From Desulfocapsa sp. (lineage in GTDB: Bacteria; Desulfobacterota; Desulfobulbia; Desulfobulbales; Desulfocapsaceae), in contig JAFLJS010000021.1 in the NCBI GenBank assembly GCA_022712895.1, forward strand, positions 62,001-126,000: 64,000 bases of DNA, given 5' to 3'. The stretch's first letter is position 1. Each line of letters starts with the position of its first letter. The position numbers and the translations under genes are program-made. Below the pieces are notes generated by a model. The model saw nothing but the letters and a program-made list of their open reading frames with translations, did not search any database and was not told where the DNA came from. Below are positions 1 to 64,000 of this stretch, piece by piece.

Positions 1-1887
1 TGAATCACCCTCGGGCAGGAGGAACCGATAGGTGTCTCCCTGGTTTACGTGTTTCAGTGGAAAGGTAATCCAGCCACTCCAGGCAGCATAAATTGTCTGT
101 TTAATTGTTGACGATTTTGCTGACCGAGGGAGGTTGTCGTTCTGTTGAATGAGTTCCAGGAGGATTTCTTTTCCGGGATTAGTAACGAAAATTTTTATCT
201 CTTTAATTGCATCATAGTGGTTAGGGAGAATTTCTATCCAGTGGAAATTTTTCATTGGGATGCTACCCTCCAGGCTGATTGGGTCTGACTTTCTTGCCTC
301 GCTGAGGGGAGAGAATGATAACTCAGGCGAGGTGATGCATCTGTTCTTTTCATCCAGCCCAGCATAGCTGGGATGATAGACGGTTGGGTTGTACGCAACT
401 GCAAATCGTAAGCTTTTTTGTTGTAATAATATGGATGTTGTTTCCGATTTAGCAAAGGCTGGGTGATAATAAATGGCCCCAAGCTGTAGACAATTGCGAG
501 CAAAGTAAGAAGCCATAATCATTGTACTGGTATAAAGAATTTTGTCTTCAGGGTTAGCTTTGGATAGCAACAGCTGCACTTGGCTATCATGAAAAGACAA
601 GGGCTGGCGTTTGATCATGTGTTCTCGCATTGACTGGATGTGTATCATGCCTGGCACAACTGTTTCCAGTACATACCCACTGAGTACTGCCAGTATCACA
701 ACAGACGAGAGAAGAGATTTTGGGAAATAGGGGGCAGTTGCTTGCCTATTGGTCTTGTTTTGGGCAAAGTTCAGTGCATTTGTCGCCACGATATATATAG
801 AATATGGAAGCGCACCAAAGAGAATAACTGCAAATGGAATCAATAGTCTAAAAAAGAGTGAGGCGTTCGGCGTGAGAGCATGAGAGTGACAAAGAGAAGC
901 AAGGAGAAAAAGAAACAAGATGGAAAGGGTAATAATCATATTCTTTTGTCGACTGTTTCTCAAATAGAAACAACCCAGCAGGGTTGCAGGGAAGAGAACA
1001 ATCAGGGAACCAAAGAATGATGCTTTATATCGTGTGAATTGAATTGCTACTTCAAGTAGGTTTTTCACTATATTGCTGAATATAGTAGGCAAACTGGAAA
1101 AAAGAGGCATGGGATTAACTGTCAGGTAAGCCTGGAATTGATCAGCTAGAGACGTGAAAAATACGATAGGAGTGCCGATCGCAAATGAGAAAAGAAGCAT
1201 GATATAGAGATGTTTCCGTTTCTTTTTCTTTGACAAAAACAAGGCAAGGAGAATTGTGATTAATGTCAGGATCATACCTATGGGATGCATGGCCAACATG
1301 AGAAGGGAACCCACTATCAGTGTAATGGGTGCCGAGCCGTTTTTAGAAAGTATTCTTGCCCAGATAAGCAGGGCGATCATTATGCTAAGGTTGGAAGGTG
1401 TCAGATAGTGGAGCCCGGGGCCCGGAAAGATCTTAAAGGCCATGAGGCCGAGAGTGAGTCCAGTAGCTGTTCTTCCCCATAAAGAGGTTAGCAAACAGGC
1501 GAATGCGATTCCCCAGAAAAGAGGAGACAGTAACCAGAGAATCCTGAAAGTGGAAAAGATGTCATGGGTAATCCGATTTATCGAAAGAAGTATTGTGGAG
1601 AATAGGGGATGATAGAGGGGAAAGGCAAAACCTGCGATCTCGCTTTGCCTTTGCATGTCAGGGCCTTGCGGCATTGCATTGAATTGAGTTCTCAGATCCA
1701 GCAATGCGTTGCAATCTAGCGAAGAACATTCTTCCATGACTTGGGTTCTTACGAGGTATGCAAGACTGTCATCGACTTCAGGAAGCTGATCTCTTTGCGA
1801 AAGAGGATCGTAAATTAAATAACTTTGGACAGTCACCCAAATGGCCAGGCCAAATAACAGGAAAAACCAGGATGAAACCTTTTTCAC
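1..1887 (-). CDS. polytopic membrane glycosyltransferase-like protein (partial, runs off left edge)
   Basis: I translated an open frame that runs from a GTG at 1887 to the window edge without a stop (at least 629 codons). The GTG overlaps the stop of the upstream GT2 gene as GTGA, so the two are translationally coupled. The N-terminus has a membrane segment (about residues 7-25), then a short extracytoplasmic stretch with an Asp pair (VDDSLAYL, D39-D40), then roughly ten further hydrophobic segments, then a soluble-looking C-terminal part. Acidic residues in the first external loop after TM1 are typical of GT-C type lipid-phosphate-sugar transferases; this is inference from layout, not a recognised family match. 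Coupling to a polyisoprenyl-phosphate GT2 supports a role in transferring a lipid-linked sugar to a surface glycan or protein. Confidence 0.7.
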   Translation of the reverse strand, partial: MKKVSSWFFLLFGLAIWVTVQSYLIYDPLSQRDQLPEVDDSLAYLVRTQVMEECSSLDCNALLDLRTQFNAMPQGPDMQRQSEIAGFAFPLYHPLFSTILLSINRITHDIFSTFRILWLLSPLFWGIAFACLLTSLWGRTATGLTLGLMAFKIFPGPGLHYLTPSNLSIMIALLIWARILSKNGSAPITLIVGSLLMLAMHPIGMILTLITILLALFLSKKKKRKHLYIMLLFSFAIGTPIVFFTSLADQFQAYLTVNPMPLFSSLPTIFSNIVKNLLEVAIQFTRYKASFFGSLIVLFPATLLGCFYLRNSRQKNMIITLSILFLFLLASLCHSHALTPNASLFFRLLIPFAVILFGALPYSIYIVATNALNFAQNKTNRQATAPYFPKSLLSSVVILAVLSGYVLETVVPGMIHIQSMREHMIKRQPLSFHDSQVQLLLSKANPEDKILYTSTMIMASYFARNCLQLGAIYYHPAFAKSETTSILLQQKSLRFAVAYNPTVYHPSYAGLDEKNRCITSPELSFSPLSEARKSDPISLEGSIPMKNFHWIEILPNHYDAIKEIKIFVTNPGKEILLELIQQNDNLPRSAKSSTIKQTIYAAWSGWITFPLKHVNQGDTYRFLLPEGDS

Positions 1888-3092
1888 CTTTTTTTCCTAT
1901 CGTATTGTGCCTCTTTGACAGTTGTATCAATAAGTCTTTCGAAGATGCCAAGGGCTGAGAGTTGCAGGCCAGCGAGTACCAGCAGCGCACCAGTGGAAAC
2001 ATATCCCCAATGGTAGCTTATGCTAAGGGTTGTCAGGTAGTCTTTAAGAGGCCCTAGGTTGAGTGTAATCCCCAGTGCAATCAGTATGGGCCCAGCGAAA
2101 ATCATTTTTTTGAGAGAAAAGATACTCAGCATACATTTTTCAAGTTTTGTATGGTTTCGAATGTTGCCGTTGAGTGATGCGGCGATACGCTCTGCTACGA
2201 TACCGATTGAGAGTAGGGTTAGTCCTGCAATGATAAGGGTGTTGATCGTTAGTAGGCGGTATATACTGCTGTCGGGAAGGATGTTGTGGGTAATCTTTGA
2301 ATAGAGAGGGCCCATTCCATACAGTAAGGCGATAAAAACGAGAAAACTTCCAGCGCTCCCAAAAAATTTCAGAGGACGGTAGGTCAGAGCAATTTCTGTT
2401 ATCGCAAGGAAGAACCGTAGCCCATCTTTAAAGATACACAATTTTGAAATCCCCTGGCGCTCATGATAAGGCATTTCTATTTCCTGAAAGGTAATATTGT
2501 CTTTGAGGAGGGCACGACAAGTCATGGCAGGAGTGAAATGGAGCCCATCAGGTAATGGAAGTAAATACTGTAGGGATTCTTTTCTGATGACACGCATTCC
2601 GCTTGCCGTGTCTTTAACTTTACAACCGGTGAGAAAGGACATGAGCTGCGCATAGAAAAAATTGCCAATACGGCGAATACGAGGCATTTTACTCTTTTTA
2701 TGCATGCGGGAGCCGGTAACAATATCGGCGGGCGCTTTGGTAAGGCTATGACACAGTTGAGCAAAAAAGTTTGGATCACAGGTGCCGTCACCATCGAGAA
2801 AACCCAGGATATCACCAGTTCCTTTTTGGAAACCATGTTTGATTGCTGCTCCGTATCCCTGATTGTCCTCAAAATTAATTAGTGTGATTTCTGAGAATGA
2901 TGCAGCGATTTCAGCCGTACGGTCTGTACTGCCGTCGTTTACAACAATTATTTCAACATGATCAAGATCTGCTTTTTGCTTAATAACTTCTCTGGCAGCA
3001 AGACATCGGCTAATTGTTGTTCCGATAGCACTTTCTTCATTTAACGCAGGAATAACTATTGATAGGCTTTTAACTTTTGCTGTGGAAGTCAT
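1884..3092 (-). CDS. GT2 glycosyltransferase with C-terminal membrane domain
   Basis: This is a family 2 glycosyltransferase of the dolichyl/polyprenyl-phosphate sugar synthase type. The N-terminal catalytic domain shows SIVIPALNEE at residues 11-20, VVNDGSTDRT near 50-59 and the DxD-like LDGDGTCDP near 99-107. After about residue 235 the chain becomes hydrophobic with four to five membrane segments, as in the integral-membrane subfamily that charges undecaprenyl phosphate with a sugar at the cytoplasmic face. The stop overlaps the GTG start of the downstream membrane protein, so the pair probably makes and then uses a lipid-linked sugar. The sugar cannot be told from sequence. Confidence 0.88.
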   Translation of the reverse strand: MTSTAKVKSLSIVIPALNEESAIGTTISRCLAAREVIKQKADLDHVEIIVVNDGSTDRTAEIAASFSEITLINFEDNQGYGAAIKHGFQKGTGDILGFLDGDGTCDPNFFAQLCHSLTKAPADIVTGSRMHKKSKMPRIRRIGNFFYAQLMSFLTGCKVKDTASGMRVIRKESLQYLLPLPDGLHFTPAMTCRALLKDNITFQEIEMPYHERQGISKLCIFKDGLRFFLAITEIALTYRPLKFFGSAGSFLVFIALLYGMGPLYSKITHNILPDSSIYRLLTINTLIIAGLTLLSIGIVAERIAASLNGNIRNHTKLEKCMLSIFSLKKMIFAGPILIALGITLNLGPLKDYLTTLSISYHWGYVSTGALLVLAGLQLSALGIFERLIDTTVKEAQYDRKKR

Positions 3093-3353
3093 TTTCTGAA
3101 TAAATACCGATGCTCAATGTGAAAATAATTGGGAATGAAAAATGTAAGAATGATATATCAGTAAGTAATGATACACGTTTTTTCTTGTCCTCTCAAAGAA
3201 AAACTGTTGCGGAAGTAAAATCAATGTATAGTTTGTCGCAACTTCTGGACGAAGACCATGCTTTTTTGGTTCCCTCGTATGTGTTGCCATGGCTATGGTA
3301 GCCGGTACTGGTGTGTGTATTATGATTTTCCTAAAATTAATAGTGTGTGAATA

Positions 3354-4571
3354 ATGACGAAGAGAAGACGTTCGGCAGTATCCCTGGATGCGATACTGAA
3401 AGGAGCGAGGATTCTGTTGCCGCATCCTCGTATTGGAATGAAGCTTGCGAGGATTCAGGTTGAGAAAACATTATTTCCTTTTCTCAACCCCAGGAAAAAA
3501 AGCGGATATGCAAGGAAAATTCACCAGCTTTCTATTCGTATAACAGATCTTTGCAATCTTCGTTGCCATACTTGTGGACAGTGGGGAGATAACGGTTTTC
3601 TTCACGGATGTAGGCCTGGAGAGCTTAAAGGCAGGGAAATTGGAGGAGAGAGATATCTTGAACTGTTTGATGATCTTGTCCGTCATGGGCATCGTCCCAA
3701 TGTTTATATTTGGGGCGGAGAGCCCACCATGTACAGTTCACTTCTCGATGTACTTAACGGTGCTGCCAAGAGGAATATGCCCACCTCAATTGTTTCAAAT
3801 GGTTATGATGTTGCCGGGCTGGCCGAAGAGTTGATCAAGAGTCGTTTATATCTCCTACAGTTGTCAATAGACGGTCATAACAGTGATATTCATAATGGAC
3901 TTCGTCCAGCCATAGGAAAAGGGGATGCGTTCAATGATATTCTTAACGGTCTGCAAACCATTTATGAGTGTAAAAAAGGGCGCCCAGGGTTACCGATTGT
4001 TGCTTCACTCACTGTTATTTCTAAACAAAATATGCATCATCTTGTCGATATCTATCATCGTTTTAAAAAGTATGTGGATATTTTTGTTTTTTATCCTTCA
4101 TGGTGGATCAATGCAAAACAGGCAGAACGTCATGAGGCCGATTTTATGGGCCGTTTCGGCTTTGAGCCTGAATTGCACCGAGGGTGGATAGGCAGCTGGA
4201 AACCTGATGAATACGAAACTTTAGCAGAACAAATTAAAGAGTTGAAGTCATTGTCCAGGTCTTTGTCAACTCCTTCTGTGACTTTTATTCCCGACATAAC
4301 AGGCAGTGATGATTTGGAAAGGTATTACACTGACCATCAGGAGACCTTTGGGTTTAATGAGTGTGTTTCTATCTTTCAGGCAGTAGAGCTTGATTCAAAT
4401 GGTGATATGTCACCGTGCCGAGATTATCACGATTATATTGTTGGGAACATTAAAGAGAAGACCATCACAGAGCTGTGGAATTCCGAGAAGTACCTGACGT
4501 TTCGAAAGAGTCTCCAGCGAGATGGACTGATGCCGGTATGCACTCGTTGTTGTGGCCTGATGGGTTATTAG
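3354..4571 (+). CDS. radical SAM protein with SPASM-like C-terminus
   Basis: The CxxxCxxC cluster motif of radical SAM enzymes is present as CNLRCHTC (C67, C71, C74), followed by the usual GGEPT-like glycine motif (WGGEPTMYS near residue 123). The C-terminus is rich in cysteine: one in FNECVSIF, one in SPCRDYH and three in the last dozen residues (CTRCC). This pattern fits a SPASM or twitch domain carrying extra iron-sulfur clusters, and the segment VGNIKEKTITELWNS is typical of that region. The substrate is unknown. It is transcribed away from the GT2 pair and towards the alpha-oxoamine synthase gene. No clear Shine-Dalgarno precedes the ATG, so the start is less certain than the frame. Confidence 0.82.
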   Translation: MTKRRRSAVSLDAILKGARILLPHPRIGMKLARIQVEKTLFPFLNPRKKSGYARKIHQLSIRITDLCNLRCHTCGQWGDNGFLHGCRPGELKGREIGGERYLELFDDLVRHGHRPNVYIWGGEPTMYSSLLDVLNGAAKRNMPTSIVSNGYDVAGLAEELIKSRLYLLQLSIDGHNSDIHNGLRPAIGKGDAFNDILNGLQTIYECKKGRPGLPIVASLTVISKQNMHHLVDIYHRFKKYVDIFVFYPSWWINAKQAERHEADFMGRFGFEPELHRGWIGSWKPDEYETLAEQIKELKSLSRSLSTPSVTFIPDITGSDDLERYYTDHQETFGFNECVSIFQAVELDSNGDMSPCRDYHDYIVGNIKEKTITELWNSEKYLTFRKSLQRDGLMPVCTRCCGLMGY

Positions 4572-4650
4572 TAGTTTATAAATTCTTTTCGTGTTTTTTT
4601 ACCGATGTAGCAAGGGGGGCAAGGGGCAGATTCGGCAGGCGGCATACCGT
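4572..4650. repeat. copy of 3'-end dispersed repeat (family 2)
   Basis: Directly after the radical SAM stop the sequence runs TTAGTAGTTTATAAATTCTT and continues into a G-rich part (GCAAGGGGGGCAAGGGGC). Closely similar starts (TTAGTAcCTTgTAAATTCTT) occur near 13035 and 48566, with related copies near 12930 and 31890. All lie at the 3' ends of genes. Its function is unknown; it might be a degenerate terminator-type or REP-like element. Confidence 0.4.
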
Positions 4651-4726
4651 TTCCAATGTGTCTGAAGTGCCAGGCATTGCAAAAAGGAGTATTCTCATTT
4701 TGTTCTCTTGTTGACAATAGTTGATA

Positions 4727-5965
4727 CTAATTATATCCAGAAATATTAGGTAGTTCCATCTTTTCCACTTCTGTTAATATGGCACCAATGGTTTTGCCTG
4801 CCATAATGAGATCTTCTTTTTTGTGACTGGCAGTGATTGAGGCTCTTAGTATTGCTTTGCCAACCGGAACAACAGGCGGGAACACTGCATGAATATAGAG
4901 GTCATGTTCGTGGCATATTTTTGCAGCGACAGCCGCCTTCATAGGGTCACCGACAAGGATGGGTATGATAGATGTTACTGAATCGCCCAGCTGAATTCCT
5001 GACGAACGCAGTGTTTTCTTAAAAATCTCTGTATTGTCATTAAGTCGCTCCAGCAATGTTTGTCTTTCTGATTCAAATATTTCCAATCCTCTGAGAGCTG
5101 TGGCTGCCATAGCCGCTGACAAAGCAATGGAATAGATAAACCCCCTGGATTCGTGGCGCAGGTAATTGATCATCTTTTCTGAAGAGGCAATATAACCGCC
5201 AGCGGCAGGGATGGATTTCGAAAGTGTTGCCATCGTGATATCAATATCATCAGGCTTAATATTAAAATACTCGGCAATACCACCTCCGGTTTTACCCAGA
5301 ACGAATATGGAGTGGCATTCGTCAACCATGAGGTAGGCATTATACTTTTTACAAAGTGCTATTATTTGAGGGATATCCGCTGCTTCACCGGACATGCTGA
5401 ATATCGCATCGATAACAACCAGTTTTCGTGATGAATCGGGGATGCTTGCCAGTATTTTTTGGAGTCGAGTCAAATCATTGTGGGGATAGCGCATCAATTT
5501 GGCGTTGGAGTACCTTCCACCGTCAATCATTGATGCATGATTCGTCTTGTCACAGATGATAAAGTCATTTTTACGAAGGAGGCAGGCAATGGTCGAGACA
5601 TTTGCCAAATAGCCACTGGTGTAGACAATGGCTCCTTCTTTATTGTGCAGTTCAGCGATTTTCTTTTCAAGTTGGGAGTGGAGTTCAGTGGTGCCCGCTA
5701 AAAAGCGTGAGCCACTCATGCCTGTGCCGAATGTTTGGATTGCACCTATGGCCGCCTGGTTGATTTCCGGGCGTTTATTGAGGCCAAGGTAAGAATAGCC
5801 TCCCAACATAAGCATCCTATTGTTATCGGATAGAACCCAGCCATTATCTAACTCTTCACTGATTTCTTTAAACCACGTGTAAATACCAGCTGCTTTGCCA
5901 CCTGCAACATCCCAGACGGTATCAGGTGGGAAGGGGGGAGGAGGGGAACTTTTTATTTGATTCAT
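4727..5965 (-). CDS. alpha-oxoamine synthase family PLP enzyme (BioF/Kbl/SPT-like)
   Basis: This is a PLP-dependent fold-type I enzyme of the alpha-oxoamine synthase family, which condenses an amino acid with an acyl-CoA. Family features are visible: HNKEGAIVYTSGYLAN, H143 in TNHASMIDGG, DECHS with D215 and H218, and the Schiff-base lysine K250 in TLSKSIPAAGGY. Its 412 residues are slightly longer than BioF (about 385) because of a proline-rich N-terminal extension. There are no biotin genes nearby; instead it sits among sugar-nucleotide and glycosyltransferase genes. A serine palmitoyltransferase-like or other lipid/amino-ketone role is therefore as likely as BioF or Kbl. The exact reaction cannot be decided from sequence. 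No strong ribosome site precedes the ATG. Confidence 0.85.
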   Translation of the reverse strand: MNQIKSSPPPPFPPDTVWDVAGGKAAGIYTWFKEISEELDNGWVLSDNNRMLMLGGYSYLGLNKRPEINQAAIGAIQTFGTGMSGSRFLAGTTELHSQLEKKIAELHNKEGAIVYTSGYLANVSTIACLLRKNDFIICDKTNHASMIDGGRYSNAKLMRYPHNDLTRLQKILASIPDSSRKLVVIDAIFSMSGEAADIPQIIALCKKYNAYLMVDECHSIFVLGKTGGGIAEYFNIKPDDIDITMATLSKSIPAAGGYIASSEKMINYLRHESRGFIYSIALSAAMAATALRGLEIFESERQTLLERLNDNTEIFKKTLRSSGIQLGDSVTSIIPILVGDPMKAAVAAKICHEHDLYIHAVFPPVVPVGKAILRASITASHKKEDLIMAGKTIGAILTEVEKMELPNISGYN

Positions 5966-6415
5966 TGAGTCAATAAGTATAGTTGCTATGGCGATTCGAA
6001 TGTTTGCGGAGAAGTAAGATACTCTTTCTTTAAAGAAAATTCTAACATGAATCTAAAGAATTCTTTACCTATTTTTTCATTATTTTGATAATTAACAGGG
6101 CTTGGATGGGTTTTGTAAGAAGAGGAAAAGTGGATTCTAATTTGTAAAAGAAAGAATAATTTTAAATTTTCATGAATCTGGTTTAATGAAAAACGGAGTA
6201 CACAATGTCAGATGTATCCATCTGAATATAATGGGGAAAGTCTGTTTTTTTTGCAGTAAGATTAACGCATTGAAAATTAATTTGAAAAAATGTAGAGTAA
6301 CTATCAGTAATTGCAATATTATATGAAGAACTTGGCCTTTCAGGTACTATCGAATACCTTTACTACGAGTAAAGGGATCGATAGATAGTTGTATATAGCT
6401 CTATCCAGGCGGAAT
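5966..6415. other. 450-base intergenic region, AT-rich, divergent
   Basis: This stretch separates the divergent alpha-oxoamine synthase and UDP-xylose synthase-like genes. I see no convincing gene in it. A weak sigma-70-like promoter for the rightward genes is possible: TTGAAA at 6270-6275, 17 bases, then TAGAGT at 6293-6298. It would leave a leader of about 110 bases. Confidence 0.4.
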
Positions 6416-7378
6416 ATGAATAATTATAACATACGAAAAAGAGTATTAGTTACGGGGGGAGCCGGCTTCCTTGGTTCTCATCTGTGTGAATCATTACTTG
6501 ACCAAGGTGCTGAAGTCCTCTGTCTTGATAATTATTTCACCGGGACAAAAAAAAATATTAAAAGGCTGTTTGGTAATCCATTGTTTGAGTTGCTTCGTCA
6601 CGATGTGACGTTTCCCCTCTATGTTGAAGTCGACGAGATTTATAATCTTGCCTGTCCGGCATCTCCCATTCATTACCAGCATGATCCTGTGCAAACCACA
6701 AAAACCTCTGTGCATGGTGCAATCAACATGCTTGGCCTGGCTAAGCGAGTTAAGGCGAAGATATTTCAAGCCTCTACAAGTGAAGTATATGGTGACCCCG
6801 AAGTACATCCACAGGTTGAGAGTTATTGGGGAAACGTAAATCCCATTGGTGTCAGGTCATGTTACGATGAAGGAAAGCGATGCGCTGAAACCCTGTTTTT
6901 TGATTATTACAGGCAGCATAATCTCAGGATTAAAATAGGAAGACTTTTTAACACTTACGGTCCTCGGATGCACCCCAATGATGGCCGAGTGGTTTCAAAT
7001 TTTATTGTTCAGGCATTGCGAGGTATTCCCATTACTATTTATGGTGATGGCTCCCAAACGCGATCTTTTTGTTATGTCGATGACCTGATTCGCTTGATGA
7101 TACTGTTTATGGAAAGCGATGATGCCTTGGTAGGCCCCGTGAATATGGGGAATCCTAATGAATTTACCATTCTTGAACTGGCTGAATTGGTTACAGAGAT
7201 GGTAGGTTCTTCGTCAGAAATAGTTTTTAAGGATCTACCTGCCGATGATCCAAAGCAGCGATGTGCCGATATCTCAATAGTACGGGATAAACTGGGGTGG
7301 GAACCCACTACCCAACTTGAGGAAGGGCTTCGGTATACCGTGGACTATTTTGAAAACTTACTGTCTGAGGGGAAATAG
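6416..7378 (+). CDS. UDP-glucuronate decarboxylase (UDP-xylose synthase)-like SDR
   Basis: This is an extended short-chain dehydrogenase/reductase that most resembles UDP-glucuronic acid decarboxylase, which makes UDP-xylose with bound NAD. The Rossmann motif is [13 protein letters not shown] at residues 10-22, the active-site strand is [10 protein letters not shown] (119-128), and the YxxxK pair is Y150/K154 in [23 protein letters not shown]-type sequence follows, read here as [12 protein letters not shown] chose the ATG at 6416 because AGGCGG lies just upstream and it gives 320 residues, the usual length; an in-frame TTG at 6389 would add nine residues. GalE follows after 26 bases, so both likely feed sugar nucleotides into the neighbouring glycosyltransferases. 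Confidence 0.87.
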
Positions 7379-7404
7379 GGGAGGTGCTAAAGGAGCAGAG
7401 GGCA

Positions 7405-8409
7405 ATGTCAGAAATACTGGTTGTAGGTGGGGCGGGATATATAGGGTCGCACATGTGTAAGTATCTTTACGGAAAAGGTATGAAGCCAATTGTGTTAGAT
7501 AATCTGAGCCTTGGGCATAGAGAATCAGTGAAATGGGGACCACTGTATAAAGGGGATCTTGATAATCCGAGGATGCTAGCCGAAATATTTTCTCAGCACG
7601 ATATCAAAGCGGTAATGCACTTTGCTGCTTGTTGTTATGTCGGTGAGTCTGTGGTAGAGCCACTCAAGTATTATCAGAATAATGTTGCTGCAACAATAAG
7701 TTTTCTCGCTTTGTTGCAGGAGTATGGCATTGATAAAATGATATTTTCATCGTCCTGTGCAACATATGGCGAACCGAAAAGCCTTCCTATTAGCGAAGAC
7801 CAACCACAGCAACCAATCAATCCATATGGACGCAGTAAGCTAATGGTGGAGAATATTCTGGATGACATGGATAGCATAAATTCTTTAAGGTCAGTATGCC
7901 TCAGGTATTTCAATGCTGCTGGTGCCGATCCTGAAGGGGAGCTTGGTGAAGATCATGACCCGGAAACACATCTTATTCCTCTCGTGCTAAACGTTGCACT
8001 AGATCGTTTGGAGAAACTCACAGTATTTGGCAGTGATTATCCCACAGAGGATGGAACCTGTGTCAGAGATTATATCCATGTGAATGATCTGGCCCAGGCA
8101 CACTATCTTGCGTTACTCCACTTGCTGAATGGTGGAGAAAGTAAGAAATATAATCTTGGAAATGGAAGTGGGTATTCAATCGTTGATGTGATTAAAACTG
8201 CCAGCAGGATAAGCGGAAGGAATATTAACTATGCGTTTGCAGAGCGAAGAGCAGGAGATCCGGCAGTGTTGGTTGCTGCCGCGGAGAAGGCAGTTCATGA
8301 GCTGGGCTGGCGACCAGAGTTTAATAGTCTTGAAACTATTCTTCAAACTGCCTGGGAGTGGCATCGCAAGAATCCTGAAGGATATGGACGTAATAAAAAA
8401 ACTGAATAG
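7405..8409 (+). CDS. galE: UDP-glucose 4-epimerase
   Basis: This SDR interconverts UDP-glucose and UDP-galactose. VVGGAGYIGSH (residues 6-16) is the NAD-binding loop, FSSSCATYGEP carries the catalytic Ser/Thr region, and Y141/K145 in NPYGRSK are the catalytic pair. The long GalE-type segments GADPEGELGEDHDPETHLIP and GTCVRDYIHVNDLA are present. The ATG at 7405 is preceded by AAAGGAG at 7390-7396; a GTG at 7384 is in frame but lies upstream of that site. The resulting 334 residues match the family. It forms a two-gene unit with the preceding decarboxylase. Confidence 0.92.
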   Translation: MSEILVVGGAGYIGSHMCKYLYGKGMKPIVLDNLSLGHRESVKWGPLYKGDLDNPRMLAEIFSQHDIKAVMHFAACCYVGESVVEPLKYYQNNVAATISFLALLQEYGIDKMIFSSSCATYGEPKSLPISEDQPQQPINPYGRSKLMVENILDDMDSINSLRSVCLRYFNAAGADPEGELGEDHDPETHLIPLVLNVALDRLEKLTVFGSDYPTEDGTCVRDYIHVNDLAQAHYLALLHLLNGGESKKYNLGNGSGYSIVDVIKTASRISGRNINYAFAERRAGDPAVLVAAAEKAVHELGWRPEFNSLETILQTAWEWHRKNPEGYGRNKKTE

Positions 8410-8519
8410 AAATAGACTGTTGGGATTCCTAGCACTTCTTTCGGATGGGATAGCCTTCCGCGTGATGTACTGATTTTATTCGAAAAGTTTTTGTGGTCTG
8501 TGGTTCAGTTGTTGGCAAC

Positions 8520-8552
8520 AAAAAGGGGAGCTGTTGGTTTTTGTTACAGCTC
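8520..8552 (-). terminator. intrinsic terminator overlapping the DD-peptidase stop
   Basis: On the minus strand GAGCTGT and ACAGCTC form a 7-bp stem (8546-8552 with 8528-8534), followed by CCCC and five T. The 5' arm includes the stop codon region of the DD-peptidase gene, so the end of the coding sequence doubles as the terminator stem. Confidence 0.6.
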
Positions 8553-9503
8553 AGCAATAATCTCAATCTCTGTGCTAAGATTGCGCATTGTCTCATTCAC
8601 TGCAACTTTCTTTTTGAAACCATAGTCAACAAGATTTTTGATATCTGACCACATGGTTTCACTACCCATAATGGCCACAATGATTTCATCATTGCCACGT
8701 TTGAATTTACCCACATAGGTCTGGCGAGCAGCATTGGTGTAACCTGTTTTGCCACCGAGAGTTCCATCGACCTGCCACAGGGCTTTGTTATGATTACGCA
8801 GAAGCTTCCCTTCTGTGGTTCGGACTTTTATCCGTTTCATGCGTTTGGAAAAATCGGGATCCTGCATGGCGTATCGAAATATTGTGGCAAGATCTCTTGC
8901 TGTTGATTTCTGTCCCTTGGCGGTGAGACCGGTGGCTGTTTTACAAACCGTTCGCGTTGCTCCCCAGAGAGAGGCACGAAGGGTCATCATCTGAGCAAAT
9001 TTTTTCTCACTGCCAGCAATCTTCTCAGCAATGGCAACACTCGCATCGTTGGCAGAGGCCAGTAGTACTGCATTGATCAGATCGTTTGCCTTGTACTTCT
9101 TCTTCTGATCGAGGTAAATTTTCGACCTGGGTTGTCTGGCGGCCTTTCTGCTGACAGGGATTTTCTCGGTACCGCTTAGTGACTTGAGTGCTATCATGCC
9201 TGTGATAACTTTTATAGTGGAAGCCGGCTGACGCTGGGTGTCCGGGTTTCTCGCGTAGAGAGTTTTGCCGCTCACGGCATCAACAATAATGGCACTGCGG
9301 GAGGATATCTTTCTGTTTAGTTGCTTAGTCGTTTTTGCAGTAACAAGGGGGCCGATCCGTTTTTTGATATTGCTAATATCATAAGCTTTTCCTAAAACAG
9401 GTCGTGTGCTGGCCACAGCCGTATAAACAGAGGAAAACGTAAATAAAAATCCTGTGCAGGATAGGAGCAAAATGAGCACATATGATCGGTGAGCAGAGTA
9501 CAT
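8544..9503 (-). CDS. D-alanyl-D-alanine carboxypeptidase/endopeptidase (S11)
   Basis: This is a low-molecular-weight penicillin-binding protein that trims peptidoglycan stem peptides in the periplasm. All three active-site motifs are visible: SxxK as STIK (S95-K98), SxN as SAN (S150-N152) and KTG (K252-G254) in GGKTGYTNAARQ. A hydrophobic N-terminal segment (about residues 8-30) acts as signal peptide or anchor. At 319 residues it lacks the extra C-terminal domain and amphipathic anchor of DacA/DacC and is closer in size to PbpG. It is a single gene with its own promoter (TTGACA-17-TACAAA) and terminator. Confidence 0.9.
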   Translation of the reverse strand: MYSAHRSYVLILLLSCTGFLFTFSSVYTAVASTRPVLGKAYDISNIKKRIGPLVTAKTTKQLNRKISSRSAIIVDAVSGKTLYARNPDTQRQPASTIKVITGMIALKSLSGTEKIPVSRKAARQPRSKIYLDQKKKYKANDLINAVLLASANDASVAIAEKIAGSEKKFAQMMTLRASLWGATRTVCKTATGLTAKGQKSTARDLATIFRYAMQDPDFSKRMKRIKVRTTEGKLLRNHNKALWQVDGTLGGKTGYTNAARQTYVGKFKRGNDEIIVAIMGSETMWSDIKNLVDYGFKKKVAVNETMRNLSTEIEIIAEL

Positions 9504-9557
9504 AAATTAGACAAGTTTATGGTTGAAAGCCAGTGTGAATACCGACTATACTGTTCT

Positions 9558-9586
9558 TTTGTATAAGCTGAATAGGGGTGTGTCAA
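9558..9586 (-). promoter_or_regulatory. sigma-70-type promoter of the DD-peptidase gene
   Basis: On the minus strand a perfect -35 hexamer TTGACA (9581-9586) is followed after 17 bases by TACAAA (9558-9563), four of six consensus positions. The start codon is about 55 bases downstream of the -10 box. Confidence 0.5.
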
Positions 9587-9792
9587 GGCAAAACTCAGTA
9601 TATAACAGCAAGATGGTATTTTTTAACGGCCTTGAGGTCTTCATTTTACGTACCTCACTCTGAGTAAATATTAACGTGTCTTTACCCGTGGATATATAGT
9701 CATAGTAACGTGTTAGGGTGTATCTGGAGAGAAGCAGTCCTTTGCCTTGCAGGGCCTTGAAAAGGGTGTTTTTCCGTAACGAGTAATCTTAA

Positions 9793-9821
9793 TTGACCCG
9801 GAAACGACTTTTATGTAATAT
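9793..9821 (+). promoter_or_regulatory. sigma-70-type promoter of the acyl-CoA synthetase gene
   Basis: TTGACC (9793-9798) is followed after exactly 17 bases by TAATAT (9816-9821), some 60 bases before the chosen start of the acyl-CoA synthetase gene. The rest of the 9504-9880 intergenic region shows no gene. Confidence 0.45.
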
Positions 9822-9880
9822 GCCACCTGCCTTAATTTTTTAAAATTCCTGATTAATTTGTTTACTATATGGAGTGCTTC

Positions 9881-11578
9881 ATGTCGGAATCCAATGATGT
9901 ACGGATGACTTTAAACTATACACTTGATACGAGCATTGAAAAATATGCGGATCTTCCTGCCATCTGTATGGCTACGGAAACCCCATTAACGTATCGTGAA
10001 TTTGGTGATCGTATCTATGCCCTTGCTGCTAACCTGGCCTCGGAAGGGGTCAAGAAAGGGGACCATATCGCATTGTTGGGAGAAAATTCGCCTAACTGGG
10101 GGGTGGCGTATCTTGCCATTGTTCGTCTTGGTGCTATTGCTGTCCCTATTCTTCCTGATTTACCTGAAGCGGATGTGCATCATATCTTAAATGAGATGCA
10201 CGTTCCCGTTCTCTTTGTCACCAACCGACAGATTGAGAAAATTTATGAATTGAATCAGAAAGAGTTGAAGCGAATAATAACTCTCGATGACAGTGCCGCA
10301 ACCCAGGATGTCCTTGATGTAACCCATTTTTCCACATATCTTGAAGAGTCTTTTGTTGTGAAGGAGACGATGGCGAATGAAGGAGAGCTTTCGTTCGAAG
10401 AAGTAAAAGAAGATGACATTGCCTCTATTCTATATACTTCCGGTACCTCAGGATATTCCAAAGCTGTAATGCTCAGTCATAAAAATCTGACGGCAAATGC
10501 ATATTCAGCAGCTACCATGCTTGATACTGTGCTGGAAGAGACCGTTTTCCTGTCTGTTTTACCTATGTCACATACCTATGAATTTACCCTTGGTTTTATT
10601 TGTCCGCTTATTAAGGGATGTAAAATTGCTTATGCTGGTAAAACCCCCACTCCTGCCATTTTGCAACGATTGTGTGCCTATGAAAAACCCGGTGTAATGT
10701 TTGCTGTGCCCTTGATCATGGAAAAGATCTACAAAAAACGGGTTTTGCCACAAATTGAGAAGAGCCGATTTCTTTCCCTGCTTTGTCAAACATCTTTTGG
10801 TCGCAAATTCGTCTATAAAAAGATCGGGGCAAAACTGGTGAACTTTTTTGGTGGTGAGTTAAAGCTGATGGGAATTGGTGGTGCTGCTTTAAATCCAGAC
10901 GTTGAGAAATTTTTAAAAGAGGCTGAGTTTCCCTATATCATCGGCTATGGACTCACAGAGTCTGCACCTATTCTTGCCGGTGGCCCTCCGGGAGATCCCA
11001 CCATTACAGTGGGATCTACAGGCAAGCCTTTTCCCGGAGTGCAGATCAAAATTGTAAATACTGATCCTGATACAGGTATCGGTGAAATTTATGGTTGTGG
11101 CCCAAATATCATGGCGGGCTATTATAAAGATGAAGAATCAACCGCAGAAGTGCTAGGTGAAGATGGCTGGTTGGCCACCGGAGATCTTGGCTATATAGAC
11201 GATGCTGGTAATCTTCATATTCGTGGAAGATCAAAAAATGTAATCGTGATGTCTAATGGCGAGAATGTGTATCCTGAACCAATTGAGCATAAATTGAATG
11301 CCTACACATGGGTAGTTGAGTCTCTTGTTGTGGAAAACAACGGAAAGCTGGATGGTTGGGTCTATCCTGATTATGAGTTTATTGATGGGGAAACTGAGGG
11401 GCAATCACAAGCTGAGCGGCGGGAACATATAAATAAGTACAGAGAGAGTATGCGCAAAGAGGTGAATAAAAACCTTTCATCCGCATCCAGGCTGGCCAGA
11501 GTTGTTGAGCGGCGTGAACCGTTTATTAAGACAGCCACCCATAAGATTAAGCGTTATTTGTATAGCAGCATTGAATAG
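9881..11578 (+). CDS. long-chain acyl-CoA synthetase / AMP-forming ligase
   Basis: This is an adenylate-forming enzyme that activates a fatty acid with ATP and CoA. The phosphate-binding loop is YTSGTSGYSKAVMLSHKN, the adenine motif is GYGLTESAPI, and LATGDLGYIDDAGNLHIRGR with a following KNVIVMSNGENVYPE leads into the C-terminal lid domain. The ATG at 9881 is chosen because GGAG sits six bases before it; an ATG at 9869 is in frame but overlaps that site. The 565 residues fit the FadD-like group. The next gene is a FadL-type outer-membrane transporter, so the pair probably imports and activates long-chain fatty acids or other hydrophobic compounds. Confidence 0.88.
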   Translation: MSESNDVRMTLNYTLDTSIEKYADLPAICMATETPLTYREFGDRIYALAANLASEGVKKGDHIALLGENSPNWGVAYLAIVRLGAIAVPILPDLPEADVHHILNEMHVPVLFVTNRQIEKIYELNQKELKRIITLDDSAATQDVLDVTHFSTYLEESFVVKETMANEGELSFEEVKEDDIASILYTSGTSGYSKAVMLSHKNLTANAYSAATMLDTVLEETVFLSVLPMSHTYEFTLGFICPLIKGCKIAYAGKTPTPAILQRLCAYEKPGVMFAVPLIMEKIYKKRVLPQIEKSRFLSLLCQTSFGRKFVYKKIGAKLVNFFGGELKLMGIGGAALNPDVEKFLKEAEFPYIIGYGLTESAPILAGGPPGDPTITVGSTGKPFPGVQIKIVNTDPDTGIGEIYGCGPNIMAGYYKDEESTAEVLGEDGWLATGDLGYIDDAGNLHIRGRSKNVIVMSNGENVYPEPIEHKLNAYTWVVESLVVENNGKLDGWVYPDYEFIDGETEGQSQAERREHINKYRESMRKEVNKNLSSASRLARVVERREPFIKTATHKIKRYLYSSIE

Positions 11579-11692
11579 AGACCTCAGTGAGTAAAGGTCT
11601 GTGGCATAACGTGTCTGCGGGTCTGTTTTTTTGAGTTGAGGAAAATCTTACTAACGTAAGTGAGCATTTTAATAAAGAGAAGAGGAAGAAAA

Positions 11693-12934
11693 ATGAAGAA
11701 GACAATTTCAATACTGGCCTTAAGTTCTGTTCTGATAGCCGGCTCCGCGCTGGCAGCAGGCTTTCGGATTCCTGAGCAGTCCGTTGATTCTACTGCTAAA
11801 GCCGGAGCGAATGTTTCGTCCGCTACAGGGGCCGATATGAGTTATTATAACCCTGCAAATATGTCTTGGGCAAAGGATACCTATCAGGTTGAAATGGATG
11901 TAAACTATATCCGTCTGAATTCCATTACTTATACCGATAATCGTAATTCGCAGTTAAATGGGTATTCCAAAGAGGAAAACTTCTTAATACCGACCTTTTT
12001 CCTGGTTTCACCTGATTATAATGACTTTCGTTTTGGTTTGGCTATGACTGCTCCTTATGGTTTGTCGAAGCGTTGGGAGCAGATTTTCCCAAGATCAACC
12101 GCTGAAGAATATACCCTGAATGTTTTAGAGATGAACCCAACAGTATCTTATAAAATTAATCATATGTTCTCTGTGGCGGGTGGTGTGCGTTTTATTTATG
12201 GCACTGGAAAAGTAAGCAGTCATGCCGCCGTACCCGATACCGGAACACTCTCTCGTGATGTTGATGTAGATTCTTTTGAATTTGGTTATAATCTGGCCAT
12301 TTCGCATACCCCAAATGATGATATGAATATTTCTGTTACATATCGTTCACATGTCGACCTTGATCTTGAAGGTGATGTTGTGATGGCCACAACCATGGGT
12401 GGTGCATATGCTATGGAGACCGGAGGAGATGTTACAATTCCAGCACCTGCAGTGCTTAGCGTATCACTAGCGTATACTTTTGGTCCAGCGACTGTTGATC
12501 TCACCTGGGATAGAACATTCTGGTCAGAATATGACGCAATTGAGGTTAACTACGACAGTCCAGTTATGCATCCGGTGTTAAATCAATTTTTCACTTCTCC
12601 TATTATTAAAAACTGGGAGGACTCTAGTGCCTATCGTATCGGCCTTGATTACAGGTTGGATGGTGGTGTAACTCTGATGGCTGGTTTTGCTTATGATGAG
12701 ACTCCTGTACCAACAGATACCCTTGGTTTTGAGTTACCCGATAGCAATGCCTGGTTGTATTCTCTTGGCTTTAAATACAATCTGACCGAGCAGCTTGAGG
12801 TTGGATTCGCTTATCTCTATGATTACAAAGAGAGCCGAACTGTTGTGAATGGCTCACCAACTTCTGGAATCAATGGTGAGTTTACTGACTCAGCAGCGCA
12901 CTTGATGAGCATGGGACTTAAGTATGACTTTTAG
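11693..12934 (+). CDS. FadL/OmpP1-family outer-membrane transport protein
   Basis: The first 23 or so residues form a clear signal peptide (MKKTISILALSSVLIAGSAL then AA), after which the mature chain begins AGFRIPEQSVDSTAKAGA, the typical FadL/TodX start whose N-terminal hatch plugs the barrel. The body has alternating beta strands and ends in phenylalanine (SMGLKYDF), as outer-membrane barrels do. The ATG at 11693 is favoured because AGAGGAAG precedes it; upstream in-frame codons would place charged residues before the signal peptide. It follows the acyl-CoA synthetase by about 115 bases and is followed by a strong terminator. Confidence 0.92.
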   Translation: MKKTISILALSSVLIAGSALAAGFRIPEQSVDSTAKAGANVSSATGADMSYYNPANMSWAKDTYQVEMDVNYIRLNSITYTDNRNSQLNGYSKEENFLIPTFFLVSPDYNDFRFGLAMTAPYGLSKRWEQIFPRSTAEEYTLNVLEMNPTVSYKINHMFSVAGGVRFIYGTGKVSSHAAVPDTGTLSRDVDVDSFEFGYNLAISHTPNDDMNISVTYRSHVDLDLEGDVVMATTMGGAYAMETGGDVTIPAPAVLSVSLAYTFGPATVDLTWDRTFWSEYDAIEVNYDSPVMHPVLNQFFTSPIIKNWEDSSAYRIGLDYRLDGGVTLMAGFAYDETPVPTDTLGFELPDSNAWLYSLGFKYNLTEQLEVGFAYLYDYKESRTVVNGSPTSGINGEFTDSAAHLMSMGLKYDF

Positions 12935-13066
12935 TACCTTATAAATGAAGGTACTTTTACCGATACGGGTACTATACAGAGCCCCCCTCAAGGGGGTACT
13001 GAAAAGAGTGCCGGCTTAACGGTTACAACCGGTGTTAGTATCTTATAAATTCTTTTGTGTCTTTAC
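12929..13066. repeat. two tandem copies of 3'-end dispersed repeat (family 2)
   Basis: Right at the end of the fadL-like gene TTAGTACCTTATAAATG starts a first copy that includes CCCCCCTCAAGGGGGTACTG (about 12974-12993). A second copy, TTAGTATCTTATAAATTCTT, begins near 13035 and runs into the terminator. Similar sequences occur near 4571, 31890 and 48566. The copies are imperfect and their limits approximate. Confidence 0.4.
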
Positions 13067-13068
13067 CC

Positions 13069-13106
13069 CCCTCCTCCATAGTTATCTTATGGAGGAGGGT
13101 TTTTTG
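13069..13106 (+). terminator. intrinsic terminator after the FadL-type gene
   Basis: CCCTCCTCCATA (13069-13080) pairs perfectly with TATGGAGGAGGG (13088-13099) around a 7-base loop, and seven T follow. The 12-bp GC-rich stem with T tract is a textbook rho-independent terminator. It may act in both directions on the convergent M50 gene. Confidence 0.85.
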
Positions 13107-13118
13107 TTTGCAGGTAGT

Positions 13119-13751
13119 CTATAGAAGAATATTTCGGGCAAAAGCAATGATTGGCATAATCATCTTTGACAGAATCCCGGTAAAGGCAAGAACCATGATA
13201 ATCGCAAAGCCATAGCGCTCAACAGAAGCGTAAGAGCGAGCCAGATCAGGTGGCAGCAAACCAGCCAGAATCTTACTCCCGTCAAGGGGAGGGATGGGTA
13301 GGAAATTGAAAATACAGAGTACCAGATTGATCCACACCGAGGCCATCAGTACTTCATTTAACGGCACCAGAATAGCTTCTGCCATAGCAGAATAGGGAAT
13401 GTTGGTTGCTATAAACCAGACCACTTTGACACATAGGGCACTAATTATTGCCAGCACAAAATTGACAGCAGGTCCAGCAAGAGCCACCCATAGCATGTCT
13501 TTTCGTGGATTTTTGAAATATCCTGGGTTTACAGGTACTGGTTTGGCCCAACCGATTTTGATGACAAAAAAGGCAAGGGTTCCCAGTGGGTCAAGATGTT
13601 TGAGTGGATTCAGGGTTAGTCGCCCCTGGTCTCTCGCTGTGGGGTCACCAAAACGGTAGGCGACATAGCCGTGGGCGAATTCATGGACAGTGAGCGCCAA
13701 AAGGATCGGTGGCGCAAGGATTATCAGCTGTAAAATAAAATTTTGTATCAT
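13119..13751 (-). CDS. site-2 protease family (M50) membrane metalloprotease
   Basis: This is a short intramembrane zinc metalloprotease homologue of the YwhC/Rv-type M50 group without PDZ domains. The zinc-binding HExxH appears as HEFAH (H23, E24, H27), and the third ligand region is NFLPIPPLDGSK with D157. There are five to six membrane segments across 210 residues. Such proteins cut membrane-embedded substrates; the substrate here is not evident. The gene follows the chemoreceptor on the same strand by 75 bases, and a 12-bp perfect inverted repeat fills most of that spacer, ending at its start codon. Confidence 0.88.
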   Translation of the reverse strand: MIQNFILQLIILAPPILLALTVHEFAHGYVAYRFGDPTARDQGRLTLNPLKHLDPLGTLAFFVIKIGWAKPVPVNPGYFKNPRKDMLWVALAGPAVNFVLAIISALCVKVVWFIATNIPYSAMAEAILVPLNEVLMASVWINLVLCIFNFLPIPPLDGSKILAGLLPPDLARSYASVERYGFAIIMVLAFTGILSKMIMPIIAFARNILL

Positions 13752-13796
13752 GTTGTTGGCTCGTCACTTTATAAAAAGGGGTCTGAGCCAACAACA
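13751..13796 (-). promoter_or_regulatory. 12-bp inverted repeat in the leader of the M50 protease gene
   Basis: TGTTGTTGGCTC (13751-13762) and GAGCCAACAACA (13785-13796) are perfect inverted repeats separated by 22 bases. The arm nearest the gene touches the ATG at 13751, so the hairpin would cover the ribosome-binding region. No T tract follows, arguing against a simple terminator. It could be an operator or a translational control hairpin. Confidence 0.45.
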
Positions 13797-13826
13797 ATAA
13801 TCATTGAATGGTTGGGCGCAAGGGGA

Positions 13827-16259
13827 TCAGGAAACTCCTTTGCTTTGCAGGAAGGAGCTGTATTTTTTGTCTGTGCCCTTGATGTGTTTGATTAACCAGT
13901 CCTTTAAAAATTCCAAAAGTTCAATGGAGATATCCTTGTTACCGTTATCGAATTGTTTTTGAAAATCAACAATCTGGGCAACAAGCTTTCTGTGAATTTT
14001 CTTGTGGGTATCCTTTTCTGCATAGTTATGCTTGTCAAAAAGATCTTCTTCAAAGGAAAAGTGGGATCCAGTGTACTCGATAAGTTTACTAAGGGCAGAA
14101 GATACGGCCTGCTTTCCTTTCCCTGAGTTCATTTCACGAAAAAGTGAGTTTATCAGGTCTATGAGCACTTTATGCTGACTGTCAATAGACTCGAATCCTA
14201 CGGAGAGTGAACTGCTCCAGCGCATAATTGGCCGGTTAGTATGTGAAGAGGCGCGGGCTGTTCTTTCAGGGGCCCCAAGTTCGAACCGACTGGTTTCTGC
14301 ATTGATGGTAGCTGCAATCTGTTTCAGGTCTTCTGCGCTTTCCTGCAAACGTATGCTTCCCTGTTGGGCTTCTTTAGATACTTGGCTGACCTCGGAGATG
14401 TCCCTGGCAATTTCACCTGCGACCATGGAGGCTTGAGAAACGTTTTCATTCACTTCACCGATACCGCTTGCAGCATCAGTGACATTGCCGGAAATGTCTG
14501 TTGCAGTAACAGATTGCTCCTCAACGGCAGAAGCGATAGTCGAAACAATGTCATTAACACTTTCAATAACGGTATTAATTTTAGAAATATCAGCAACAGT
14601 GTCATCGGTGGAGGACTGGATAGATTCGATTTTAGTTTTTATCTCACTTGTTGCCTCTGAGGTTTGTTTGGCAAGTTCTTTAATCTCATTGGCAACCACA
14701 GCAAAACCTTTTCCAGCCTCCCCGGCTCGTGCTGCTTCGATGGTGGCGTTGAGTGCCAGTAGATTAGTTTGCTCCGAGATTTCAGTGATCACTTCAGTAA
14801 CTTTACTGATTTCAAGGGCGGCCCTTCCAAGATGATTTACTTTTTCTGTTGAACTCTTGGCATAACCAACAGCTTCGGTGGTCATGTTGCTTGCTTCGGC
14901 AGTGTTGCTGGCGATTTCCTGAATAGCTGCTGACATCTCTTCCATGGCAGTGGCCATGATATTGACGTTTTGAGCTGCCTGCTCACTGGCTTCGGTAACC
15001 GTTGACATATTGACACTCATTTCTTCTGTGGCAGCAGCAACGGTGTCGGCTTTTTGTGCAGATTGTTCAGCCCCGCCAGTCATATCTTCAGCAGAAAGAG
15101 CAAGTTCTGTGGAGGTAGCGGATAAGGTACGTCCTTCTTCAACAATTTTACCAATTAAGGTCCGTAGATTGGTGGTCATTTCTTGCAGTGATGCTTGAAG
15201 ACTGCCCTCTGGAGCATTTGTGTTGCCTCTGTCTTTTAAATCTCCTTGTGCAATGTCCTGAGCAAGTTTTACCATTTCGGCAGGTTCGCCACCCAGCAGT
15301 TTGAGGATGGACTTGGCATTCATAAGTAAAATGGAGAGGACAAGAAAAAAACCAACGACCGAACCAATAGAAAAAAGGTTACGGGTTTTGTTACTTAATG
15401 CTGTACTGCTTGCAGATATCTCGCTAATCGTACGATGACTGTTTGCAGCAATTTCTTTTTGGACAGTAGTTACAGCGTTTTGAAGATCAACACTGATGGC
15501 TTTTGCTTCCCTGTTAAGAATACTCTTGATCTGCTGGTCATTTTCCGCCACCAGTTCATTGAACTCATCCTTCATCTCGGCCGCCTGTTCACGAGCTTTG
15601 GTCATGTTAATTGCTACGCTGACACTTCCAACAAGTTGACCATCTGATGATATATCTTTGCTTAGTGTAAGAACGTTAGGGTCATTTATTCCGGCCTGGA
15701 TAATTTTTTGAATATCCGGTTTACCTTTAGGCAGCAAAGTTTTCAGCTTTTCATTTTTGCGATTGAGAAATCTGGTAAGAGGCTTTTCATTTTTGTCACG
15801 GTAAAAAATAAACAATACGTCCGGGTTGCGATGGGCGCTTCTGACGTAGCTGTTTAATACTGCAAAATTCTTGGTAAGAACGGCATCCCGTGCAACCAGG
15901 GCCATAAGGTTGACCATATCCTGGCCACTCTGTCTGCGTATGGCGCGCATCTTTTCCTGCACCGAAGTGGCGATATCTTGCAAAGCTTCTTCGGAGGAGG
16001 TGGATAGGGAGTCAGACGTTTCTACCTGCATCTGTTTTAGCTTATTGTCCAGGTTAAGGGATAATTCGTGCATGTCTTTATTAACAGTGGAAAGAATAGT
16101 GTCGAATGACTGTTCCACCTGTTGGTTAAGACTGGTACTGCTTCTTTTTTGCATAATAACTGTAAAGATTATGGCACTGATAATCATAGCCAGGAGGGCC
16201 GTGGTGGTGGGGACAATAAGTTGGGCACGAAAACTTTTACGAAACAGTGATTGCAGCAT
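13827..16259 (-). CDS. methyl-accepting chemotaxis protein with C-terminal hemerythrin domain
   Basis: This 810-residue chemoreceptor has an N-terminal membrane segment (about 14-34), a periplasmic sensor region to about 295, a second membrane segment (about 298-318), a HAMP-like linker, the long methyl-accepting coiled coil with the hairpin tip sequence ([20 protein letters not shown]), and a hemerythrin fused at the end from about residue 677. All seven di-iron ligands of hemerythrin are present: H696, H733, E737, H752, H756, H792 and D797. DcrH of Desulfovibrio vulgaris is the known precedent for this architecture and senses O2 or redox state. By inference the protein couples oxygen binding in the cytoplasm to swimming behaviour. 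The periplasmic ligand is unknown. Confidence 0.93.
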
Positions 16260-16418
16260 GAGTTTTCCTAAAGGTTATTGTTTGTAGGGGTTGATTCGAT
16301 AGACACTATCCATAATTTATCCTCTCAAAAATGCGATAGGATGTCAAGGTTCTGAGAAAGAAAATGTGCTATTTTGTAGTACAGGGCAGGAGGTTGTCGT
16401 TGATGTGAGAAGGTTGTG

Positions 16419-17297
16419 TTACGAGTCGCGAAAGGTAGAGATGCGGGTGAAGAGGAAAGCGGCAACACATGCCATGGACAGGCGACTGATGATAATAATC
16501 CAGAAATTGGCACCAAAGAGGACAAAAAGCAGTGGGTCTTCAATAAGGGAATGGCATATCATGAGGAAGGTGCCGATGAAAAAAATATCCTTTTTCTTTA
16601 AATTTCCTGAGTTGGCTTCTTTAAATAAAATGCCGGCACCATAGGTTATGCCGAGAAGTTGTCCGGTAAGCAGAGAAAAGGATGTTTGGACGCGCTGGCT
16701 ACAACTCGATATAAATCGGGTTCGTTTCAGGCCGTCCATGAGAAAAATGATGAGGGTGATGAGGGTTATAATTTTTATGGAGAGCAGGGCGGCGTTCATA
16801 ATCGAGTGAAAAAAAAGGTCGGTGACTGAGTCGTAGTGTGCTATCTGTACATCTTCGCCGCTCCCTTTGCCTGAATACCACGATGCTGGTAGAAAGAAGA
16901 GTGGGAAAGTAGTAAGGAATGCCATGAACACTCGTAGAAATGTTGAGTAGAGTAGACCTATCCCCAGCTTTTTCATGATTGCATTTTCAACAGGCAGGGA
17001 ATGGCAGACGCCAAGAAAAACACCGAGGATAGTCCACTCGTAAGAGCTGAGCCCAAGGGGGGCTGCAAAGGCTACAGCGGCGTAAAGATTGAGAAAGATC
17101 CCAGCAGTAATTGCCATTGCGGTTTCCGCTGGCAGTTGCAGGATTGAGGTCACTGGTAAAAAAAGGAGACTGACGGGCCGCAACAGGTCAAAGTAGAGGA
17201 GAATATCTGCCAGGATATAGAAAGGAATAACCAGTTTTAGAATAAGAATTCCACTACTAAGTGATGATTGCAGACTTTGGAGTAGTTGTTTTTTCAT
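16419..17297 (-). CDS. nucleoside-recognition (Gate) domain membrane protein
   Basis: This is a polytopic protein of 292 residues with about eight hydrophobic segments. It resembles small Gate-domain proteins related to SpoIIM/SpmA and nucleoside transporters: the segments PFYILADILLYF, LPAETAMAITAGIFLNLYAA and GVCHSLPVENAIMKKLG are characteristic, and a second half has a matching MICHSLIEDPLLF. The repeat of a CHSLxE motif in both halves suggests an internal duplication. The transported compound is unknown. It stands alone between the chemoreceptor and the tRNA nucleotidyltransferase. Confidence 0.75.
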   Translation of the reverse strand: MKKQLLQSLQSSLSSGILILKLVIPFYILADILLYFDLLRPVSLLFLPVTSILQLPAETAMAITAGIFLNLYAAVAFAAPLGLSSYEWTILGVFLGVCHSLPVENAIMKKLGIGLLYSTFLRVFMAFLTTFPLFFLPASWYSGKGSGEDVQIAHYDSVTDLFFHSIMNAALLSIKIITLITLIIFLMDGLKRTRFISSCSQRVQTSFSLLTGQLLGITYGAGILFKEANSGNLKKKDIFFIGTFLMICHSLIEDPLLFVLFGANFWIIIISRLSMACVAAFLFTRISTFRDS

Positions 17298-17421
17298 GTG
17301 GTATAAGATACAGGTTCTGGTTGCAATTGGAATGAAATTTCAAACCTCAATTCCCTGCATCGCCTATACGGTTCGTTTGCGTGATACCGTCAAGAGTGGA
17401 ACTTGATTGTTTTACTATTTT

Positions 17422-20109
17422 TCAGGAAGAGGTCTTTGCTTGAGGAGGGAAGCGACCTATTGTAAATCCGATGGCTTCCTGCCGATTTTTGACCACCTCA
17501 TCCAACTGTGCATCCCGCAACGTTGAGAGCATTATTTTGAATTTTTTCCCTGGCGTGTAGCCCAGTTCCTTTAAGTCGTCACCGTTCAATAATGGTTGTA
17601 CTGCCCGCATCGTTGTGACATACAGAGAGACGGACTTGTTGATATCGTTTTTTTTGGCAATTGCCATTAAATGAAGAAGTGCATCGTTGGAAAAAGTGAA
17701 GAGTGCTTTGTCGATATCACTGCTCTGCAGTGGTAAGTTGTGATGCCAAGTATTTGCAAGCTCCTCCACCTGTAACTTTTCTCGAATCAACTCGGCACAA
17801 ACCTTTTGCTGGATCTTAAAGCGTTCGCAGAATGATTCCAGTTGCGCTGGCTTTGATCTGTTCATTATGCCCAGGAGATAGATTCGCCACGGGGTGATGA
17901 TGTTGTTTTTTTCAAGGTATAACAATCGAAACCAGGAGATGGCCCTGCGGGTTTGCGTTAAAATATGTCTAAAATAGCGATCTATTTTAAGGTTGGGTTT
18001 GAGATCCGGCCAGAGGAACTGGAAGAGGTGGAAGTCTTCCAGTCGCTGAATGGCGGGAATGGGTGTTTCTTCTGAAAAGATCTGTTGTAACTCGAAAAAA
18101 AGACGAGGGGTGCTGCCCTTGGAAAAAAGATCAATTTTAACAGCATTCCGGATTAAACGGTCTGTGTGGCGGTCAATTTTGAAATCGAGTCGTTTTTCAA
18201 AACGGATAGCTCGCAGTACTCGGCTGGGGTCTTCCACAAAACTTAAGTTGTGCAGTACCTTTATCAGTTTGTTTTTCAGATCATTCTGGCAGTTGAAAAA
18301 ATCGATTATTGTGCCAAAGCGAGCAGGGTTGAGCTCCAGTGCCATAGCGTTAATGGAAAAGTCGCGGCGATAGAGATCCAGTTTTATGGAGGAAAGCTCA
18401 ACCGTGGGTAGTGCTGCAGGGTAATCGTAGTATTCCAGTCGGGCGGTGGCTATGTCAATCTTAAGGCCATTTTCCAGGCAGACGTTAGCTGTTATAAAAC
18501 GGTCATGGGTTCTCACTCTGCCGCCTAAGGTCTTGGCCAATTTTTTGGCAAAGATAATTCCATCCCCTTCAACAACGATATCAAGATCCATATTTTTCTG
18601 TTTCAGGAGCAGGTCCCGGACAAAACCTCCAACACTGTACGCCTTAAAACCGGAATCTTCAGCCACTTCACCGATGGACTGCAGGAGCATGATAAGGTCT
18701 TTATCCAGCACTTCACTCATCAGCTGTAGGAAGTTACGGCTTTTCTTACGCGAAGGGTAATCTGTGTCGTGTATGAGATCCTGAGGGGTGTGTCCCGGGT
18801 CGCCAGTCAGCCTGGAGAGCAGGTCTGTTCGGGTGATCACTCCCACGAGTTCCTTTTCATGGATAATGGGGATCAGTCGCTGTCTGCGTTCGATAATAAG
18901 TTCTTCAATTTCGGCAAGGGTTGCACTGAGAGGTAGAACTTCCAGGTCGCTGGTCATGTAGTCGCTCACCGGTGCATTGCCAAGATTGTGATGAATGGCT
19001 TTTTCGGTGATTCTGCGGGCAATGGTTCCCGCTACCTGAATCGGGTGGTCAGACGGCTTGCTTGCATCGGCAAGTACCGGCAGAACGGTAATGTTGTATC
19101 GTGTTAAGAGGGTGTTGGCTTCCTGAATACTGGTATGTGCGGGAATGGAAATTACTGGGCTGGAAAGCATTTCCTTGGCAATGGCCTGGGGTGAAATGTG
19201 TCTATGCAGACTACGGATTAGTTTTTCCTGGGCCTCAATGAGGCTCATGTCACGTATGGTGGCTGATGCTGCACTTGCGTGTCCGCCTCCACCAAAGTCT
19301 CTGGCGATATTACCAGTATTTACTTCGGCTATACGAGATCTGGCGATGAGGTAAATACGCCCTTCCATTGCTACCAAGGTGAAAATACAGTTGAGATTTT
19401 CCAGTACCATGACACGGCGTACGATTATTGAAAAATCATCTTCATACTCCTGGAGGGCGAGGCTGGTGACAATGATCTTTGTACCCGATATCATATAGCT
19501 CTTTGCACTCTGGGTGAGTTCGTGGATCAGCTCAACCTGTCTTGAGGTGAGGTCAGAGGAGAGGAACTGGATGATGATGTTAAGCTTTGCCTTCTGGCTT
19601 ACGAGCCAGGCGGCAGCCATAAGGTCTTCAGGCCTAGTGGTCAGGTAGGTGAGTGACCCGGTGTCTTCGTAGATTCCGAGGCCGAATATCGTGGCTTCCT
19701 CTGGGCTGATTGTCAGTTTTTTTTCCTGTAATATTTTACAGAAGATTGTGGTGGTGGCACCTACTGCTTCGATATGCTCTACCTCTCCACGTAGGCAGTT
19801 GGGTTGGTCTGGATGATGATCGTACAGGTGCAGAGAGATACCGGGATTGTTCAGGCACTTTGCAAAATCTCCAATTCGTTCTTTGCGTCTGGTATCCACG
19901 ATGATGAGTGTCTCCACCGTTGCCAGATCAATGTCTTTTGCTTTAGCAAAGCTGTAGTGGTATTGCAGAGTCTCACTGATAAAACGCCTGACGTTTTTTT
20001 CTTGTGAGCCTGGGAATGCCATGACTGCGTCGGGGTAGAGCTTTTGGGCTGCTATCATGGATGCAAGGCTGTCAAAATCTGCATTTACGTGGCATGTGAT
20101 GATTTTCAT
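17422..20109 (-). CDS. DHH-CBS-tRNA nucleotidyltransferase fusion
   Basis: Three modules are fused. Residues 1-300 (counted from the ATG at 20109) are a DHH/DHHA1 phosphoesterase: HVNADFDSLASM, LYDHHPDQ with D97-H99, and GGGGHASAAS near 273-282. Residues about 312-435 are a pair of CBS domains. From about 470 comes a class II CCA/poly(A) polymerase head with GGFVRD (494-499) and DLDIVVEG (D508, D510), then the RNA-binding helical part. Similar fusions occur in deltaproteobacteria and act as A-adding or CCA-adding tRNA enzymes. A longer in-frame start at 20172 exists, but its first codons (MKFFYGAI) are encoded by the end of a repeat element, so the ATG at 20109 is preferred. Confidence 0.88.
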   Translation of the reverse strand: MKIITCHVNADFDSLASMIAAQKLYPDAVMAFPGSQEKNVRRFISETLQYHYSFAKAKDIDLATVETLIIVDTRRKERIGDFAKCLNNPGISLHLYDHHPDQPNCLRGEVEHIEAVGATTTIFCKILQEKKLTISPEEATIFGLGIYEDTGSLTYLTTRPEDLMAAAWLVSQKAKLNIIIQFLSSDLTSRQVELIHELTQSAKSYMISGTKIIVTSLALQEYEDDFSIIVRRVMVLENLNCIFTLVAMEGRIYLIARSRIAEVNTGNIARDFGGGGHASAASATIRDMSLIEAQEKLIRSLHRHISPQAIAKEMLSSPVISIPAHTSIQEANTLLTRYNITVLPVLADASKPSDHPIQVAGTIARRITEKAIHHNLGNAPVSDYMTSDLEVLPLSATLAEIEELIIERRQRLIPIIHEKELVGVITRTDLLSRLTGDPGHTPQDLIHDTDYPSRKKSRNFLQLMSEVLDKDLIMLLQSIGEVAEDSGFKAYSVGGFVRDLLLKQKNMDLDIVVEGDGIIFAKKLAKTLGGRVRTHDRFITANVCLENGLKIDIATARLEYYDYPAALPTVELSSIKLDLYRRDFSINAMALELNPARFGTIIDFFNCQNDLKNKLIKVLHNLSFVEDPSRVLRAIRFEKRLDFKIDRHTDRLIRNAVKIDLFSKGSTPRLFFELQQIFSEETPIPAIQRLEDFHLFQFLWPDLKPNLKIDRYFRHILTQTRRAISWFRLLYLEKNNIITPWRIYLLGIMNRSKPAQLESFCERFKIQQKVCAELIREKLQVEELANTWHHNLPLQSSDIDKALFTFSNDALLHLMAIAKKNDINKSVSLYVTTMRAVQPLLNGDDLKELGYTPGKKFKIMLSTLRDAQLDEVVKNRQEAIGFTIGRFPPQAKTSS

Positions 20110-20115
20110 TTTTTT

Positions 20116-20144
20116 ACTATCTACTATCAAAGTAAAAGTGTCAA
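20116..20144 (-). promoter_or_regulatory. possible promoter of the DHH-CBS-nucleotidyltransferase gene
   Basis: On the minus strand TTGACA (20139-20144) is followed after 17 bases by GATAGT (20116-20121; four of six). Transcription from it would begin almost at the ATG at 20109, giving a nearly leaderless mRNA. It sits just inside the repeat element 20149-20275. Confidence 0.3.
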
Positions 20145-20148
20145 CTGT

Positions 20149-20275
20149 GATGGCGCCGTAAAAAAACTTCATCTGCTTCGTTGCTGTAAATTATTTATCA
20201 TCTCGACGTACTCTAGTACGCCGAAATGATAAGTAATTTACGCGCCTCGCATATGAAGCTTTTTACGACGCCATC
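20149..20275. repeat. palindromic intergenic element, family 1, copy 1 (127 bp)
   Basis: The element starts GATGGCGCCGTAAAAA and ends TTTTTACGACGCCATC, so its ends are inverted repeats; inside, most of the left half is complementary to the right half (ACTTCAT with ATGAAG, GTAAATTA with TAATTTAC, TATCAT with ATGATA). The centre is the palindrome GACGTACTCTAGTACGCC. No protein is encoded. It matches copies at 29703-29877 and 37322-37494. The shape is that of a MITE or a large REP-like hairpin. It lies between xerD and the tRNA nucleotidyltransferase fusion gene. Confidence 0.8.
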
Positions 20276-20311
20276 TAGTCTCGTTGCTTTTTAGGGTTGA
20301 GCTGGGAGGGG

Positions 20312-21232
20312 TCACCCTCTTGGGTGGAATTTCTGATGAATAGATTTTAATCGTCCCTTATCAACATGCGTATAAATCTGAGTGGTGGTGATGTCGGAAT
20401 GGCCGAGCATCATCTGCACTGAGCGCAGATCTGCACCGTGGGTTAAGAGGTGCGTGGCGAAAGAATGACGTAGGCTGTGGGGAGAAATGTTTTTACGAAT
20501 CCCGGCTGCCCTTGCGGCCTCTTTGATGATTTGCCAGAATCTGAGTCGGGTCATGCCTTTGCCACGGTTACTGACAAACAGAGTATTGCTGCGTCTTCCT
20601 TTCATTATCAGGGGACGACTTGAGTCGAGATAGCTGCTCAGTGCATCCCGGGCCGGAATGCCAAAAGGGACCAGTCGTTCTTTGTCGCCCTTTCCGGTAA
20701 CCCGAATAAAGCAGGACGAGAGGTTGATGCCGGTGAGAGGCAGTGTCACCAACTCTGAAACACGCATTCCTGTGGAGTAGAGCAGTTGCAGCATGGTGTA
20801 GTTGCGTTGGATAAGGGGGCTACTCATGCCTGGAGGAGAAAGAAGTCTGTCTATCTGCTCTATGGATAAGCCTTTGGGAAGGCTGAGGCCACTTTTCGGG
20901 CTGCTGATTCCGCTGACAGGATTATTGGTAATCAGATTTTGAGTATGCAGATAAGAAAAAAAGCGTTTCAGGGCAGAGATCCTTCGTGCATTGCTGCGGT
21001 GGGAAAGCTGCCTGTTGCGGCATTGTTTGAGGAATTTGTGGACGGTTTTGTCGTTGATCTGGGTGAGGCTTTGTATCCGCCGCATGTGCTGCAAGAGGAA
21101 GGAGAAGAAGAGGTCGATATCTCCGTTGTAAGCCTTGACGGTATTTTCTGCAAATCTTTTCTCGGTAATCAGGTAGTGGAGGAAAAGTTCCTTTACCTGA
21201 AGAAATTCCTGGGGAAGGGGTTTGCGGATAAT
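20312..21232 (-). CDS. xerD: tyrosine recombinase XerC/XerD
   Basis: This is a site-specific recombinase that resolves chromosome dimers. The N-terminal SAM-like core-binding domain (EKRFAENTVKAYNGDIDLF) precedes the catalytic domain with R in TGMRVSELV, K in GKGDKERLVPF, HSLRHSFATHL, the GHSDITTTQIYTHV histidine and the tyrosine nucleophile. The length fits XerD (about 300). The start is unusual: the only ATG/GTG/TTG near the N-terminus is a TTG at 21277 inside the rpsU terminator stem, whereas a perfect AAGGAGG (21241-21247) lies eight bases before an ATT codon at 21230-21232. I mark that ATT as the likely start, giving 306 residues. Confidence 0.85.
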   Translation of the reverse strand: MIRKPLPQEFLQVKELFLHYLITEKRFAENTVKAYNGDIDLFFSFLLQHMRRIQSLTQINDKTVHKFLKQCRNRQLSHRSNARRISALKRFFSYLHTQNLITNNPVSGISSPKSGLSLPKGLSIEQIDRLLSPPGMSSPLIQRNYTMLQLLYSTGMRVSELVTLPLTGINLSSCFIRVTGKGDKERLVPFGIPARDALSSYLDSSRPLIMKGRRSNTLFVSNRGKGMTRLRFWQIIKEAARAAGIRKNISPHSLRHSFATHLLTHGADLRSVQMMLGHSDITTTQIYTHVDKGRLKSIHQKFHPRG

Positions 21233-21251
21233 GGCAATATCCTCCTTATGA

Positions 21252-21296
21252 GAAAAGAAAAACGCCCGGTGCAACAATAAAATGCACCGGGCGTTT
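21252..21296 (-). terminator. rpsU intrinsic terminator, overlapping the xerD leader
   Basis: On the minus strand AACGCCCGGTGCA and TGCACCGGGCGTT (21283-21295 with 21261-21273, extended by one A-T pair) form a 14-bp stem with a 9-base loop, followed by TTTTCTTTTC. It ends rpsU 30 bases after its stop and lies just before the xerD ribosome site. Confidence 0.85.
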
Positions 21297-21328
21297 GAAT
21301 TTTTTACTGCTTACTACGTCTTGTCGTA

Positions 21329-21520
21329 TCAGCCACGTCTGATGCGGTTGAACTTGCGGAGCTTACGACGAGCCTCTGCTTGCTTGCGACGTTTTTTTAC
21401 ACTGGGCTTTTCGTAACATTCTCGACGTTTCAGCTCTCGCTTGATACCATCAATCTGCAGTTTCTTTTTCAGCTGCCTGATGGCATACTCAAGGTCTCCA
21501 CGAACTTCAACTTCAATCAT
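21329..21520 (-). CDS. rpsU: 30S ribosomal protein S21
   Basis: The 63-residue basic protein matches S21 throughout: an N-terminal MIEVEVR, a central AIRQLKKKLQIDGIKREL helix, and an arginine/lysine-rich tail (KKRRKQAEARRKLRK). S21 binds the 30S platform near the anti-Shine-Dalgarno sequence and helps initiation. The ATG is preceded by ACGGAGCCCCAA. It has its own strong terminator before xerD. The 286 bases upstream hold no gene that I can support. Confidence 0.95.
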   Translation of the reverse strand: MIEVEVRGDLEYAIRQLKKKLQIDGIKRELKRRECYEKPSVKKRRKQAEARRKLRKFNRIRRG

Positions 21521-21806
21521 TTGGGGCTCCGTTGTAAAAAATATATAAAAATAAAATATTTACGATAATTCGGTATGAAAGAGGAACCAAATCATCATTA
21601 TTATTTGCACAAGTCAAAATAGTAATCTTGCTTATATAAGAAATTGTTCAACCGCTGTCAATGGATTTTTCCTGTTCAGGCTTGCATGGCATGTTTTTTG
21701 TCGTCGTCAGGCTGTAATTTTCACTTTTCCTGCTTTAAGCAGGCTGTGTGAGTGGGCTGTTAAAGGTGGCTTTGGGAAGGGTGTTTTTGTGTGGCCCTCT
21801 TTTTAT

Positions 21807-23192
21807 TTATGGAGAATCAGGTGGAAAAATTTTACCGGGGTTGAGGATGTTTTTAGGATCAAAAAGCATTTTTAGCTGTTGCATGACCCGAATACTCACA
21901 GCATCCAGTTCCATGTGGATAAAGTCAGATTTGGTGAGCCCTATCCCGTGTTCTCCAGAGAGGGTGCCGTTCATGGATAAAACTTTTTTGAAGAGTTCTG
22001 TTTTAGCGGACATTGCTTTTTGCTGTTCTCTGGGTGAGTCGTCATGGCTCATCATGTTAACGTGAATGTTGCCATCTCCAGCGTGGCCAAAGGTGAGGAT
22101 TGTTAAGTCCAGTTTTTTGGATAATGCTTCACAGAAGGAAACAAGTTCCGGGATTCTACTCCTTGGTACCACCACATCTTCACTCGTCTTGGAAGCGCTC
22201 AGCTGAAAACAGGCAGGAGAAATAGAGCGCCTTGCCAGCCAGATTTTTTCGATCTCTTCATCGTTTGTGGCCCGTTGTAATACGCAGTGTGGTAGTGTCT
22301 CTACAAGTTTCTGTAACTGGTCACATTGCGCAGCAACCTGTTTTGTGTTGCCATCTATTTCTATGATGAGCATCGCCTGGACTGTCTCTGGAATTTTCTC
22401 GGGTAAGAGGCCAGAAACGAGTTCTGTAGCCGTTTTATCCATATATTCCAATGTGCAGGGTTGAATGTTCTGTTGGAGGATGGTGGCTACCAGTGCGGTG
22501 GTTTTGTGCAGAGAGTCTGATTGTAACAGAAAAGTTTCTTTACATTCTGGTAGTGGTTGCAGGCGGGTAATGATCTTCGTGATTATACCAAGGGTTCCTT
22601 CTGAGCCTATGAATAAACGGGTGAGATCGTACCCGACCACGCCTTTTTCGGTTCGCGTTCCTGTGTTGAGGATGTCGCCATTGGCAAGAACCACTTCTAA
22701 ACCAAGGATAGAATCTTTGGTGACGCCATATTTTACAGCAGAAGGCCCACCAGCGCATTCGGCAACATTGCCTCCCATTGTGCAGAATTTGAGACTTGCT
22801 GGATCGGGCGGGTACATCAGTCTGTGTTGTTTGAGCTGCTGCTGAAACTCTCCAGTGATGACACCAGGCTCAACAATTCCGATCAGGTTTTCGTTGTCAA
22901 TTTCAAGAATCTTATTCATCCTCGATGTGGAAACTACGATTCCACCTCTCACGGGCAAAGCGCCACCTGTGGTTCCGCTTCCGGCTCCTCTTGCCACAAC
23001 CGGAATGCTGTGTTTGTTTGCAAGTTGCAGGATGGCAATCATTTGTTTTGTCGAATCCGGCAGTACTACAACGTCGGGGAGGTAGGTCTGTTTGCTGCTA
23101 TCGTAAGAATAACAGTGTAGTGTCTCCAGCGAGTTACTGCAATTTTTTTTGCCGACAATGGTGCAGAGTTGCTTAAGTAATTGTGCGTTCAT
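21807..23192 (-). CDS. FAD-linked oxidase, GlcD / D-lactate dehydrogenase type
   Basis: This is a flavoprotein of the VAO family. The FAD-binding loop is VVARGAGSGTTGGALPV, with GIVEPGV and MGGNVAECAGGPSAVKYGVT further on and the PLVRIGS-like GSEGTLGIITKI. The C-terminal FAD oxidase domain contains FGHAGDGNIHVN and NGTLSGEHGIGLTK, typical of GlcD and of D-lactate or 2-hydroxyglutarate dehydrogenases. It oxidises a 2-hydroxy acid; which one is open. The ATG at 23192 is preceded by CGGAG; the frame is open a further 68 codons upstream, but that part is proline-rich and unlike the family. No FeS partner (GlcF) is adjacent. Confidence 0.88.
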   Translation of the reverse strand: MNAQLLKQLCTIVGKKNCSNSLETLHCYSYDSSKQTYLPDVVVLPDSTKQMIAILQLANKHSIPVVARGAGSGTTGGALPVRGGIVVSTSRMNKILEIDNENLIGIVEPGVITGEFQQQLKQHRLMYPPDPASLKFCTMGGNVAECAGGPSAVKYGVTKDSILGLEVVLANGDILNTGTRTEKGVVGYDLTRLFIGSEGTLGIITKIITRLQPLPECKETFLLQSDSLHKTTALVATILQQNIQPCTLEYMDKTATELVSGLLPEKIPETVQAMLIIEIDGNTKQVAAQCDQLQKLVETLPHCVLQRATNDEEIEKIWLARRSISPACFQLSASKTSEDVVVPRSRIPELVSFCEALSKKLDLTILTFGHAGDGNIHVNMMSHDDSPREQQKAMSAKTELFKKVLSMNGTLSGEHGIGLTKSDFIHMELDAVSIRVMQQLKMLFDPKNILNPGKIFPPDSP

Positions 23193-23296
23193 GTCTGTAT
23201 GATACTCCGTGCAATGAAAAAAAACAGCAGGAACTGGAAGTTGGGTTGGGGGTGTAGTAGGTTGTAGTAAAAGAAAATTAGACTCAGGATACAGGA

Positions 23297-24235
23297 ATGG
23301 CAGAAAATAAAAAAATACGAGTGGCGTTGCTGGCGGGAGGTCGCTCCGGTGAGCGTGAAGTGTCTCTGGCGGGTGCGGCGGGGTTTGAGGCGGCAATTGA
23401 CCGGGAGAAATATGCGATCACCCGGTATGATCCAAAGACTGATCTTATTCGTATTGCAGAAGACGCAGATTGTATTGATGTGGCATTTATTCTTCTCCAT
23501 GGCACATATGGGGAGGATGGTACCATGCAAGGGTATCTGGATTTGTTGGATATCCCCTACCAGGGTGCCGGTGTTCTTGGTAGTAGTCTTGCTATGGATA
23601 AGAATATGGCCAAAATTCTGTATCGACAATGCGATATACCTGTGGCCAACTGGCGAATGGCTAAGCCAGACGATAAGGAAGACCCGGCACGCCTTCTTGA
23701 AATTCTTTCCCTGCCCTTGGTGGTTAAGCCTGTTCGTGAAGGCTCCAGTCTTGGTATGTCGGTTGTAAAAACTGTAGAAGAGCTTCAGGGAGGGATTCGT
23801 CTTGCCTATGAGCATGACTCGGAAGTTATGGTGGAAGAGTTTGTTCAGGGGCGTGAAATTACAGTGGGAGTCCTTGGCAATGATGAATTGTTAGCGTTGC
23901 CATTGATTGAAATTATTCCAGGCGATGAGTTTGTTTTCTTTGATTATCAGGCCAAGTATGAGAAAGGTGCAACGCAGGAGATTTGCCCTGCCGACGTCTC
24001 TCCTGAAGTTGTCAAAACCGCGCAACAATACGCGCTGGCAGCGCACAGAGGATTGCAGTTGCGAGGGTATTCAAGGACGGATATGATGCTTGCGGAAGAC
24101 GGGGAGTTGTATGTTCTCGAGACCAATACTATCCCCGGGATGACCCCTACCAGTCTTTTGCCGCAGGCGGCGGAAGAGGCGGGCCTTAACTTTTCAGAAT
24201 TGATAGATAAGCTTTTGACTCTTGCTCTGGAGTAA
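23297..24235 (+). CDS. ddl: D-alanine--D-alanine ligase
   Basis: This ATP-grasp enzyme makes D-Ala-D-Ala for peptidoglycan. The N-terminal lobe has VALLAGGRSGEREVSLAGA and HGTYGEDGTMQGYLDLL; the ATP-grasp centre has AMDKNMAKILY, VVKPVREGSSLGMSVV and VEEFVQGREITVGVL; and the C-terminus shows GYSRTDMMLAEDGELYVLETNTIPGMT with the Mg ligands. Its 312 residues are the usual Ddl length. The ATG has AGGA about eight bases upstream. It is divergent from the GlcD-like gene and convergent with the sigma factor gene. Confidence 0.95.
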   Translation: MAENKKIRVALLAGGRSGEREVSLAGAAGFEAAIDREKYAITRYDPKTDLIRIAEDADCIDVAFILLHGTYGEDGTMQGYLDLLDIPYQGAGVLGSSLAMDKNMAKILYRQCDIPVANWRMAKPDDKEDPARLLEILSLPLVVKPVREGSSLGMSVVKTVEELQGGIRLAYEHDSEVMVEEFVQGREITVGVLGNDELLALPLIEIIPGDEFVFFDYQAKYEKGATQEICPADVSPEVVKTAQQYALAAHRGLQLRGYSRTDMMLAEDGELYVLETNTIPGMTPTSLLPQAAEEAGLNFSELIDKLLTLALE

Positions 24236-24273
24236 GGCAGTAATAAAAGAAATATGTTTGCTGCTTGTTTCTT

Positions 24274-25398
24274 CTAACTTTCCAAAAAACAACGCATATG
24301 GTCGCTTCGGGCAGGGTGCCGCAGACGTTGCAGGGCTTCCTGTTCAATCTGGCGAATGCGCTCCCTTGAAACATTGAAGCGTTTTCCCACTTCTTCGAGG
24401 GTACATTCGTTTATCCCGCCAATTCCAAAACGCATACGTAACACTTGAGCTTCCCTCGGATTCAGACTGTTTAGGATGTCTTCGATTTGTTTGCGCAGGT
24501 CGGTGGTTATGGCCACATCGTCAGGGCGGTTAATGTTTCTGTCTTCAATGATCTGCATCAGATTTTGGCTGTTTTCTCCGATGGGTTCATCAAGGGACAT
24601 GGGTTCCATGCTGGTTTCGATGATAGAGAGCATCTTGTTGTAAGGCATGTACGTGTCTTTGGCCAGCTCGGTCATGGTTGGCTTGCGGCCCAGTTGTTTT
24701 CGTAATCCGCTGAATGTTTTATTGAAGTGGTTGCGTGAAACGAGGAAATGGGCCGGGAGTTTGATGGTACGTGTTTTCTCAGGGATGGCACGGGTGATGG
24801 CCTGTCTGATCCACCAGGATGCGTAGGTGGAAAATCGTCTTCCGGTGTTATGGTCAAAACGAAAGACTGCTCGCATAAGTCCGATGCACCCTTCCTGGAC
24901 AAGATCTGCCAGGCTGAGTCCCCTGTCTGTGTATCGTTTAGCTATGGAACAGACGAGGCGAAGGTTTGCAGTGATGAGGACGTCTTTTGATGCTTCGATC
25001 TCTATTGCCAGTACGGTGAATTTTTCACAAAGAAGACGGGTATTGTTGTCGTGTGGGGCGGTTTTGCACACTGAATTTAATGTGGCTAGGATATGGTCGA
25101 GGCGGCGTTTTCCGGGTTTTAATGGGGCGTCTTTTTTCTCCCAGGTCGAAACTGTTGCCTGGAGTCGGGTTATAGTCGTTGAGTTTGACTCGATCTTCTG
25201 AACACTTTTGACAATTACGTAAAAATTGTCACGAATGATTTTGGCGTGTCGCAGTTCTTCTTTAAAGGTAAGGAGGCGGGCGCTTTGCAGTTGTTGCTCT
25301 ACCAGGGATGGTGGTTGTTTGTCAGGTTCGTGTGCGACTAAGTGCTGGGAGTGGTGTGAGGCGTCTCTGTGCGGGCTGTCTTCATGTAAGTGTGGCAT
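24274..25398 (-). CDS. RNA polymerase sigma-70 family factor (RpoD/RpoS-like)
   Basis: Regions 2 to 4 of a sigma-70 factor are all present: region 2 (NLRLVCSIAKRYTDRGLSLA, DLVQEGCIGLMRAVFRFD, RRFSTYASWWIRQAITRAI), region 3 (LGRKPTMTELAKDTYM) and region 4 (LNPREAQVLRMRFGIGG, TLEEVGKRFNVSRERIRQIE). At 374 residues it lacks the large non-conserved insert of the primary RpoD, so it is probably an alternative group 2 factor such as RpoS. The N-terminal 100 residues are histidine-rich and lack the usual region 1.2 motif. AAGGA precedes the ATG by about nine bases. Which promoters it serves is not evident. Confidence 0.88.
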   Translation of the reverse strand: MPHLHEDSPHRDASHHSQHLVAHEPDKQPPSLVEQQLQSARLLTFKEELRHAKIIRDNFYVIVKSVQKIESNSTTITRLQATVSTWEKKDAPLKPGKRRLDHILATLNSVCKTAPHDNNTRLLCEKFTVLAIEIEASKDVLITANLRLVCSIAKRYTDRGLSLADLVQEGCIGLMRAVFRFDHNTGRRFSTYASWWIRQAITRAIPEKTRTIKLPAHFLVSRNHFNKTFSGLRKQLGRKPTMTELAKDTYMPYNKMLSIIETSMEPMSLDEPIGENSQNLMQIIEDRNINRPDDVAITTDLRKQIEDILNSLNPREAQVLRMRFGIGGINECTLEEVGKRFNVSRERIRQIEQEALQRLRHPARSDHMRCFLES

Positions 25399-25835
25399 CG
25401 TTGAGTCCTTTTTTTGTACATAATAACAAAGAGTAAAAAACGTCGAAGATATCTATGCAAAAATCGAGCCCGTTCCTTTCTTTTTGTGCAGTTGGTCAGT
25501 TGTTTCAGTTGGTTGAGAAGTTTCGGCCTCGGGATTTGTTTTGGGAGAGTTGAGGTGTGTCAGGAATATGACAAGTTCGTTTCCGCTTCTGCTTTTTTTG
25601 TGTATGGGGTGTTTTCGTTGAATTACATTTGTTTCTCGTTAATTAGTTTCTTTTGTGGGCTTTTCGTAAGTGGAATATTAGTTGTCTATCGTAAATTTAA
25701 TTTCCGCTTTGGTATTTTTGGAAATCCTGTAGTATGTTTTATACTACAATATGATATCTGCTTTAAAACAGACTGTGGTATTTGGTGAGAACATTATAGG
25801 TCTTACTGTTAGTAACTTGTTCCCGGGAATGAAAA
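25399..25835. other. 437-base intergenic region with a short inverted repeat
   Basis: This is the divergent region between the sigma factor and the sigma-54 activator. It is T-rich; a 124-codon open frame in it has Phe/Cys-rich non-protein-like composition and was not accepted. A perfect inverted repeat TGTAGTAT-gtttt-ATACTACA (25728-25748) lies about 90 bases before the activator gene and could be an operator. Confidence 0.45.
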
Positions 25836-27371
25836 ATGGATTTGCAAAATCATGTAAAAACACTGCGAAGACGGCTTGTTCATGTCAGTCGTCGCTGGAC
25901 AGTTGAGGAGTATAACTCTCTGGTAATGTTCTATATAAAGCTGCTACCAAAGTTAATGCAGGTGGAGCGTTGTACCATCTTTCTCAACGAGGTAGGCAGT
26001 GATTCCCTGGTGTCCATGTATGGAACTGGCCTGGAGAAAAATATGATTGAGGCCCCGCTGGAAGGCAGTATGGTCGGATGTGTCATGGGTAATGGTAAAT
26101 CTGTCATTGAAAATGATCTCCATGAAAAAAACGGTTTTCATATCCTTGCCGACGAGCAAACCGGTTTTGTCAGTCGCAATGCACTGTGTGTTCCCATCAA
26201 TAGTGTCACCGATAAACGTATTCTCGGTGTGGTTCAGTTGCTGAATAGCCAGCGGAGTACAGGGTTTAGTCGAGTGAACTGTGAAGAGCTCGAAGAGATT
26301 GCCAAATATCTGTCCATATCAATCGAGTCTATTTTGCTCAATGAGCAGATTGTCAATATTACCGATGCTTTTGACAAAGAGGTATCCCAGCTTGAGCTTG
26401 CTGCTGTTCGTGAGGGCCGCTTTATTGCTGAAAGCCCGGCCATGCGAGAGGTGCTGGATCTAGTTGCAGTGCTGCGTGATACTCCTGTGAATGTTCTGAT
26501 TCAGGGGGAGAATGGGACGGGGAAGGAGCTTGTTGCCAAGATGATTTATGAGGGTACGGGAGGTGATGACGCTCCGTTTGTGCCCGTTAATTGCGCCTGT
26601 CTGCCGGAATCATTAGTTGAAAGTGAATTTTTTGGCCATGAAAGAGGCGCCTTCACAGGAGCTGACAAGACTCGTCGAGGACGTTTTGAAGAGGCCAAGG
26701 GAGGAATTTTATTCTTAGACGAAATAGGAGAGATGCCCCTTGTCGTGCAGCCTAAATTCTTGCGTGCTGTACAGGAGCAGGAAGGTTGCAGGTTGGGGAG
26801 CAGCGAGATTATTTCCTATGATGTCCGTCTTATTTCCGCGACTAACAGAAATCTGGCAGATGAGGTACGGAAAGGGAATTTTCGTGAAGACCTCTTTTTT
26901 AGGCTGTTTTCTGTGGAGATTGAGATTCCTCCTTTGCGTGAAAGGGTGGAAGATATCTTGCCTATGGCACTCTCATTTCTTGAGGAGGTTAATGTTAAAT
27001 TTGATAAAAAGGTTACGGGTTTTAGTCCCAGCCTGATGACTCTTCTTGAAGAATATTCCTGGCCTGGGAATGTTCGGCAACTGTTGAAGGAGGTGGAGCG
27101 TCTGGTTGCACTTACCCGGAATGACCTCCTGATGCAGGTGGAAACCTGTTCGCGTGAACTGCGTGCTTTTGCAAAGGACCATTATGTTGAAGATTCGCAG
27201 CAGACCACCAATAGCTACAGTTTACCGATGCAGGTGATGTCCCTTGAGAAGCGTTTGATTCGTAAAACGATGAAGACAGCAAATGGGAATAAGACACAGG
27301 CTGCCAAACTTCTTGATATCACGAGGCAGGGACTTTCTAAAAAAATCAAACGTTACAAGCTAGATCTGTAA
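25836..27371 (+). CDS. sigma-54-dependent transcriptional activator with GAF sensor
   Basis: The order is a GAF domain (about residues 25-170), an AAA+ domain (about 195-420) and a Fis-type helix-turn-helix (about 465-508). The AAA+ domain shows [15 protein letters not shown] (Walker A), the sigma-54 contact [14 protein letters not shown], and [11 protein letters not shown] (Walker B). The C-terminus ends [19 protein letters not shown]. It would drive open-complex formation at sigma-54 promoters in response to a small ligand or redox signal bound by the GAF domain. The target genes are unknown; a dyad upstream could be its own binding site. Confidence 0.92.
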
Positions 27372-27449
27372 GGATTTGATGGGAAACGATTATTCAGTAA
27401 AAAAGCACAGTGAAATTATTTCGTAATAGTGGAATATGTTTTTTAGGTC

Positions 27450-28727
27450 TTAAAAACGTTTCTCAAAGTAAGGTTTGAGGACTTCGGGAATTGTAATGCT
27501 ACCATCTTCCTGCTGATAATTTTCAAGAACTGCAAGTAATGTCCTGCCAACGGCTAGGCCAGATCCGTTCAGGGTGTGCAAAAGTTTGCTTTTTTTCTGT
27601 CCGTTTGGTCGATAACGGATTCCCCCTCGTCTCGCCTGAAAATCAAGAAAATTTGAGCAGGAGGATATCTCACGATAGGTTTTTTGTCCCGGTAGCCAAA
27701 CCTCGATATCATAGGTTTTCGAGGATGAAAAGCCGAGATCTCCGCTACACAAAGTAACCACACGGTAATGGAGGCCAAGTAGTTGTAAAACCTCTTCAGC
27801 ATCCGCCAGCAGATATTCAAGCTCCTGAGCAGATGTTTCTGGTGTGGTGAATTTCACGAGCTCTACCTTGTTAAACTGATGTTGGCGGATCAACCCTTTG
27901 GTGTCCCGGCCATACGATCCTGCTTCTGAACGAAAACAGGGAGTATAGGCGGTATATTTCACAGGCAACTGATCTTCATCCAGGGTCTCGTCTCTGAAAA
28001 TGTTGGTAACCGGAACTTCGGCCGTGGGGATAAGGTAAAGATCCCAGTCCTTGATGGCAAAAAGGTCTTCGGCAAATTTAGGTAACTGACCCGTTGCGGT
28101 CATGGACGCAGAGTTTACCAGAAAAGGAGGCAGCACTTCTTCGTAACCATGTCTTTCAGTGTGCAGATCCAGCATAAAATTGGTGAGTGCCCGTTCAAGT
28201 TTTGAGGCAAACCCTTTCAGGATGGAGAAGCGAGCGCCGGAGAGTTTGGCGGCTCTTTCAAAATCGATAATATCCAGGTCTTCACCTATTTCCCAGTGTG
28301 TTTTGGGGGGAAAGGCAAACTCGGGTTTTTCACCCCAGGTTTTAAATTCAACATTATCTTCATCGCTTGTTCCCTTAGGAACGTCATCGCTGCAGATATT
28401 TGGAATGGAAAGTACCAGAACCTGTAGTTGTTTCTGGATTTTACCAAGCACTTTATCGAGCTCTTTGATGTGCTCGGAGGTCTTGCGCATTTCAGGAATC
28501 AGGGTGTCAGCTTTCTGCTTGTCTTCGTTACTTCCCTGCTTTAGCTGTGCAATCTCTTTTGATGCGGTATTACGCTGGTTCTTCAGGCTTTCTACTTCCT
28601 GGAGCAGTTCGAGACGTTTGGCGTCAACCACCACAAATTCGTCAACCTTGTCGGTGGCAAGGCCGCGGTGGGCAGTTTTTTCGCGAACAAGGTTTATGTT
28701 TTCTCTTATGAATCGAAGCTCAAGCAT
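27450..28727 (-). CDS. serS: seryl-tRNA synthetase
   Basis: The class II enzyme that charges tRNA-Ser. The N-terminal coiled-coil arm (about residues 25-105, LEVESL-type heptads) contacts the long variable arm of the tRNA; the catalytic core follows with [13 protein letters not shown] (motif 1/2 region), [20 protein letters not shown] (motif 2) and [20 protein letters not shown] (motif 3). Its 425 residues are the normal length. It converges on the sigma-54 activator with a 78-base gap. No leader regulatory element was recognised. Confidence 0.96.
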
Positions 28728-28952
28728 GGCAGTTTTGTCTCTTTTAAATTTTATTTTGATTCGTTTTTATACACCCTTTTGGGGGTAACGTCAGGTCGTA
28801 GTGGTGGACGTCACTCCTGATCAGGACTGGAAATAACAGCGCAGGTAACTGCAAATACTCTTTGACCCACCGTCTAATTACTATGGCTGAATTTTGAAAG
28901 CAAGCTCTATCAAATTGCTTTTCAAAAAGGCATCTGCTATCCTAGGTCGATT

Positions 28953-29702
28953 ATGAACGAAGACTTTATTTATAAACCGCTGGCTACCGATAAACCTCTG
29001 GAGAAATTTGAGAAGCATAATGCTCTGATAATTTTTGTGACCGAACTCCGAAAAACTGTCAGGGCGTTAGGTATTGCTCTACTACTCGCTTCAATTGGAA
29101 TATTTTTTCTTAGTCCGGAACTGTTGCGCATTGTACAGGGGCACCTGGCAGATCAGCTCTATTTCTTCTCTGTGGCAGGGCCCTTTCTGGCCCATGTGAA
29201 GCTGGCACTTTTTGCAGCAATTTATGTACTTATGCCGTGGCTTATGACTGTTTTGTGGCGAGCGATGGGGAAACCATTCGGTGTGGAAGGGGGCCCGCTG
29301 TTTTTATTTATACTGTTTACCTGCCTGTTATTTTACGCTGGTACTTTGTTTTGCTATTTTGTAACGCTTCCTTTTGGTATAAAATTCTTACTGGGTTTTA
29401 GCTCGGCAGAATTGCAGGCAGTTATTTCCATTGGTCGTTTTGTGAATTTTACAACTCTGTTTATCCTGGCTTTTGGTGTGATCTTCGAGTTGCCCATTTT
29501 TATGGTATTCGTGGCAAAAGTGGGGCTGCTTTCAAGAGGATTTTATGAGCGAAACAGGCGATACGCTGTGCTGCTTATTGCTATCCTTGCCGCTCTGCTT
29601 ACCCCTACTCCTGATGTTGTCAATATGTTGCTTATGGGCGGACCGTTGTATCTTCTCTATGAAGCTGGGATTGTGATTTTACGCATTATGCGGATTAAAT
29701 AG
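28953..29702 (+). CDS. tatC: Sec-independent translocase subunit TatC
   Basis: The TatC subunit binds twin-arginine signal peptides in the inner membrane. The protein has six membrane segments in 249 residues, an N-terminal cytoplasmic part ending HNALIIFVTELRKTVRALG, a conserved FxVAGPFLAHVKLALFAA-type first-loop region (FFSVAGPFLAHVKL), the ITGGRF-like VISIGRFVNFTTLFILAFGVIFELP and LTPTPDVVNMLLMGGPLYLLYE. No tatA or tatB gene lies nearby. A copy of the family 1 repeat starts right at its stop codon. Confidence 0.93.
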   Translation: MNEDFIYKPLATDKPLEKFEKHNALIIFVTELRKTVRALGIALLLASIGIFFLSPELLRIVQGHLADQLYFFSVAGPFLAHVKLALFAAIYVLMPWLMTVLWRAMGKPFGVEGGPLFLFILFTCLLFYAGTLFCYFVTLPFGIKFLLGFSSAELQAVISIGRFVNFTTLFILAFGVIFELPIFMVFVAKVGLLSRGFYERNRRYAVLLIAILAALLTPTPDVVNMLLMGGPLYLLYEAGIVILRIMRIK

Positions 29703-29877
29703 GATAAACTTGTAAAAACCCAGGATTTAGATGGTTAAGTATTTATGCCCTTTGTTCGGGTGAAAAACTTCATATCCGAGGCGCAAATATTTTCTTTCAT
29801 TTCGGCGTACTAAGGTACGTCGTAATGATAGAAAATGTGCAGCAACGAAGGAGATGAAGAGTTTTTACGACGCCATC
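29703..29877. repeat. palindromic intergenic element, family 1, copy 2
   Basis: This 175-bp element begins GATAAACTTGTAAAAACCC and ends GTTTTTACGACGCCATC. The right two thirds match the reverse complement of copy 1, including the core CGGCGTACTAAGGTACGTCG and CAGCAACGAAG. The left third (about 60 bp, with TTAGATGGTTAAGTA) is absent from copy 1 but shared with copy 3. A further GATAAACTCGTAAAAAC follows at 29884-29900. It lies between tatC and the DUF523 gene. Confidence 0.78.
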
Positions 29878-29922
29878 AAATAAGATAAACTCGTAAAAAC
29901 ACCGAAAACAGGATGGGGTTGT

Positions 29923-30345
29923 TCAAAACTCAAGCAGTGTAAAGCCATGCTTGCTTAGCAGGGCAGCAGTCACACCAATGCAGCCGTGTACAGCACATGA
30001 CGGGCTCTTTGATTTTAAGCAGATAGCAGTGACAGTTTGTGATTGGGCAATCTGTAAAACCTGTTTTGCACCCTGCATAAAAAGACTGGTGACGTTGCTT
30101 CCATCTTTAGTGCAAACGGATGCCTCTCCCTGGAGGACTGCAAAACCATCGTCGTTGGTGATGTCGGCTGCAGGGCGTGGAGTTGGTAGACCGCCAAGTT
30201 GTTCCGGACAGATGGGGATATAAGTATGGCCTTTCAGGAAATCAAGGCATGTTGCGTTTGCTTTGATGGTGCTGTCGTAACGGGTACAAAGCCCTACGAG
30301 GCAGGCACTGACCAGATAAAGTGACTTTGATTGTGAATTATCCAT
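29923..30345 (-). CDS. DUF523 family protein
   Basis: The protein starts YLVSACLVGLCTRYD, continues with PICPEQLGGLPTPRPAADI and ends with the SPSCAVHGCIGVTAALL segment; these Cys-rich motifs are the hallmark of DUF523, whose members are often compared with thiol- or sulfur-handling YbbK-like proteins but have no settled function. The ATG at 30345 gives 140 residues, the family length. A longer open frame to 30417 exists but its N-terminus is unlike the family. The start codon shares two bases with the ATG of the divergent FtsB-like gene (CATG), so each gene's leader lies inside the other's coding sequence. Confidence 0.8.
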   Translation of the reverse strand: MDNSQSKSLYLVSACLVGLCTRYDSTIKANATCLDFLKGHTYIPICPEQLGGLPTPRPAADITNDDGFAVLQGEASVCTKDGSNVTSLFMQGAKQVLQIAQSQTVTAICLKSKSPSCAVHGCIGVTAALLSKHGFTLLEF

Positions 30346-30664
30346 GAAACAGAAACCTAAAACATCCCTCTCCGTCTTGCAACGAAAACGGTTGTTTCGT
30401 ATTAGTCTCGGTGTCATGATCGTTGCGTTGCTGTGGCTGTTTTTTGCGCCCGGACGCGGGATATTTCATTTGCATCAACGCAGTAAATATTTGGCAGAGA
30501 TTAAAGCCCAGAACCAGGGCCTGGTGCAGCAAAACAGTGATATTGACCGTGATATAGAACGCTTACAAAGTGATGAAGAATATCTCGAGCAGGTGGCAAG
30601 GGAAGAACATGGAATGCTGAAAGACAACGAAATGGTTTTTGATTTTAATAAGAAGGAAAAGTGA
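30344..30664 (+). CDS. FtsB/DivIC-family septum formation initiator
   Basis: This 106-residue bitopic membrane protein has a short basic cytoplasmic tail, one membrane segment (about residues 20-36, ISLGVMIVALLWLFFAP) and a periplasmic coiled coil (LAEIKAQNQGLVQQNSDIDR and following) ending in EEYLEQVAREEHGMLKDNE, which closely fits FtsB/DivIC. FtsB joins FtsQ and FtsL to activate septal peptidoglycan synthesis. No ribosome site is visible before the ATG, which overlaps the divergent DUF523 start. A hairpin terminator lies downstream. Confidence 0.85.
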   Translation: MKQKPKTSLSVLQRKRLFRISLGVMIVALLWLFFAPGRGIFHLHQRSKYLAEIKAQNQGLVQQNSDIDRDIERLQSDEEYLEQVAREEHGMLKDNEMVFDFNKKEK

Positions 30665-30734
30665 ATCAGCAGCTGGTCTAGCTGCCGGGCAGATGGCTGA
30701 CAGGGCCTTTCCCTGACAGCCTGAAGGCCTGTTG

Positions 30735-30760
30735 AACAACCACCACACGGGTGGTTTGTT
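30735..30760. terminator. bidirectional hairpin between the FtsB-like and zinc-ribbon genes
   Basis: AACCACC (30738-30744) pairs with GGTGGTT (30750-30756) around ACACG, with flanking AACA/TGTT that extends the stem after a one-base bulge. It lies between two convergent genes. The T tract is weak, so it is a moderate call. Confidence 0.5.
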
Positions 30761-30767
30761 ACTATGC

Positions 30768-30977
30768 TCATGAAAATCCGGAGCTGGAAGAACAGCCGGA
30801 GAGTGCGCCGGCTGGAATACTGCTTTTGGCAGGAGAGCTATTGGTTGCAGAGATCATTTTTTTGATGTTTGAGCTGTCGCAGTGTTTGCAAGTCACATTG
30901 TCCATAGCAGATGCTATCATCACCAGACTTTCAAAGTTCTTGTCACAGTTTTCACAGTGAAATTCATAAATTGGCAT
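30768..30977 (-). CDS. FmdB-type zinc-ribbon protein
   Basis: The 69-residue protein begins MPIYEFHCENCDKNFESLV and has a second CxxC (CKHCDSSNIKKM), forming the four-cysteine zinc ribbon of the FmdB/CxxC_CXXC_SSSS family. The C-terminal tail is serine-rich and ends in GCSSSSGFS, as in that family. AGAGGA precedes the ATG. FmdB was first described as a putative regulator, but most members have no proven function. Confidence 0.88.
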   Translation of the reverse strand: MPIYEFHCENCDKNFESLVMIASAMDNVTCKHCDSSNIKKMISATNSSPAKSSIPAGALSGCSSSSGFS

Positions 30978-31101
30978 TGTGTCCTCTTGTTGTGAGTAGT
31001 ATATTGTGAAAGGGTTTGATTAAATTACTCTATACAATTTGTCTTTTGTTCTTTTTTGTCAAGACAGAGTTTGTTACCTAAGCTACTTATAAGCTGAATT
31101 C

Positions 31102-31905
31102 ATGGGAAGAGAAAAACAGATAACGCAGTTGTTACACGATATTCGTGGGATTTTGTCCTACCAGAAGACTTGCTCTGTTGGCGAGTATCCTGGAGATGCT
31201 GGTCTGGATTCTTTTCTGACCAAGTGTAACTGGAAGGTATCTACTCCTCTATTGCCGGCAAACGTGGCACAAGTTGAAAGAGTTTTAGACAAGAATTCTG
31301 CCATTTCGCATCCTGCCCCTATAACAAAGAGTGATCAAAATACGCTTTCGGAAATAGCAGCAGAGGTTGAAATATGTTCCGGTTGTGCTCTGTCAGAACA
31401 GCGTCCTTGCGTTGTCCCGGGAGCAGGGAGTGGTGATAACATTCGTTTACTGATTGTTGGCCACTGGTTGTCAGCAACAGGTAAATCCACAGCCGTTTTT
31501 GGTGCAGAAGAAGATCATATGCTGCAACGCATGCTGAAAGCCATCAATCTCCCCATGGAGAGTGTATTTATCACAAATGTGATCAAGTGTGCTGTCACTC
31601 CTGATGTGCAGCCCCAGGCAAACCATATTGAGGCCTGCTCTTCATATCTTGTACGACAGATTGCAGCCATTGCTCCAGAGTTGATTTGTTCAATGGGAAT
31701 GGTAGCCACCAAAAGTCTACTTCGTCTTCCCCAGTCGCTTTCCCAGTTGCGGGGACGGTTTCATACCTATCAGGGCGTGGATGGTTGTGAGATTCCATTG
31801 CTTCCCACATATCATCCTGGATATTTGTTACAGAATTCTGAAATGAAGAAAGCAACCTGGCAAGATCTGCAGGTTCTTGAAAAACGGATGGTTAGTACCT
31901 TGTAA
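31102..31905 (+). CDS. family 4-type uracil-DNA glycosylase-like protein with altered active site
   Basis: The overall plan is that of an iron-sulfur uracil-DNA glycosylase: CSGCALSEQ (C92, C95), then C163 in NVIKCAV and C179 in HIEACSSYL give the four cluster cysteines; TNVIKC, LICSMGMVATK, the RGRF segment and LLPTYHPGYLL are all in order. The catalytic motif, normally GEAPG, is here GHWLS (residues 120-124), so only the first glycine remains. The N-terminal 80 residues are extra. It may be an inactive paralogue, a DNA-binding scaffold, or act on another base. It is a single gene. Confidence 0.8.
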   Translation: MGREKQITQLLHDIRGILSYQKTCSVGEYPGDAGLDSFLTKCNWKVSTPLLPANVAQVERVLDKNSAISHPAPITKSDQNTLSEIAAEVEICSGCALSEQRPCVVPGAGSGDNIRLLIVGHWLSATGKSTAVFGAEEDHMLQRMLKAINLPMESVFITNVIKCAVTPDVQPQANHIEACSSYLVRQIAAIAPELICSMGMVATKSLLRLPQSLSQLRGRFHTYQGVDGCEIPLLPTYHPGYLLQNSEMKKATWQDLQVLEKRMVSTL

Positions 31906-32010
31906 TTGTTGTTTTTTTCTTTTGAAAAGACTTTGGTGGAAGTGTTTTTGCCAATACCGAGCACTCCTCAAGGGGTACTGTATTGAGAACTGGCTTACCA
32001 AAGATCATCG
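31893..32010. repeat. copy of 3'-end dispersed repeat (family 2)
   Basis: Starting inside the end of the glycosylase-like gene, TTAGTACCTTGTAATTG leads to CACTCCTCAAGGGGTACTG (about 31963-31981) and CTGGCTTACC, which parallel CCCCTCAAGGGGGTACTG and GCCGGCTTAAC in the copy at 12929. The similarity is partial. Confidence 0.35.
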
Positions 32011-32013
32011 GCG

Positions 32014-32394
32014 CTAGTACAGGCCAATAAAACCACGTTGGCCAAGGGTCTTAATAAAACTGGTAACTGCGGTTTCTGCCTCCATGTTACTCACTTTGTA
32101 CTCTTTGGCAAAGGTCGTGATAATCTGACCAACGCTCTTTTCTCCATCGATCAATTTCCAGACAAAGCTTCCCATGGCATCCAGATGCAGTCTTTTTGTC
32201 GGTGTTTCCAGGCTGTTCTTCGTGAATTTTCGGTGTAGTGCCTGAAAAAAACGACTCAAGGGGATGGCGTAAGTGAAAAGGATATCCCCGTTCTCAAGCT
32301 CTACCCAGCTGGTGGTGTCGTTCTGTTTCGGAATGCAGGCCAGAGCTTCTGTTCTATTAAGTGTTCTTTCTTTTTCAGATGGGGAAGATTTCAT
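32014..32394 (-). CDS. PqqD-like peptide-binding domain protein
   Basis: The C-terminal 90 residues match the PqqD winged-helix fold: LHLDAMGSFVWKLIDGEKSV, then an acidic IITTFAKEYKVSNMEAETAV helix and IKTLGQRGFIGLY at the end. PqqD-type domains bind leader peptides and present them to modifying enzymes, although many orphan members exist. The N-terminal 40 residues are unrelated. The gene overlaps the preceding unknown gene by 20 bases and forms the last member of a three-gene operon. No radical SAM enzyme is adjacent; the nearest in the window is 28 kb away. Confidence 0.75.
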   Translation of the reverse strand: MKSSPSEKERTLNRTEALACIPKQNDTTSWVELENGDILFTYAIPLSRFFQALHRKFTKNSLETPTKRLHLDAMGSFVWKLIDGEKSVGQIITTFAKEYKVSNMEAETAVTSFIKTLGQRGFIGLY

Positions 32395-33253
32395 AACTGT
32401 CCAGAATCTCCTCAGTACTGTTGCTTGGGATGGGTTTTTTGTCCAGCAAAAAAAGACCTGTCAGCCGATCACATTCCTGGTGGTGGCGCAAAACCATTTC
32501 ATGAAAGGGTAGTTTTCGTTTAAATCGATCAAGAATTTGTTTGTAAATGGCAGGATGCTTGGAGTGGGACGCCATGTTTTCCGTCTGGGTAATATCTTCT
32601 TGTTTAATCTCAACATCACCGAGTATCATCAGTAAGCGGGCAAGATCGGTGTCTTGTAAACGTTGGGACGCGGGGGCCAGCCTGCAGAGGTGGAGAATAA
32701 GACTTCCATGTGTAAATGATATGCGAGTGAGCCCGGCACCGAAGTTGTAGGTGTCGAGTTTGTATTTTTCGGGTAATAAAAAACGAAAATCTTGTATCGC
32801 CCATATCGTTTTACTCTTTTCTTCTTGGTGACAACAGATGGAGGTGAAGAGAGTTGCAATATCTTTGTGTGTAGGCGGGAGTGCATCGAAAAAATAAAAC
32901 AGAAGCGATGTCCCACATTTTTTACAGCTTAAGAGAGCTGCACGAGAATCCTTTTCTTTCCCAGCAAGGAGCAGGTGGATACTGTACTTTTCAGTTAGTT
33001 GTTGCCAGGATGGGGGGAGTGATTTTGCCGGAAACAAGCCGCTGTCTTTTTGCAGGTTACGCAGAATAGTTTTGGAGGAGCTGGCAATGTTTCCCCGGTT
33101 GGCATGCCAGCGTAGTTCAAGTACCGGTTTGAAGTTATCTTCAAAGAGCAGATGGTGACGCCCCGAGACGATGACATCCCAACTTTGTGGGCATTGCAAA
33201 CGAAGACCATTCCAGCCTGTTTCTTTCCAGGGTGAAGAGTGGGGTGATGTCAC
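32375..33253 (-). CDS. unrecognised soluble protein in the PqqD operon
   Basis: I do not recognise this 292-residue protein. It has no signal peptide or membrane segment. Visible features are an N-terminal WNGLRLQCPQSWDV segment, a CxxC pair in LLSCKKCGTS, several short aromatic-rich strands, and a basic helical C-terminus (DRFKRKLPFHEMVLRHHQEC). The GTG start overlaps the preceding stop as GTGA, and the end overlaps the PqqD-like start by 20 bases, so the three genes are tightly coupled. By context it may work with the PqqD-like protein on a peptide or protein substrate; that is inference. Confidence 0.7.
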   Translation of the reverse strand: MTSPHSSPWKETGWNGLRLQCPQSWDVIVSGRHHLLFEDNFKPVLELRWHANRGNIASSSKTILRNLQKDSGLFPAKSLPPSWQQLTEKYSIHLLLAGKEKDSRAALLSCKKCGTSLLFYFFDALPPTHKDIATLFTSICCHQEEKSKTIWAIQDFRFLLPEKYKLDTYNFGAGLTRISFTHGSLILHLCRLAPASQRLQDTDLARLLMILGDVEIKQEDITQTENMASHSKHPAIYKQILDRFKRKLPFHEMVLRHHQECDRLTGLFLLDKKPIPSNSTEEILDSYEIFPI

Positions 33254-33852
33254 TTGTTTGGCTGGGGAATGAGTAATTTCCAGTCTAACTCTGGTGTTTT
33301 TTTATTCTTCGTATCTTGATTGAGTCCGCTGGTGCACTGTTTGGTAAAACATCTTTGTTCTTTAACGATCTGATCAGGGCAGTACAGCTTCACCATATTC
33401 CCGGTGTTTTCGTTAGGGTTTTTTGTGTTATGCTGCAGTATAAGGTAGATTTTTTCTCCCTTTTCATTGATAAATTTCCACTTCCAGATATGGAGAATCC
33501 CGAACGAATCTCCTTTCCATTCATCCGGTTTGCCATATTTATGCTTATATTTCTTGAGAAGTGTTTTAAAGAAACGCTTACTGGAATCTTTGTATTTGAG
33601 CTTAATTTTTACAATCTCGCCAGGTGAGTCACAGATGCCGTAGGAAATTATTCCTTTGGCAAAACCGTTCCAGTTGTAGACGACAACTTCTTTGAGAAAG
33701 TTTGAATACTCGATGTCTGGGTAATCAGTTACATCGCTGCCAAGGATAAATCCACCCACCTGTGTTGGCATGTCTCGTGCCATCGTCATTCCATTAATAG
33801 GGAACAGGAGGCTGAGAGTTAAGGTGAGTATAGAAAGTACATTTATTTTCAC
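33250..33852 (-). CDS. unrecognised exported protein, first gene of the PqqD operon
   Basis: The first 25 or so residues are a signal peptide (KINVLSILTLTLSLLFPING), so the 200-residue product is exported. The mature part is rich in lysine and aromatic residues (FFKTLLKKYKHKYGKP, GILHIWKWKF) with two cysteines near the C-terminus (EQRCFTKQC) that could form a disulfide. I do not recognise the family. The GTG start at 33852 is supported by CAGGAG eight bases upstream. It is divergent from the ABC exporter gene, with a family 1 repeat between. Confidence 0.7.
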   Translation of the reverse strand: MKINVLSILTLTLSLLFPINGMTMARDMPTQVGGFILGSDVTDYPDIEYSNFLKEVVVYNWNGFAKGIISYGICDSPGEIVKIKLKYKDSSKRFFKTLLKKYKHKYGKPDEWKGDSFGILHIWKWKFINEKGEKIYLILQHNTKNPNENTGNMVKLYCPDQIVKEQRCFTKQCTSGLNQDTKNKKTPELDWKLLIPQPNK

Positions 33853-33916
33853 AAAAAAAACTCCTGAGGTTCAGTGGTAAGTTACAATATTGAAACGCAT
33901 TAAAAGTATACCCTGC

Positions 33917-33997
33917 GATGGCTTAGTAAAAAACTTCATATTTGTCCTCCAAGGACACGTGCCCTGAGCTCGTCAGGAAGAAGGTGGTGACGCCATC
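33917..33997. repeat. family 1 element, short variant with replaced centre
   Basis: The ends match the family (GATGGCTTAGTAAAAAACTT and GTGACGCCATC), and ACTTCATAT follows the left end as in other copies. The middle 45 bases (CTCCAAGGACACGTGCCC and onward) differ completely from the usual core. At 81 bp it is the shortest copy, suggesting that ends can be conserved while the core changes. Confidence 0.55.
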
Positions 33998-34143
33998 AAT
34001 GCTTCATTTCTTTGTAGCATGTCCGGTTAGAGGACGCCAGAGGAAAAGTTCCTGCTATCTCGCCTGAACCCTGTGATAATTTTGGTGGATAATGTATACT
34101 CATTGAAATCCCAATTGCTTATCAACAATAACTCTCGGAAGAC

Positions 34144-36702
34144 ATGGCCAAGATAGTTGCTACCAGCGTCCGTATAACTGACAGATCCCTTTTCTACTGG
34201 ATTCTTAGGGGCCACCATTCTTCACAGTTATTTCTACTCCTTATCGTTGTTGTCAGTTTGTTCTTTAAAGTTTATCCCCTTGAGATGCAAAAACGCATTA
34301 TCAATGAGGCAATTTATTTAAAAGAAATAGAGCTACTGTATCTATACTGTGGCCTGTATATCGGTGCTGTTGTTGTCGCAGGGCTGCTGAAGTACGTCAT
34401 CAATGTTTTGCAGGTCTATGTAGGGCAAAAAATCCTCGTAGAGATGCGGCAGGAACTTTACAACCATGTGTTGCAGCTGCCCCTCCAATTTTACCGAAAG
34501 ATGCAGCCTGGGACTGTAATCTCAGCAATGACTGCCGAGTTAAATGCCATCGGTTTTTTTCTTGGTGGCGCCATTGCCATTCCCATTACCAGCGTTTTGA
34601 CTTTTTTCGTTTTCCTTGGCTTTATGGTGAATCTGAACCCTTTGCTGGCATTCCTCAGTATGGTGATTTACCCCTTTGAGCTTGTTGTTATTCCGTACCT
34701 GCAGAAAAAGTATAACAAACTTAATAAAAAGCGGGTGCGAACCACGCGAAAAATGGCCAATGTTGTGAATGAGTCCATCTCAGGTATTCATGAGATTCAT
34801 GGTAATACCAGCTATGGATTGGAGGAGAAAAAACTCTTCGCCTTTATTCATCAGCTGCATAAATTGATGAAGAAGCTCTTTCTCGTCAAGTATGGAATTA
34901 AATTTGCCAATAACTTTTTCCAGTCATTGGGACCCTTTATTCTGTTTCTCGTGGGTGGTTATATGGCCATTCATGGGCAGTTTACCCTGGGTGCGCTGGT
35001 GGCTTTTCTCTCCGCGTATGAAAAGGTATATGATCCCTGGAAGGAGCTGATAGAGTATTACCAGAGTTATCAGGATGCTCAGATCCGTTACTCTCAGATA
35101 ATGAAAATTTTTGATCTGGATCCTCCTCATCTTTTATTACCAGCACCAGACAGGAAAATACATTCGCTTGCTGGTAATATACAGCTCAGCAATGTGTCTT
35201 ATATTGTGGGGGATGGTGTACGGCTTCTTGAAGATATAACGCTTGAGATAAAGAAAAATGAACAGATTGCTCTTGTGGGATATTCCGGGTCAGGAAAGTC
35301 TACTCTGGCACTGCTTATTGCACAATTATACGATTCGAGTCAGGGAAGTATCAGTATTGATGGCTTTGACATTAATGATCTATGCAAGCGTGATATTGGC
35401 AGCAATGTGGCCATGATTGCTCAGCAACCCTTTATCTTTTCAGGAACAATTTATGATAATTTGCTCTACGGCGTTCGAGCTGTGTCTGATGAATCCACGG
35501 ATGTGAGCAGGCAACAGATTCATGCAGTTATTCGTGATGTTGGACTTGAAGATGATATTCTCCGTTTTGGGTTACAAGCGGTGTTGAGCCCTGACGAATG
35601 TGCACCCTTTCGTGATAAGTTTTTACGCATGCGACAGATTATTCAGACCAGTTTTCAGGATGAATTTGAGAAAGCCATTGAATTTTATGATGTTGAAAAA
35701 TATCTCTACTACTCAAGCATACGGGATAATATAATCTTTGGTGATAGCATGGAGCGGAAGTATACCGTCTCACGCTTGCCGGATAATCCACAGTTTATGC
35801 AATTACTTGCTCAGGAGAAACTTGAGAAACCATTGATAACCCTGGGCTTTGCGATCGCCCAGCAAACCATCAGTCTGCTTGTTGATTTTCAAGACGATGA
35901 GTTCTTCTTTCGAGACAACCCTATGGCGATGAGCGAGTTCACAAAATACCGTGAATTACTTGAACGCTTGAAAGGACCACAGCCGAAAGATAAAGAAGAT
36001 CGTAAGCTCCTGTTGATGCTAGCTCTACGCTATATTCCGGGAAAGCATTCCATTGTTCCCCTACCGTCTGCGCTTGAGAAAAAAGTACTCGCTGCCAGGT
36101 TCAATTTTCAGAAAAATATTGTGCATGTTGATATTGAGCAATGTAAAATGAAAAATATTGGATCGTCCATAGTTCCTATTTTTAATGAGGTCGGGAGCTT
36201 TATCCCTTTTTGTCCCACTGAGTACCTATACACACGAACATTGCGTGAAAATATTCTCTTTGGTGCTGTAAAATCGGAGAGGATCCTCAGTGAAAATCTG
36301 GGTGAGTTTGCCAGTCGGGCTTTTTCCGATGAAAAGCTTCTGGATGAAGTACTGGATATTGGCCTCGATTTTGAGGTTGGTTCAAAAGGTGATCGCCTTT
36401 CCGGTGGTCAAAAACAAAAACTTGCCATTGCCAGAGCTTTCCTGAAAGATGCGCCGATCCTCATTATGGATGAAGCAACGGCCAGTCTAGATAATACTTC
36501 CCAGGCACGAATCCAGGAGTTGTTAGAAACTGATTTTAAGGGCAATAAAACAGTGGTGGCTGTTATCCATCGCCTGGATCTTACCCCGGCTTATGATCGT
36601 ATTGTTGTCTTAAAAGCCGGCCGTATTACTGAGCAGGGAACGTATGATGAACTCATGGAGAAAAAAGGAGATTTCTATGGACTCGCCAAAGCAGAATCCT
36701 GA
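34144..36702 (+). CDS. exporter-type ABC transporter with a large insertion in its ATPase domain
   Basis: Residues 20-310 form an ABC exporter membrane domain of five to six segments; the ATPase domain follows. Walker A is GYSGSGKST (379-387), the Q-loop is AQQPF (426-430), the signature is LSGGQ (752-756) and Walker B ends in D776-E777 (ILIMDEATAS). Q-loop and signature are normally about 80 residues apart; here about 325, so roughly 245 residues are inserted in the helical subdomain. The insert repeats the segment that follows the Q-loop: TIYDNLLYG (435), SIRDNIIFG (525) and TLRENILFG (699). Substrate unknown. The next gene, a cyclic-nucleotide-binding protein, overlaps its 3' end by 26 bases. 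Confidence 0.88.
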   Translation: MAKIVATSVRITDRSLFYWILRGHHSSQLFLLLIVVVSLFFKVYPLEMQKRIINEAIYLKEIELLYLYCGLYIGAVVVAGLLKYVINVLQVYVGQKILVEMRQELYNHVLQLPLQFYRKMQPGTVISAMTAELNAIGFFLGGAIAIPITSVLTFFVFLGFMVNLNPLLAFLSMVIYPFELVVIPYLQKKYNKLNKKRVRTTRKMANVVNESISGIHEIHGNTSYGLEEKKLFAFIHQLHKLMKKLFLVKYGIKFANNFFQSLGPFILFLVGGYMAIHGQFTLGALVAFLSAYEKVYDPWKELIEYYQSYQDAQIRYSQIMKIFDLDPPHLLLPAPDRKIHSLAGNIQLSNVSYIVGDGVRLLEDITLEIKKNEQIALVGYSGSGKSTLALLIAQLYDSSQGSISIDGFDINDLCKRDIGSNVAMIAQQPFIFSGTIYDNLLYGVRAVSDESTDVSRQQIHAVIRDVGLEDDILRFGLQAVLSPDECAPFRDKFLRMRQIIQTSFQDEFEKAIEFYDVEKYLYYSSIRDNIIFGDSMERKYTVSRLPDNPQFMQLLAQEKLEKPLITLGFAIAQQTISLLVDFQDDEFFFRDNPMAMSEFTKYRELLERLKGPQPKDKEDRKLLLMLALRYIPGKHSIVPLPSALEKKVLAARFNFQKNIVHVDIEQCKMKNIGSSIVPIFNEVGSFIPFCPTEYLYTRTLRENILFGAVKSERILSENLGEFASRAFSDEKLLDEVLDIGLDFEVGSKGDRLSGGQKQKLAIARAFLKDAPILIMDEATASLDNTSQARIQELLETDFKGNKTVVAVIHRLDLTPAYDRIVVLKAGRITEQGTYDELMEKKGDFYGLAKAES

Positions 36703-37210
36703 GTCGGATCAAGTTGAAGAGTTAGTTGATGTTCAGGAATTTCTGAAAAGGTGGTATGTCTTTTCTGGTGCTCCTGGAGGTGTTTCAAAACTGTTCGCCT
36801 ATTTGGCCAAGCGGGAAACGTACACCAAGGGGCAAGTAATTCTTGAGGAAGGGAATCTTTGTGACCGGTGTTTTATTATTGTGTCCGGGGAGGTAGATAT
36901 TCATCGACACTATAAGGGGCGCCGTTCTCACCTGCAATTGCTGAGAAATGATTCACTAAATTATTTTGGTGAATTGGCATTGTTGGCCGAGTTTAACTGG
37001 TTTTTCTCCGCACGTGCCTGGACAGATGTGACACTGCTTTCAATCAGTCGTGAAGCTTTTGGCAAGGTGATGGAGCGGCATCCGGAATCCTACCAGAATA
37101 TGGTGAAAAAAATCATAGACCTGCACATTCGACGTTTTGCTGATCAGTCGGAATATCTGCTGGCAAACATTTCCCCTGATGCGTGGAGGGAAGATCCGCC
37201 AGAGAAGTAA
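36677..37210 (+). CDS. cyclic-nucleotide-binding domain protein coupled to the ABC transporter
   Basis: A single Crp-type cyclic-nucleotide-binding domain (about residues 40-150) is visible: QVILEEGNLCDRCFIIVSGE and YFGELALLAEFNWFFSARAW, the latter covering the phosphate-binding cassette, then TLLSISREAFGKVM. There is no helix-turn-helix after it, so it is probably not a transcription factor. The ATG at 36677 has AAGGAG exactly six bases upstream and lies 26 bases inside the ABC gene, which indicates translational coupling. It may gate or regulate the transporter. Whether it binds cAMP or c-di-GMP or has lost binding cannot be told. Confidence 0.85.
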   Translation: MDSPKQNPESDQVEELVDVQEFLKRWYVFSGAPGGVSKLFAYLAKRETYTKGQVILEEGNLCDRCFIIVSGEVDIHRHYKGRRSHLQLLRNDSLNYFGELALLAEFNWFFSARAWTDVTLLSISREAFGKVMERHPESYQNMVKKIIDLHIRRFADQSEYLLANISPDAWREDPPEK

Positions 37211-37321
37211 CGGCTAACGATGTACCTCGGATTATACGTTTTGTTTTGTTGAAGCCGGGTGACTCTCATATGGGATAATGTTTTAGGGAATGTTTCATAG
37301 TATTCGCAGAAAGTCAGAAAT

Positions 37322-37494
37322 GATAAACTCGTAAAAACCCAGAATTTAGATGGTTAAGTATTTATGCCCTTTGTTCGGGTGAAAAACTTTATATCCGAGG
37401 CGCAAATAATATTATCATTTCGGCGTACTAAGGTACGTCGTAATCATAGAAAATGTGCTGCAACGAAGGAGATGGAGAGTTTTACGACGCCATC
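37322..37494. repeat. palindromic intergenic element, family 1, copy 3
   Basis: This 173-bp element is nearly identical to copy 2 over its length: GATAAACTCGTAAAAACCC at the left, TTAGATGGTTAAGTATTTAT and CCCTTTGTTCGGGTGAAAAA in the middle-left, the core CGGCGTACTAAGGTACGTCG, and TTTTACGACGCCATC at the right. Small differences include CTTTATATCC for CTTCATATCC and ATCATAG for ATGATAG. It fills most of the gap between the cyclic-nucleotide-binding gene and the next small gene. Confidence 0.8.
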
Positions 37495-37519
37495 ATAAAT
37501 GAATAGAGGAGGAAGTTAT

Positions 37520-37822
37520 ATGCAGGGAATGGAATTTATGATTAAACGAGCGGAATACCGCAAAGAGAAAGAAGCTCCTCTCTTCGAACAGGTCATACAG
37601 TGGGCCCGTGCCGCTGATGATGAGATGGTTGTGGAGATCGTTGAGCGAGCCTTGGCGGATGATAACGCGGAAAATTGGCTGACTATTCATCCAACCAGTT
37701 CCTATAGTGGGCTTGTTAGCCATTATACCGAGATTGTGACAACTGAAAAAGAGTTGACTTTCAACGAATGTCGTCTGCTTGGTAAGCGGATGGATGCTTA
37801 CGCTAAACGTCTGTTGCCCTGA
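37520..37822 (+). CDS. small unrecognised protein
   Basis: An ATG at 37520 with a strong GAGGAGG seven bases upstream opens a 100-codon frame. The product is charged and helical (FMIKRAEYRKEKEAPLFEQV, a conserved-looking EIVERALADDNAENWL, then ECRLLGKRMDAYAKRLLP) with no signal or membrane segment. An upstream ATG at 37499 is in frame but precedes the ribosome site. I do not recognise a family. It lies immediately after a family 1 repeat and converges on the OPT-like operon. Confidence 0.6.
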   Translation: MQGMEFMIKRAEYRKEKEAPLFEQVIQWARAADDEMVVEIVERALADDNAENWLTIHPTSSYSGLVSHYTEIVTTEKELTFNECRLLGKRMDAYAKRLLP

Positions 37823-38037
37823 GTATTAGGGGACAGTATTTCTCATTGTGTACTGGCTTGCTGTTCCTCTGTACAATCTTTGCCTCCCTATCGGGGGAGG
37901 AAACCTTCCATTTGTTTTGTTTCTTAATTTAGCCATTCCACAGGGATCTTTTCCAGCAAAGTGTTTTAGTGGTTCGTTGTTCTTACACCAGTAATTATCG
38001 GTAATTCGGTATTGAGTGTAGTTCTCTTTAGAAGGTG

Positions 38038-39995
38038 CTAATAAGCAAGGTGCCCAAGGGATTTCATAATAAGTGCCAGTCCCATGGCAAACATCCCCGT
38101 AAGGCCCATTCCACAGGAAAATCCGGCAAGTAATACCGGAGCATATTGTCTCCACATGGGACCGTATCTTTTCAGGAAGTAATAACGTCCTAAAAATGCA
38201 CCCAGTACTTCCAGAATCAGGCCATGCGGTGTCGATTGTCCAAGACCGCGGACAACTCCATAGATAAGCAAAATAGGCAGACCAAAGAGGCTGAGGATAA
38301 AATACATCACCAGCCCGAACCCAAGGCCCGAAAACACTGTGGTGCCACTCAGCGCCTGGTAGAACATGGAGTTCCCTTCTAGGGTGGATGTCTGCATCAA
38401 TAGAGTATTGAGGGCCTGTAGATGCCATAATTCTTGCGCAAAAGGATAATGGCTGGAGGGAATGGGGGCAAGTCGCCAGATAAATTGTGAAAAGAGCAGG
38501 CTCGCCACCATAACAATGGGGAATACCACAATTTCCGCTTTGATTATTCCTCGGATGGATGTTCCGGTGAGTTCAATCTGTCTGAATTGTACTGTCGCCT
38601 CGCCGTAATTGTGGATGGGGATGGGTGCATACCAGATCTCTATTCCCTGATAGCCAAAAAATTTGGCACCAGCTATAAAGCTAGCTTCCCGCACCAGAGG
38701 TAGGCTGACAAACTGTCCAGCTATCCCTTCCATTCTCGCTGAAATGTACGAAATAATAGGTGTGTAGATAAATCCGTAACCGAGAAAGAATATCCAAGGA
38801 AAATTGGGAACCAGCACGACGCAAAGTGCCACATAGGCGAGTGTCGAAAATACATAGATTGCAATGGAAATCCAGAAGTTAAAATCGCCCCTTCCTTCCG
38901 GTGGATGAAAAAGATCATGCAGCGTTCCCATATTTGTTTTTGTGCTGCGGTAGGATCTTACCACAGACCATATACCGATGACTCCGATGGCAAGGCCCAG
39001 CCCGATACCAAAACTCATATAAAAATCAAAGTTGTTGGCAAAAACAGTATCCACCGTAGCCATTCCAGGATGCCATCGTTCGAGTATGCCATGGGCATAG
39101 AGGATGGGGTTAAGGATAATGGTAATAATGAGACCAATGAGGCCGCCAATGACTGCCCAGAAGGGAAGTACCATACCAATAAAAACAAGTCCAAGATCCA
39201 GCTGAATACCCATGGCCACAGCAGGGAGAATATCTTCTGTATGTTGGGTGAGTTCTATCCAGGGGATGGGGATAAGACGGATTGGTTCATTGAAGATAAG
39301 TCCTGAGGCGATTGGCAGAAGAACATAGAAAGCGCCAAAAACAAGGCCGATAACGCCACCTATGGAAAATACTCGCCATTTCCAGCTTTTCTTCTTCTCT
39401 TCGGTGGATTCGGCAGGGCCATGGTACCCAATGCTCCGACAGGAGCCATGGGGAATGGCAGCTTTTCTACATCCGAGGTTATACGGTAAAGGGCATAGCC
39501 CAAACCAAAGTGATCAATGCGCTGAATAATCTGGGAGCCAACCAGCAACAGGATGGGAATCAGCCAGTCTCTGTGGAAAAATGTACGTTCCACCATGGAC
39601 AAGGAGTCGGCCCCTGGAGCCACCCAGGTGGGAATAAACTCTGCTAGTCCGAGCATTCGGGCGGCATCGGATTGCACCAGATACTGATTCCAGAGGAGGC
39701 CTGAAAAAGGTGATGCCAGAGCGGCTCCAGCCATATAGTAGAGTAGAAAAATCTCCTGCTGTTTGAGCTCTGAATGGGCTCGTTTTGCTACTTCTGCAAA
39801 GAGAATGATCGTTACCCAACGTGCGGCAGGCCCTATGCCTTGGCCAATAACCAGTTGCAGGTACATGGAACCTGGCATCATCAGAAAACCGATAAAGACT
39901 GCTCCGATTATAGTTTTCCAGTCGAAACCCTCTTCGAAATGATCGGGTGGCTTTAAGAGATCTCTGTATTCTTTTAGTTCTTTGTCGTCGTACAT
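38038..39995 (-). pseudogene. second OPT-like membrane transporter, split by a one-base frameshift
   Basis: Two open frames, 39360-39995 (211 codons) and 38038-39219 (393 codons to the first ATG), belong to one protein. Reading through 39219-39414 in the downstream frame gives AESTEEKKKSWKWRVFSIGG followed by a membrane segment that leads straight into the second part, and FPMAPVGALGTMAL at the end of the first part needs exactly this continuation. One base missing around 39411-39419 (minus strand CTGCCG for an expected CTGGCCG) explains it. The repaired product would have about 652 residues and 12 or more membrane segments, similar in size to the adjacent 665-residue transporter. It is the last gene of the leftward operon. 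The frameshift could be a mutation or a sequencing error. Confidence 0.78.
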
Positions 39996-40001
39996 TATTT
40001 A

Positions 40002-41999
40002 TTAATCAGGAAGAACCTGATACCCGGAATCAGTAAATAACCCCACAATGGCCCAACCGCCACCCATTAAAAAATCACCAATAATCAGTCCAATAAAAAA
40101 GAATTGAATTTTCTTGAACAGGGAAACTCCCCCGTAGCGTATACATAAAGCATTGCAGGCCCAGCCGATAAAAAAGCTTACCCATAAAATCCGCATGGCT
40201 GAACTGTATGCGGTGAGATAGCCAAGGGGGTGGATTGGCCACCAGTAAAAACGGTGATAACAGACAACCAGAATCAGCATGATTATGGCCCCTGCAATTG
40301 CAAAAAAGGTAATCCAGCCGCCCGGCTCTACAGGCGCAGTCATTAAACGATGCACATTTTCGAAAACTGTAATTGTTGTTCTACTGGCCCATTCGATTTG
40401 TAACTCTCGTGTTCCATAGCGGTAATAAAGTGTCATGATGGCCAGGATTGAGGCTACAAGGCTTGCAATGATCGTAAAAAAGAGTCCTGAAAAGATAAGT
40501 AATCCTGGGGTCTTTCCATGGCTCAGCCTTCTACCGTGGAGCAGGGAAGGCATCAGTGATTCGCGCAAGTCTACAAAGAGTACCTTTTGGGCCATGGCTG
40601 GTAGCAGACCATTTATACCGACAAAAAGTTTGGTCCCGCCCATGGACATTAAACCATCCATTGGAGCTGCAGTGAGTGTGAAGTACGCCAGTCCACCCTG
40701 ACAGATAATTCTGGCTGCCACCAGCATAATCATAAATGCTGCACTGAAAAAGAGCAATGCGCTACTGAGAGTCATGCCCAGTGTTACTGACCAGTATATC
40801 AGCCCGGAAAAACAGAAGATAGAGCCCCAGAATGAGACACGAACATCAAACCACTCGGTTCGTGCTTTGCGTGCTTTTGATAAGAAGAAGGATTGTTTGG
40901 TGACCTCCAGAAGATGTGATCGTGCCAGCCAGAGGAGAAAAACAAAGAAAACACCATAGGCGCCTATCATCTGCGTTTCTTCAGGTTTGGCCAGTGTAGG
41001 GCCAAATGTAATGCCAAGTTCAGATGCTGGGATTGAGTAGCCGAGCATTCCCAGCAGTCCAAAGAGCAGTCCACCAAGGATAAAAAAGAACCAGAAGCTG
41101 AAGGAAATTTGTCGGGAAGTAAGAAAGGCAAAACCGATAAAGGCGGGATAAATATAGATCTTCAACTTATGAAAGCCTGAAAAAAGTCCGTAGTCAGGGA
41201 AATAAGGGCCTGCCAGAATAAGAGTAGGCAGCTGGGGGACTGACGGGTAGTAAAAGTTAAAACCATTGAGTAGATGCAGCGAAACAGGGATTAATAACCC
41301 AAGCAACAGAAAACGATTGGTGAAAAAGGAGCCGACTTTTCTGTCGTCAAGAGCTCCAGCCAGCATTTCAGGAACCTTTAACAGGGGAAAGTTGATTCGC
41401 TCATTATGTATCCACTGTCTGGAAAATACATTGATAATAAAGAGCATAAAGCCGTAAGCCAGCAGAATAAACGTTCCCCAGAGAAGTAAAGGACTCAGCC
41501 ATGCCTGCCAGGGGATATTCTGTAAAACTTCCAGCCAACCCATCTCTCTACCACCAGGCAAACCGGTATAGAGCATCTCTATCGCCTCTTTACTGCTGGG
41601 CACAATGGATGATGGTAATACGCTGAGCAAGCTGTCCTGCCACTGGTTGGAAACCGTTGCGTAATGGATTGGAGTGGTGAGGTTTAAGAGCAGGGTTCTG
41701 GCAAGGCCTGTGTAGGCAATTCCGGAACCTATAACCATTTCAATCCATACAATGAGCAGCTCGCCACCAGTGAAGAGAAGGTTTTTCGAGCAGAATGTTT
41801 TGCTGGAAAGAGCCGTAATTATTACGAGCAAGATAAAGATAAAAAATGGAGCAAGAGGGAAATGCCCACCACCTAATGGTGTCGCCTGTTGATAAATATT
41901 GTTGAAGGGGCTGAGCAGGCAAATCCCAACGGCTAACAGCAAACCAGTGATAATGGCTCGCAGACGAATGACGTTAGTAGTATTGTTTTGCTCAGTCAT
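40002..41999 (-). CDS. OPT-like polytopic membrane transporter (DUF6785-type)
   Basis: The 665-residue protein has some 14-16 membrane segments and resembles the OPT-like DUF6785/DUF6784 proteins of planctomycetes and deltaproteobacteria; this rests on segments such as RQWIHNERINFPLLKVPEML after a membrane pair, and on the overall layout. OPT proteins carry oligopeptides or metal chelates by proton symport, but this branch has no proven substrate. Its ATG (41999) overlaps the stop of the giant M28-FtsX gene by four bases (ATGA), and the frameshifted paralogue follows after six bases. The operon context suggests linkage with peptide or lipid export. Confidence 0.72.
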   Translation of the reverse strand: MTEQNNTTNVIRLRAIITGLLLAVGICLLSPFNNIYQQATPLGGGHFPLAPFFIFILLVIITALSSKTFCSKNLLFTGGELLIVWIEMVIGSGIAYTGLARTLLLNLTTPIHYATVSNQWQDSLLSVLPSSIVPSSKEAIEMLYTGLPGGREMGWLEVLQNIPWQAWLSPLLLWGTFILLAYGFMLFIINVFSRQWIHNERINFPLLKVPEMLAGALDDRKVGSFFTNRFLLLGLLIPVSLHLLNGFNFYYPSVPQLPTLILAGPYFPDYGLFSGFHKLKIYIYPAFIGFAFLTSRQISFSFWFFFILGGLLFGLLGMLGYSIPASELGITFGPTLAKPEETQMIGAYGVFFVFLLWLARSHLLEVTKQSFFLSKARKARTEWFDVRVSFWGSIFCFSGLIYWSVTLGMTLSSALLFFSAAFMIMLVAARIICQGGLAYFTLTAAPMDGLMSMGGTKLFVGINGLLPAMAQKVLFVDLRESLMPSLLHGRRLSHGKTPGLLIFSGLFFTIIASLVASILAIMTLYYRYGTRELQIEWASRTTITVFENVHRLMTAPVEPGGWITFFAIAGAIIMLILVVCYHRFYWWPIHPLGYLTAYSSAMRILWVSFFIGWACNALCIRYGGVSLFKKIQFFFIGLIIGDFLMGGGWAIVGLFTDSGYQVLPD

Positions 42000-44900
42000 G
42001 ATAACTCGGCTCCCAAACTGTCTGTGGCCAGACTTTTGGCAGCTATCTTTTGAAATTCTTCCGAAAAATACTTATGACTTTCTTCGTCAATGGAGCGCCA
42101 TACTAGCAGTTGCTTACGAAGGTCATGGAGAAAAGAAGTATTGATTCGTTGCCAGAGTTGTTCTTCACCTGAACGCCGTTCCATTGTGGCTTTGATCTCA
42201 AGGTATTGTGAATCTCCCTCAACAGGGCAGAAGCGGATATCCACCCACTGCATAATACCAAAGTCGAATGGGGCAAGCCACACTTTTGAACGAATATAGG
42301 TACAGTACATTTCGTGTGGTTTGTCATGGCTTTTTATCAACTGTTGCATTTCCTCAATATTGCAGCAACTGAAAACAAGATCCACAGGACCCGTGGAAAA
42401 TAGCCCGTGGGACACATCCTGATGTGATTGGAAATAGTTGAAGATAAAACCGCCTAAAGAATCGTGCTCATCATATTTTACAAAAAAGGGCAGGGTAACG
42501 GTGATCTTATTGTCTTTGGCTTTCGGCAGATTGAAATTTGCGTTCACATCAGGGATAGCAATTTTTGCAGCAACCCGTGATGGGTAGATCACTGAGAGTA
42601 ATACCACACCGATAACCAAAATCATGGCAGCGACACCAGCCAAGGAGGAGTAGTTGACAGTGAGTCCTGCCCATATGGCAGTATCAGCAAAGAGAGATGC
42701 GGAAACCTGAGCCAGTAGATAACCAAGAACCACGGAGATAATAGCCAGCGCCAAAGCTTCTGCAATAAAGAGAAAAGAGACATGAGAAGGGGCCAAGCCA
42801 ACAGAAGTGTAGATTGCGATCTCATTTTTCCGTTCATAAACAGAGCTGATCATGGTGTTTAAGACGATAAAAATGGAAATGAGCAACGGGATGACAATAT
42901 TGGGAACGCCACTGTACTGGATGGAATCACTCTGGTTATAGAGCCAGACCCCATCTGTTTCACCGGCAAATATTGCCATGGAGAAGCGGTCAACCAATGC
43001 TTCAGCAGTTTCGCTGATATTGCCCTCTGGTCGCACTGCCAGGTTTTTCAGTTTGCCACCCAGAGTGAGTAAGGTGGAGGCCGGGATGATAGCAATTTGT
43101 GATGCGGGAATATGGTGATATCTACTCTGAAAAGAGCGTATATCATCACCGGATTCCATGGCCTCCTGTTCTACTTCTGTGAGCTCAGATCCAGATTCCT
43201 GGGGAAAGGTCACTGGAGTTAGCGGTTCCCCATCAAGATCTAACGCGTTGTCGATTCTTTGCCCTGAAAAACTTCCTATTACTGTAAAATCATAGCCCCA
43301 GACGGTGATTGTTTCACTGCTGTCAGTTTTTACTGAAAGGGCTTTGGCCATATTTTCATCAAGGATTATAGCTAAACGATCATCGTCTGTAAACCAACGG
43401 CCACTGCTCAGAAGATGATTCAATCCGGTCACCTCTGCTTCCGCAGGGGAGAGCCCGATGAGGCCTTGGAGTGTTGCTTTATTTTTCTTGTGGCGTAGCG
43501 GGACATGGACAGCCTTGGAAGCATCACGGGCTTCAAGCCAGATTCGAGGGGCAATGCCCTCTGTATTTTCAAAGCCGTCAATCAGTGAGCCCACTGCCTC
43601 AACGGGCATGCTGCGCCAGTCCACCCGCTTTAAGAGTAATCCCTGATATGGAGCTTCTTCTTGAAAAAAGAGTCGGCTCTGTCGTTCACCAGATTTCACC
43701 GTGGTAAAACTCATAATAGTGAATGTGAGAATAATAAGGGTCAGGCAGGTAAGAACCGTACGAATTCTGCGACGTCTGAGATTGGAAACACCGAGGAAAA
43801 AAGCAGCAGTAAAAGCCTTCCAGTGGCTAATTTCGGATGGCCTTTTATGGCTGGCCCGTCGCTGGAGGAGTATCATCTCTTCCTCAAAACGGAAGAATAT
43901 AATCAGGCTCACCATGAGAGACAGCCCCAGAATAAAAAAGGCAAGGATTACAACAGTGGGACTGTACGCCAGTTGGAAGGCGGGGTGTACCTGACGGATA
44001 ATGGTGATCAGTATGAGCAGGATCACCATAAAGGCTACGATCCGTTTATAAATATTTGCGTAATTGAATAAAAACCGTTCCATGCAGAAGGCAAAAGGAA
44101 CAAAGAGGGCAATGTAAAACAGGACTCCAAAGAGTACATCTTTTTGCGTTTTTTCAACCTGCATATAGACCCGGTTGGCAAGAGCCATGGCCTCAGATGC
44201 TGTTTTGCTGAATGTTGCGTAATCCCGTTCGCTGTAGGCGGTTGTCGCCTGTTGAAGGGCAGCTAGGCCGCGTTTCTCAAGGCTTGATAGCTTGTCGTCA
44301 TAGATACCGTGTTTCTCAAGATTGGCGATACGTGGAGAGAGCAGTGTCCAGATATCTCTTGCCGCCTGGAAAGTTGTATTGTGAATTGCTGCATACTGAT
44401 TAACGGGATAGCCTAATCCCATGGTATTGTCATCAGTCGCGTTGGTGAGGATCATCTTTCTGGTCAGGACATTGTCTGAAAGCGTTGCTTTAAGCCAGGT
44501 TCCGGGTTCAGTATAGATTGAGGCCATGGTGGAGTTACGGGTATCAATGCGGCTGTACCAGTAATGTTGTGGTGGTGCATCCCTCCGGCCATCTAGAAGA
44601 TTGATCTTGGTCAGGTAGTTAAAGTTTCGTGGTTCCAGAAGGCCGAAGATGGTAGTTTCTTTGCAAGAGAAGAGGGTAATGTCGGTCTTAGTGTGGCGTT
44701 TACGAATTTTTACCCGGTAGTTTTTCTTCCCGGTCTGTTTTTTGTCGATGGCCCAGATAACCTTGCCGCTTTCCTTGTCAAAGCGGTAGCCCTCTATGAT
44801 CAGTTTGTCCAGCACATGTTTTTTATCGGCTACTCCTTTAATCTGAAATCTGCCAATGGAATCCACAATTGCATAGTGTTTCTGCTGACCCTGGTAAGCA

Positions 44901-46813
44901 AGAAGTATGGTTCCTGCCGCAGGGTAATTGGCAAAAAGTTCTCCCTGTAGGAGTAAGTTGGCACGTCCGGTGACGGTGGCAAAACCATTACGCGGTAGTT
45001 TCCCGGAATGCAGTTTTTGCTTTCCTGCCATAGCCTGAATCATATCGGAAACAAGCAATGTCTGGTTTTCAATATTCTCCAGATTGATATTGCCAGGTGT
45101 ATCCCATGGTGTTCCCCAAAGAGCCCTGGCGTCACCAGTACTTACAAGACTGATGCCTAAGAATCCGGCAAGAGAAGCAATTTCACCACCAAGGCCAGGC
45201 TTGTCAAGGAACCAGGAGTCCCAGGATCGCATACGGCTGGGACGTAGAGTGTTCCTGTAGGGGGTTTGAGATTTGCTTGTTTTGGCAACATTATCCAGAA
45301 GGTCGGCAAGGGTGGAAAATATTCCGGTACGGTTTACCCGGGCTTTGAGATTATACAAAAATCCCTGATGAAAGGCTCCTATGCCATTGCCGTGGCTGGA
45401 GAGATGCAGGGAGATTACAGCAGCTACCTCGTAGGAATCTTTTATGAAATTTCGAAAGGCAAAGGCCGTTTTTAATGTTTTGAGATGGCTTCTCAGCTCT
45501 TTTGCCTGCTGCTTATTGGTTTTGATGGCCTTGGGTAGCGATGCCAGAAAAAGGTCTTTTTCTGTGCCAGTAATATCATGAAAAGAGGAACGCCATCCCA
45601 TTCGCCGATAGAGCAATCGACTTTGGGAGAGTTTTTTGATCGCAGCCTCTGTCTCGGGAGTTTTGTTTTCCCCATGAAGCAGGCGAAGTGAGATCAGTTG
45701 TCGTGAGACTTTATCCACAGAGAGCTTCAAGTGGTCGGCCAAGGCTTGACTAATAACGATGTCCCGTTCTTGGTCTTCTTCAAGTGGCCAGTTTATATTC
45801 CCCAAAACTTTCAGGTTGTTTAGGGTTTCGTTAAGGCTGCTTTTTAGTCGTTTTTTCTGTTCTTTTAAGAGTTTCTTTTTTGAACTGAGGCTCCAGAATA
45901 GATCCCGCATTCCGGCTAAACTCTGATTATATCCAGAATTGGCAATCAGCAACACGGACCTGGCTGGTGGGTTGTCATGCAGTGTTTTTGCGGTTTGTAA
46001 AAGTGTTGCGATGGAGGTCGCTTCATCAGCTCCCGGCGCGTTCCCTGCAACAAACCCGGAACCGTCATAAAAGGCCTCGATGATAAGCAGTTCTTTATTT
46101 AGTTCCGGATCAGTTCCGGGAATAAGGCCGTAAATGTTCTCAGTGACGACCTCCTGCCAATAGGCTACAGCTGTTAGGTCAGCATTCGCAGCGATAAGAC
46201 CTGGCGTGTCGAAAAGCTTTTTTTCGAAAAATGTATAGAGGTGTTTTTCCTCCATCCAGAAACAGGGAAGTTGGATAGGGGTGAGTTCTTCTTTTTCTGT
46301 AAACAGAAATTTAGACCTCACAGTAGAATCGTTGAGGTAGATGATCGCTTTTGCGCCTAGAGAGGCAAGTCGCTGCCAGGTCTGGCCGGAGTCGATATCA
46401 AGGATGATGATTGCATTTTCAATGTCCATGCCCTTAATATCTGCCCAACTACCGGCTCCGACATAGTAGAGTGGACCACTTAATACGCCGTCAGTGGCTT
46501 CAGGGGTAATGGCATTATAACGAAGGATATCGAGACTGATTTTCTTATCTCCTATCAGTAGCGATGCACCTTTGTTTTTTCTTATGGGGATGGGATAGCG
46601 ATAGCTTTGAGGCTCGATGCCCAGAGCTTCAAATTGAGAACGGATAAGTTCTGCTGCCTGCTTACAGCCTTTGCTTCCAGTGATACGTTCAGAAAAGGAA
46701 GAGAAGTGGCTGATCTGTTCCTGTAGGGAGAGGAACTGTCCTGCAATGGCCCCATGTGTGGAAACCATTAAGACGAAAAAAACAGCCAGTGAAAGTTTTT
46801 TGAGAAATGACAT
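41996..46813 (-). CDS. giant fusion: M28-peptidase-like ectodomain plus FtsX/MacB-type permease
   Basis: The 1605-residue protein has a signal peptide (1-25), a PA-like insert (about 110-215) and an M28 aminopeptidase-like fold with LLIIEAFYDGSGFVAGNAP near 243-260 and GADEATSIATLL at 261. In active M28 enzymes the first strand ends in HxD; here the histidine is F248, with D250 and D263 kept, so catalysis is doubtful. WGTPWDTPGNINLENIEN near 580 and a carboxypeptidase-regulatory-like segment follow. Three membrane segments lie at about 890-990, then an FtsX permease at about 1010-1410 (NLRRRRIRTVLTCLTLIIL; IPLLISIFIVLNTMISSVYE), then a 190-residue cytoplasmic tail. The adjacent ATPase and short FtsX protein probably complete an ABC complex. 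It is co-transcribed with the OPT-like genes. Confidence 0.82.
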   Translation of the reverse strand: MSFLKKLSLAVFFVLMVSTHGAIAGQFLSLQEQISHFSSFSERITGSKGCKQAAELIRSQFEALGIEPQSYRYPIPIRKNKGASLLIGDKKISLDILRYNAITPEATDGVLSGPLYYVGAGSWADIKGMDIENAIIILDIDSGQTWQRLASLGAKAIIYLNDSTVRSKFLFTEKEELTPIQLPCFWMEEKHLYTFFEKKLFDTPGLIAANADLTAVAYWQEVVTENIYGLIPGTDPELNKELLIIEAFYDGSGFVAGNAPGADEATSIATLLQTAKTLHDNPPARSVLLIANSGYNQSLAGMRDLFWSLSSKKKLLKEQKKRLKSSLNETLNNLKVLGNINWPLEEDQERDIVISQALADHLKLSVDKVSRQLISLRLLHGENKTPETEAAIKKLSQSRLLYRRMGWRSSFHDITGTEKDLFLASLPKAIKTNKQQAKELRSHLKTLKTAFAFRNFIKDSYEVAAVISLHLSSHGNGIGAFHQGFLYNLKARVNRTGIFSTLADLLDNVAKTSKSQTPYRNTLRPSRMRSWDSWFLDKPGLGGEIASLAGFLGISLVSTGDARALWGTPWDTPGNINLENIENQTLLVSDMIQAMAGKQKLHSGKLPRNGFATVTGRANLLLQGELFANYPAAGTILLAYQGQQKHYAIVDSIGRFQIKGVADKKHVLDKLIIEGYRFDKESGKVIWAIDKKQTGKKNYRVKIRKRHTKTDITLFSCKETTIFGLLEPRNFNYLTKINLLDGRRDAPPQHYWYSRIDTRNSTMASIYTEPGTWLKATLSDNVLTRKMILTNATDDNTMGLGYPVNQYAAIHNTTFQAARDIWTLLSPRIANLEKHGIYDDKLSSLEKRGLAALQQATTAYSERDYATFSKTASEAMALANRVYMQVEKTQKDVLFGVLFYIALFVPFAFCMERFLFNYANIYKRIVAFMVILLILITIIRQVHPAFQLAYSPTVVILAFFILGLSLMVSLIIFFRFEEEMILLQRRASHKRPSEISHWKAFTAAFFLGVSNLRRRRIRTVLTCLTLIILTFTIMSFTTVKSGERQSRLFFQEEAPYQGLLLKRVDWRSMPVEAVGSLIDGFENTEGIAPRIWLEARDASKAVHVPLRHKKNKATLQGLIGLSPAEAEVTGLNHLLSSGRWFTDDDRLAIILDENMAKALSVKTDSSETITVWGYDFTVIGSFSGQRIDNALDLDGEPLTPVTFPQESGSELTEVEQEAMESGDDIRSFQSRYHHIPASQIAIIPASTLLTLGGKLKNLAVRPEGNISETAEALVDRFSMAIFAGETDGVWLYNQSDSIQYSGVPNIVIPLLISIFIVLNTMISSVYERKNEIAIYTSVGLAPSHVSFLFIAEALALAIISVVLGYLLAQVSASLFADTAIWAGLTVNYSSLAGVAAMILVIGVVLLSVIYPSRVAAKIAIPDVNANFNLPKAKDNKITVTLPFFVKYDEHDSLGGFIFNYFQSHQDVSHGLFSTGPVDLVFSCCNIEEMQQLIKSHDKPHEMYCTYIRSKVWLAPFDFGIMQWVDIRFCPVEGDSQYLEIKATMERRSGEEQLWQRINTSFLHDLRKQLLVWRSIDEESHKYFSEEFQKIAAKSLATDSLGAELS

Positions 46814-46990
46814 AGCGTTTAGCCCGTATTTCTCTCGAGTTGAGGTGACTGTTTGTAAGAGGAACGAGTCGACAGTTTATAGTAATCTATGCTGTTGACG
46901 TTAGCGACGTGGCAGATGTAGCCTTGTCCGCTCGACTTTGAAGTATATTTTGTGAAAAGGCAACTCTTTGGTATGTGCATAAATTGTTTT

Positions 46991-47030
46991 TTACTTAACC
47001 ATCTAAAATCTGGGTTTTTACGAGTTTATC
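46991..47030 (-). repeat. fragment of family 1 element
   Basis: The reverse complement reads GATAAACTCGTAAAAACCC then AGATTTTAGATGGTTAAGTA, the left 40 bases of copies 2 and 3. The rest of the element is absent. It sits between the giant M28-FtsX gene and its ATPase gene. Confidence 0.65.
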
Positions 47031-47075
47031 AAGTTTTGTACTACAATTGAACAAAATGTTTATGAGAAATACGGG

Positions 47076-47804
47076 TTAGCTGCTCATTCCTCCGGTATGA
47101 ATTTCAAGTTCATCCCGCTCCTGGATCTTTTCCACTCGACCGTCTCTAATCCAGATTACCTGATCGGAAACGTTGAGCATTTTATAGTCGTGGGTAGCAG
47201 AAATAACGGTTACCTCCCGGTCTTCGCTCATATCTTTCAAAAGAGTGATGATTTCTTCACCAGTTTTCAGATCAAGGTTACCAGTGGGCTCATCAGCAAG
47301 AATAATAGACGGCGAATTTGCAAGGGCCCTTGCTACGGCAACACGTTGCTGCTGACCACCGGATAATTCGGATGGTTTGTGAGCGTGTCTGCCTTCAAGG
47401 CCAACTTTTTTCAGAAGTGCCATTCCCTTTTCCACTGCCGCTTCCGATGGTGTTCCGGCAAAGGTCATAGGTAATGTCACATTTTCAAGGGCGGTCATCA
47501 CCGGGATAAGATTAAATGTCTGGAAAATATAGCCAATTTTTCGACATCGCAACCATGCGAGTTCATAAGCATCCAGTTGAGCAATATCCACCTCATCAAT
47601 AAAGACTTTGCCAGCCGTTGGTTTATCAAGGCCACCAATCATGTTAAAGAGAGTGGATTTTCCAGATCCTGATGGTCCCATGATGGAGACATATTTTCCG
47701 GTTTCGATTTCGAGATCTATGCCTTTTAGAACCTTGACGACAATTTTTCCCAGATCGAAATCTTTGGTTACGTCTGTTACTCGGACTATGTTCTTTTTCG
47801 TCAT
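47076..47804 (-). CDS. ABC transporter ATPase, LolD/MacB type
   Basis: A complete ATPase domain of about 242 residues: [18 protein letters not shown] (Walker A), the Q-loop in [18 protein letters not shown], signature [18 protein letters not shown], Walker [13 protein letters not shown] and the H-loop ATHDYKML. This is the LolD/MacB class that drives FtsX-type permeases without moving substrate through the membrane domain. The ATG at 47804 is chosen; upstream codons to 47912 overlap the FtsX gene and look non-family. It stands between the short FtsX gene and the giant fusion, the likely partners. Confidence 0.92.
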
Positions 47805-47841
47805 ATTTTCATTTGATGGTAGACGTTCAATCTTATAATTC

Positions 47842-48492
47842 CTAATGTTCTGCCCGCATGGCCTCAACAGGCTGCATACGAGCAGCCATAACAGCAGGAT
47901 ACAAGACACCAATCAGACTTAATGTAATGCCGGTAAGCATTGCAATTGCCAGAGATCCTCCCATGGTCTGCCAGGGAATATGTGTCATACTGTCTGTACC
48001 AAAACGAATCCATGCACCGAGTAGTGCGACAATTCCTCCAAGTATTGCCCCGGAAACGGCACCAGCAAATCCCTGCATGGCCGCCTCAATAACAAAAATA
48101 CGCACAATAAATCGATCCAGTGCGCCGAGGCATTTCATGGTGCCTATTTCTCGAAAACGTTCAGTAACGGACATTAGCTGAGCATTGATAATACCAACCA
48201 CACAGACAAGAAGAGAAAGAATAACTATCCAGCGCTGCTTTGGAGATGCTGCAAGACTTGTTGCTCCGGGATTTATGTCGTATCCACAACGTATGAGGGT
48301 CTGGCACATATCCGGACCGCCATTCGTCAGTAAACTGTCGGCGATATCAATGGTAATCTGGCTGAATGCAAGAAATGATACAGCAAGGATGAGAGTCAGA
48401 GTGGTCACAAGAGAACGAAAAAAACGTGCCCTGATAGATTTGTATGCAATCTCTATGGATTTGCTTAATGGTAATACGACCAGACGACTCAT
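47842..48492 (-). CDS. short FtsX-like ABC permease
   Basis: The 216-residue protein has one N-terminal membrane segment (RSLVTTLTLILAVSFLAFSQ) and three C-terminal ones, with the FtsX coupling segment VTERFREIGTMKCLGALDRF and the end YPAVMAARMQPVEAMRAEH. The periplasmic domain between TM1 and TM2 is only about 60 residues, much shorter than in LolC or MacB, so this is a reduced permease. It is the first gene of the leftward operon with the ATPase and the giant M28-FtsX fusion, suggesting an asymmetric permease pair. Confidence 0.88.
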   Translation of the reverse strand: MSRLVVLPLSKSIEIAYKSIRARFFRSLVTTLTLILAVSFLAFSQITIDIADSLLTNGGPDMCQTLIRCGYDINPGATSLAASPKQRWIVILSLLVCVVGIINAQLMSVTERFREIGTMKCLGALDRFIVRIFVIEAAMQGFAGAVSGAILGGIVALLGAWIRFGTDSMTHIPWQTMGGSLAIAMLTGITLSLIGVLYPAVMAARMQPVEAMRAEH

Positions 48493-48565
48493 AATTTCCC
48501 GATGATGAAGTTATGTTTCTTTTTTAAAAAGAATATCTCTTCTGTCATTTTTTGCCAACGATTAT

Positions 48566-48683
48566 TAGTACCTTGTAAATTCTTTTCATGTATTTTCACC
48601 CATCAAGGGGGTATTTCACTGGGTGAAAAGAATTTGGTGAAGGTGCTTATACAGGCTTACTGCTCTTCACCGAGGATAATAGC
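48566..48683. repeat. family 2 repeat with a strong hairpin
   Basis: TTAGTACCTTGTAAATTCTT opens the copy. AATTCTTTTCA (48578-48588) and TTTTCACCC (48593-48601) can both pair with GGGTGAAAAGAATT (48621-48634), giving a hairpin around ATCAAGGGGGTATTTCACT. It lies after the 3' end of the deacetylase gene and before the FtsX gene and may end the glycan operon. Confidence 0.45.
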
Positions 48684-49469
48684 TTATTCAGTCATAGTCT
48701 GTAGAAGCTCTTGAAAAAGTATGGGCTGGAGTCTTGATTCTGTACGAATGGTGTATAGTAACAAATCAAGAAAATCAAAAGCAGTTTGGTTCATGCGCTG
48801 ATGATGAATCATAATGCCGCCAGTTCCTTCAGCGATTCCTTGTGATATTTCTGAGAGTAAATTGTGTAGACATTTTTCCGGATCTGTCTCTTTTCTGGTA
48901 TGCAGATCAATATTTACCTGAAAGTCGGACAGTCCGATGGGAGGAGCCGGTTTGGCATTTTTAGATCGTGAAACTGCGTGAAATTCGAGTTTTTGTAAGC
49001 CTTCAAGTGTGTCCTGGGAACAGCGATTCCACGGGGGGGTGAAAAAAGGGGAAAACTTTTCTCCAAGGATCTGTTTTAAGCGTTCTTTTCCCTTCTTGAG
49101 ATCAGCAACTTGATTTTTTGCTGATCGTGTAGAGCCAAATTCCTGCTTTTTACCAAGTATTTCATAGTTACGATGCAGCCAACCATGTTGATGCCAACAC
49201 CATTGAGAACTTGTCGGGCCTGTATCCTCAAGAAGTGTAATCAATCGATTTTCTGTAATCCAGGTGGGAACAACAGCCAGACAAAGAGGGATTTTGTGTT
49301 TGGTAAATAATTGAATCAGTTTTGAAAATTGTTGTCCCGGAATCCCGATATCGTCTGCCCTGAAAAAAATATGTGCACTGCCTGTTCCCTGGGCAAGTCC
49401 GTCTGCCACAGTTTTCTGTAACATCTGTTCCGTATTTTGCGGCAGGTTTTTATAGAGAGAGGATATCAT
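48684..49469 (-). CDS. polysaccharide deacetylase-like protein
   Basis: This is a NodB-homology fold protein: FFRADDIGIPGQQF carries the catalytic and metal Asp pair, WHQHGWLHRNYE the two histidines, FTPPWNRCSQ the motif 3 arginine region, and GGIMIHHQRM the late histidine motif. No signal peptide is present, so it may act in the cytoplasm on a nucleotide- or lipid-linked sugar, or on an N-acyl substrate. It is the last gene of the leftward glycan operon, with one base between its start and the upstream glycosyltransferase stop region. Confidence 0.8.
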   Translation of the reverse strand: MISSLYKNLPQNTEQMLQKTVADGLAQGTGSAHIFFRADDIGIPGQQFSKLIQLFTKHKIPLCLAVVPTWITENRLITLLEDTGPTSSQWCWHQHGWLHRNYEILGKKQEFGSTRSAKNQVADLKKGKERLKQILGEKFSPFFTPPWNRCSQDTLEGLQKLEFHAVSRSKNAKPAPPIGLSDFQVNIDLHTRKETDPEKCLHNLLSEISQGIAEGTGGIMIHHQRMNQTAFDFLDLLLYTIRTESRLQPILFQELLQTMTE

Positions 49470-49470
49470 G

Positions 49471-50631
49471 TTATTGTTGGTTCCAGAGTTTGATGTTGCT
49501 GATTAGTTCACAGCTTTTGACTGCACCATCCAGATCAACAGCATTCGATTTTTTTGAATGTGTCAGTTTCTCACAGATTAACTCCACAAGTTTTTCAGGG
49601 TTGAGGTCCGCTGTCTCAAGCAATGTGAAATCACAACAATCACTAAATGCTGCAACACGCATTCGTTGTTCGCGATTTTGAGTAAAAGGATGGAGCAATG
49701 CCGGAATGGATGCTTCAAGCAGGTTCATGCAGGTGTTGTATCCTGCCATGGAGATGGAGAGATCGGCAGCTTGTAACCAATCGGGGAAATTATCGCAAAA
49801 ACTGTGGATGTGAATATGGTCAGACTCGTATGCTTTTAGTTTGTCCTGTAGGGTAGGGGCGGAGTAGGGGCCTGTAAAAAGATGGAAATGAATCTGTTTA
49901 TTATTGTTGAGGAGCGTGGCTGCCGCAGCTGTAGCCTGCAGAAGCTCTGCTCCGACGTTACCGCCACCAATACTGGCAACAACTAGTTTGTCTTCTTTTG
50001 AGAGCTTTAGCTGTGGCCGGATACTGTTTTTTGTTTGTGTGTGCTTCGGAGTTACAAATCCCGTGTATTTTGTTGGGATCGTAATGGAATCTGTTGCTGA
50101 GAAGGTGTGATCAAGGGGGATATAATCAGGATCGGAATGGATGAGCAACCCGTCAAATGAGTTGTTTAAACTGTTCAATACTCGTGTTTCGTATTTTTCT
50201 TTGTCTTTTTTCTCCACCAGGATATCCCGTAGGCTACAGAGTCGCAGACAAGGTGAAAGCGTACCCATAGCAATGCCGGTAAAAATTGGAACCAGCTCAA
50301 AGCCAAAGGCCTTGCGTCCAAAGGGGAAGAGCTCTACCAGGAAGATATCGGGTTGAAAGTCTTTAAATAGATTGAGAAGTTGCTTTTTTCTTAGGATTTT
50401 GAGTTGTTCCAGATCCTGCTTTGCATCACACGGGATTAGTTTTGAGAAATTACTATCCATCATCAGACCTGGCAGCTGATGAAATGTTACATCTGTTTCA
50501 GGTAAATAAACATCCGGTCCGCCAAGGACCATAACAGTTTCGTGTTGAACCGCCAGAGCCTTACAGATTTCCAGGCTTCGGTGGAAGTGTCCTATTCCAA
50601 GGACGTGTTGGCAATAGCAGACGACTTTCAT
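49471..50631 (-). CDS. MurG/GT28-like glycosyltransferase, first paralogue
   Basis: A GT-B fold enzyme related to MurG: the N-terminal CQHVLGIGHFHRSLEICKAL glycine loop, the central VASIGGGNVGAELL and the C-terminal donor-binding SMAGYNTCMNLLEASIPALL followed by HPFTQNREQ. The ATG at 50631 is preferred to a TTG two codons upstream. It is clearly paralogous to the 53832-55028 gene (GLGHIRRSMAIASHL; MGGYNTICEIL) in the same operon. The donor and acceptor sugars are unknown. Confidence 0.85.
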   Translation of the reverse strand: MKVVCYCQHVLGIGHFHRSLEICKALAVQHETVMVLGGPDVYLPETDVTFHQLPGLMMDSNFSKLIPCDAKQDLEQLKILRKKQLLNLFKDFQPDIFLVELFPFGRKAFGFELVPIFTGIAMGTLSPCLRLCSLRDILVEKKDKEKYETRVLNSLNNSFDGLLIHSDPDYIPLDHTFSATDSITIPTKYTGFVTPKHTQTKNSIRPQLKLSKEDKLVVASIGGGNVGAELLQATAAAATLLNNNKQIHFHLFTGPYSAPTLQDKLKAYESDHIHIHSFCDNFPDWLQAADLSISMAGYNTCMNLLEASIPALLHPFTQNREQRMRVAAFSDCCDFTLLETADLNPEKLVELICEKLTHSKKSNAVDLDGAVKSCELISNIKLWNQQ

Positions 50632-50739
50632 AAGCAATAAATACGAATATCGAACAGGGAGCCACGCCAGCCTTGTTTACCTGAACGAGGGACAGCAGCA
50701 TTGTTTTTACTGTTGATTCGATCGTTGATGTTCATTTTT

Positions 50740-51384
50740 TTATCTTAAAAAATCGGGAAAAACGTTTATCGGGCCCAATGTCAGTTCTCTGTTTTTACTG
50801 TAAACAAGATGCATCTGTCGGTTCTGGATTATCTTTTTTTCGTCAGGCATAAACTTACGTCCAGCCAGGTGGTAAAGAATAGATTTAACAATCCCTTCAT
50901 GACAGACCAGCAGGATCTGTTCTCCAGGAAAACGATCTAAAATATTTTCTACAACCGGCAAGGCACGTTGTAACACTTCCAACCTACTTTCACCTCCAGG
51001 TGGGCAAAAATCCCAACCGGCTGCCACTTGCTTTGCCAGCTCTTCACCTTCATGCAACTCCGGGAAGGTCTTTCCTTCCCATTCACCCCAGGACTGTTCC
51101 CGTAATGCAGAGTCGAATTCCAGTGGAACATCCTCAATATATTGCTGGATAATGGCAACTGTTTCCTTGACCCGACTAAGATCACTACTGATAATCCGAT
51201 CAATGGAAACTGTAGCTAAGAATTTCCCCCATTGATGAACCTGTTTGGCACCATTTTCGGAAAGAGGAGAATCTTTATGTCCCTGAATGCGTTTGGCTTC
51301 ATTCCAGACGGTTTTGCCATGACGGAGTAGGGCAATTACTGTTTGCTTTTTACTGGTATCTGTGTGCTTAAGCAGGGTTCGCAT
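50740..51384 (-). CDS. histidine phosphatase superfamily protein
   Basis: The RHG motif appears as ALLRHGKTVWNEAKRIQGHK with DSPLSENGAKQVHQWG, ISSDLSRVKETVAII and the second histidine in ILLVCHEGIVKSILYHLAG. These belong to the phosphoglycerate mutase-like phosphatases (CobC, GpmB, sugar phosphatases). At 214 residues it is a phosphatase rather than a mutase in appearance. Its start overlaps the stop of the upstream GT4 gene by 17 bases, so it is a true member of the glycan operon and may remove phosphate from a sugar intermediate. Confidence 0.88.
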   Translation of the reverse strand: MRTLLKHTDTSKKQTVIALLRHGKTVWNEAKRIQGHKDSPLSENGAKQVHQWGKFLATVSIDRIISSDLSRVKETVAIIQQYIEDVPLEFDSALREQSWGEWEGKTFPELHEGEELAKQVAAGWDFCPPGGESRLEVLQRALPVVENILDRFPGEQILLVCHEGIVKSILYHLAGRKFMPDEKKIIQNRQMHLVYSKNRELTLGPINVFPDFLR

Positions 51385-52483
51385 ACTGTTTCAGGACTCT
51401 CTCAAATTGAAGATAGTTTTGGTGAAGATCGTGATTGCTGCGTACATGTTGTGCGGCGGCTTGTCCCATACTATTACGTTGTTCAGGAGAGTGCAGTAAC
51501 TGTTTTACTGCTGTGCAAAATTCCTCTTCCGCAAAGGGACGTGTGAGAATTGCAGTTGTGTTTGGTTTAACGACTTCGGGGATACCACCATTATTAAAGG
51601 CAACAACGGGAAGGCCACAGGATTGTGCTTCTAAGAACACCATGCCAAGAGATTCTCTGATCCCTGGAAAGGCAAAGATATCTCCACCTGAATAGAAACT
51701 TTGCATCTTTTCCCGTTTGATTTTCCCTGCAAAAATGACTTGTCCCGGAAGGTATGTGTCTGCTATTTTTGTTAAATGGTCTCGTTCACTGCCATCTCCG
51801 GCGATGATAAGTTTAAATGCTATGGACTCAGCAGCAAGAGCTGCCAATGTTTGTATCAGCCAACTCAAGCCTTCTGTTTTGACATCGGGGCGAAACATGG
51901 CTGCGCTGAGAATGACCGGAGTGTTTCCAACCTGCCACTGCTTTCGCATCTTTGCTCTTGCCTGTTTGTTAAATAGAAATTGTTCTGGGAAAATTCCGGG
52001 TTTAATGTAACTGAGTTGCTTGGCAGGTATAATCCTTTGTAGGTTTTTATGATCGTTACCACGGTTGGTGAAAAGGTGGTCTGCTTTGCGCAATGCGTGA
52101 CGGTTGAGGTAGAATCCGAGGGTGGTTTTAAGCTTGCGTCTTCGCTTGGTGGAGTAGATTCCCTGGAAAATTATGTAGGGGATCTTTTCGATTTTACAAA
52201 TCACAGGACCAAGTAAATCAGGAGATTTATAGTAGCAGTGGTAACTTAGCCAGATGTCTGGTTTGAAATTCCGAATGCGTTTTCGGGTAGCAAAATATTC
52301 CAGGGTGATTTGGGGGAAAAGCCAGGGTTTCCAAAAAATCCAGCGACTACGAAATTCACTGGCAATCATGACTTTATGGCCGCGTTGGGCCAGGAACTCA
52401 ACCAAACTGGTAGCAATGATAAGGTCGCCAGATGGATTTGGGTGGCCAATGGGTTTAAAGGGCGCGTAAAAGCAGATCTTCAT
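51368..52483 (-). CDS. GT4 glycosyltransferase
   Basis: A GT-B retaining glycosyltransferase of family 4: the N-terminal YAPFKPIGHPNPSGDLIIAT, the LSAAMFRPDVKTEGLSWLIQ middle, LIIAGDGSERDHLTKIAD and the EX7E-type donor site ESLGMVFLEAQSCGLPVVAF with NNGGIPEVV. It uses a nucleotide sugar to extend a polysaccharide or lipid-linked glycan. It overlaps the downstream phosphatase gene by 17 bases. Confidence 0.88.
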   Translation of the reverse strand: MKICFYAPFKPIGHPNPSGDLIIATSLVEFLAQRGHKVMIASEFRSRWIFWKPWLFPQITLEYFATRKRIRNFKPDIWLSYHCYYKSPDLLGPVICKIEKIPYIIFQGIYSTKRRRKLKTTLGFYLNRHALRKADHLFTNRGNDHKNLQRIIPAKQLSYIKPGIFPEQFLFNKQARAKMRKQWQVGNTPVILSAAMFRPDVKTEGLSWLIQTLAALAAESIAFKLIIAGDGSERDHLTKIADTYLPGQVIFAGKIKREKMQSFYSGGDIFAFPGIRESLGMVFLEAQSCGLPVVAFNNGGIPEVVKPNTTAILTRPFAEEEFCTAVKQLLHSPEQRNSMGQAAAQHVRSNHDLHQNYLQFERVLKQYANPA

Positions 52484-52590
52484 TAGTGCCTTATTGCTTT
52501 ACTGCTCGTGTTTTGTAGTTGCAAATTATCCGGTATAATTTCAATCGGTAGTGGATGTAATTACCAAGGTACTTATACCGTATCTCGGTG

Positions 52591-53835
52591 CTATGTTAAG
52601 TAGGGCGAGAAAATTTTTCCAAGCTGTGCCACAAGCGTACGGTTATTGAAGTTGTGACTGGTATGGTCGCGGCCCCCCTGGATAATTGATCTTCTGAGAT
52701 CCGTATCTGTTAATACTTTTTCTATGGCCTCGGCCATGATTATGGCATTTCCAGGTTCTATTGTAATGCCGCTTTTAGTATTCAGCAGGATTTCTGGAAC
52801 TGCTGAAACCGTTGTCGATAGTGCAGGGACTTCCATGGCCAGAGCTTCAACTAGTACGTTTGGAATACCATCCCGGTCCCCATTGGCGGCAATTTCACAG
52901 GCAAGCACGAAAAGGTCACTCTGTTCAAATTGCCTCAGCACTTCGGTATGGGTTCTGGTGCCGAGCCAGTGACAACAATCGGTAAGATCAAGGTTTTTGA
53001 TAAGTTGCAGGATTTTGTCCCGGTCATCACCGTCACCAATTAGGGTATGGTTGAATGTAAAGTTTTTGTCCTTGAGTATCCGTAATGCTCTGTAGAGAGT
53101 GGGGAGTCCTTTCTTCTCGGTGATCCGGGCCACTGTCAATATTGTATATGGTGCTGAGCAGGTGTTGTGATCTGTTTTAGGAGAGAATAATTTGAGATCA
53201 ATGCCATGATAAATACAGTGGATGGGAGTATCCAGCCCTTGTGCAATATCTTCAAGATAGCGCTTGTTATACTCGGTGCAGGTGATAACGAACTCGGCCA
53301 GTTTGATTTTCTCTCGTAGCTGCTTTGGGTTAGAAGTGTAAATATCTTTGGCATGAGCAGTAAAGCTGAACGGTTTTCCTGAAAGCAGGGAGGCAAACAT
53401 GGTAACCGAAGTCGGTGAGTGGGCAAAATGACCATGAAGATGGGATATCTCTGTGTTACCCAGCAGGTGCTTGTTGGTTAAAAAACCGGCCTGTAGCAAA
53501 TGCTTGAAGGTTGCAAGGTTACCGGTACGTTTATAACGTACATTTGCCAGTTGCAGGCCTTGCTGGAAAAGTTTCGGGCGTTTTACCGCGAGAAAGATAT
53601 TTGGCAATAAGAGGCGTGGAAATTCCAGTAACAATTCGGTTGGCAGATAATCCACCTTCGCCTGAATCTGCTTTACAGAATCGTGACAAAAAGATTCCCT
53701 GGGATGACGCATGGGAAAGAGCTGCATGCGGAAGCCAAGTTTTTCCAGCAGCAGAATTTCATTTGAAATAAATGTTTCAGAGATACGGGGATAGCCTTTG
53801 AGGATATAGGCAAGTGTTGAAGATACGGTGCTCAT
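52591..53835 (-). CDS. GT4 glycosyltransferase, colanic-acid-type
   Basis: A 414-residue GT4 enzyme: N-terminal ILKGYPRISETFISNEILLL, typical of exopolysaccharide transferases, the HLHGHFAHSPTSVTMFASLL and FTAHAKDIYTS region, TVARITEKKGLPTLYRAL, and DRDGIPNVLVEALAMEVPAL with STTVSAVPEIL at the donor site. Its ATG overlaps the stop of the upstream MurG-like gene by four bases (53832-53835). Confidence 0.9.
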   Translation of the reverse strand: MSTVSSTLAYILKGYPRISETFISNEILLLEKLGFRMQLFPMRHPRESFCHDSVKQIQAKVDYLPTELLLEFPRLLLPNIFLAVKRPKLFQQGLQLANVRYKRTGNLATFKHLLQAGFLTNKHLLGNTEISHLHGHFAHSPTSVTMFASLLSGKPFSFTAHAKDIYTSNPKQLREKIKLAEFVITCTEYNKRYLEDIAQGLDTPIHCIYHGIDLKLFSPKTDHNTCSAPYTILTVARITEKKGLPTLYRALRILKDKNFTFNHTLIGDGDDRDKILQLIKNLDLTDCCHWLGTRTHTEVLRQFEQSDLFVLACEIAANGDRDGIPNVLVEALAMEVPALSTTVSAVPEILLNTKSGITIEPGNAIIMAEAIEKVLTDTDLRRSIIQGGRDHTSHNFNNRTLVAQLGKIFSPYLT

Positions 53836-55028
53836 GAATTCTCTCTGAAATGTTCAACTCTGCTACGCATGGTATCGAGGCCGGAAAGTTCAAAGTCTGC
53901 CATCTTTTGCTGATAGCTTTTGCTGTTGTCGAGAATAGTAACAATCTTGTCGCGTAAAAGTTGGGCTGTAACCTCAGTCCAGGGGATATAGTCTATCAGG
54001 CCTTGCTCAGTTAATTTTTCTGCTCGAATCAACTGTTCTTTGCGTGGTGTTTCCCGTGGAATAATCAGTGCCGGGGTCTGTTGGCTGAGTATCTCACAAA
54101 TGGTATTGTATCCGCCCATGGAGATGACCAGGTCGGCAGCTCCGATTAACTGTTCCATCTCCGGCAGGAAGGGCATGGTTTTGATTCCACACTGCAATGC
54201 TCTTTTTCTGATTTTTGTGCGACTTGATTTTGGCATAAAAGGGCCAGTGATCATCAGTGTCTTGAAAGGGAGCGTGGTGGGAAAAAATTCGTGCATTGCC
54301 AGGTAGTGATCGAGAAGTTCGCAGCCGTCACCGCCACCACCAGCGGTGACAAGGATAAAGGTGTCATCATCTAGGATGCGATATCGTTTTCTGATTTTAC
54401 GGCGTACTTTTGGTGGCCAGTATTTTCGGGGAATATAACCCGTGAAACGGATTTTTGGCTCCAGTGATCTGGGTATATTGTATTCAGTGATGGGGTCATA
54501 AATCTCCCTGTTGCCGTAGACCCAGATTTCGTCATAGAGTGTTTCCAGGTATCCATACACATTTTTGGATTCCCAGTCCCTGCGAACAACTGGCGATTCG
54601 TCAAGGATGTCACGTAAGCCAAGGACAGTTTTAGTGGTCGGTAAGAATTCTCTGAACCATTGCAGAGTGGGGAGCACTTCGCGTTTTAGGCCAAGAGGTT
54701 CTTTGTCTACAATAAAGAGGTCGGGGCGAAAGGCTTCGGCTGTGGCTGCGATAATGTTTTTTCTGATGTGCAGTGCCTGCTCAGGATCAAGGCGAATAGA
54801 GAGGGAATGGTATTCGTCGTTGGTCTTCTTGATCATTCCGGGGATACGGACAAAATCCACCTGTTCGGGCAGGGTGTATCTTCCGGCAATAGGGGAGCCG
54901 GTGATAATAAGAATATTAACTTCCTTTCCGGAAAGGTGGCTGGCAATGGCCATGGAACGCCTGATGTGGCCCAATCCGTAGGTGTCATGGGAATACATGA
55001 GAACATTATAGATTGGTTTGTCAGACAT
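53832..55028 (-). CDS. MurG/GT28-like glycosyltransferase, second paralogue
   Basis: Another GT-B enzyme with MYSHDTYGLGHIRRSMAIAS at the N-terminus, VTAGGGGDGCELLDHYLAMH at the linker and SMGGYNTICEILSQQTPALI at the donor site, followed by IPRETPRKEQ. It is longer than the paralogue at 49471-50631 but shares the same layout. It sits upstream of the GT4 gene and below the acyltransferase, near the start of the leftward operon. Confidence 0.87.
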   Translation of the reverse strand: MSDKPIYNVLMYSHDTYGLGHIRRSMAIASHLSGKEVNILIITGSPIAGRYTLPEQVDFVRIPGMIKKTNDEYHSLSIRLDPEQALHIRKNIIAATAEAFRPDLFIVDKEPLGLKREVLPTLQWFREFLPTTKTVLGLRDILDESPVVRRDWESKNVYGYLETLYDEIWVYGNREIYDPITEYNIPRSLEPKIRFTGYIPRKYWPPKVRRKIRKRYRILDDDTFILVTAGGGGDGCELLDHYLAMHEFFPTTLPFKTLMITGPFMPKSSRTKIRKRALQCGIKTMPFLPEMEQLIGAADLVISMGGYNTICEILSQQTPALIIPRETPRKEQLIRAEKLTEQGLIDYIPWTEVTAQLLRDKIVTILDNSKSYQQKMADFELSGLDTMRSRVEHFRENS

Positions 55029-55073
55029 ATCGTCGGGTTGGTGTGTAATTTGGCTGAAGGCTATTGATGTTAG

Positions 55074-55649
55074 CTACAACTCTGTGTCTTGCAGCGTTTC
55101 CATATGAAGATAGTCTTTTAAGCTAAAACCTTCACCTGTAAACAGGTTTTTTATTTCCAGTGGAGACATCTTTTTTCTATCTGCAATCTTTCGGGCCGGA
55201 ACACCACCCCATACTTCATAGGCACCAGGATTTTTTGTTAATACCGATCCAGCTCCCAGCACAAAACCGTCAGGCAGAATAGAGGCTTGGTAGAGAACAA
55301 TGGCATTCTCATGAATCCACACATCGCTGCCGATATATTTATCCTGAAAGAAGACGCCATGTCTCTCCTGCACGGAAAGTAGCGGTTCTTGTCCCTGGTG
55401 ACAATGGTCGTGGGTATATATTCTTGCGCGGGCACCGATCATACACCATGGACCGATATGGATGGAGCCTGTGTTGTCAAGGATGGAAAAACGGCTGATA
55501 ACCACATTGGTTTCACTGCCAATGGTGTTGAAAACTGCGGGGGAAAAAATTAATTTACCCTTATTGATGTTAGAGTGAGGCCTCCTTCGGCAAGCTTTCA
55601 GGGAGGTTTCCAGTTCTTCTCTGGTCTGTGAGGCGCTACGAAATCGCAC
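55074..55649 (-). CDS. left-handed beta-helix acyltransferase
   Basis: The 191-residue protein has hexapeptide repeats between about residues 45 and 150 (GSETNVVISRFSILDN, IGPWCMIGARARIYTHDH, DVWIHENAIVLYQASILPDG, VLGAGSVLTKNPGAYEVWGG, VPARKI), the LbH fold of WbbJ/Maa-type acetyltransferases. It probably O-acetylates a sugar. The start appears to be a GTG at 55649, as no ATG precedes the repeats. It is the most upstream gene of the glycan operon. Confidence 0.87.
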   Translation of the reverse strand: MRFRSASQTREELETSLKACRRRPHSNINKGKLIFSPAVFNTIGSETNVVISRFSILDNTGSIHIGPWCMIGARARIYTHDHCHQGQEPLLSVQERHGVFFQDKYIGSDVWIHENAIVLYQASILPDGFVLGAGSVLTKNPGAYEVWGGVPARKIADRKKMSPLEIKNLFTGEGFSLKDYLHMETLQDTEL

Positions 55650-55854
55650 GGCTTAACTCTGGTAGGGTAGTAGTAGGTGCATCTGTGTTACCAGCTGGAG
55701 GAGTTGTTTTGCCGGGAAGGTGTGGAGGAGAGCTCTAACAGCAGGGATGAATGGTAAGTCGGGACAGGTATCTTGGTGTTACCGTTTACCATTTGAGTTT
55801 GTTGGGGCTCCAGAAGATCTTGTTTTTGTATTACAGCTTTCAGGAAGTAAGGCA

Positions 55855-56406
55855 CTAAAAACTCATTGTCAACTTGTTCGTGATAATAGTGATGTCTTCA
55901 ATGTCTGCATACCTGTTACTTTCGGTGAACAACTGGCCGGTATCCATATATCCAAAATGAACTTCATAAGCAAAGTTCCCCAAAAACTTATAGGCCATTC
56001 CCAGATCCAGTTCCCAGCCAAGGCGATCAGAATAGTCAAGACGTTCGTCACTACTTGTGTCCGTTAGTCCAATGGAACTGTGGAAAGTAATTGCAGATGT
56101 TGGGGAGTAAGCAGCTTTTAGAGCAATACCTTGGTAGCGATTAGTATTTGTGCTCGCAGTATTCGCATTTAAAAAATCGCTATCTCTGTTGAAAGCTGTA
56201 TCCATGGCACTGGAAAAAATGTACAGATTGTGAAAAGCAATGGTATCGTAAGAACTGTTTCTTTGAGAATCGGCAGAAGTACCATTGCTGAGTGTATACG
56301 CGTGTAGAGTATATCCTCCAGCTTGCAGTTCACCTCCGGCAGCTTGCGCATTTGCGGCAAGACAAAGAAGAAGAGCAGACAGGACTGTGAAGAAAAAGTT
56401 TTTCAT
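55855..56406 (-). CDS. small outer-membrane beta-barrel-like protein
   Basis: The N-terminus is a signal peptide (MKNFFFTVLSALLLCLAANA then QAA). The mature 160 residues show alternating strand patterns (YRQGIALKAAYSPTS-type, ITFHSSIGLTDTSS, LDLGMAYKFLGNFAYEVHFG) and end in TNKLTMSF, a terminal phenylalanine typical of barrels inserted by BamA. I do not recognise a specific family. It is a single gene downstream of no obvious partner, divergent from the FG-GAP gene. Confidence 0.78.
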   Translation of the reverse strand: MKNFFFTVLSALLLCLAANAQAAGGELQAGGYTLHAYTLSNGTSADSQRNSSYDTIAFHNLYIFSSAMDTAFNRDSDFLNANTASTNTNRYQGIALKAAYSPTSAITFHSSIGLTDTSSDERLDYSDRLGWELDLGMAYKFLGNFAYEVHFGYMDTGQLFTESNRYADIEDITIITNKLTMSF

Positions 56407-56679
56407 GATCTGATTTCGTTTACACTCTCGTTATAAGTAGTACAAAAAATTTAACTTACCTTTTAAGATATGTTTTTTAAGGGGGGAAGTCAAGGGGAAA
56501 GCCATGAAAACCTCCTTTTACCACCATGTGCCAGCATGGATAGGATTATCCACAGAGTCTGACAATTGGAGATTGCGATGAGCAGGGAAGTGTAATAAGT
56601 TGAAAGTTCTATTATTATAGGAGCAACTCCTGGTGTGCTTTTATCAAAAAAATAAATATATTCTTACAAGAGGCTGCTG

Positions 56680-58266
56680 ATGCAACGTTCTTTTAGAAAA
56701 ACCGTACTGATTCTATTGTTTTGTATACTGTTACCTGGCGCTTCAGCATTCGCGGCAGAAGGAGACAAGGTTGCTTTTTATCCCACTGATGTTAGCGAAG
56801 CCGGGGAACTGGCATATCTTCGTGAAAGTGTGCGTATGATGCTTGCCAGTCGCCTGTCAGGTCTTGCAGGAATTCAGCCTCAATTTGAAGAGAAGGTCAC
56901 TGCTGGATTTACTGGATACCGTGTGCAGAGTCGTATTGTCAGTGCTGAGAACGGTGTGACTGTTTCGGCGTCGGTTTTGACGCCTTCTGCTATTATCCCC
57001 GTATCTTTCAAGGTTACAGCTGGCGAGCACTCTCAGGTGATGAAGGCCCTGGAGGAGCTGGTGGATAAAATGGCTGAATCACTTTTTGATGTGAAGATCA
57101 AAGCTCTTTCGGCAGCTATTGCCTCTAAACCCGCTGCTGCAACAAGTTTTCATACTCCGCATCCTGACAGGCAGGTTAAGGAAAATAGCGGTTTTGGACT
57201 CTCAATTACTCAGGATGAATTTGTCGCACAAATGGCTGTTGAGGCTACAGCCACAGAACGTTACAAAAGCACACTACTCTCTTTTGTCAGCCGGGCCATG
57301 TCCGCAGGGGATCTGGATGGAGATTCTTTTGATGAAATATTGATTGCTACAAATACAACAATTCATATCTTGCAATTGCGTGATAAACGTATTCAGCCTC
57401 TGTCTACTGTTGCGCTCCCAGCGTTGTTGCAGGTCCACGCACTTAATGTCGCAGACCTTAATGAAAATGGTGTAATGGAAATTTACGTTTCAGCCACAAG
57501 AAAAGGAGATCCCAGGTCATTTGTGCTGGAATGGCACCCTGAAACAGGGGTCACATGGCTGCATAAAGAAGTTCCCAAATATATACGGCCATTACGGCTA
57601 CCTGGAAAAGGGCTTGTCTTAGCAGGTCAGAGCGGAGGCCTGGAAGGAGGGGTGATGGCAGGAATTTATCAACTCTCTTTAGTGCCTGGCGGGCAGATTG
57701 TAACCGGCGAACTGCTTCCTGTTCCTGAGTCAGTGAATTTATTTGAATTTGTCTTTGCCGATCTGGAAGGAGACGGAGTCGCTGAAGTTGTAGCTATTAC
57801 TAAAAAAGAAGAGCTGAAAGTTTTTGATTCGAATCTGGAGTTACTTTACACCTCTCCTCCCGGTTTTGGCGGACGGGATGCTGCGAAAGGGCTCAATCCA
57901 CCAATTCGTTTGGTGGTTACCGATTTTGATGCAGACGGCAATGATGACATCCTTTTGGTCGATAATGAATTGGCTTCACCCAAAATGCTGAAAAAATCAA
58001 AATACTACAAGAATGGACAAGTTCGTGGGTTACTCTGGGACAAAGATCTATTCCTTGAGATATGGCGTACAAATATTTTCCAGGAAGCGATATCTGACTT
58101 CCATTTTTTACCACTGTCAGGAACCGAAGAGTCTAGTAACAGTGTGGGAGGACGATTGTTTGTGGTCGAGCCCGCAAAGGGAAGTTTACTGGAAGGATTA
58201 TTGCTTGGTGGTGGTGCCACTCGACTGTCAGTTTTCGGGATGGAATTTGTGCCTAAAAGTAAGTAG
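56680..58266 (+). CDS. exported FG-GAP/VCBS repeat protein
   Basis: A signal peptide (about 1-27) is followed by a TolB-like N-terminal region (VAFYPTDVSEAGELAYLRES and on to residue 170) and then four calcium-binding FG-GAP blades: AGDLDGDSFDEI near 211, VADLNENGVMEI near 259, FADLEGDGVAEV near 361 and VTDFDADGNDDI near 415. Such repeats build a beta-propeller in periplasmic or surface proteins. AGAGG precedes the ATG by about seven bases. The porin gene follows. Confidence 0.85.
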   Translation: MQRSFRKTVLILLFCILLPGASAFAAEGDKVAFYPTDVSEAGELAYLRESVRMMLASRLSGLAGIQPQFEEKVTAGFTGYRVQSRIVSAENGVTVSASVLTPSAIIPVSFKVTAGEHSQVMKALEELVDKMAESLFDVKIKALSAAIASKPAAATSFHTPHPDRQVKENSGFGLSITQDEFVAQMAVEATATERYKSTLLSFVSRAMSAGDLDGDSFDEILIATNTTIHILQLRDKRIQPLSTVALPALLQVHALNVADLNENGVMEIYVSATRKGDPRSFVLEWHPETGVTWLHKEVPKYIRPLRLPGKGLVLAGQSGGLEGGVMAGIYQLSLVPGGQIVTGELLPVPESVNLFEFVFADLEGDGVAEVVAITKKEELKVFDSNLELLYTSPPGFGGRDAAKGLNPPIRLVVTDFDADGNDDILLVDNELASPKMLKKSKYYKNGQVRGLLWDKDLFLEIWRTNIFQEAISDFHFLPLSGTEESSNSVGGRLFVVEPAKGSLLEGLLLGGGATRLSVFGMEFVPKSK

Positions 58267-58318
58267 GGCAAGACGCATAGCCTTTAGTATAAAAAATTTT
58301 ACTTTTTATAAAAAAAAC

Positions 58319-58347
58319 TTGACATGTAGTAGGGCTACAGATATTAT
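58319..58347 (+). promoter_or_regulatory. strong sigma-70 promoter of the porin gene
   Basis: A perfect TTGACA (58319-58324) is followed after exactly 17 bases by TATTAT (58342-58347), five of six consensus positions. It lies about 100 bases before the porin ATG, implying high expression with an untranslated leader. Confidence 0.75.
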
Positions 58348-58449
58348 TCCTTAGATTGCTTTTACTATGGTTGCTTTGCCGTCTGTGGCAAACAACTACG
58401 ATAACGTCACATGTTTTATATGGGGCGAAAATTTAAGGAGATGAACAAG

Positions 58450-59643
58450 ATGAAGAAATTAATTTGTGTTGCTGCTGCATTTGCTATGGTTGCAGGTATT
58501 GCTACTGTTGCGTCTGCAGAAGTAAATCTTAGTGGTGATGCTCGTGCCCGTTTGAGATATAATGACTCTGGGTTAATCGACAGTAACAGTGTAAGCAAGT
58601 GGGACTCTCGTATTCGTTTTAAGATTGAAGCAAAAACAGAGTCTGGAGCATACGTTAAAGTTCGTCTCCGTTTTCTTGATGGTACCTGGGGACTCGGAAA
58701 TGACTACTCTGCTACCGCAAAAGGTGACAACAACGTATGGTCTGACTATGCATTTCTTGGTTTCAAAGTTGGTAACCTTGATATAGCCGCTGGTAAGATG
58801 CCTACTTCTTTCTCTGCTTGGTTCGTTGATGATGAGCGTGCTGATCGTTTTCGTGTACTGTACAGAACTGGTGGAACTGCAGTTGCGTTTACCTTTGACA
58901 AGAAAATTTATGAGTACAAAGATTTAACCACTTCTGTATCTGTACCTTATACCCTTGCTGATGGTAATGTTGGTAATACGCTTGTTCAAATCCCAGGTAA
59001 CCCACTTGGTGGCGATAAGGATGTTTGGGGTGTTACTTTCCGTCAGAAGTTCAGCGATACCGCAAAAATGGGTGTACGTGCAGTTTATGTTGCAGACAGC
59101 ACCAATGCTGACAAAGATGGTTTCAAAGGTTCCGTTAATGGTGAGATGAGTTTCGCTGGTAACAAGATCGAAGGTGAATTCTCTTTCAAAGATGGTGACA
59201 CAGTAACCGTTGGTTCTGATGACCAGATCGGTGGTTACGTAGGATGGAGTGCAGCTTATGGTGCAATTACTCCTGATGTAAAAGTTGGTTTCACCAAGGA
59301 TGGTTTTACTACTGATCAGACCTTTGGTTGGTTGATGATTGGTGGTGATGTACCTACCTCTAACATTACTCGTGTTGGTCTCGGCGGCGACACCGTATTC
59401 ATCGGTGCCAGCTCAGGATTCCAGGCTTCTGAAGCTCTTTCTTTCCAAGGTAACCTCGTATATTTGGATCGTGATGCCACTACTCAGTTAGGATATGGTG
59501 ACAATCCAATCGAAGTTTCCGGTCAGGCTAAATACATGGTAGGAAAAGGTATTGCTCTTATCGCTAGAGCTGGTTGGCTCGGTAGTGATGGTGATGCAGA
59601 CGATGCCGTTTCAGCATACGGACAGATGGAAGTAAACTTCTAA
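58450..59643 (+). CDS. outer-membrane porin
   Basis: The signal peptide (MKKLICVAAAFAMVAGIATV then ASA) leads to EVNLSGDARARLRY, the usual first strand of a general porin. The 397-residue protein continues with regular amphipathic strands and short turns and ends YGQMEVNF with terminal phenylalanine. The ATG at 58450 is chosen because AAGGAG lies nine bases upstream, whereas the ATG at 58441 abuts it. The codons GGT, CGT, AAC and AAA are favoured, in keeping with strong expression. A promoter with near-consensus boxes and a strong terminator flank it. Confidence 0.92.
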   Translation: MKKLICVAAAFAMVAGIATVASAEVNLSGDARARLRYNDSGLIDSNSVSKWDSRIRFKIEAKTESGAYVKVRLRFLDGTWGLGNDYSATAKGDNNVWSDYAFLGFKVGNLDIAAGKMPTSFSAWFVDDERADRFRVLYRTGGTAVAFTFDKKIYEYKDLTTSVSVPYTLADGNVGNTLVQIPGNPLGGDKDVWGVTFRQKFSDTAKMGVRAVYVADSTNADKDGFKGSVNGEMSFAGNKIEGEFSFKDGDTVTVGSDDQIGGYVGWSAAYGAITPDVKVGFTKDGFTTDQTFGWLMIGGDVPTSNITRVGLGGDTVFIGASSGFQASEALSFQGNLVYLDRDATTQLGYGDNPIEVSGQAKYMVGKGIALIARAGWLGSDGDADDAVSAYGQMEVNF

Positions 59644-59673
59644 GAAGTTAGTTACATCTGGCGTTATTGATAG

Positions 59674-59708
59674 AACGAGCCCTGATTATTCAGGGTTCGT
59701 TTTTTTTT
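59674..59708 (+). terminator. intrinsic terminator after the porin gene
   Basis: AACGAGCCCTGA (59674-59685) pairs with TCAGGGTTCGTT (59690-59701), 12 bp with one G-T pair and a TTAT loop, followed by a run of T to 59708. Confidence 0.85.
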
Positions 59709-59743
59709 GCTTTTTTTAGGCATATCTTTTCCTTTTATTTCCC

Positions 59744-61162
59744 TTGTCAACAAAACCAGCACAAAATCCCTGGCCTGTTTTTTTTATGGTCGCAACGGGA
59801 GTATTTCTCTCCACCATGGATAGCTCCATGACCAATGTGGCTCTGCCCAGTATTATGCGTAGTTTTGGCTCAAGTCTGCCGCAAACTGAATGGGTTGTGC
59901 TGACTTATCTCCTCACCATTACCGTGACACTATTATTTTGGGGACGTTTTGCTGATTGGTATGGAAAAAGCACAATATATTTGGTGGGGATGTTAGTATT
60001 TACTACCGGATCATTAGCCTGTTATCTTGCGACATCACTAGGCCTGTTATGCTTTTTTCGTTTTATTCAGGCAATGGGAGCTGCCATGATGATGGCAACT
60101 GGGCCTGCAATTATAAAAATGATTTTTCCAATTGAGAAGTTGGGGATGGCCCTGGGTTTTATTGGGATTGCGACGTCTACGGGGTTATTGCTGGGACCGG
60201 TGATTTCAGGTGTACTTATCCATAACTATTCGTGGAGAACAATATTTTTGGTTACGGTGCCCGTTAGTCTGACAGCATTTGTCTGGGGATGGTTACGTCT
60301 GCGTCCTAGTTTTCAACAGGTCGAAAAAACTGGAGCGGCTTATCCCATAGACTGGTTGGGAATGATCCTATGGGCAGCAATTATCAGTGGCGTGGTTCTA
60401 CTCTCCACCCTCTGTTCCCAAGCAAGTCTGTCTGTTGTTCTCATCAGTAGCTTTATTATCGTTTTACTTGTTTTCCAGTTTTTTAAAGTTGAACGTCAGC
60501 ACCAGAAACCTCTTTTTCCACTTATACTGTTTCAAAAACGCTTTTTCTCCATCGCTATATTCTGTGCAGCTCTTTCCTTTTCAGTGCTGTTTGTTGTACT
60601 TATCCTTATGCCATTTTATATGGATTATATTCTTGGTTTTTCCGCTCAGCAGATCGGATTTGTAATGATGTCGGTTCCAGTTTCCGTTTTTCTTGTCTCA
60701 CCCATCTCCGGAATGCTGTCCGACCGTATTGGGTCACGCCTGCTCACCACATCGGGCCTGATCGTTGCAGCTTTCAGTCTCTTCAGTATTTGTCTGTTAA
60801 CAGAGGATTCAACTTCTGTGGATATTGCCTGGCGTCTTGCGTTATTGGGATGTGGCCAGGCGCTGTTTCTTTCGCCAAACAGTGCCGAAGTTCTTGGTTC
60901 TGTGAGCCATGATCAGGTTGGGATAAGTTCAGGCTTGCTGGCAACTGCAAGAAATCTGGGAATGTTATTCGGAGTAACACTTGCAGGATTGCTCTTTGGC
61001 TTACTTTTTAGACACCTGACTGGAGGTTACGATTTGAAACATTTTCAGCCAGAGCAGGCAGGTAGTTTCATGACTGCCTTGACAGTGACTTTTGCCATAA
61101 CTGCACTACTGTCACTCTTTGGCGCGATTTTGTCAGGGCTTCGCCACACAGGAGTCAAATAA
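59744..61162 (+). CDS. MFS drug/proton antiporter, DHA2 (EmrB/QacA) type
   Basis: The 472-residue protein has about 14 membrane segments and the DHA2 signatures: FLSTMDSSMTNVALPSI in TM1, TEWVVLTYLLT in TM2, GRFADWYGKSTIYLVG (motif A) and GLLLGPVISGVLI (motif C). It exports a hydrophobic compound with proton uptake. The start is a TTG at 59744, the only start codon before TM1; no good ribosome site is visible. It ends one base before the convergent histidine kinase gene. Confidence 0.87.
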   Translation: MSTKPAQNPWPVFFMVATGVFLSTMDSSMTNVALPSIMRSFGSSLPQTEWVVLTYLLTITVTLLFWGRFADWYGKSTIYLVGMLVFTTGSLACYLATSLGLLCFFRFIQAMGAAMMMATGPAIIKMIFPIEKLGMALGFIGIATSTGLLLGPVISGVLIHNYSWRTIFLVTVPVSLTAFVWGWLRLRPSFQQVEKTGAAYPIDWLGMILWAAIISGVVLLSTLCSQASLSVVLISSFIIVLLVFQFFKVERQHQKPLFPLILFQKRFFSIAIFCAALSFSVLFVVLILMPFYMDYILGFSAQQIGFVMMSVPVSVFLVSPISGMLSDRIGSRLLTTSGLIVAAFSLFSICLLTEDSTSVDIAWRLALLGCGQALFLSPNSAEVLGSVSHDQVGISSGLLATARNLGMLFGVTLAGLLFGLLFRHLTGGYDLKHFQPEQAGSFMTALTVTFAITALLSLFGAILSGLRHTGVK

Positions 61163-62995
61163 TCAGCCTGAAGGCAAGGTGATAGTAGCCATCGTGCCAC
61201 CACTTTGACCATGCTTTAACGAGAAACTCCCTTCATGGTCCGTAATGATTTTTTCAACCAGTGTTAAGCCCATTCCGGTACCGTATGTTTTAGTGGTATA
61301 AAAAGGATCTGCTGCACGCTTTATGTTAGAGTCGGTAATACCGCTCCCAGAATCTTCTATACTGACTTTGATTTCCTGGCCGGTATCTTCACAAGAAACT
61401 GTAAGAAGTCCTCCGGAGTCCATAGCTTCAACACCATTTCGAATCAGATGTAGAAGCATCTGCTGGATACGTTTTGCATCGATAGAAAGTACTGGGTCAG
61501 GGGATGGCAGGTTCAATCGATAGAGGATTGATTGTTTTTTCATATCGCCATAAAAGAGCATGATACTTTTTCGAATCAGTGGGTACAGTGCTTGCATTTC
61601 CTTTTTCGGTTTTTCGTCACCAACAAAATTAAAGAGATTGTCAAGGATAGTTTCGATACGGCCAGATTCCAGTATCATCATATTCAAAAACTTTGATGTC
61701 TTTTCATCATCCGAGCGTTTTGCGAGCAGGCGGGCAATGCCCCCGATGGAAGTGATAGGATTACGAATGGAATGCGCAAGTTGTGCTGACATATGGCCCA
61801 GGACAGAGTAGCGTTCAGCATCAACTAGCAGGTTTTTATTCTTATCAAGTTCCGCGGTAACATCTTCCAGGGCTTGAATTTTATCCATCATATCCTGATA
61901 GAGGTGACTATGCTCGATGGCAAGACTTGCTTGACTGGCAAATATCTCAAGGTAATTTATATCATCGTCAGTAATGGACCTACAGGTAATAAAGTTGTCG
62001 GCAATAATTAAGCCGAGAGATTTGTTTGGAGAAAATAATGGGGTGATTATGAAGTTCTTTTCCTGGAGACTGTTTAACAAATCCTCGCAAACGGCCCCTT
62101 GACGGGCTCTGCCATTGATAACCATGATGGATTTTCGATCGTCACAGGCCTGGATGAGAACATGTGTTTTGTCTTCAGAGGAGATGTTGAGTCCTTGAAC
62201 AATTCTGTTTAACTCTGAATCAGTATCTACACTAGATGTTTTGACATTTTGTAAAATGTCAGTTAGATGTAATCCTTTTTCTTTAATTTCATTCCAGACT
62301 CGCCCCGCATCAGCTTTGGACGGAGGGCCGATACCGATCTTGCCTTGGAGGTGCGTGTGCTGCTCATTGTAGAGAAGCAGAAATGCACGATTGAAGCCTA
62401 GTCCGTCTTCTGCTGTGATACCTGCCAGGATAGATCGCAATACGCTCTCAAGCTCGATGGAGTTGAGATAAGCATTGTTCATTTTGAGGTTGAGTTGGTG
62501 CAGGAAATTGGTACGGTAGTTGGTGAGTTCCAACTGCTTCTGGTAGTTACGATTGTCGATGATCAGGCGACGTTTTTGTAAGGTTTTGCGAACGGCAAGG
62601 CTGAATTCTTCAAGAGTTACCGGCTTTGCCAGATAGTCATCAGCACCGTCACGTAAACAGGCCATAGCCACCTTTAGATCGGTTGTTCCGGTGAGCATGA
62701 TCACACCGAGATCCGGGTGATTTTGTACGATATCTGTTAAGATCTCTGTTCCGTCTTTATCGGGCAGGCCGATATCAAGGAGTACCAGGGCGATATTCTC
62801 ACGTGCTAGAAGTTGATAAAATTCTTCAGCGGAAGTGGCGGTAAAAACAGTAAAACCTTCGCTTCTAAGAAGGTTTTCAAAGATAAGGATGATTTCTATT
62901 GAATCGTCTACTATTACAATAGATTCCTCTGGGAAAAGATACTCGCTGGAGGCAATAGCTGAGCTGTTTTCAGGTGATGCTGGCAAATCAACCAT
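61163..62995 (-). CDS. REC-GAF-histidine kinase hybrid
   Basis: The order is an N-terminal receiver with acidic pocket (VDDS near 29), phospho-acceptor D74 in LLDIGLPDK and K124; a GAF domain (about 165-370, ending FASQASLAIEHSHLYQ); a HisKA domain with H408 in AQLAHSIRNPITSIGG; and a HATPase domain (HLIRNGVEAMD, SIEDSGSGITD, TYGTGMGLTLVEKIITDHEG). The receiver at the N-terminus suggests input from another kinase, with the GAF binding a cytosolic signal. No partner regulator is adjacent. The ATG is at 62995. Confidence 0.9.
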   Translation of the reverse strand: MVDLPASPENSSAIASSEYLFPEESIVIVDDSIEIILIFENLLRSEGFTVFTATSAEEFYQLLARENIALVLLDIGLPDKDGTEILTDIVQNHPDLGVIMLTGTTDLKVAMACLRDGADDYLAKPVTLEEFSLAVRKTLQKRRLIIDNRNYQKQLELTNYRTNFLHQLNLKMNNAYLNSIELESVLRSILAGITAEDGLGFNRAFLLLYNEQHTHLQGKIGIGPPSKADAGRVWNEIKEKGLHLTDILQNVKTSSVDTDSELNRIVQGLNISSEDKTHVLIQACDDRKSIMVINGRARQGAVCEDLLNSLQEKNFIITPLFSPNKSLGLIIADNFITCRSITDDDINYLEIFASQASLAIEHSHLYQDMMDKIQALEDVTAELDKNKNLLVDAERYSVLGHMSAQLAHSIRNPITSIGGIARLLAKRSDDEKTSKFLNMMILESGRIETILDNLFNFVGDEKPKKEMQALYPLIRKSIMLFYGDMKKQSILYRLNLPSPDPVLSIDAKRIQQMLLHLIRNGVEAMDSGGLLTVSCEDTGQEIKVSIEDSGSGITDSNIKRAADPFYTTKTYGTGMGLTLVEKIITDHEGSFSLKHGQSGGTMATITLPSG

Positions 62996-63069
62996 GGGAT
63001 TGTTTTGGGCGATAGGTTGAAAGTGTATAGGTCTTAATGTGTCAATACCACGTATAGATTGTACAGGGC

Positions 63070-64000
63070 TGGTTGAAAAAGAAAAGGAAAAAAGTGGAAG
63101 ATTTTTTTAAAGAAAATGGAAAACTTGCCACAGCGTTGGTTGGTTTCGAGCCACGAGCAGGACAGCAGCAAATGGCCGAAGCTGTTGCTGAAACACTGGC
63201 GGCCGGGAACGAGAGGAGTGATGGTAGAAGCTCAATCCTTCTGGTAGAGGCAGAAACCGGGATTGGTAAGACTCTTGCCTATCTGGTTCCTGCACTTCTT
63301 TCTGGTCAGCGGGTGATAATATCTACAGCCACTATTACCCTTCAGGATCAAATCTTAAAGAAGGAAATACCGCTGCTCAGCAAAATACTGGAAACTGAAA
63401 TTCCCGCTCTGTGTATGAAGGGCAGGCAAAATTACCTTTGTCATTATCGTTGGTTTCAACATCGCTCCACCCCTCAGACTTCTTTTGTGTCTAATTCTGA
63501 AGAAGAAAAAATTGAGCAATGGCTTAACCAGACAGAAACTGGAGATAGGGCAGAACTTTCCTGGTTGCCAGACAGGGCACAATTGTGGCCGAAAATTTCA
63601 GCCCAATCCAATCAATGTCTAGGTGGAGAGTGTCCTGAGTTTTCACTCTGTTTCGTGAACCGACTTCGAAAGCGTGCCGGGTCAGCCAGGCTGCTCATCG
63701 TTAATCATCATCTGTTTTTCTCGGATTTAGCACTTCGGCAGGCTGGATTTGGAGAGATATTGCCGCGTTATCAGTCAGTTATATTTGATGAGGCCCACCA
63801 TCTCGAAAGTATTGCCACCAATTTTTTCGGTAAACATTTCAGTCATTATCAATTTCTGGATCTGCTGGCAGATGTTGAGCGACAGGGCAAGACGGATCTA
63901 TCATCAACCATGCTAGATGCTATAACAAGTTTCGGGCGCGGTTTGAAGCAGCGGCTTGAACACTTTGCAAGTATGTTTCCCGTGCAAAGAGGGCGTTATC
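63070..64000 (+). CDS. DinG/XPD-type FeS DNA helicase (partial, frameshift near start)
   Basis: I translated a frame from the TAG at 63055 to the right edge. It shows a superfamily 2 helicase of the DinG/YoaA group: Walker A in AETGIGKTLAYL, STATITLQDQ, the four-cysteine cluster region (NYLCHYRW, CLGGEC, FSLC), IVNHHLFFSDL and the DEAH box in VIFDEAHHLESI. Unlike most genes here it has no ATG or GTG at its head; the first in-frame ones are TTG at 63136 and ATG at 63172. A GTG at 63095 with AAAGGA before it lies one frame away, and GAT-TTT-TTA (63101-63109) would need a -1 shift to join it. Start coordinate is therefore provisional. Confidence 0.75.

Follow-up and report, generated by a model that had tools for sequence, protein, structure and literature searches.

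We found that a sulfur-cycling group of bacteria carries a conserved five-gene membrane machine. In the window, the whole 64,000-nucleotide stretch of Desulfocapsa sp. DNA that was analysed, two FtsX halves, one consisting of helices only and the other bearing a large ectodomain, are encoded alongside an ATPase of the LolD type and a pair of multi-spanning proteins (Table 1). There is little doubt that the five genes form one module, and it is very likely that fusion, short FtsX and LolD-type ATPase work as ABC partners. The first-pass annotation of this DNA had called the 1605-residue reading frame, the 216-residue FtsX and the LolD-type ATPase just upstream, and had given the fusion a signal peptide, an M28-like ectodomain, a three-segment membrane cluster, an FtsX core and a cytoplasmic tail; this gene set and this architecture were both borne out. 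It had also described the machine as three-part, which has to be widened, since co-occurrence and gene order place the DUF6785 protein and the second multi-spanning protein within it.

Table 1. Features of the five-gene module and its upstream neighbours (positions in the window)
Feature	Positions	Strand	Basis
Short FtsX permease, 216 aa	47842..48492	-	ORF; Pfam FtsX E 3.7e-17
LolD-type ATPase, 242 aa	47076..47804	-	ORF, Pfam, NCBIfam
Fusion, 1605 aa: degenerate M28 ectodomain, membrane cluster, FtsX, tail	41996..46813	-	ORF, Pfam, models
Fusion signal peptide, residues 1-25 (AIA-GQ, by eye)	46739..46813	-	Translation, hydropathy
Fusion M28 fold, residues 30-600, including helical insert at about 316-457	45014..46726	-	AlphaFold2, fold search
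Fusion beta-rich region, residues 601-780	44474..45013	-	AlphaFold2, conservation (more conserved than the M28 part)
Fusion helical region running to the membrane, residues 781-880	44174..44473	-	AlphaFold2, conservation
Fusion three-helix membrane cluster, residues 881-985	43859..44173	-	Hydropathy, AlphaFold2, PADLOC CARF_LolE_TM match
Fusion FtsX/MacB permease core, residues 1010-1420: TM1, MacB-like periplasmic domain, TM2-4	42554..43786	-	Pfam, fold search
Fusion cytoplasmic alpha/beta tail, residues 1421-1605	41999..42553	-	Model, fold search
DUF6785+DUF6784 multi-spanning protein, 665 aa	40002..41999	-	Pfam
Multi-spanning protein of about 650 residues, strongly conserved, split over two frames here	38038..39995	-	Homologue comparison
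Upstream gene group, mostly glycan-related, same strand as the core	48684..56406	-	Pfam, neighbourhood

The five genes and their distribution

The start of the DUF6785 gene overlaps the stop of the fusion by 4 bases. For the ATPase, the start was taken at 47804; the list of open reading frames begins it at an earlier TTG, which would give 278 residues. Rfam gave no match across positions 37000 to 57000 of the window, and promoter-like sites were no more frequent than by chance (29, the mean of the shuffles being 30.0). Terminator-like sites were above the shuffles (36 against 19.1).

The short FtsX consists of TM1, a loop of about 42 residues (between hydropathy peaks) that replaces the periplasmic core domain, and TM2-4. 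It scored 53.1 bits against the NCBIfam lolCE model (cut-off 362.45). The ATPase matched ABC_tran in Pfam (E 2e-34), and its best NCBIfam model, LolD_lipo_ex, reached 228.6 bits, below the cut-off of 307.75. With the LolC/E and LolD scores all under the NCBIfam cut-offs, the system was not identified as a LolCDE exporter. The ATPase carries Walker A, signature and Walker B motifs, each of them present in 66 or 67 of 68 homologues.

We searched 395 genomes of the phylum with the fusion ectodomain (threshold 1e-8), the DUF6785 protein (1e-10), the short FtsX (1e-30) and the protein of about 650 residues (1e-10), and found that the fusion, as had been proposed for follow-up, occurs widely in the phylum. 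The ectodomain search matched 31 genomes, 28 of them strongly (E 1.4e-162 or less) and three weakly (5e-10 to 5e-9); the weak matches in G176 and G203 are motif-complete M28 proteins. Each of the other three proteins was found in 28 of the 395 genomes, the short FtsX at a threshold that leaves its weaker relatives aside, and comparison of the genome handles revealed that the four sets of 28, spanning 12 family labels, are identical. Shared descent and close linkage inflate this identity, which is therefore to be read as co-inheritance and not as 28 independent events.

Gene order was scored in 79 named loci from the best 80 of 141 relatives, using only loci with enough flank, and counting lolD and the short FtsX within about 3 kb upstream and the downstream genes anywhere in the flank. 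The upstream partners were present almost without exception (lolD in 56 of 57 loci, short FtsX in 55 of 57), so that the possibility raised in the earlier annotation, that the ATPase and short FtsX pair with other genes in relatives, came out negative. Downstream, the DUF6785 gene was found in 58 of 60 loci and the gene for the protein of about 650 residues in 46 of 48. The exceptions were L067, without lolD and the short FtsX upstream, L100, without the short FtsX and DUF6785, and L065, without DUF6785. The nearest named fusion relatives among the best 80 are in Desulfocapsa metagenome genomes, at 93% (a partial copy), 82% and 81% identity. We also fetched eight deep or complete members, and in seven of them (L158-L161 and L163-L165) the five core genes follow one another in order. 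In L159 the fusion and DUF6785 are about 2.7 kb apart, and the stretch ends within the last gene. The eighth, L162, has four core genes at the locus and the gene for the protein of about 650 residues on another contig of the same genome.

A mobile or viral origin was rejected on the absence of fusion relatives in plasmids and viral contigs and of DUF6785 relatives in plasmids. The two multi-spanning proteins, which may resemble OPT transporters, could not be supported as relatives of each other: hhalign gave a probability of 0.2, a weak result given the low diversity of the alignments. Sequence searches gave no solved relative for either protein, the two matches of the one of about 650 residues (E 0.42) being at chance level.

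The M28 ectodomain and its active site

Pfam places Peptidase_M28 at residues 226-307 of the fusion (E 6.3e-6; 26.5 bits against a cut-off of 21.3). An AlphaFold2 model of residues 26-995, built from 60 aligned sequences, had a pLDDT of 88.5 and a pTM of 0.84. Using VIA-align 2, we found that its top fold match was the Bacillus subtilis aminopeptidase 6hc6 (Z 27.3, 377 residues, 5.6 Å), and that the matches included 1amp (Z 26.2, 252 residues, 2.5 Å) and the transferrin receptor 3kas (Z 25.5, 381 residues, 7.0 Å); all of these bear on model residues 2-586, with the beta-rich and helical regions lying beyond. A profile search of solved sequences likewise returned M28 aminopeptidases (2ek8, E 4.2e-12) and, weakly, the transferrin receptor (E 0.005 and above). 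The model thus firmly predicts an M28 fold for the ectodomain. The first-pass annotation had extended the M28-like part over about 860 residues, and we had to shorten it to residues 30-600 or so; residues 601-780 are mainly beta and 781-880 helical.

To place the active site, HMMER alignments to 2ek8 and 6hc6 put F248 at the position of the HxD histidine, D263 at that of the bridging Asp and residues 295-296 at the EE pair; weak second matches to the same two proteins put G567 at the C-terminal His position. H470 was assigned to the Asp-ligand position in an alignment with an outgroup of two M28 proteins of the same phylum, L141 and L142, which have the canonical motifs HYD, GADD, GGEE, NVD or NLD, and YH..GDT. 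Both kinds of alignment agreed on F248, which had been singled out in the first reading. Residues were then counted over 99 aligned members, in which two collections were combined by adding 26 deep or other rows onto an alignment of 73; 97 of them are distinct at 99% identity, and 96 have letters at the first three ligand positions.

Position 248 was never His in 96 sequences (F in 82, P in 8, S in 3, R in 2 and A in 1, with one gap). The bridging Asp263 was retained in 94 of 96 and D250 in all 96. At position 296, the Glu ligand, no sequence had Glu and four of 96 had Asp, and at 295, the general base, there was again no Glu, with His in 66 of 96. Position 470, an Asp/Glu ligand, was Asp in one of 97 and His in 82; position 567, the C-terminal His ligand, was His in none of 97 (Glu in two, Asp in one). 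Neither the five-ligand set of M28 enzymes (H, D, E, D/E, H) nor the general-base Glu is therefore present across the family. Across the 97 distinct sequences one of the five metal ligands, the bridging Asp, is kept and four are lost, so that the degenerate site reported for the single protein holds family-wide. Judged from these residues, the M28 domain of the fusion is almost certainly dead as a peptidase.

We considered whether the fold could still act as an enzyme, through shifted metal ligands or other chemistry such as that of glutaminyl cyclase. D250 and D263 are kept, and the His at 295 and 470 and the occasional Asp at 296 would fit such a site. However, only four Asp, Glu, His or Cys columns in residues 30-600 are conserved in at least 90% of members (D250, D263, D367 and D571), with no His, Cys or Glu among them, and the C-terminal His position is never His. 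An active or shifted-ligand enzyme was rejected on these family-wide residues, which also answer the earlier concern that all metal ligands might be present at shifted positions; we regard it as very improbable. H295 and H470, found in most members, may leave room for a clade-specific metal site; in deep members the old metal-ligand positions drift, and such a site is not conserved there.

The permease half and constraint along the proteins

In the membrane part of the fusion, Pfam matched MacB_PCD at residues 1019-1183 (E 4e-6) and FtsX at 1308-1418 (E 1.6e-11). Hydropathy gave helices at 893-911, 921-939 and 954-972, which form the cluster, another at 1019-1037 and four peaks within 1306-1409. 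The odd number of helices in the cluster would fit a periplasmic ectodomain together with cytoplasmic entry to FtsX. A model of residues 870-1598 was only fair (pLDDT 76, pTM 0.46), and its permease half matched HrtB (7w7c; Z 17.6, 147 residues, 1.9 Å) and the MacB periplasmic domain (3ftj; Z 13.3, 170 residues, 3.0 Å). LolC, FtsX and YbbP were also among the matches, the last at Z 12.8 over 312 residues and 19.9 Å; such long alignments at rmsd of about 10-20 Å indicate that domain placement differs. By Pfam and fold search, the fusion has the four-helix FtsX and MacB-like periplasmic domain of a type VII permease. The tail gave its best fold matches to KA1 (Z 8.5) and to Bet v1-like structures (Z 7.9), scores close to those that the search tool describes as common.

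The strongest profile match to this half came from PADLOC, in which CARF_m8--CARF_LolE_TM covers residues 854-1464 (E 1.2e-54), far above any Pfam model there; CARF_Beta-galactosidase_LolE_TM covers residues 1238-1429. At 1e-18, CARF_LolE_TM matched 32 of 336 genomes, 22 of which carry the fusion. In control genomes, 13 of 14 gave matches at looser E-values and none of 14 at 1e-18. The matches in the 22 fusion-bearing genomes all lie within profile positions 9-599, and those in the other ten are to frames of 276-452 residues, the ordinary size of FtsX. Going by the names of these models, the membrane cluster and FtsX appear to be a recorded class that carries other ectodomains and CARF elsewhere. 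The match is no evidence of a defence role.

The same match bears on the idea that the fusion is a signalling device, in which the ectodomain or membrane cluster senses the state of the envelope or an antibiotic, as in BceAB, and the tail relays it. The fusions are the best-scoring CARF_LolE_TM matches in the 336 genomes sampled, the model is named for a ligand-sensing CARF fusion, and the tail is conserved. Nevertheless, no listed fusion match covers profile positions 600-810, taken as the CARF part, the five-gene core contains no kinase or regulator, and the fold matches of the tail are weak, so we consider this quite unlikely.

Constraint was measured as the mean majority fraction over the 99 fusion rows, with the region boundaries at 601-780 and 781-880 set by us for the averages. 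The highest values were in the three-helix cluster (0.80), FtsX TM1 (0.86) and TM2-4 (0.81), followed by the beta-rich region (0.67) and the tail (0.63). The helical region (0.56), the MacB-like domain (0.55) and the M28 core (0.54-0.56) were lower, and the M28 insert was at 0.43, which places the M28 part among the less conserved. Together with the drifting ligand positions, this does not indicate a conserved pocket as the business end of the protein. On this pattern of conservation, the M28 fold appears to behave like a scaffold.

Among the partners, the protein of about 650 residues shows 78-89% identity to the first row across 16 loci, compared with 40-57% for the fusion ectodomain in the 53 rows that follow the six nearest. 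Such conservation is expected for a part with many contacts, and would fit a machine that, like FtsEX with EnvC, uses ATP to activate a periplasmic enzyme or the two multi-spanning proteins and extracts nothing, a role known for the FtsX class. The core, however, has no constant periplasmic hydrolase, and we hold this reading to be rather improbable.

Neighbouring genes, proposed function and known systems

Upstream of the core, the window encodes a polysaccharide deacetylase (DUF2334), two GT28-like and two GT4-like glycosyltransferases and a histidine phosphatase, as well as a hexapeptide-type acyltransferase and a small beta-barrel protein, both under the Pfam cut-offs. In scored loci from the best 80 of 141 relatives, GT28 was a neighbour in 40 of 44, the histidine phosphatase in 37 of 41, the deacetylase in 35 of 44 and an MsbA-like gene in 25 of 44. 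The deacetylase has no visible signal peptide and is thus probably not a periplasmic partner. Among the eight deep members, three (L160, L161 and L163) have relatives of the window's glycosyltransferases immediately upstream, and L159 has one about 8 kb away on the opposite strand; none was found near the core in L158, L162, L164 or L165. A Pfam search of 18 additional frames near five of these members identified a GDP-mannose-dehydratase-like gene in L162, a GT4-like frame and a sub-threshold alginate-export-like protein in L159, a c-di-GMP protein gene and a Cas6-like gene in L158, a histidine kinase in L164, and radical-SAM/SPASM and PqqD genes just upstream in L165. The module therefore usually, not always, adjoins glycosyltransferase genes. 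With this link weaker in deep members, a glycan reading rests on the majority of nearer relatives.

MacB, LolCDE, FtsEX and YbbAP pass ATP-driven movement to the periplasmic side (PMC12646458). We suggest, giving it slightly less than an even chance, that the module is a type VII ABC mechanotransmission machine of the MacB/LolCDE/YbbAP class that acts on a glycan or lipid of the envelope and uses the M28 domain as scaffold or docking part. The nature of the substrate, drawn from neighbouring genes only, is tentative. By homology, the short FtsX and the fusion would pair as the permease over a LolD dimer. ATP binding would move the periplasmic stalk and ectodomain, and this movement may extract a lipid-linked glycan or glycolipid from the inner membrane's outer face or present it there. 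The non-cutting M28 fold would serve as a scaffold or docking surface, the beta-rich region and membrane cluster would provide the key contacts, and the two multi-spanning proteins might act together with the FtsX machine in the glycan or glycolipid step. As a more speculative possibility, the whole may be a hitherto undescribed five-protein inner-membrane system of Desulfobacterota in which a type VII ABC lever with a fused pseudo-peptidase drives two multi-spanning families, one of them strongly conserved across the phylum, in assembling an envelope glycolipid or polysaccharide or passing it on.

The first-pass annotation had suggested that the complex may bind peptides, lipopeptides or fragments of murein, in which case the ectodomain would be a receptor that reuses the M28 fold as the transferrin receptor does, and the machine would move the bound ligand. 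The intact fold and the match to 3kas are in keeping with this, as are W566, T568, P569, D571 and S472, which are invariant across the 99 rows, and, next to a single deep member, the radical-SAM/SPASM and PqqD genes. Yet the neighbours in the window, and in most of the named loci, are glycosyltransferases and a polysaccharide deacetylase, and the comparatively low conservation of the M28 part and the drift of its ligand positions also speak against a receptor, which we judge rather unlikely. The glycan or lipid machine with an M28 scaffold remains the reading that we prefer.

Type VII ABC systems and the LolE_TM class are already known, as are dead M28 folds in membrane proteins: the transferrin receptor and nicastrin contain an M28 fold without catalysis inside a membrane protein. 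In the open-licence literature searched, we found no account of DUF6785/6784, the FtsX-M28 fusion, the reduced partner or the multi-spanning tie. Relative to that literature, the M28-FtsX fusion, the reduced FtsX partner and the tie to two multi-spanning families appear to be new. They extend the type VII ABC systems by one whose architecture is new and whose genes keep together unusually closely, and give the DUF6785 family and that of the protein of about 650 residues a defined molecular setting.

The module resembles YbbAP-TesA, a type VII ABC system of E. coli, in combining an ABC ATPase and an FtsX permease with extra periplasmic mass and a periplasmic enzyme fold. TesA, however, is a separate and active esterase, whereas the fold here is M28, dead and fused, and a second, reduced FtsX and two multi-spanning partners are encoded as well. 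With LolCDE it shares a LolD-type ATPase, two FtsX permeases and a fold match; unlike in LolCDE, one permease lacks a periplasmic domain, and the other carries an M28 ectodomain plus three additional helices. The PADLOC class CARF_m8--CARF_LolE_TM corresponds to the membrane cluster, FtsX and the start of the tail, but the fusion has an M28 ectodomain and leaves the presumed CARF positions unmatched. The transferrin receptor matches the ectodomain in its M28 fold; it and nicastrin, in contrast, are animal proteins and are not joined to an ABC transporter. The fusion would offer a clean case in which a transporter has retained an enzyme fold for a mechanical or docking role.

Tail of the fusion and related M28 proteins

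We found that the cytoplasmic tail of the 1605-residue M28-FtsX fusion carries the strongly conserved motifs WLAPFDFGImQ, LEI, R.sGE and lRkQLL.WRS, and no named domain covers them. In the two same-phylum M28 proteins that keep the canonical motifs (L141 and L142), inspection by eye revealed a peptidase-like region with an HEILH motif preceding the M28 domain, and in L141 a PDZ-like end following it.

A dispersed repeat between lolD and the fusion gene

In the window 262 bases separate lolD from the fusion gene, compared with a median of about 51 in 67 relatives, and this gap is flanked by 15-base inverted arms. Within the gap lies a dispersed repeat, about 50 bases long, which was detected in at least 39 further places in the genome when 40 of 122 candidates were scored.

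The split gene and the module's neighbours

The gene for the ~650-residue multi-spanning protein is a single open frame in the remaining 27 of the 28 genomes carrying it with the fusion; its two-frame state here may reflect either sequencing error or real damage. Radical-SAM/SPASM and PqqD genes lie close to the module in the deep locus L165, as does a Cas6-like gene in another, L158. Downstream of the module, 25 of 44 loci have an MsbA-like relative. In the window's MsbA-like protein, a long insert separates the ATPase domain into two ABC_tran stretches.

Coordinates of the features described (window positions unless a locus is named)
Feature	Position	Strand	Remark
Repeat copy	29703-29741		
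MsbA-like ABC protein gene	34144-36702	+	
Cyclic-nucleotide-binding protein gene	36644-37210	+	Overlapped by MsbA-like gene
Repeat copy	37321-37360		
~650-residue gene	38038-39995	-	Two frames
Fusion tail	41999-42553	-	
lolD-fusion gap	46814-47075		Contains repeat
Radical-SAM/SPASM and PqqD genes	L165:7330-9055		
Cas6-like gene	L158:809-1843
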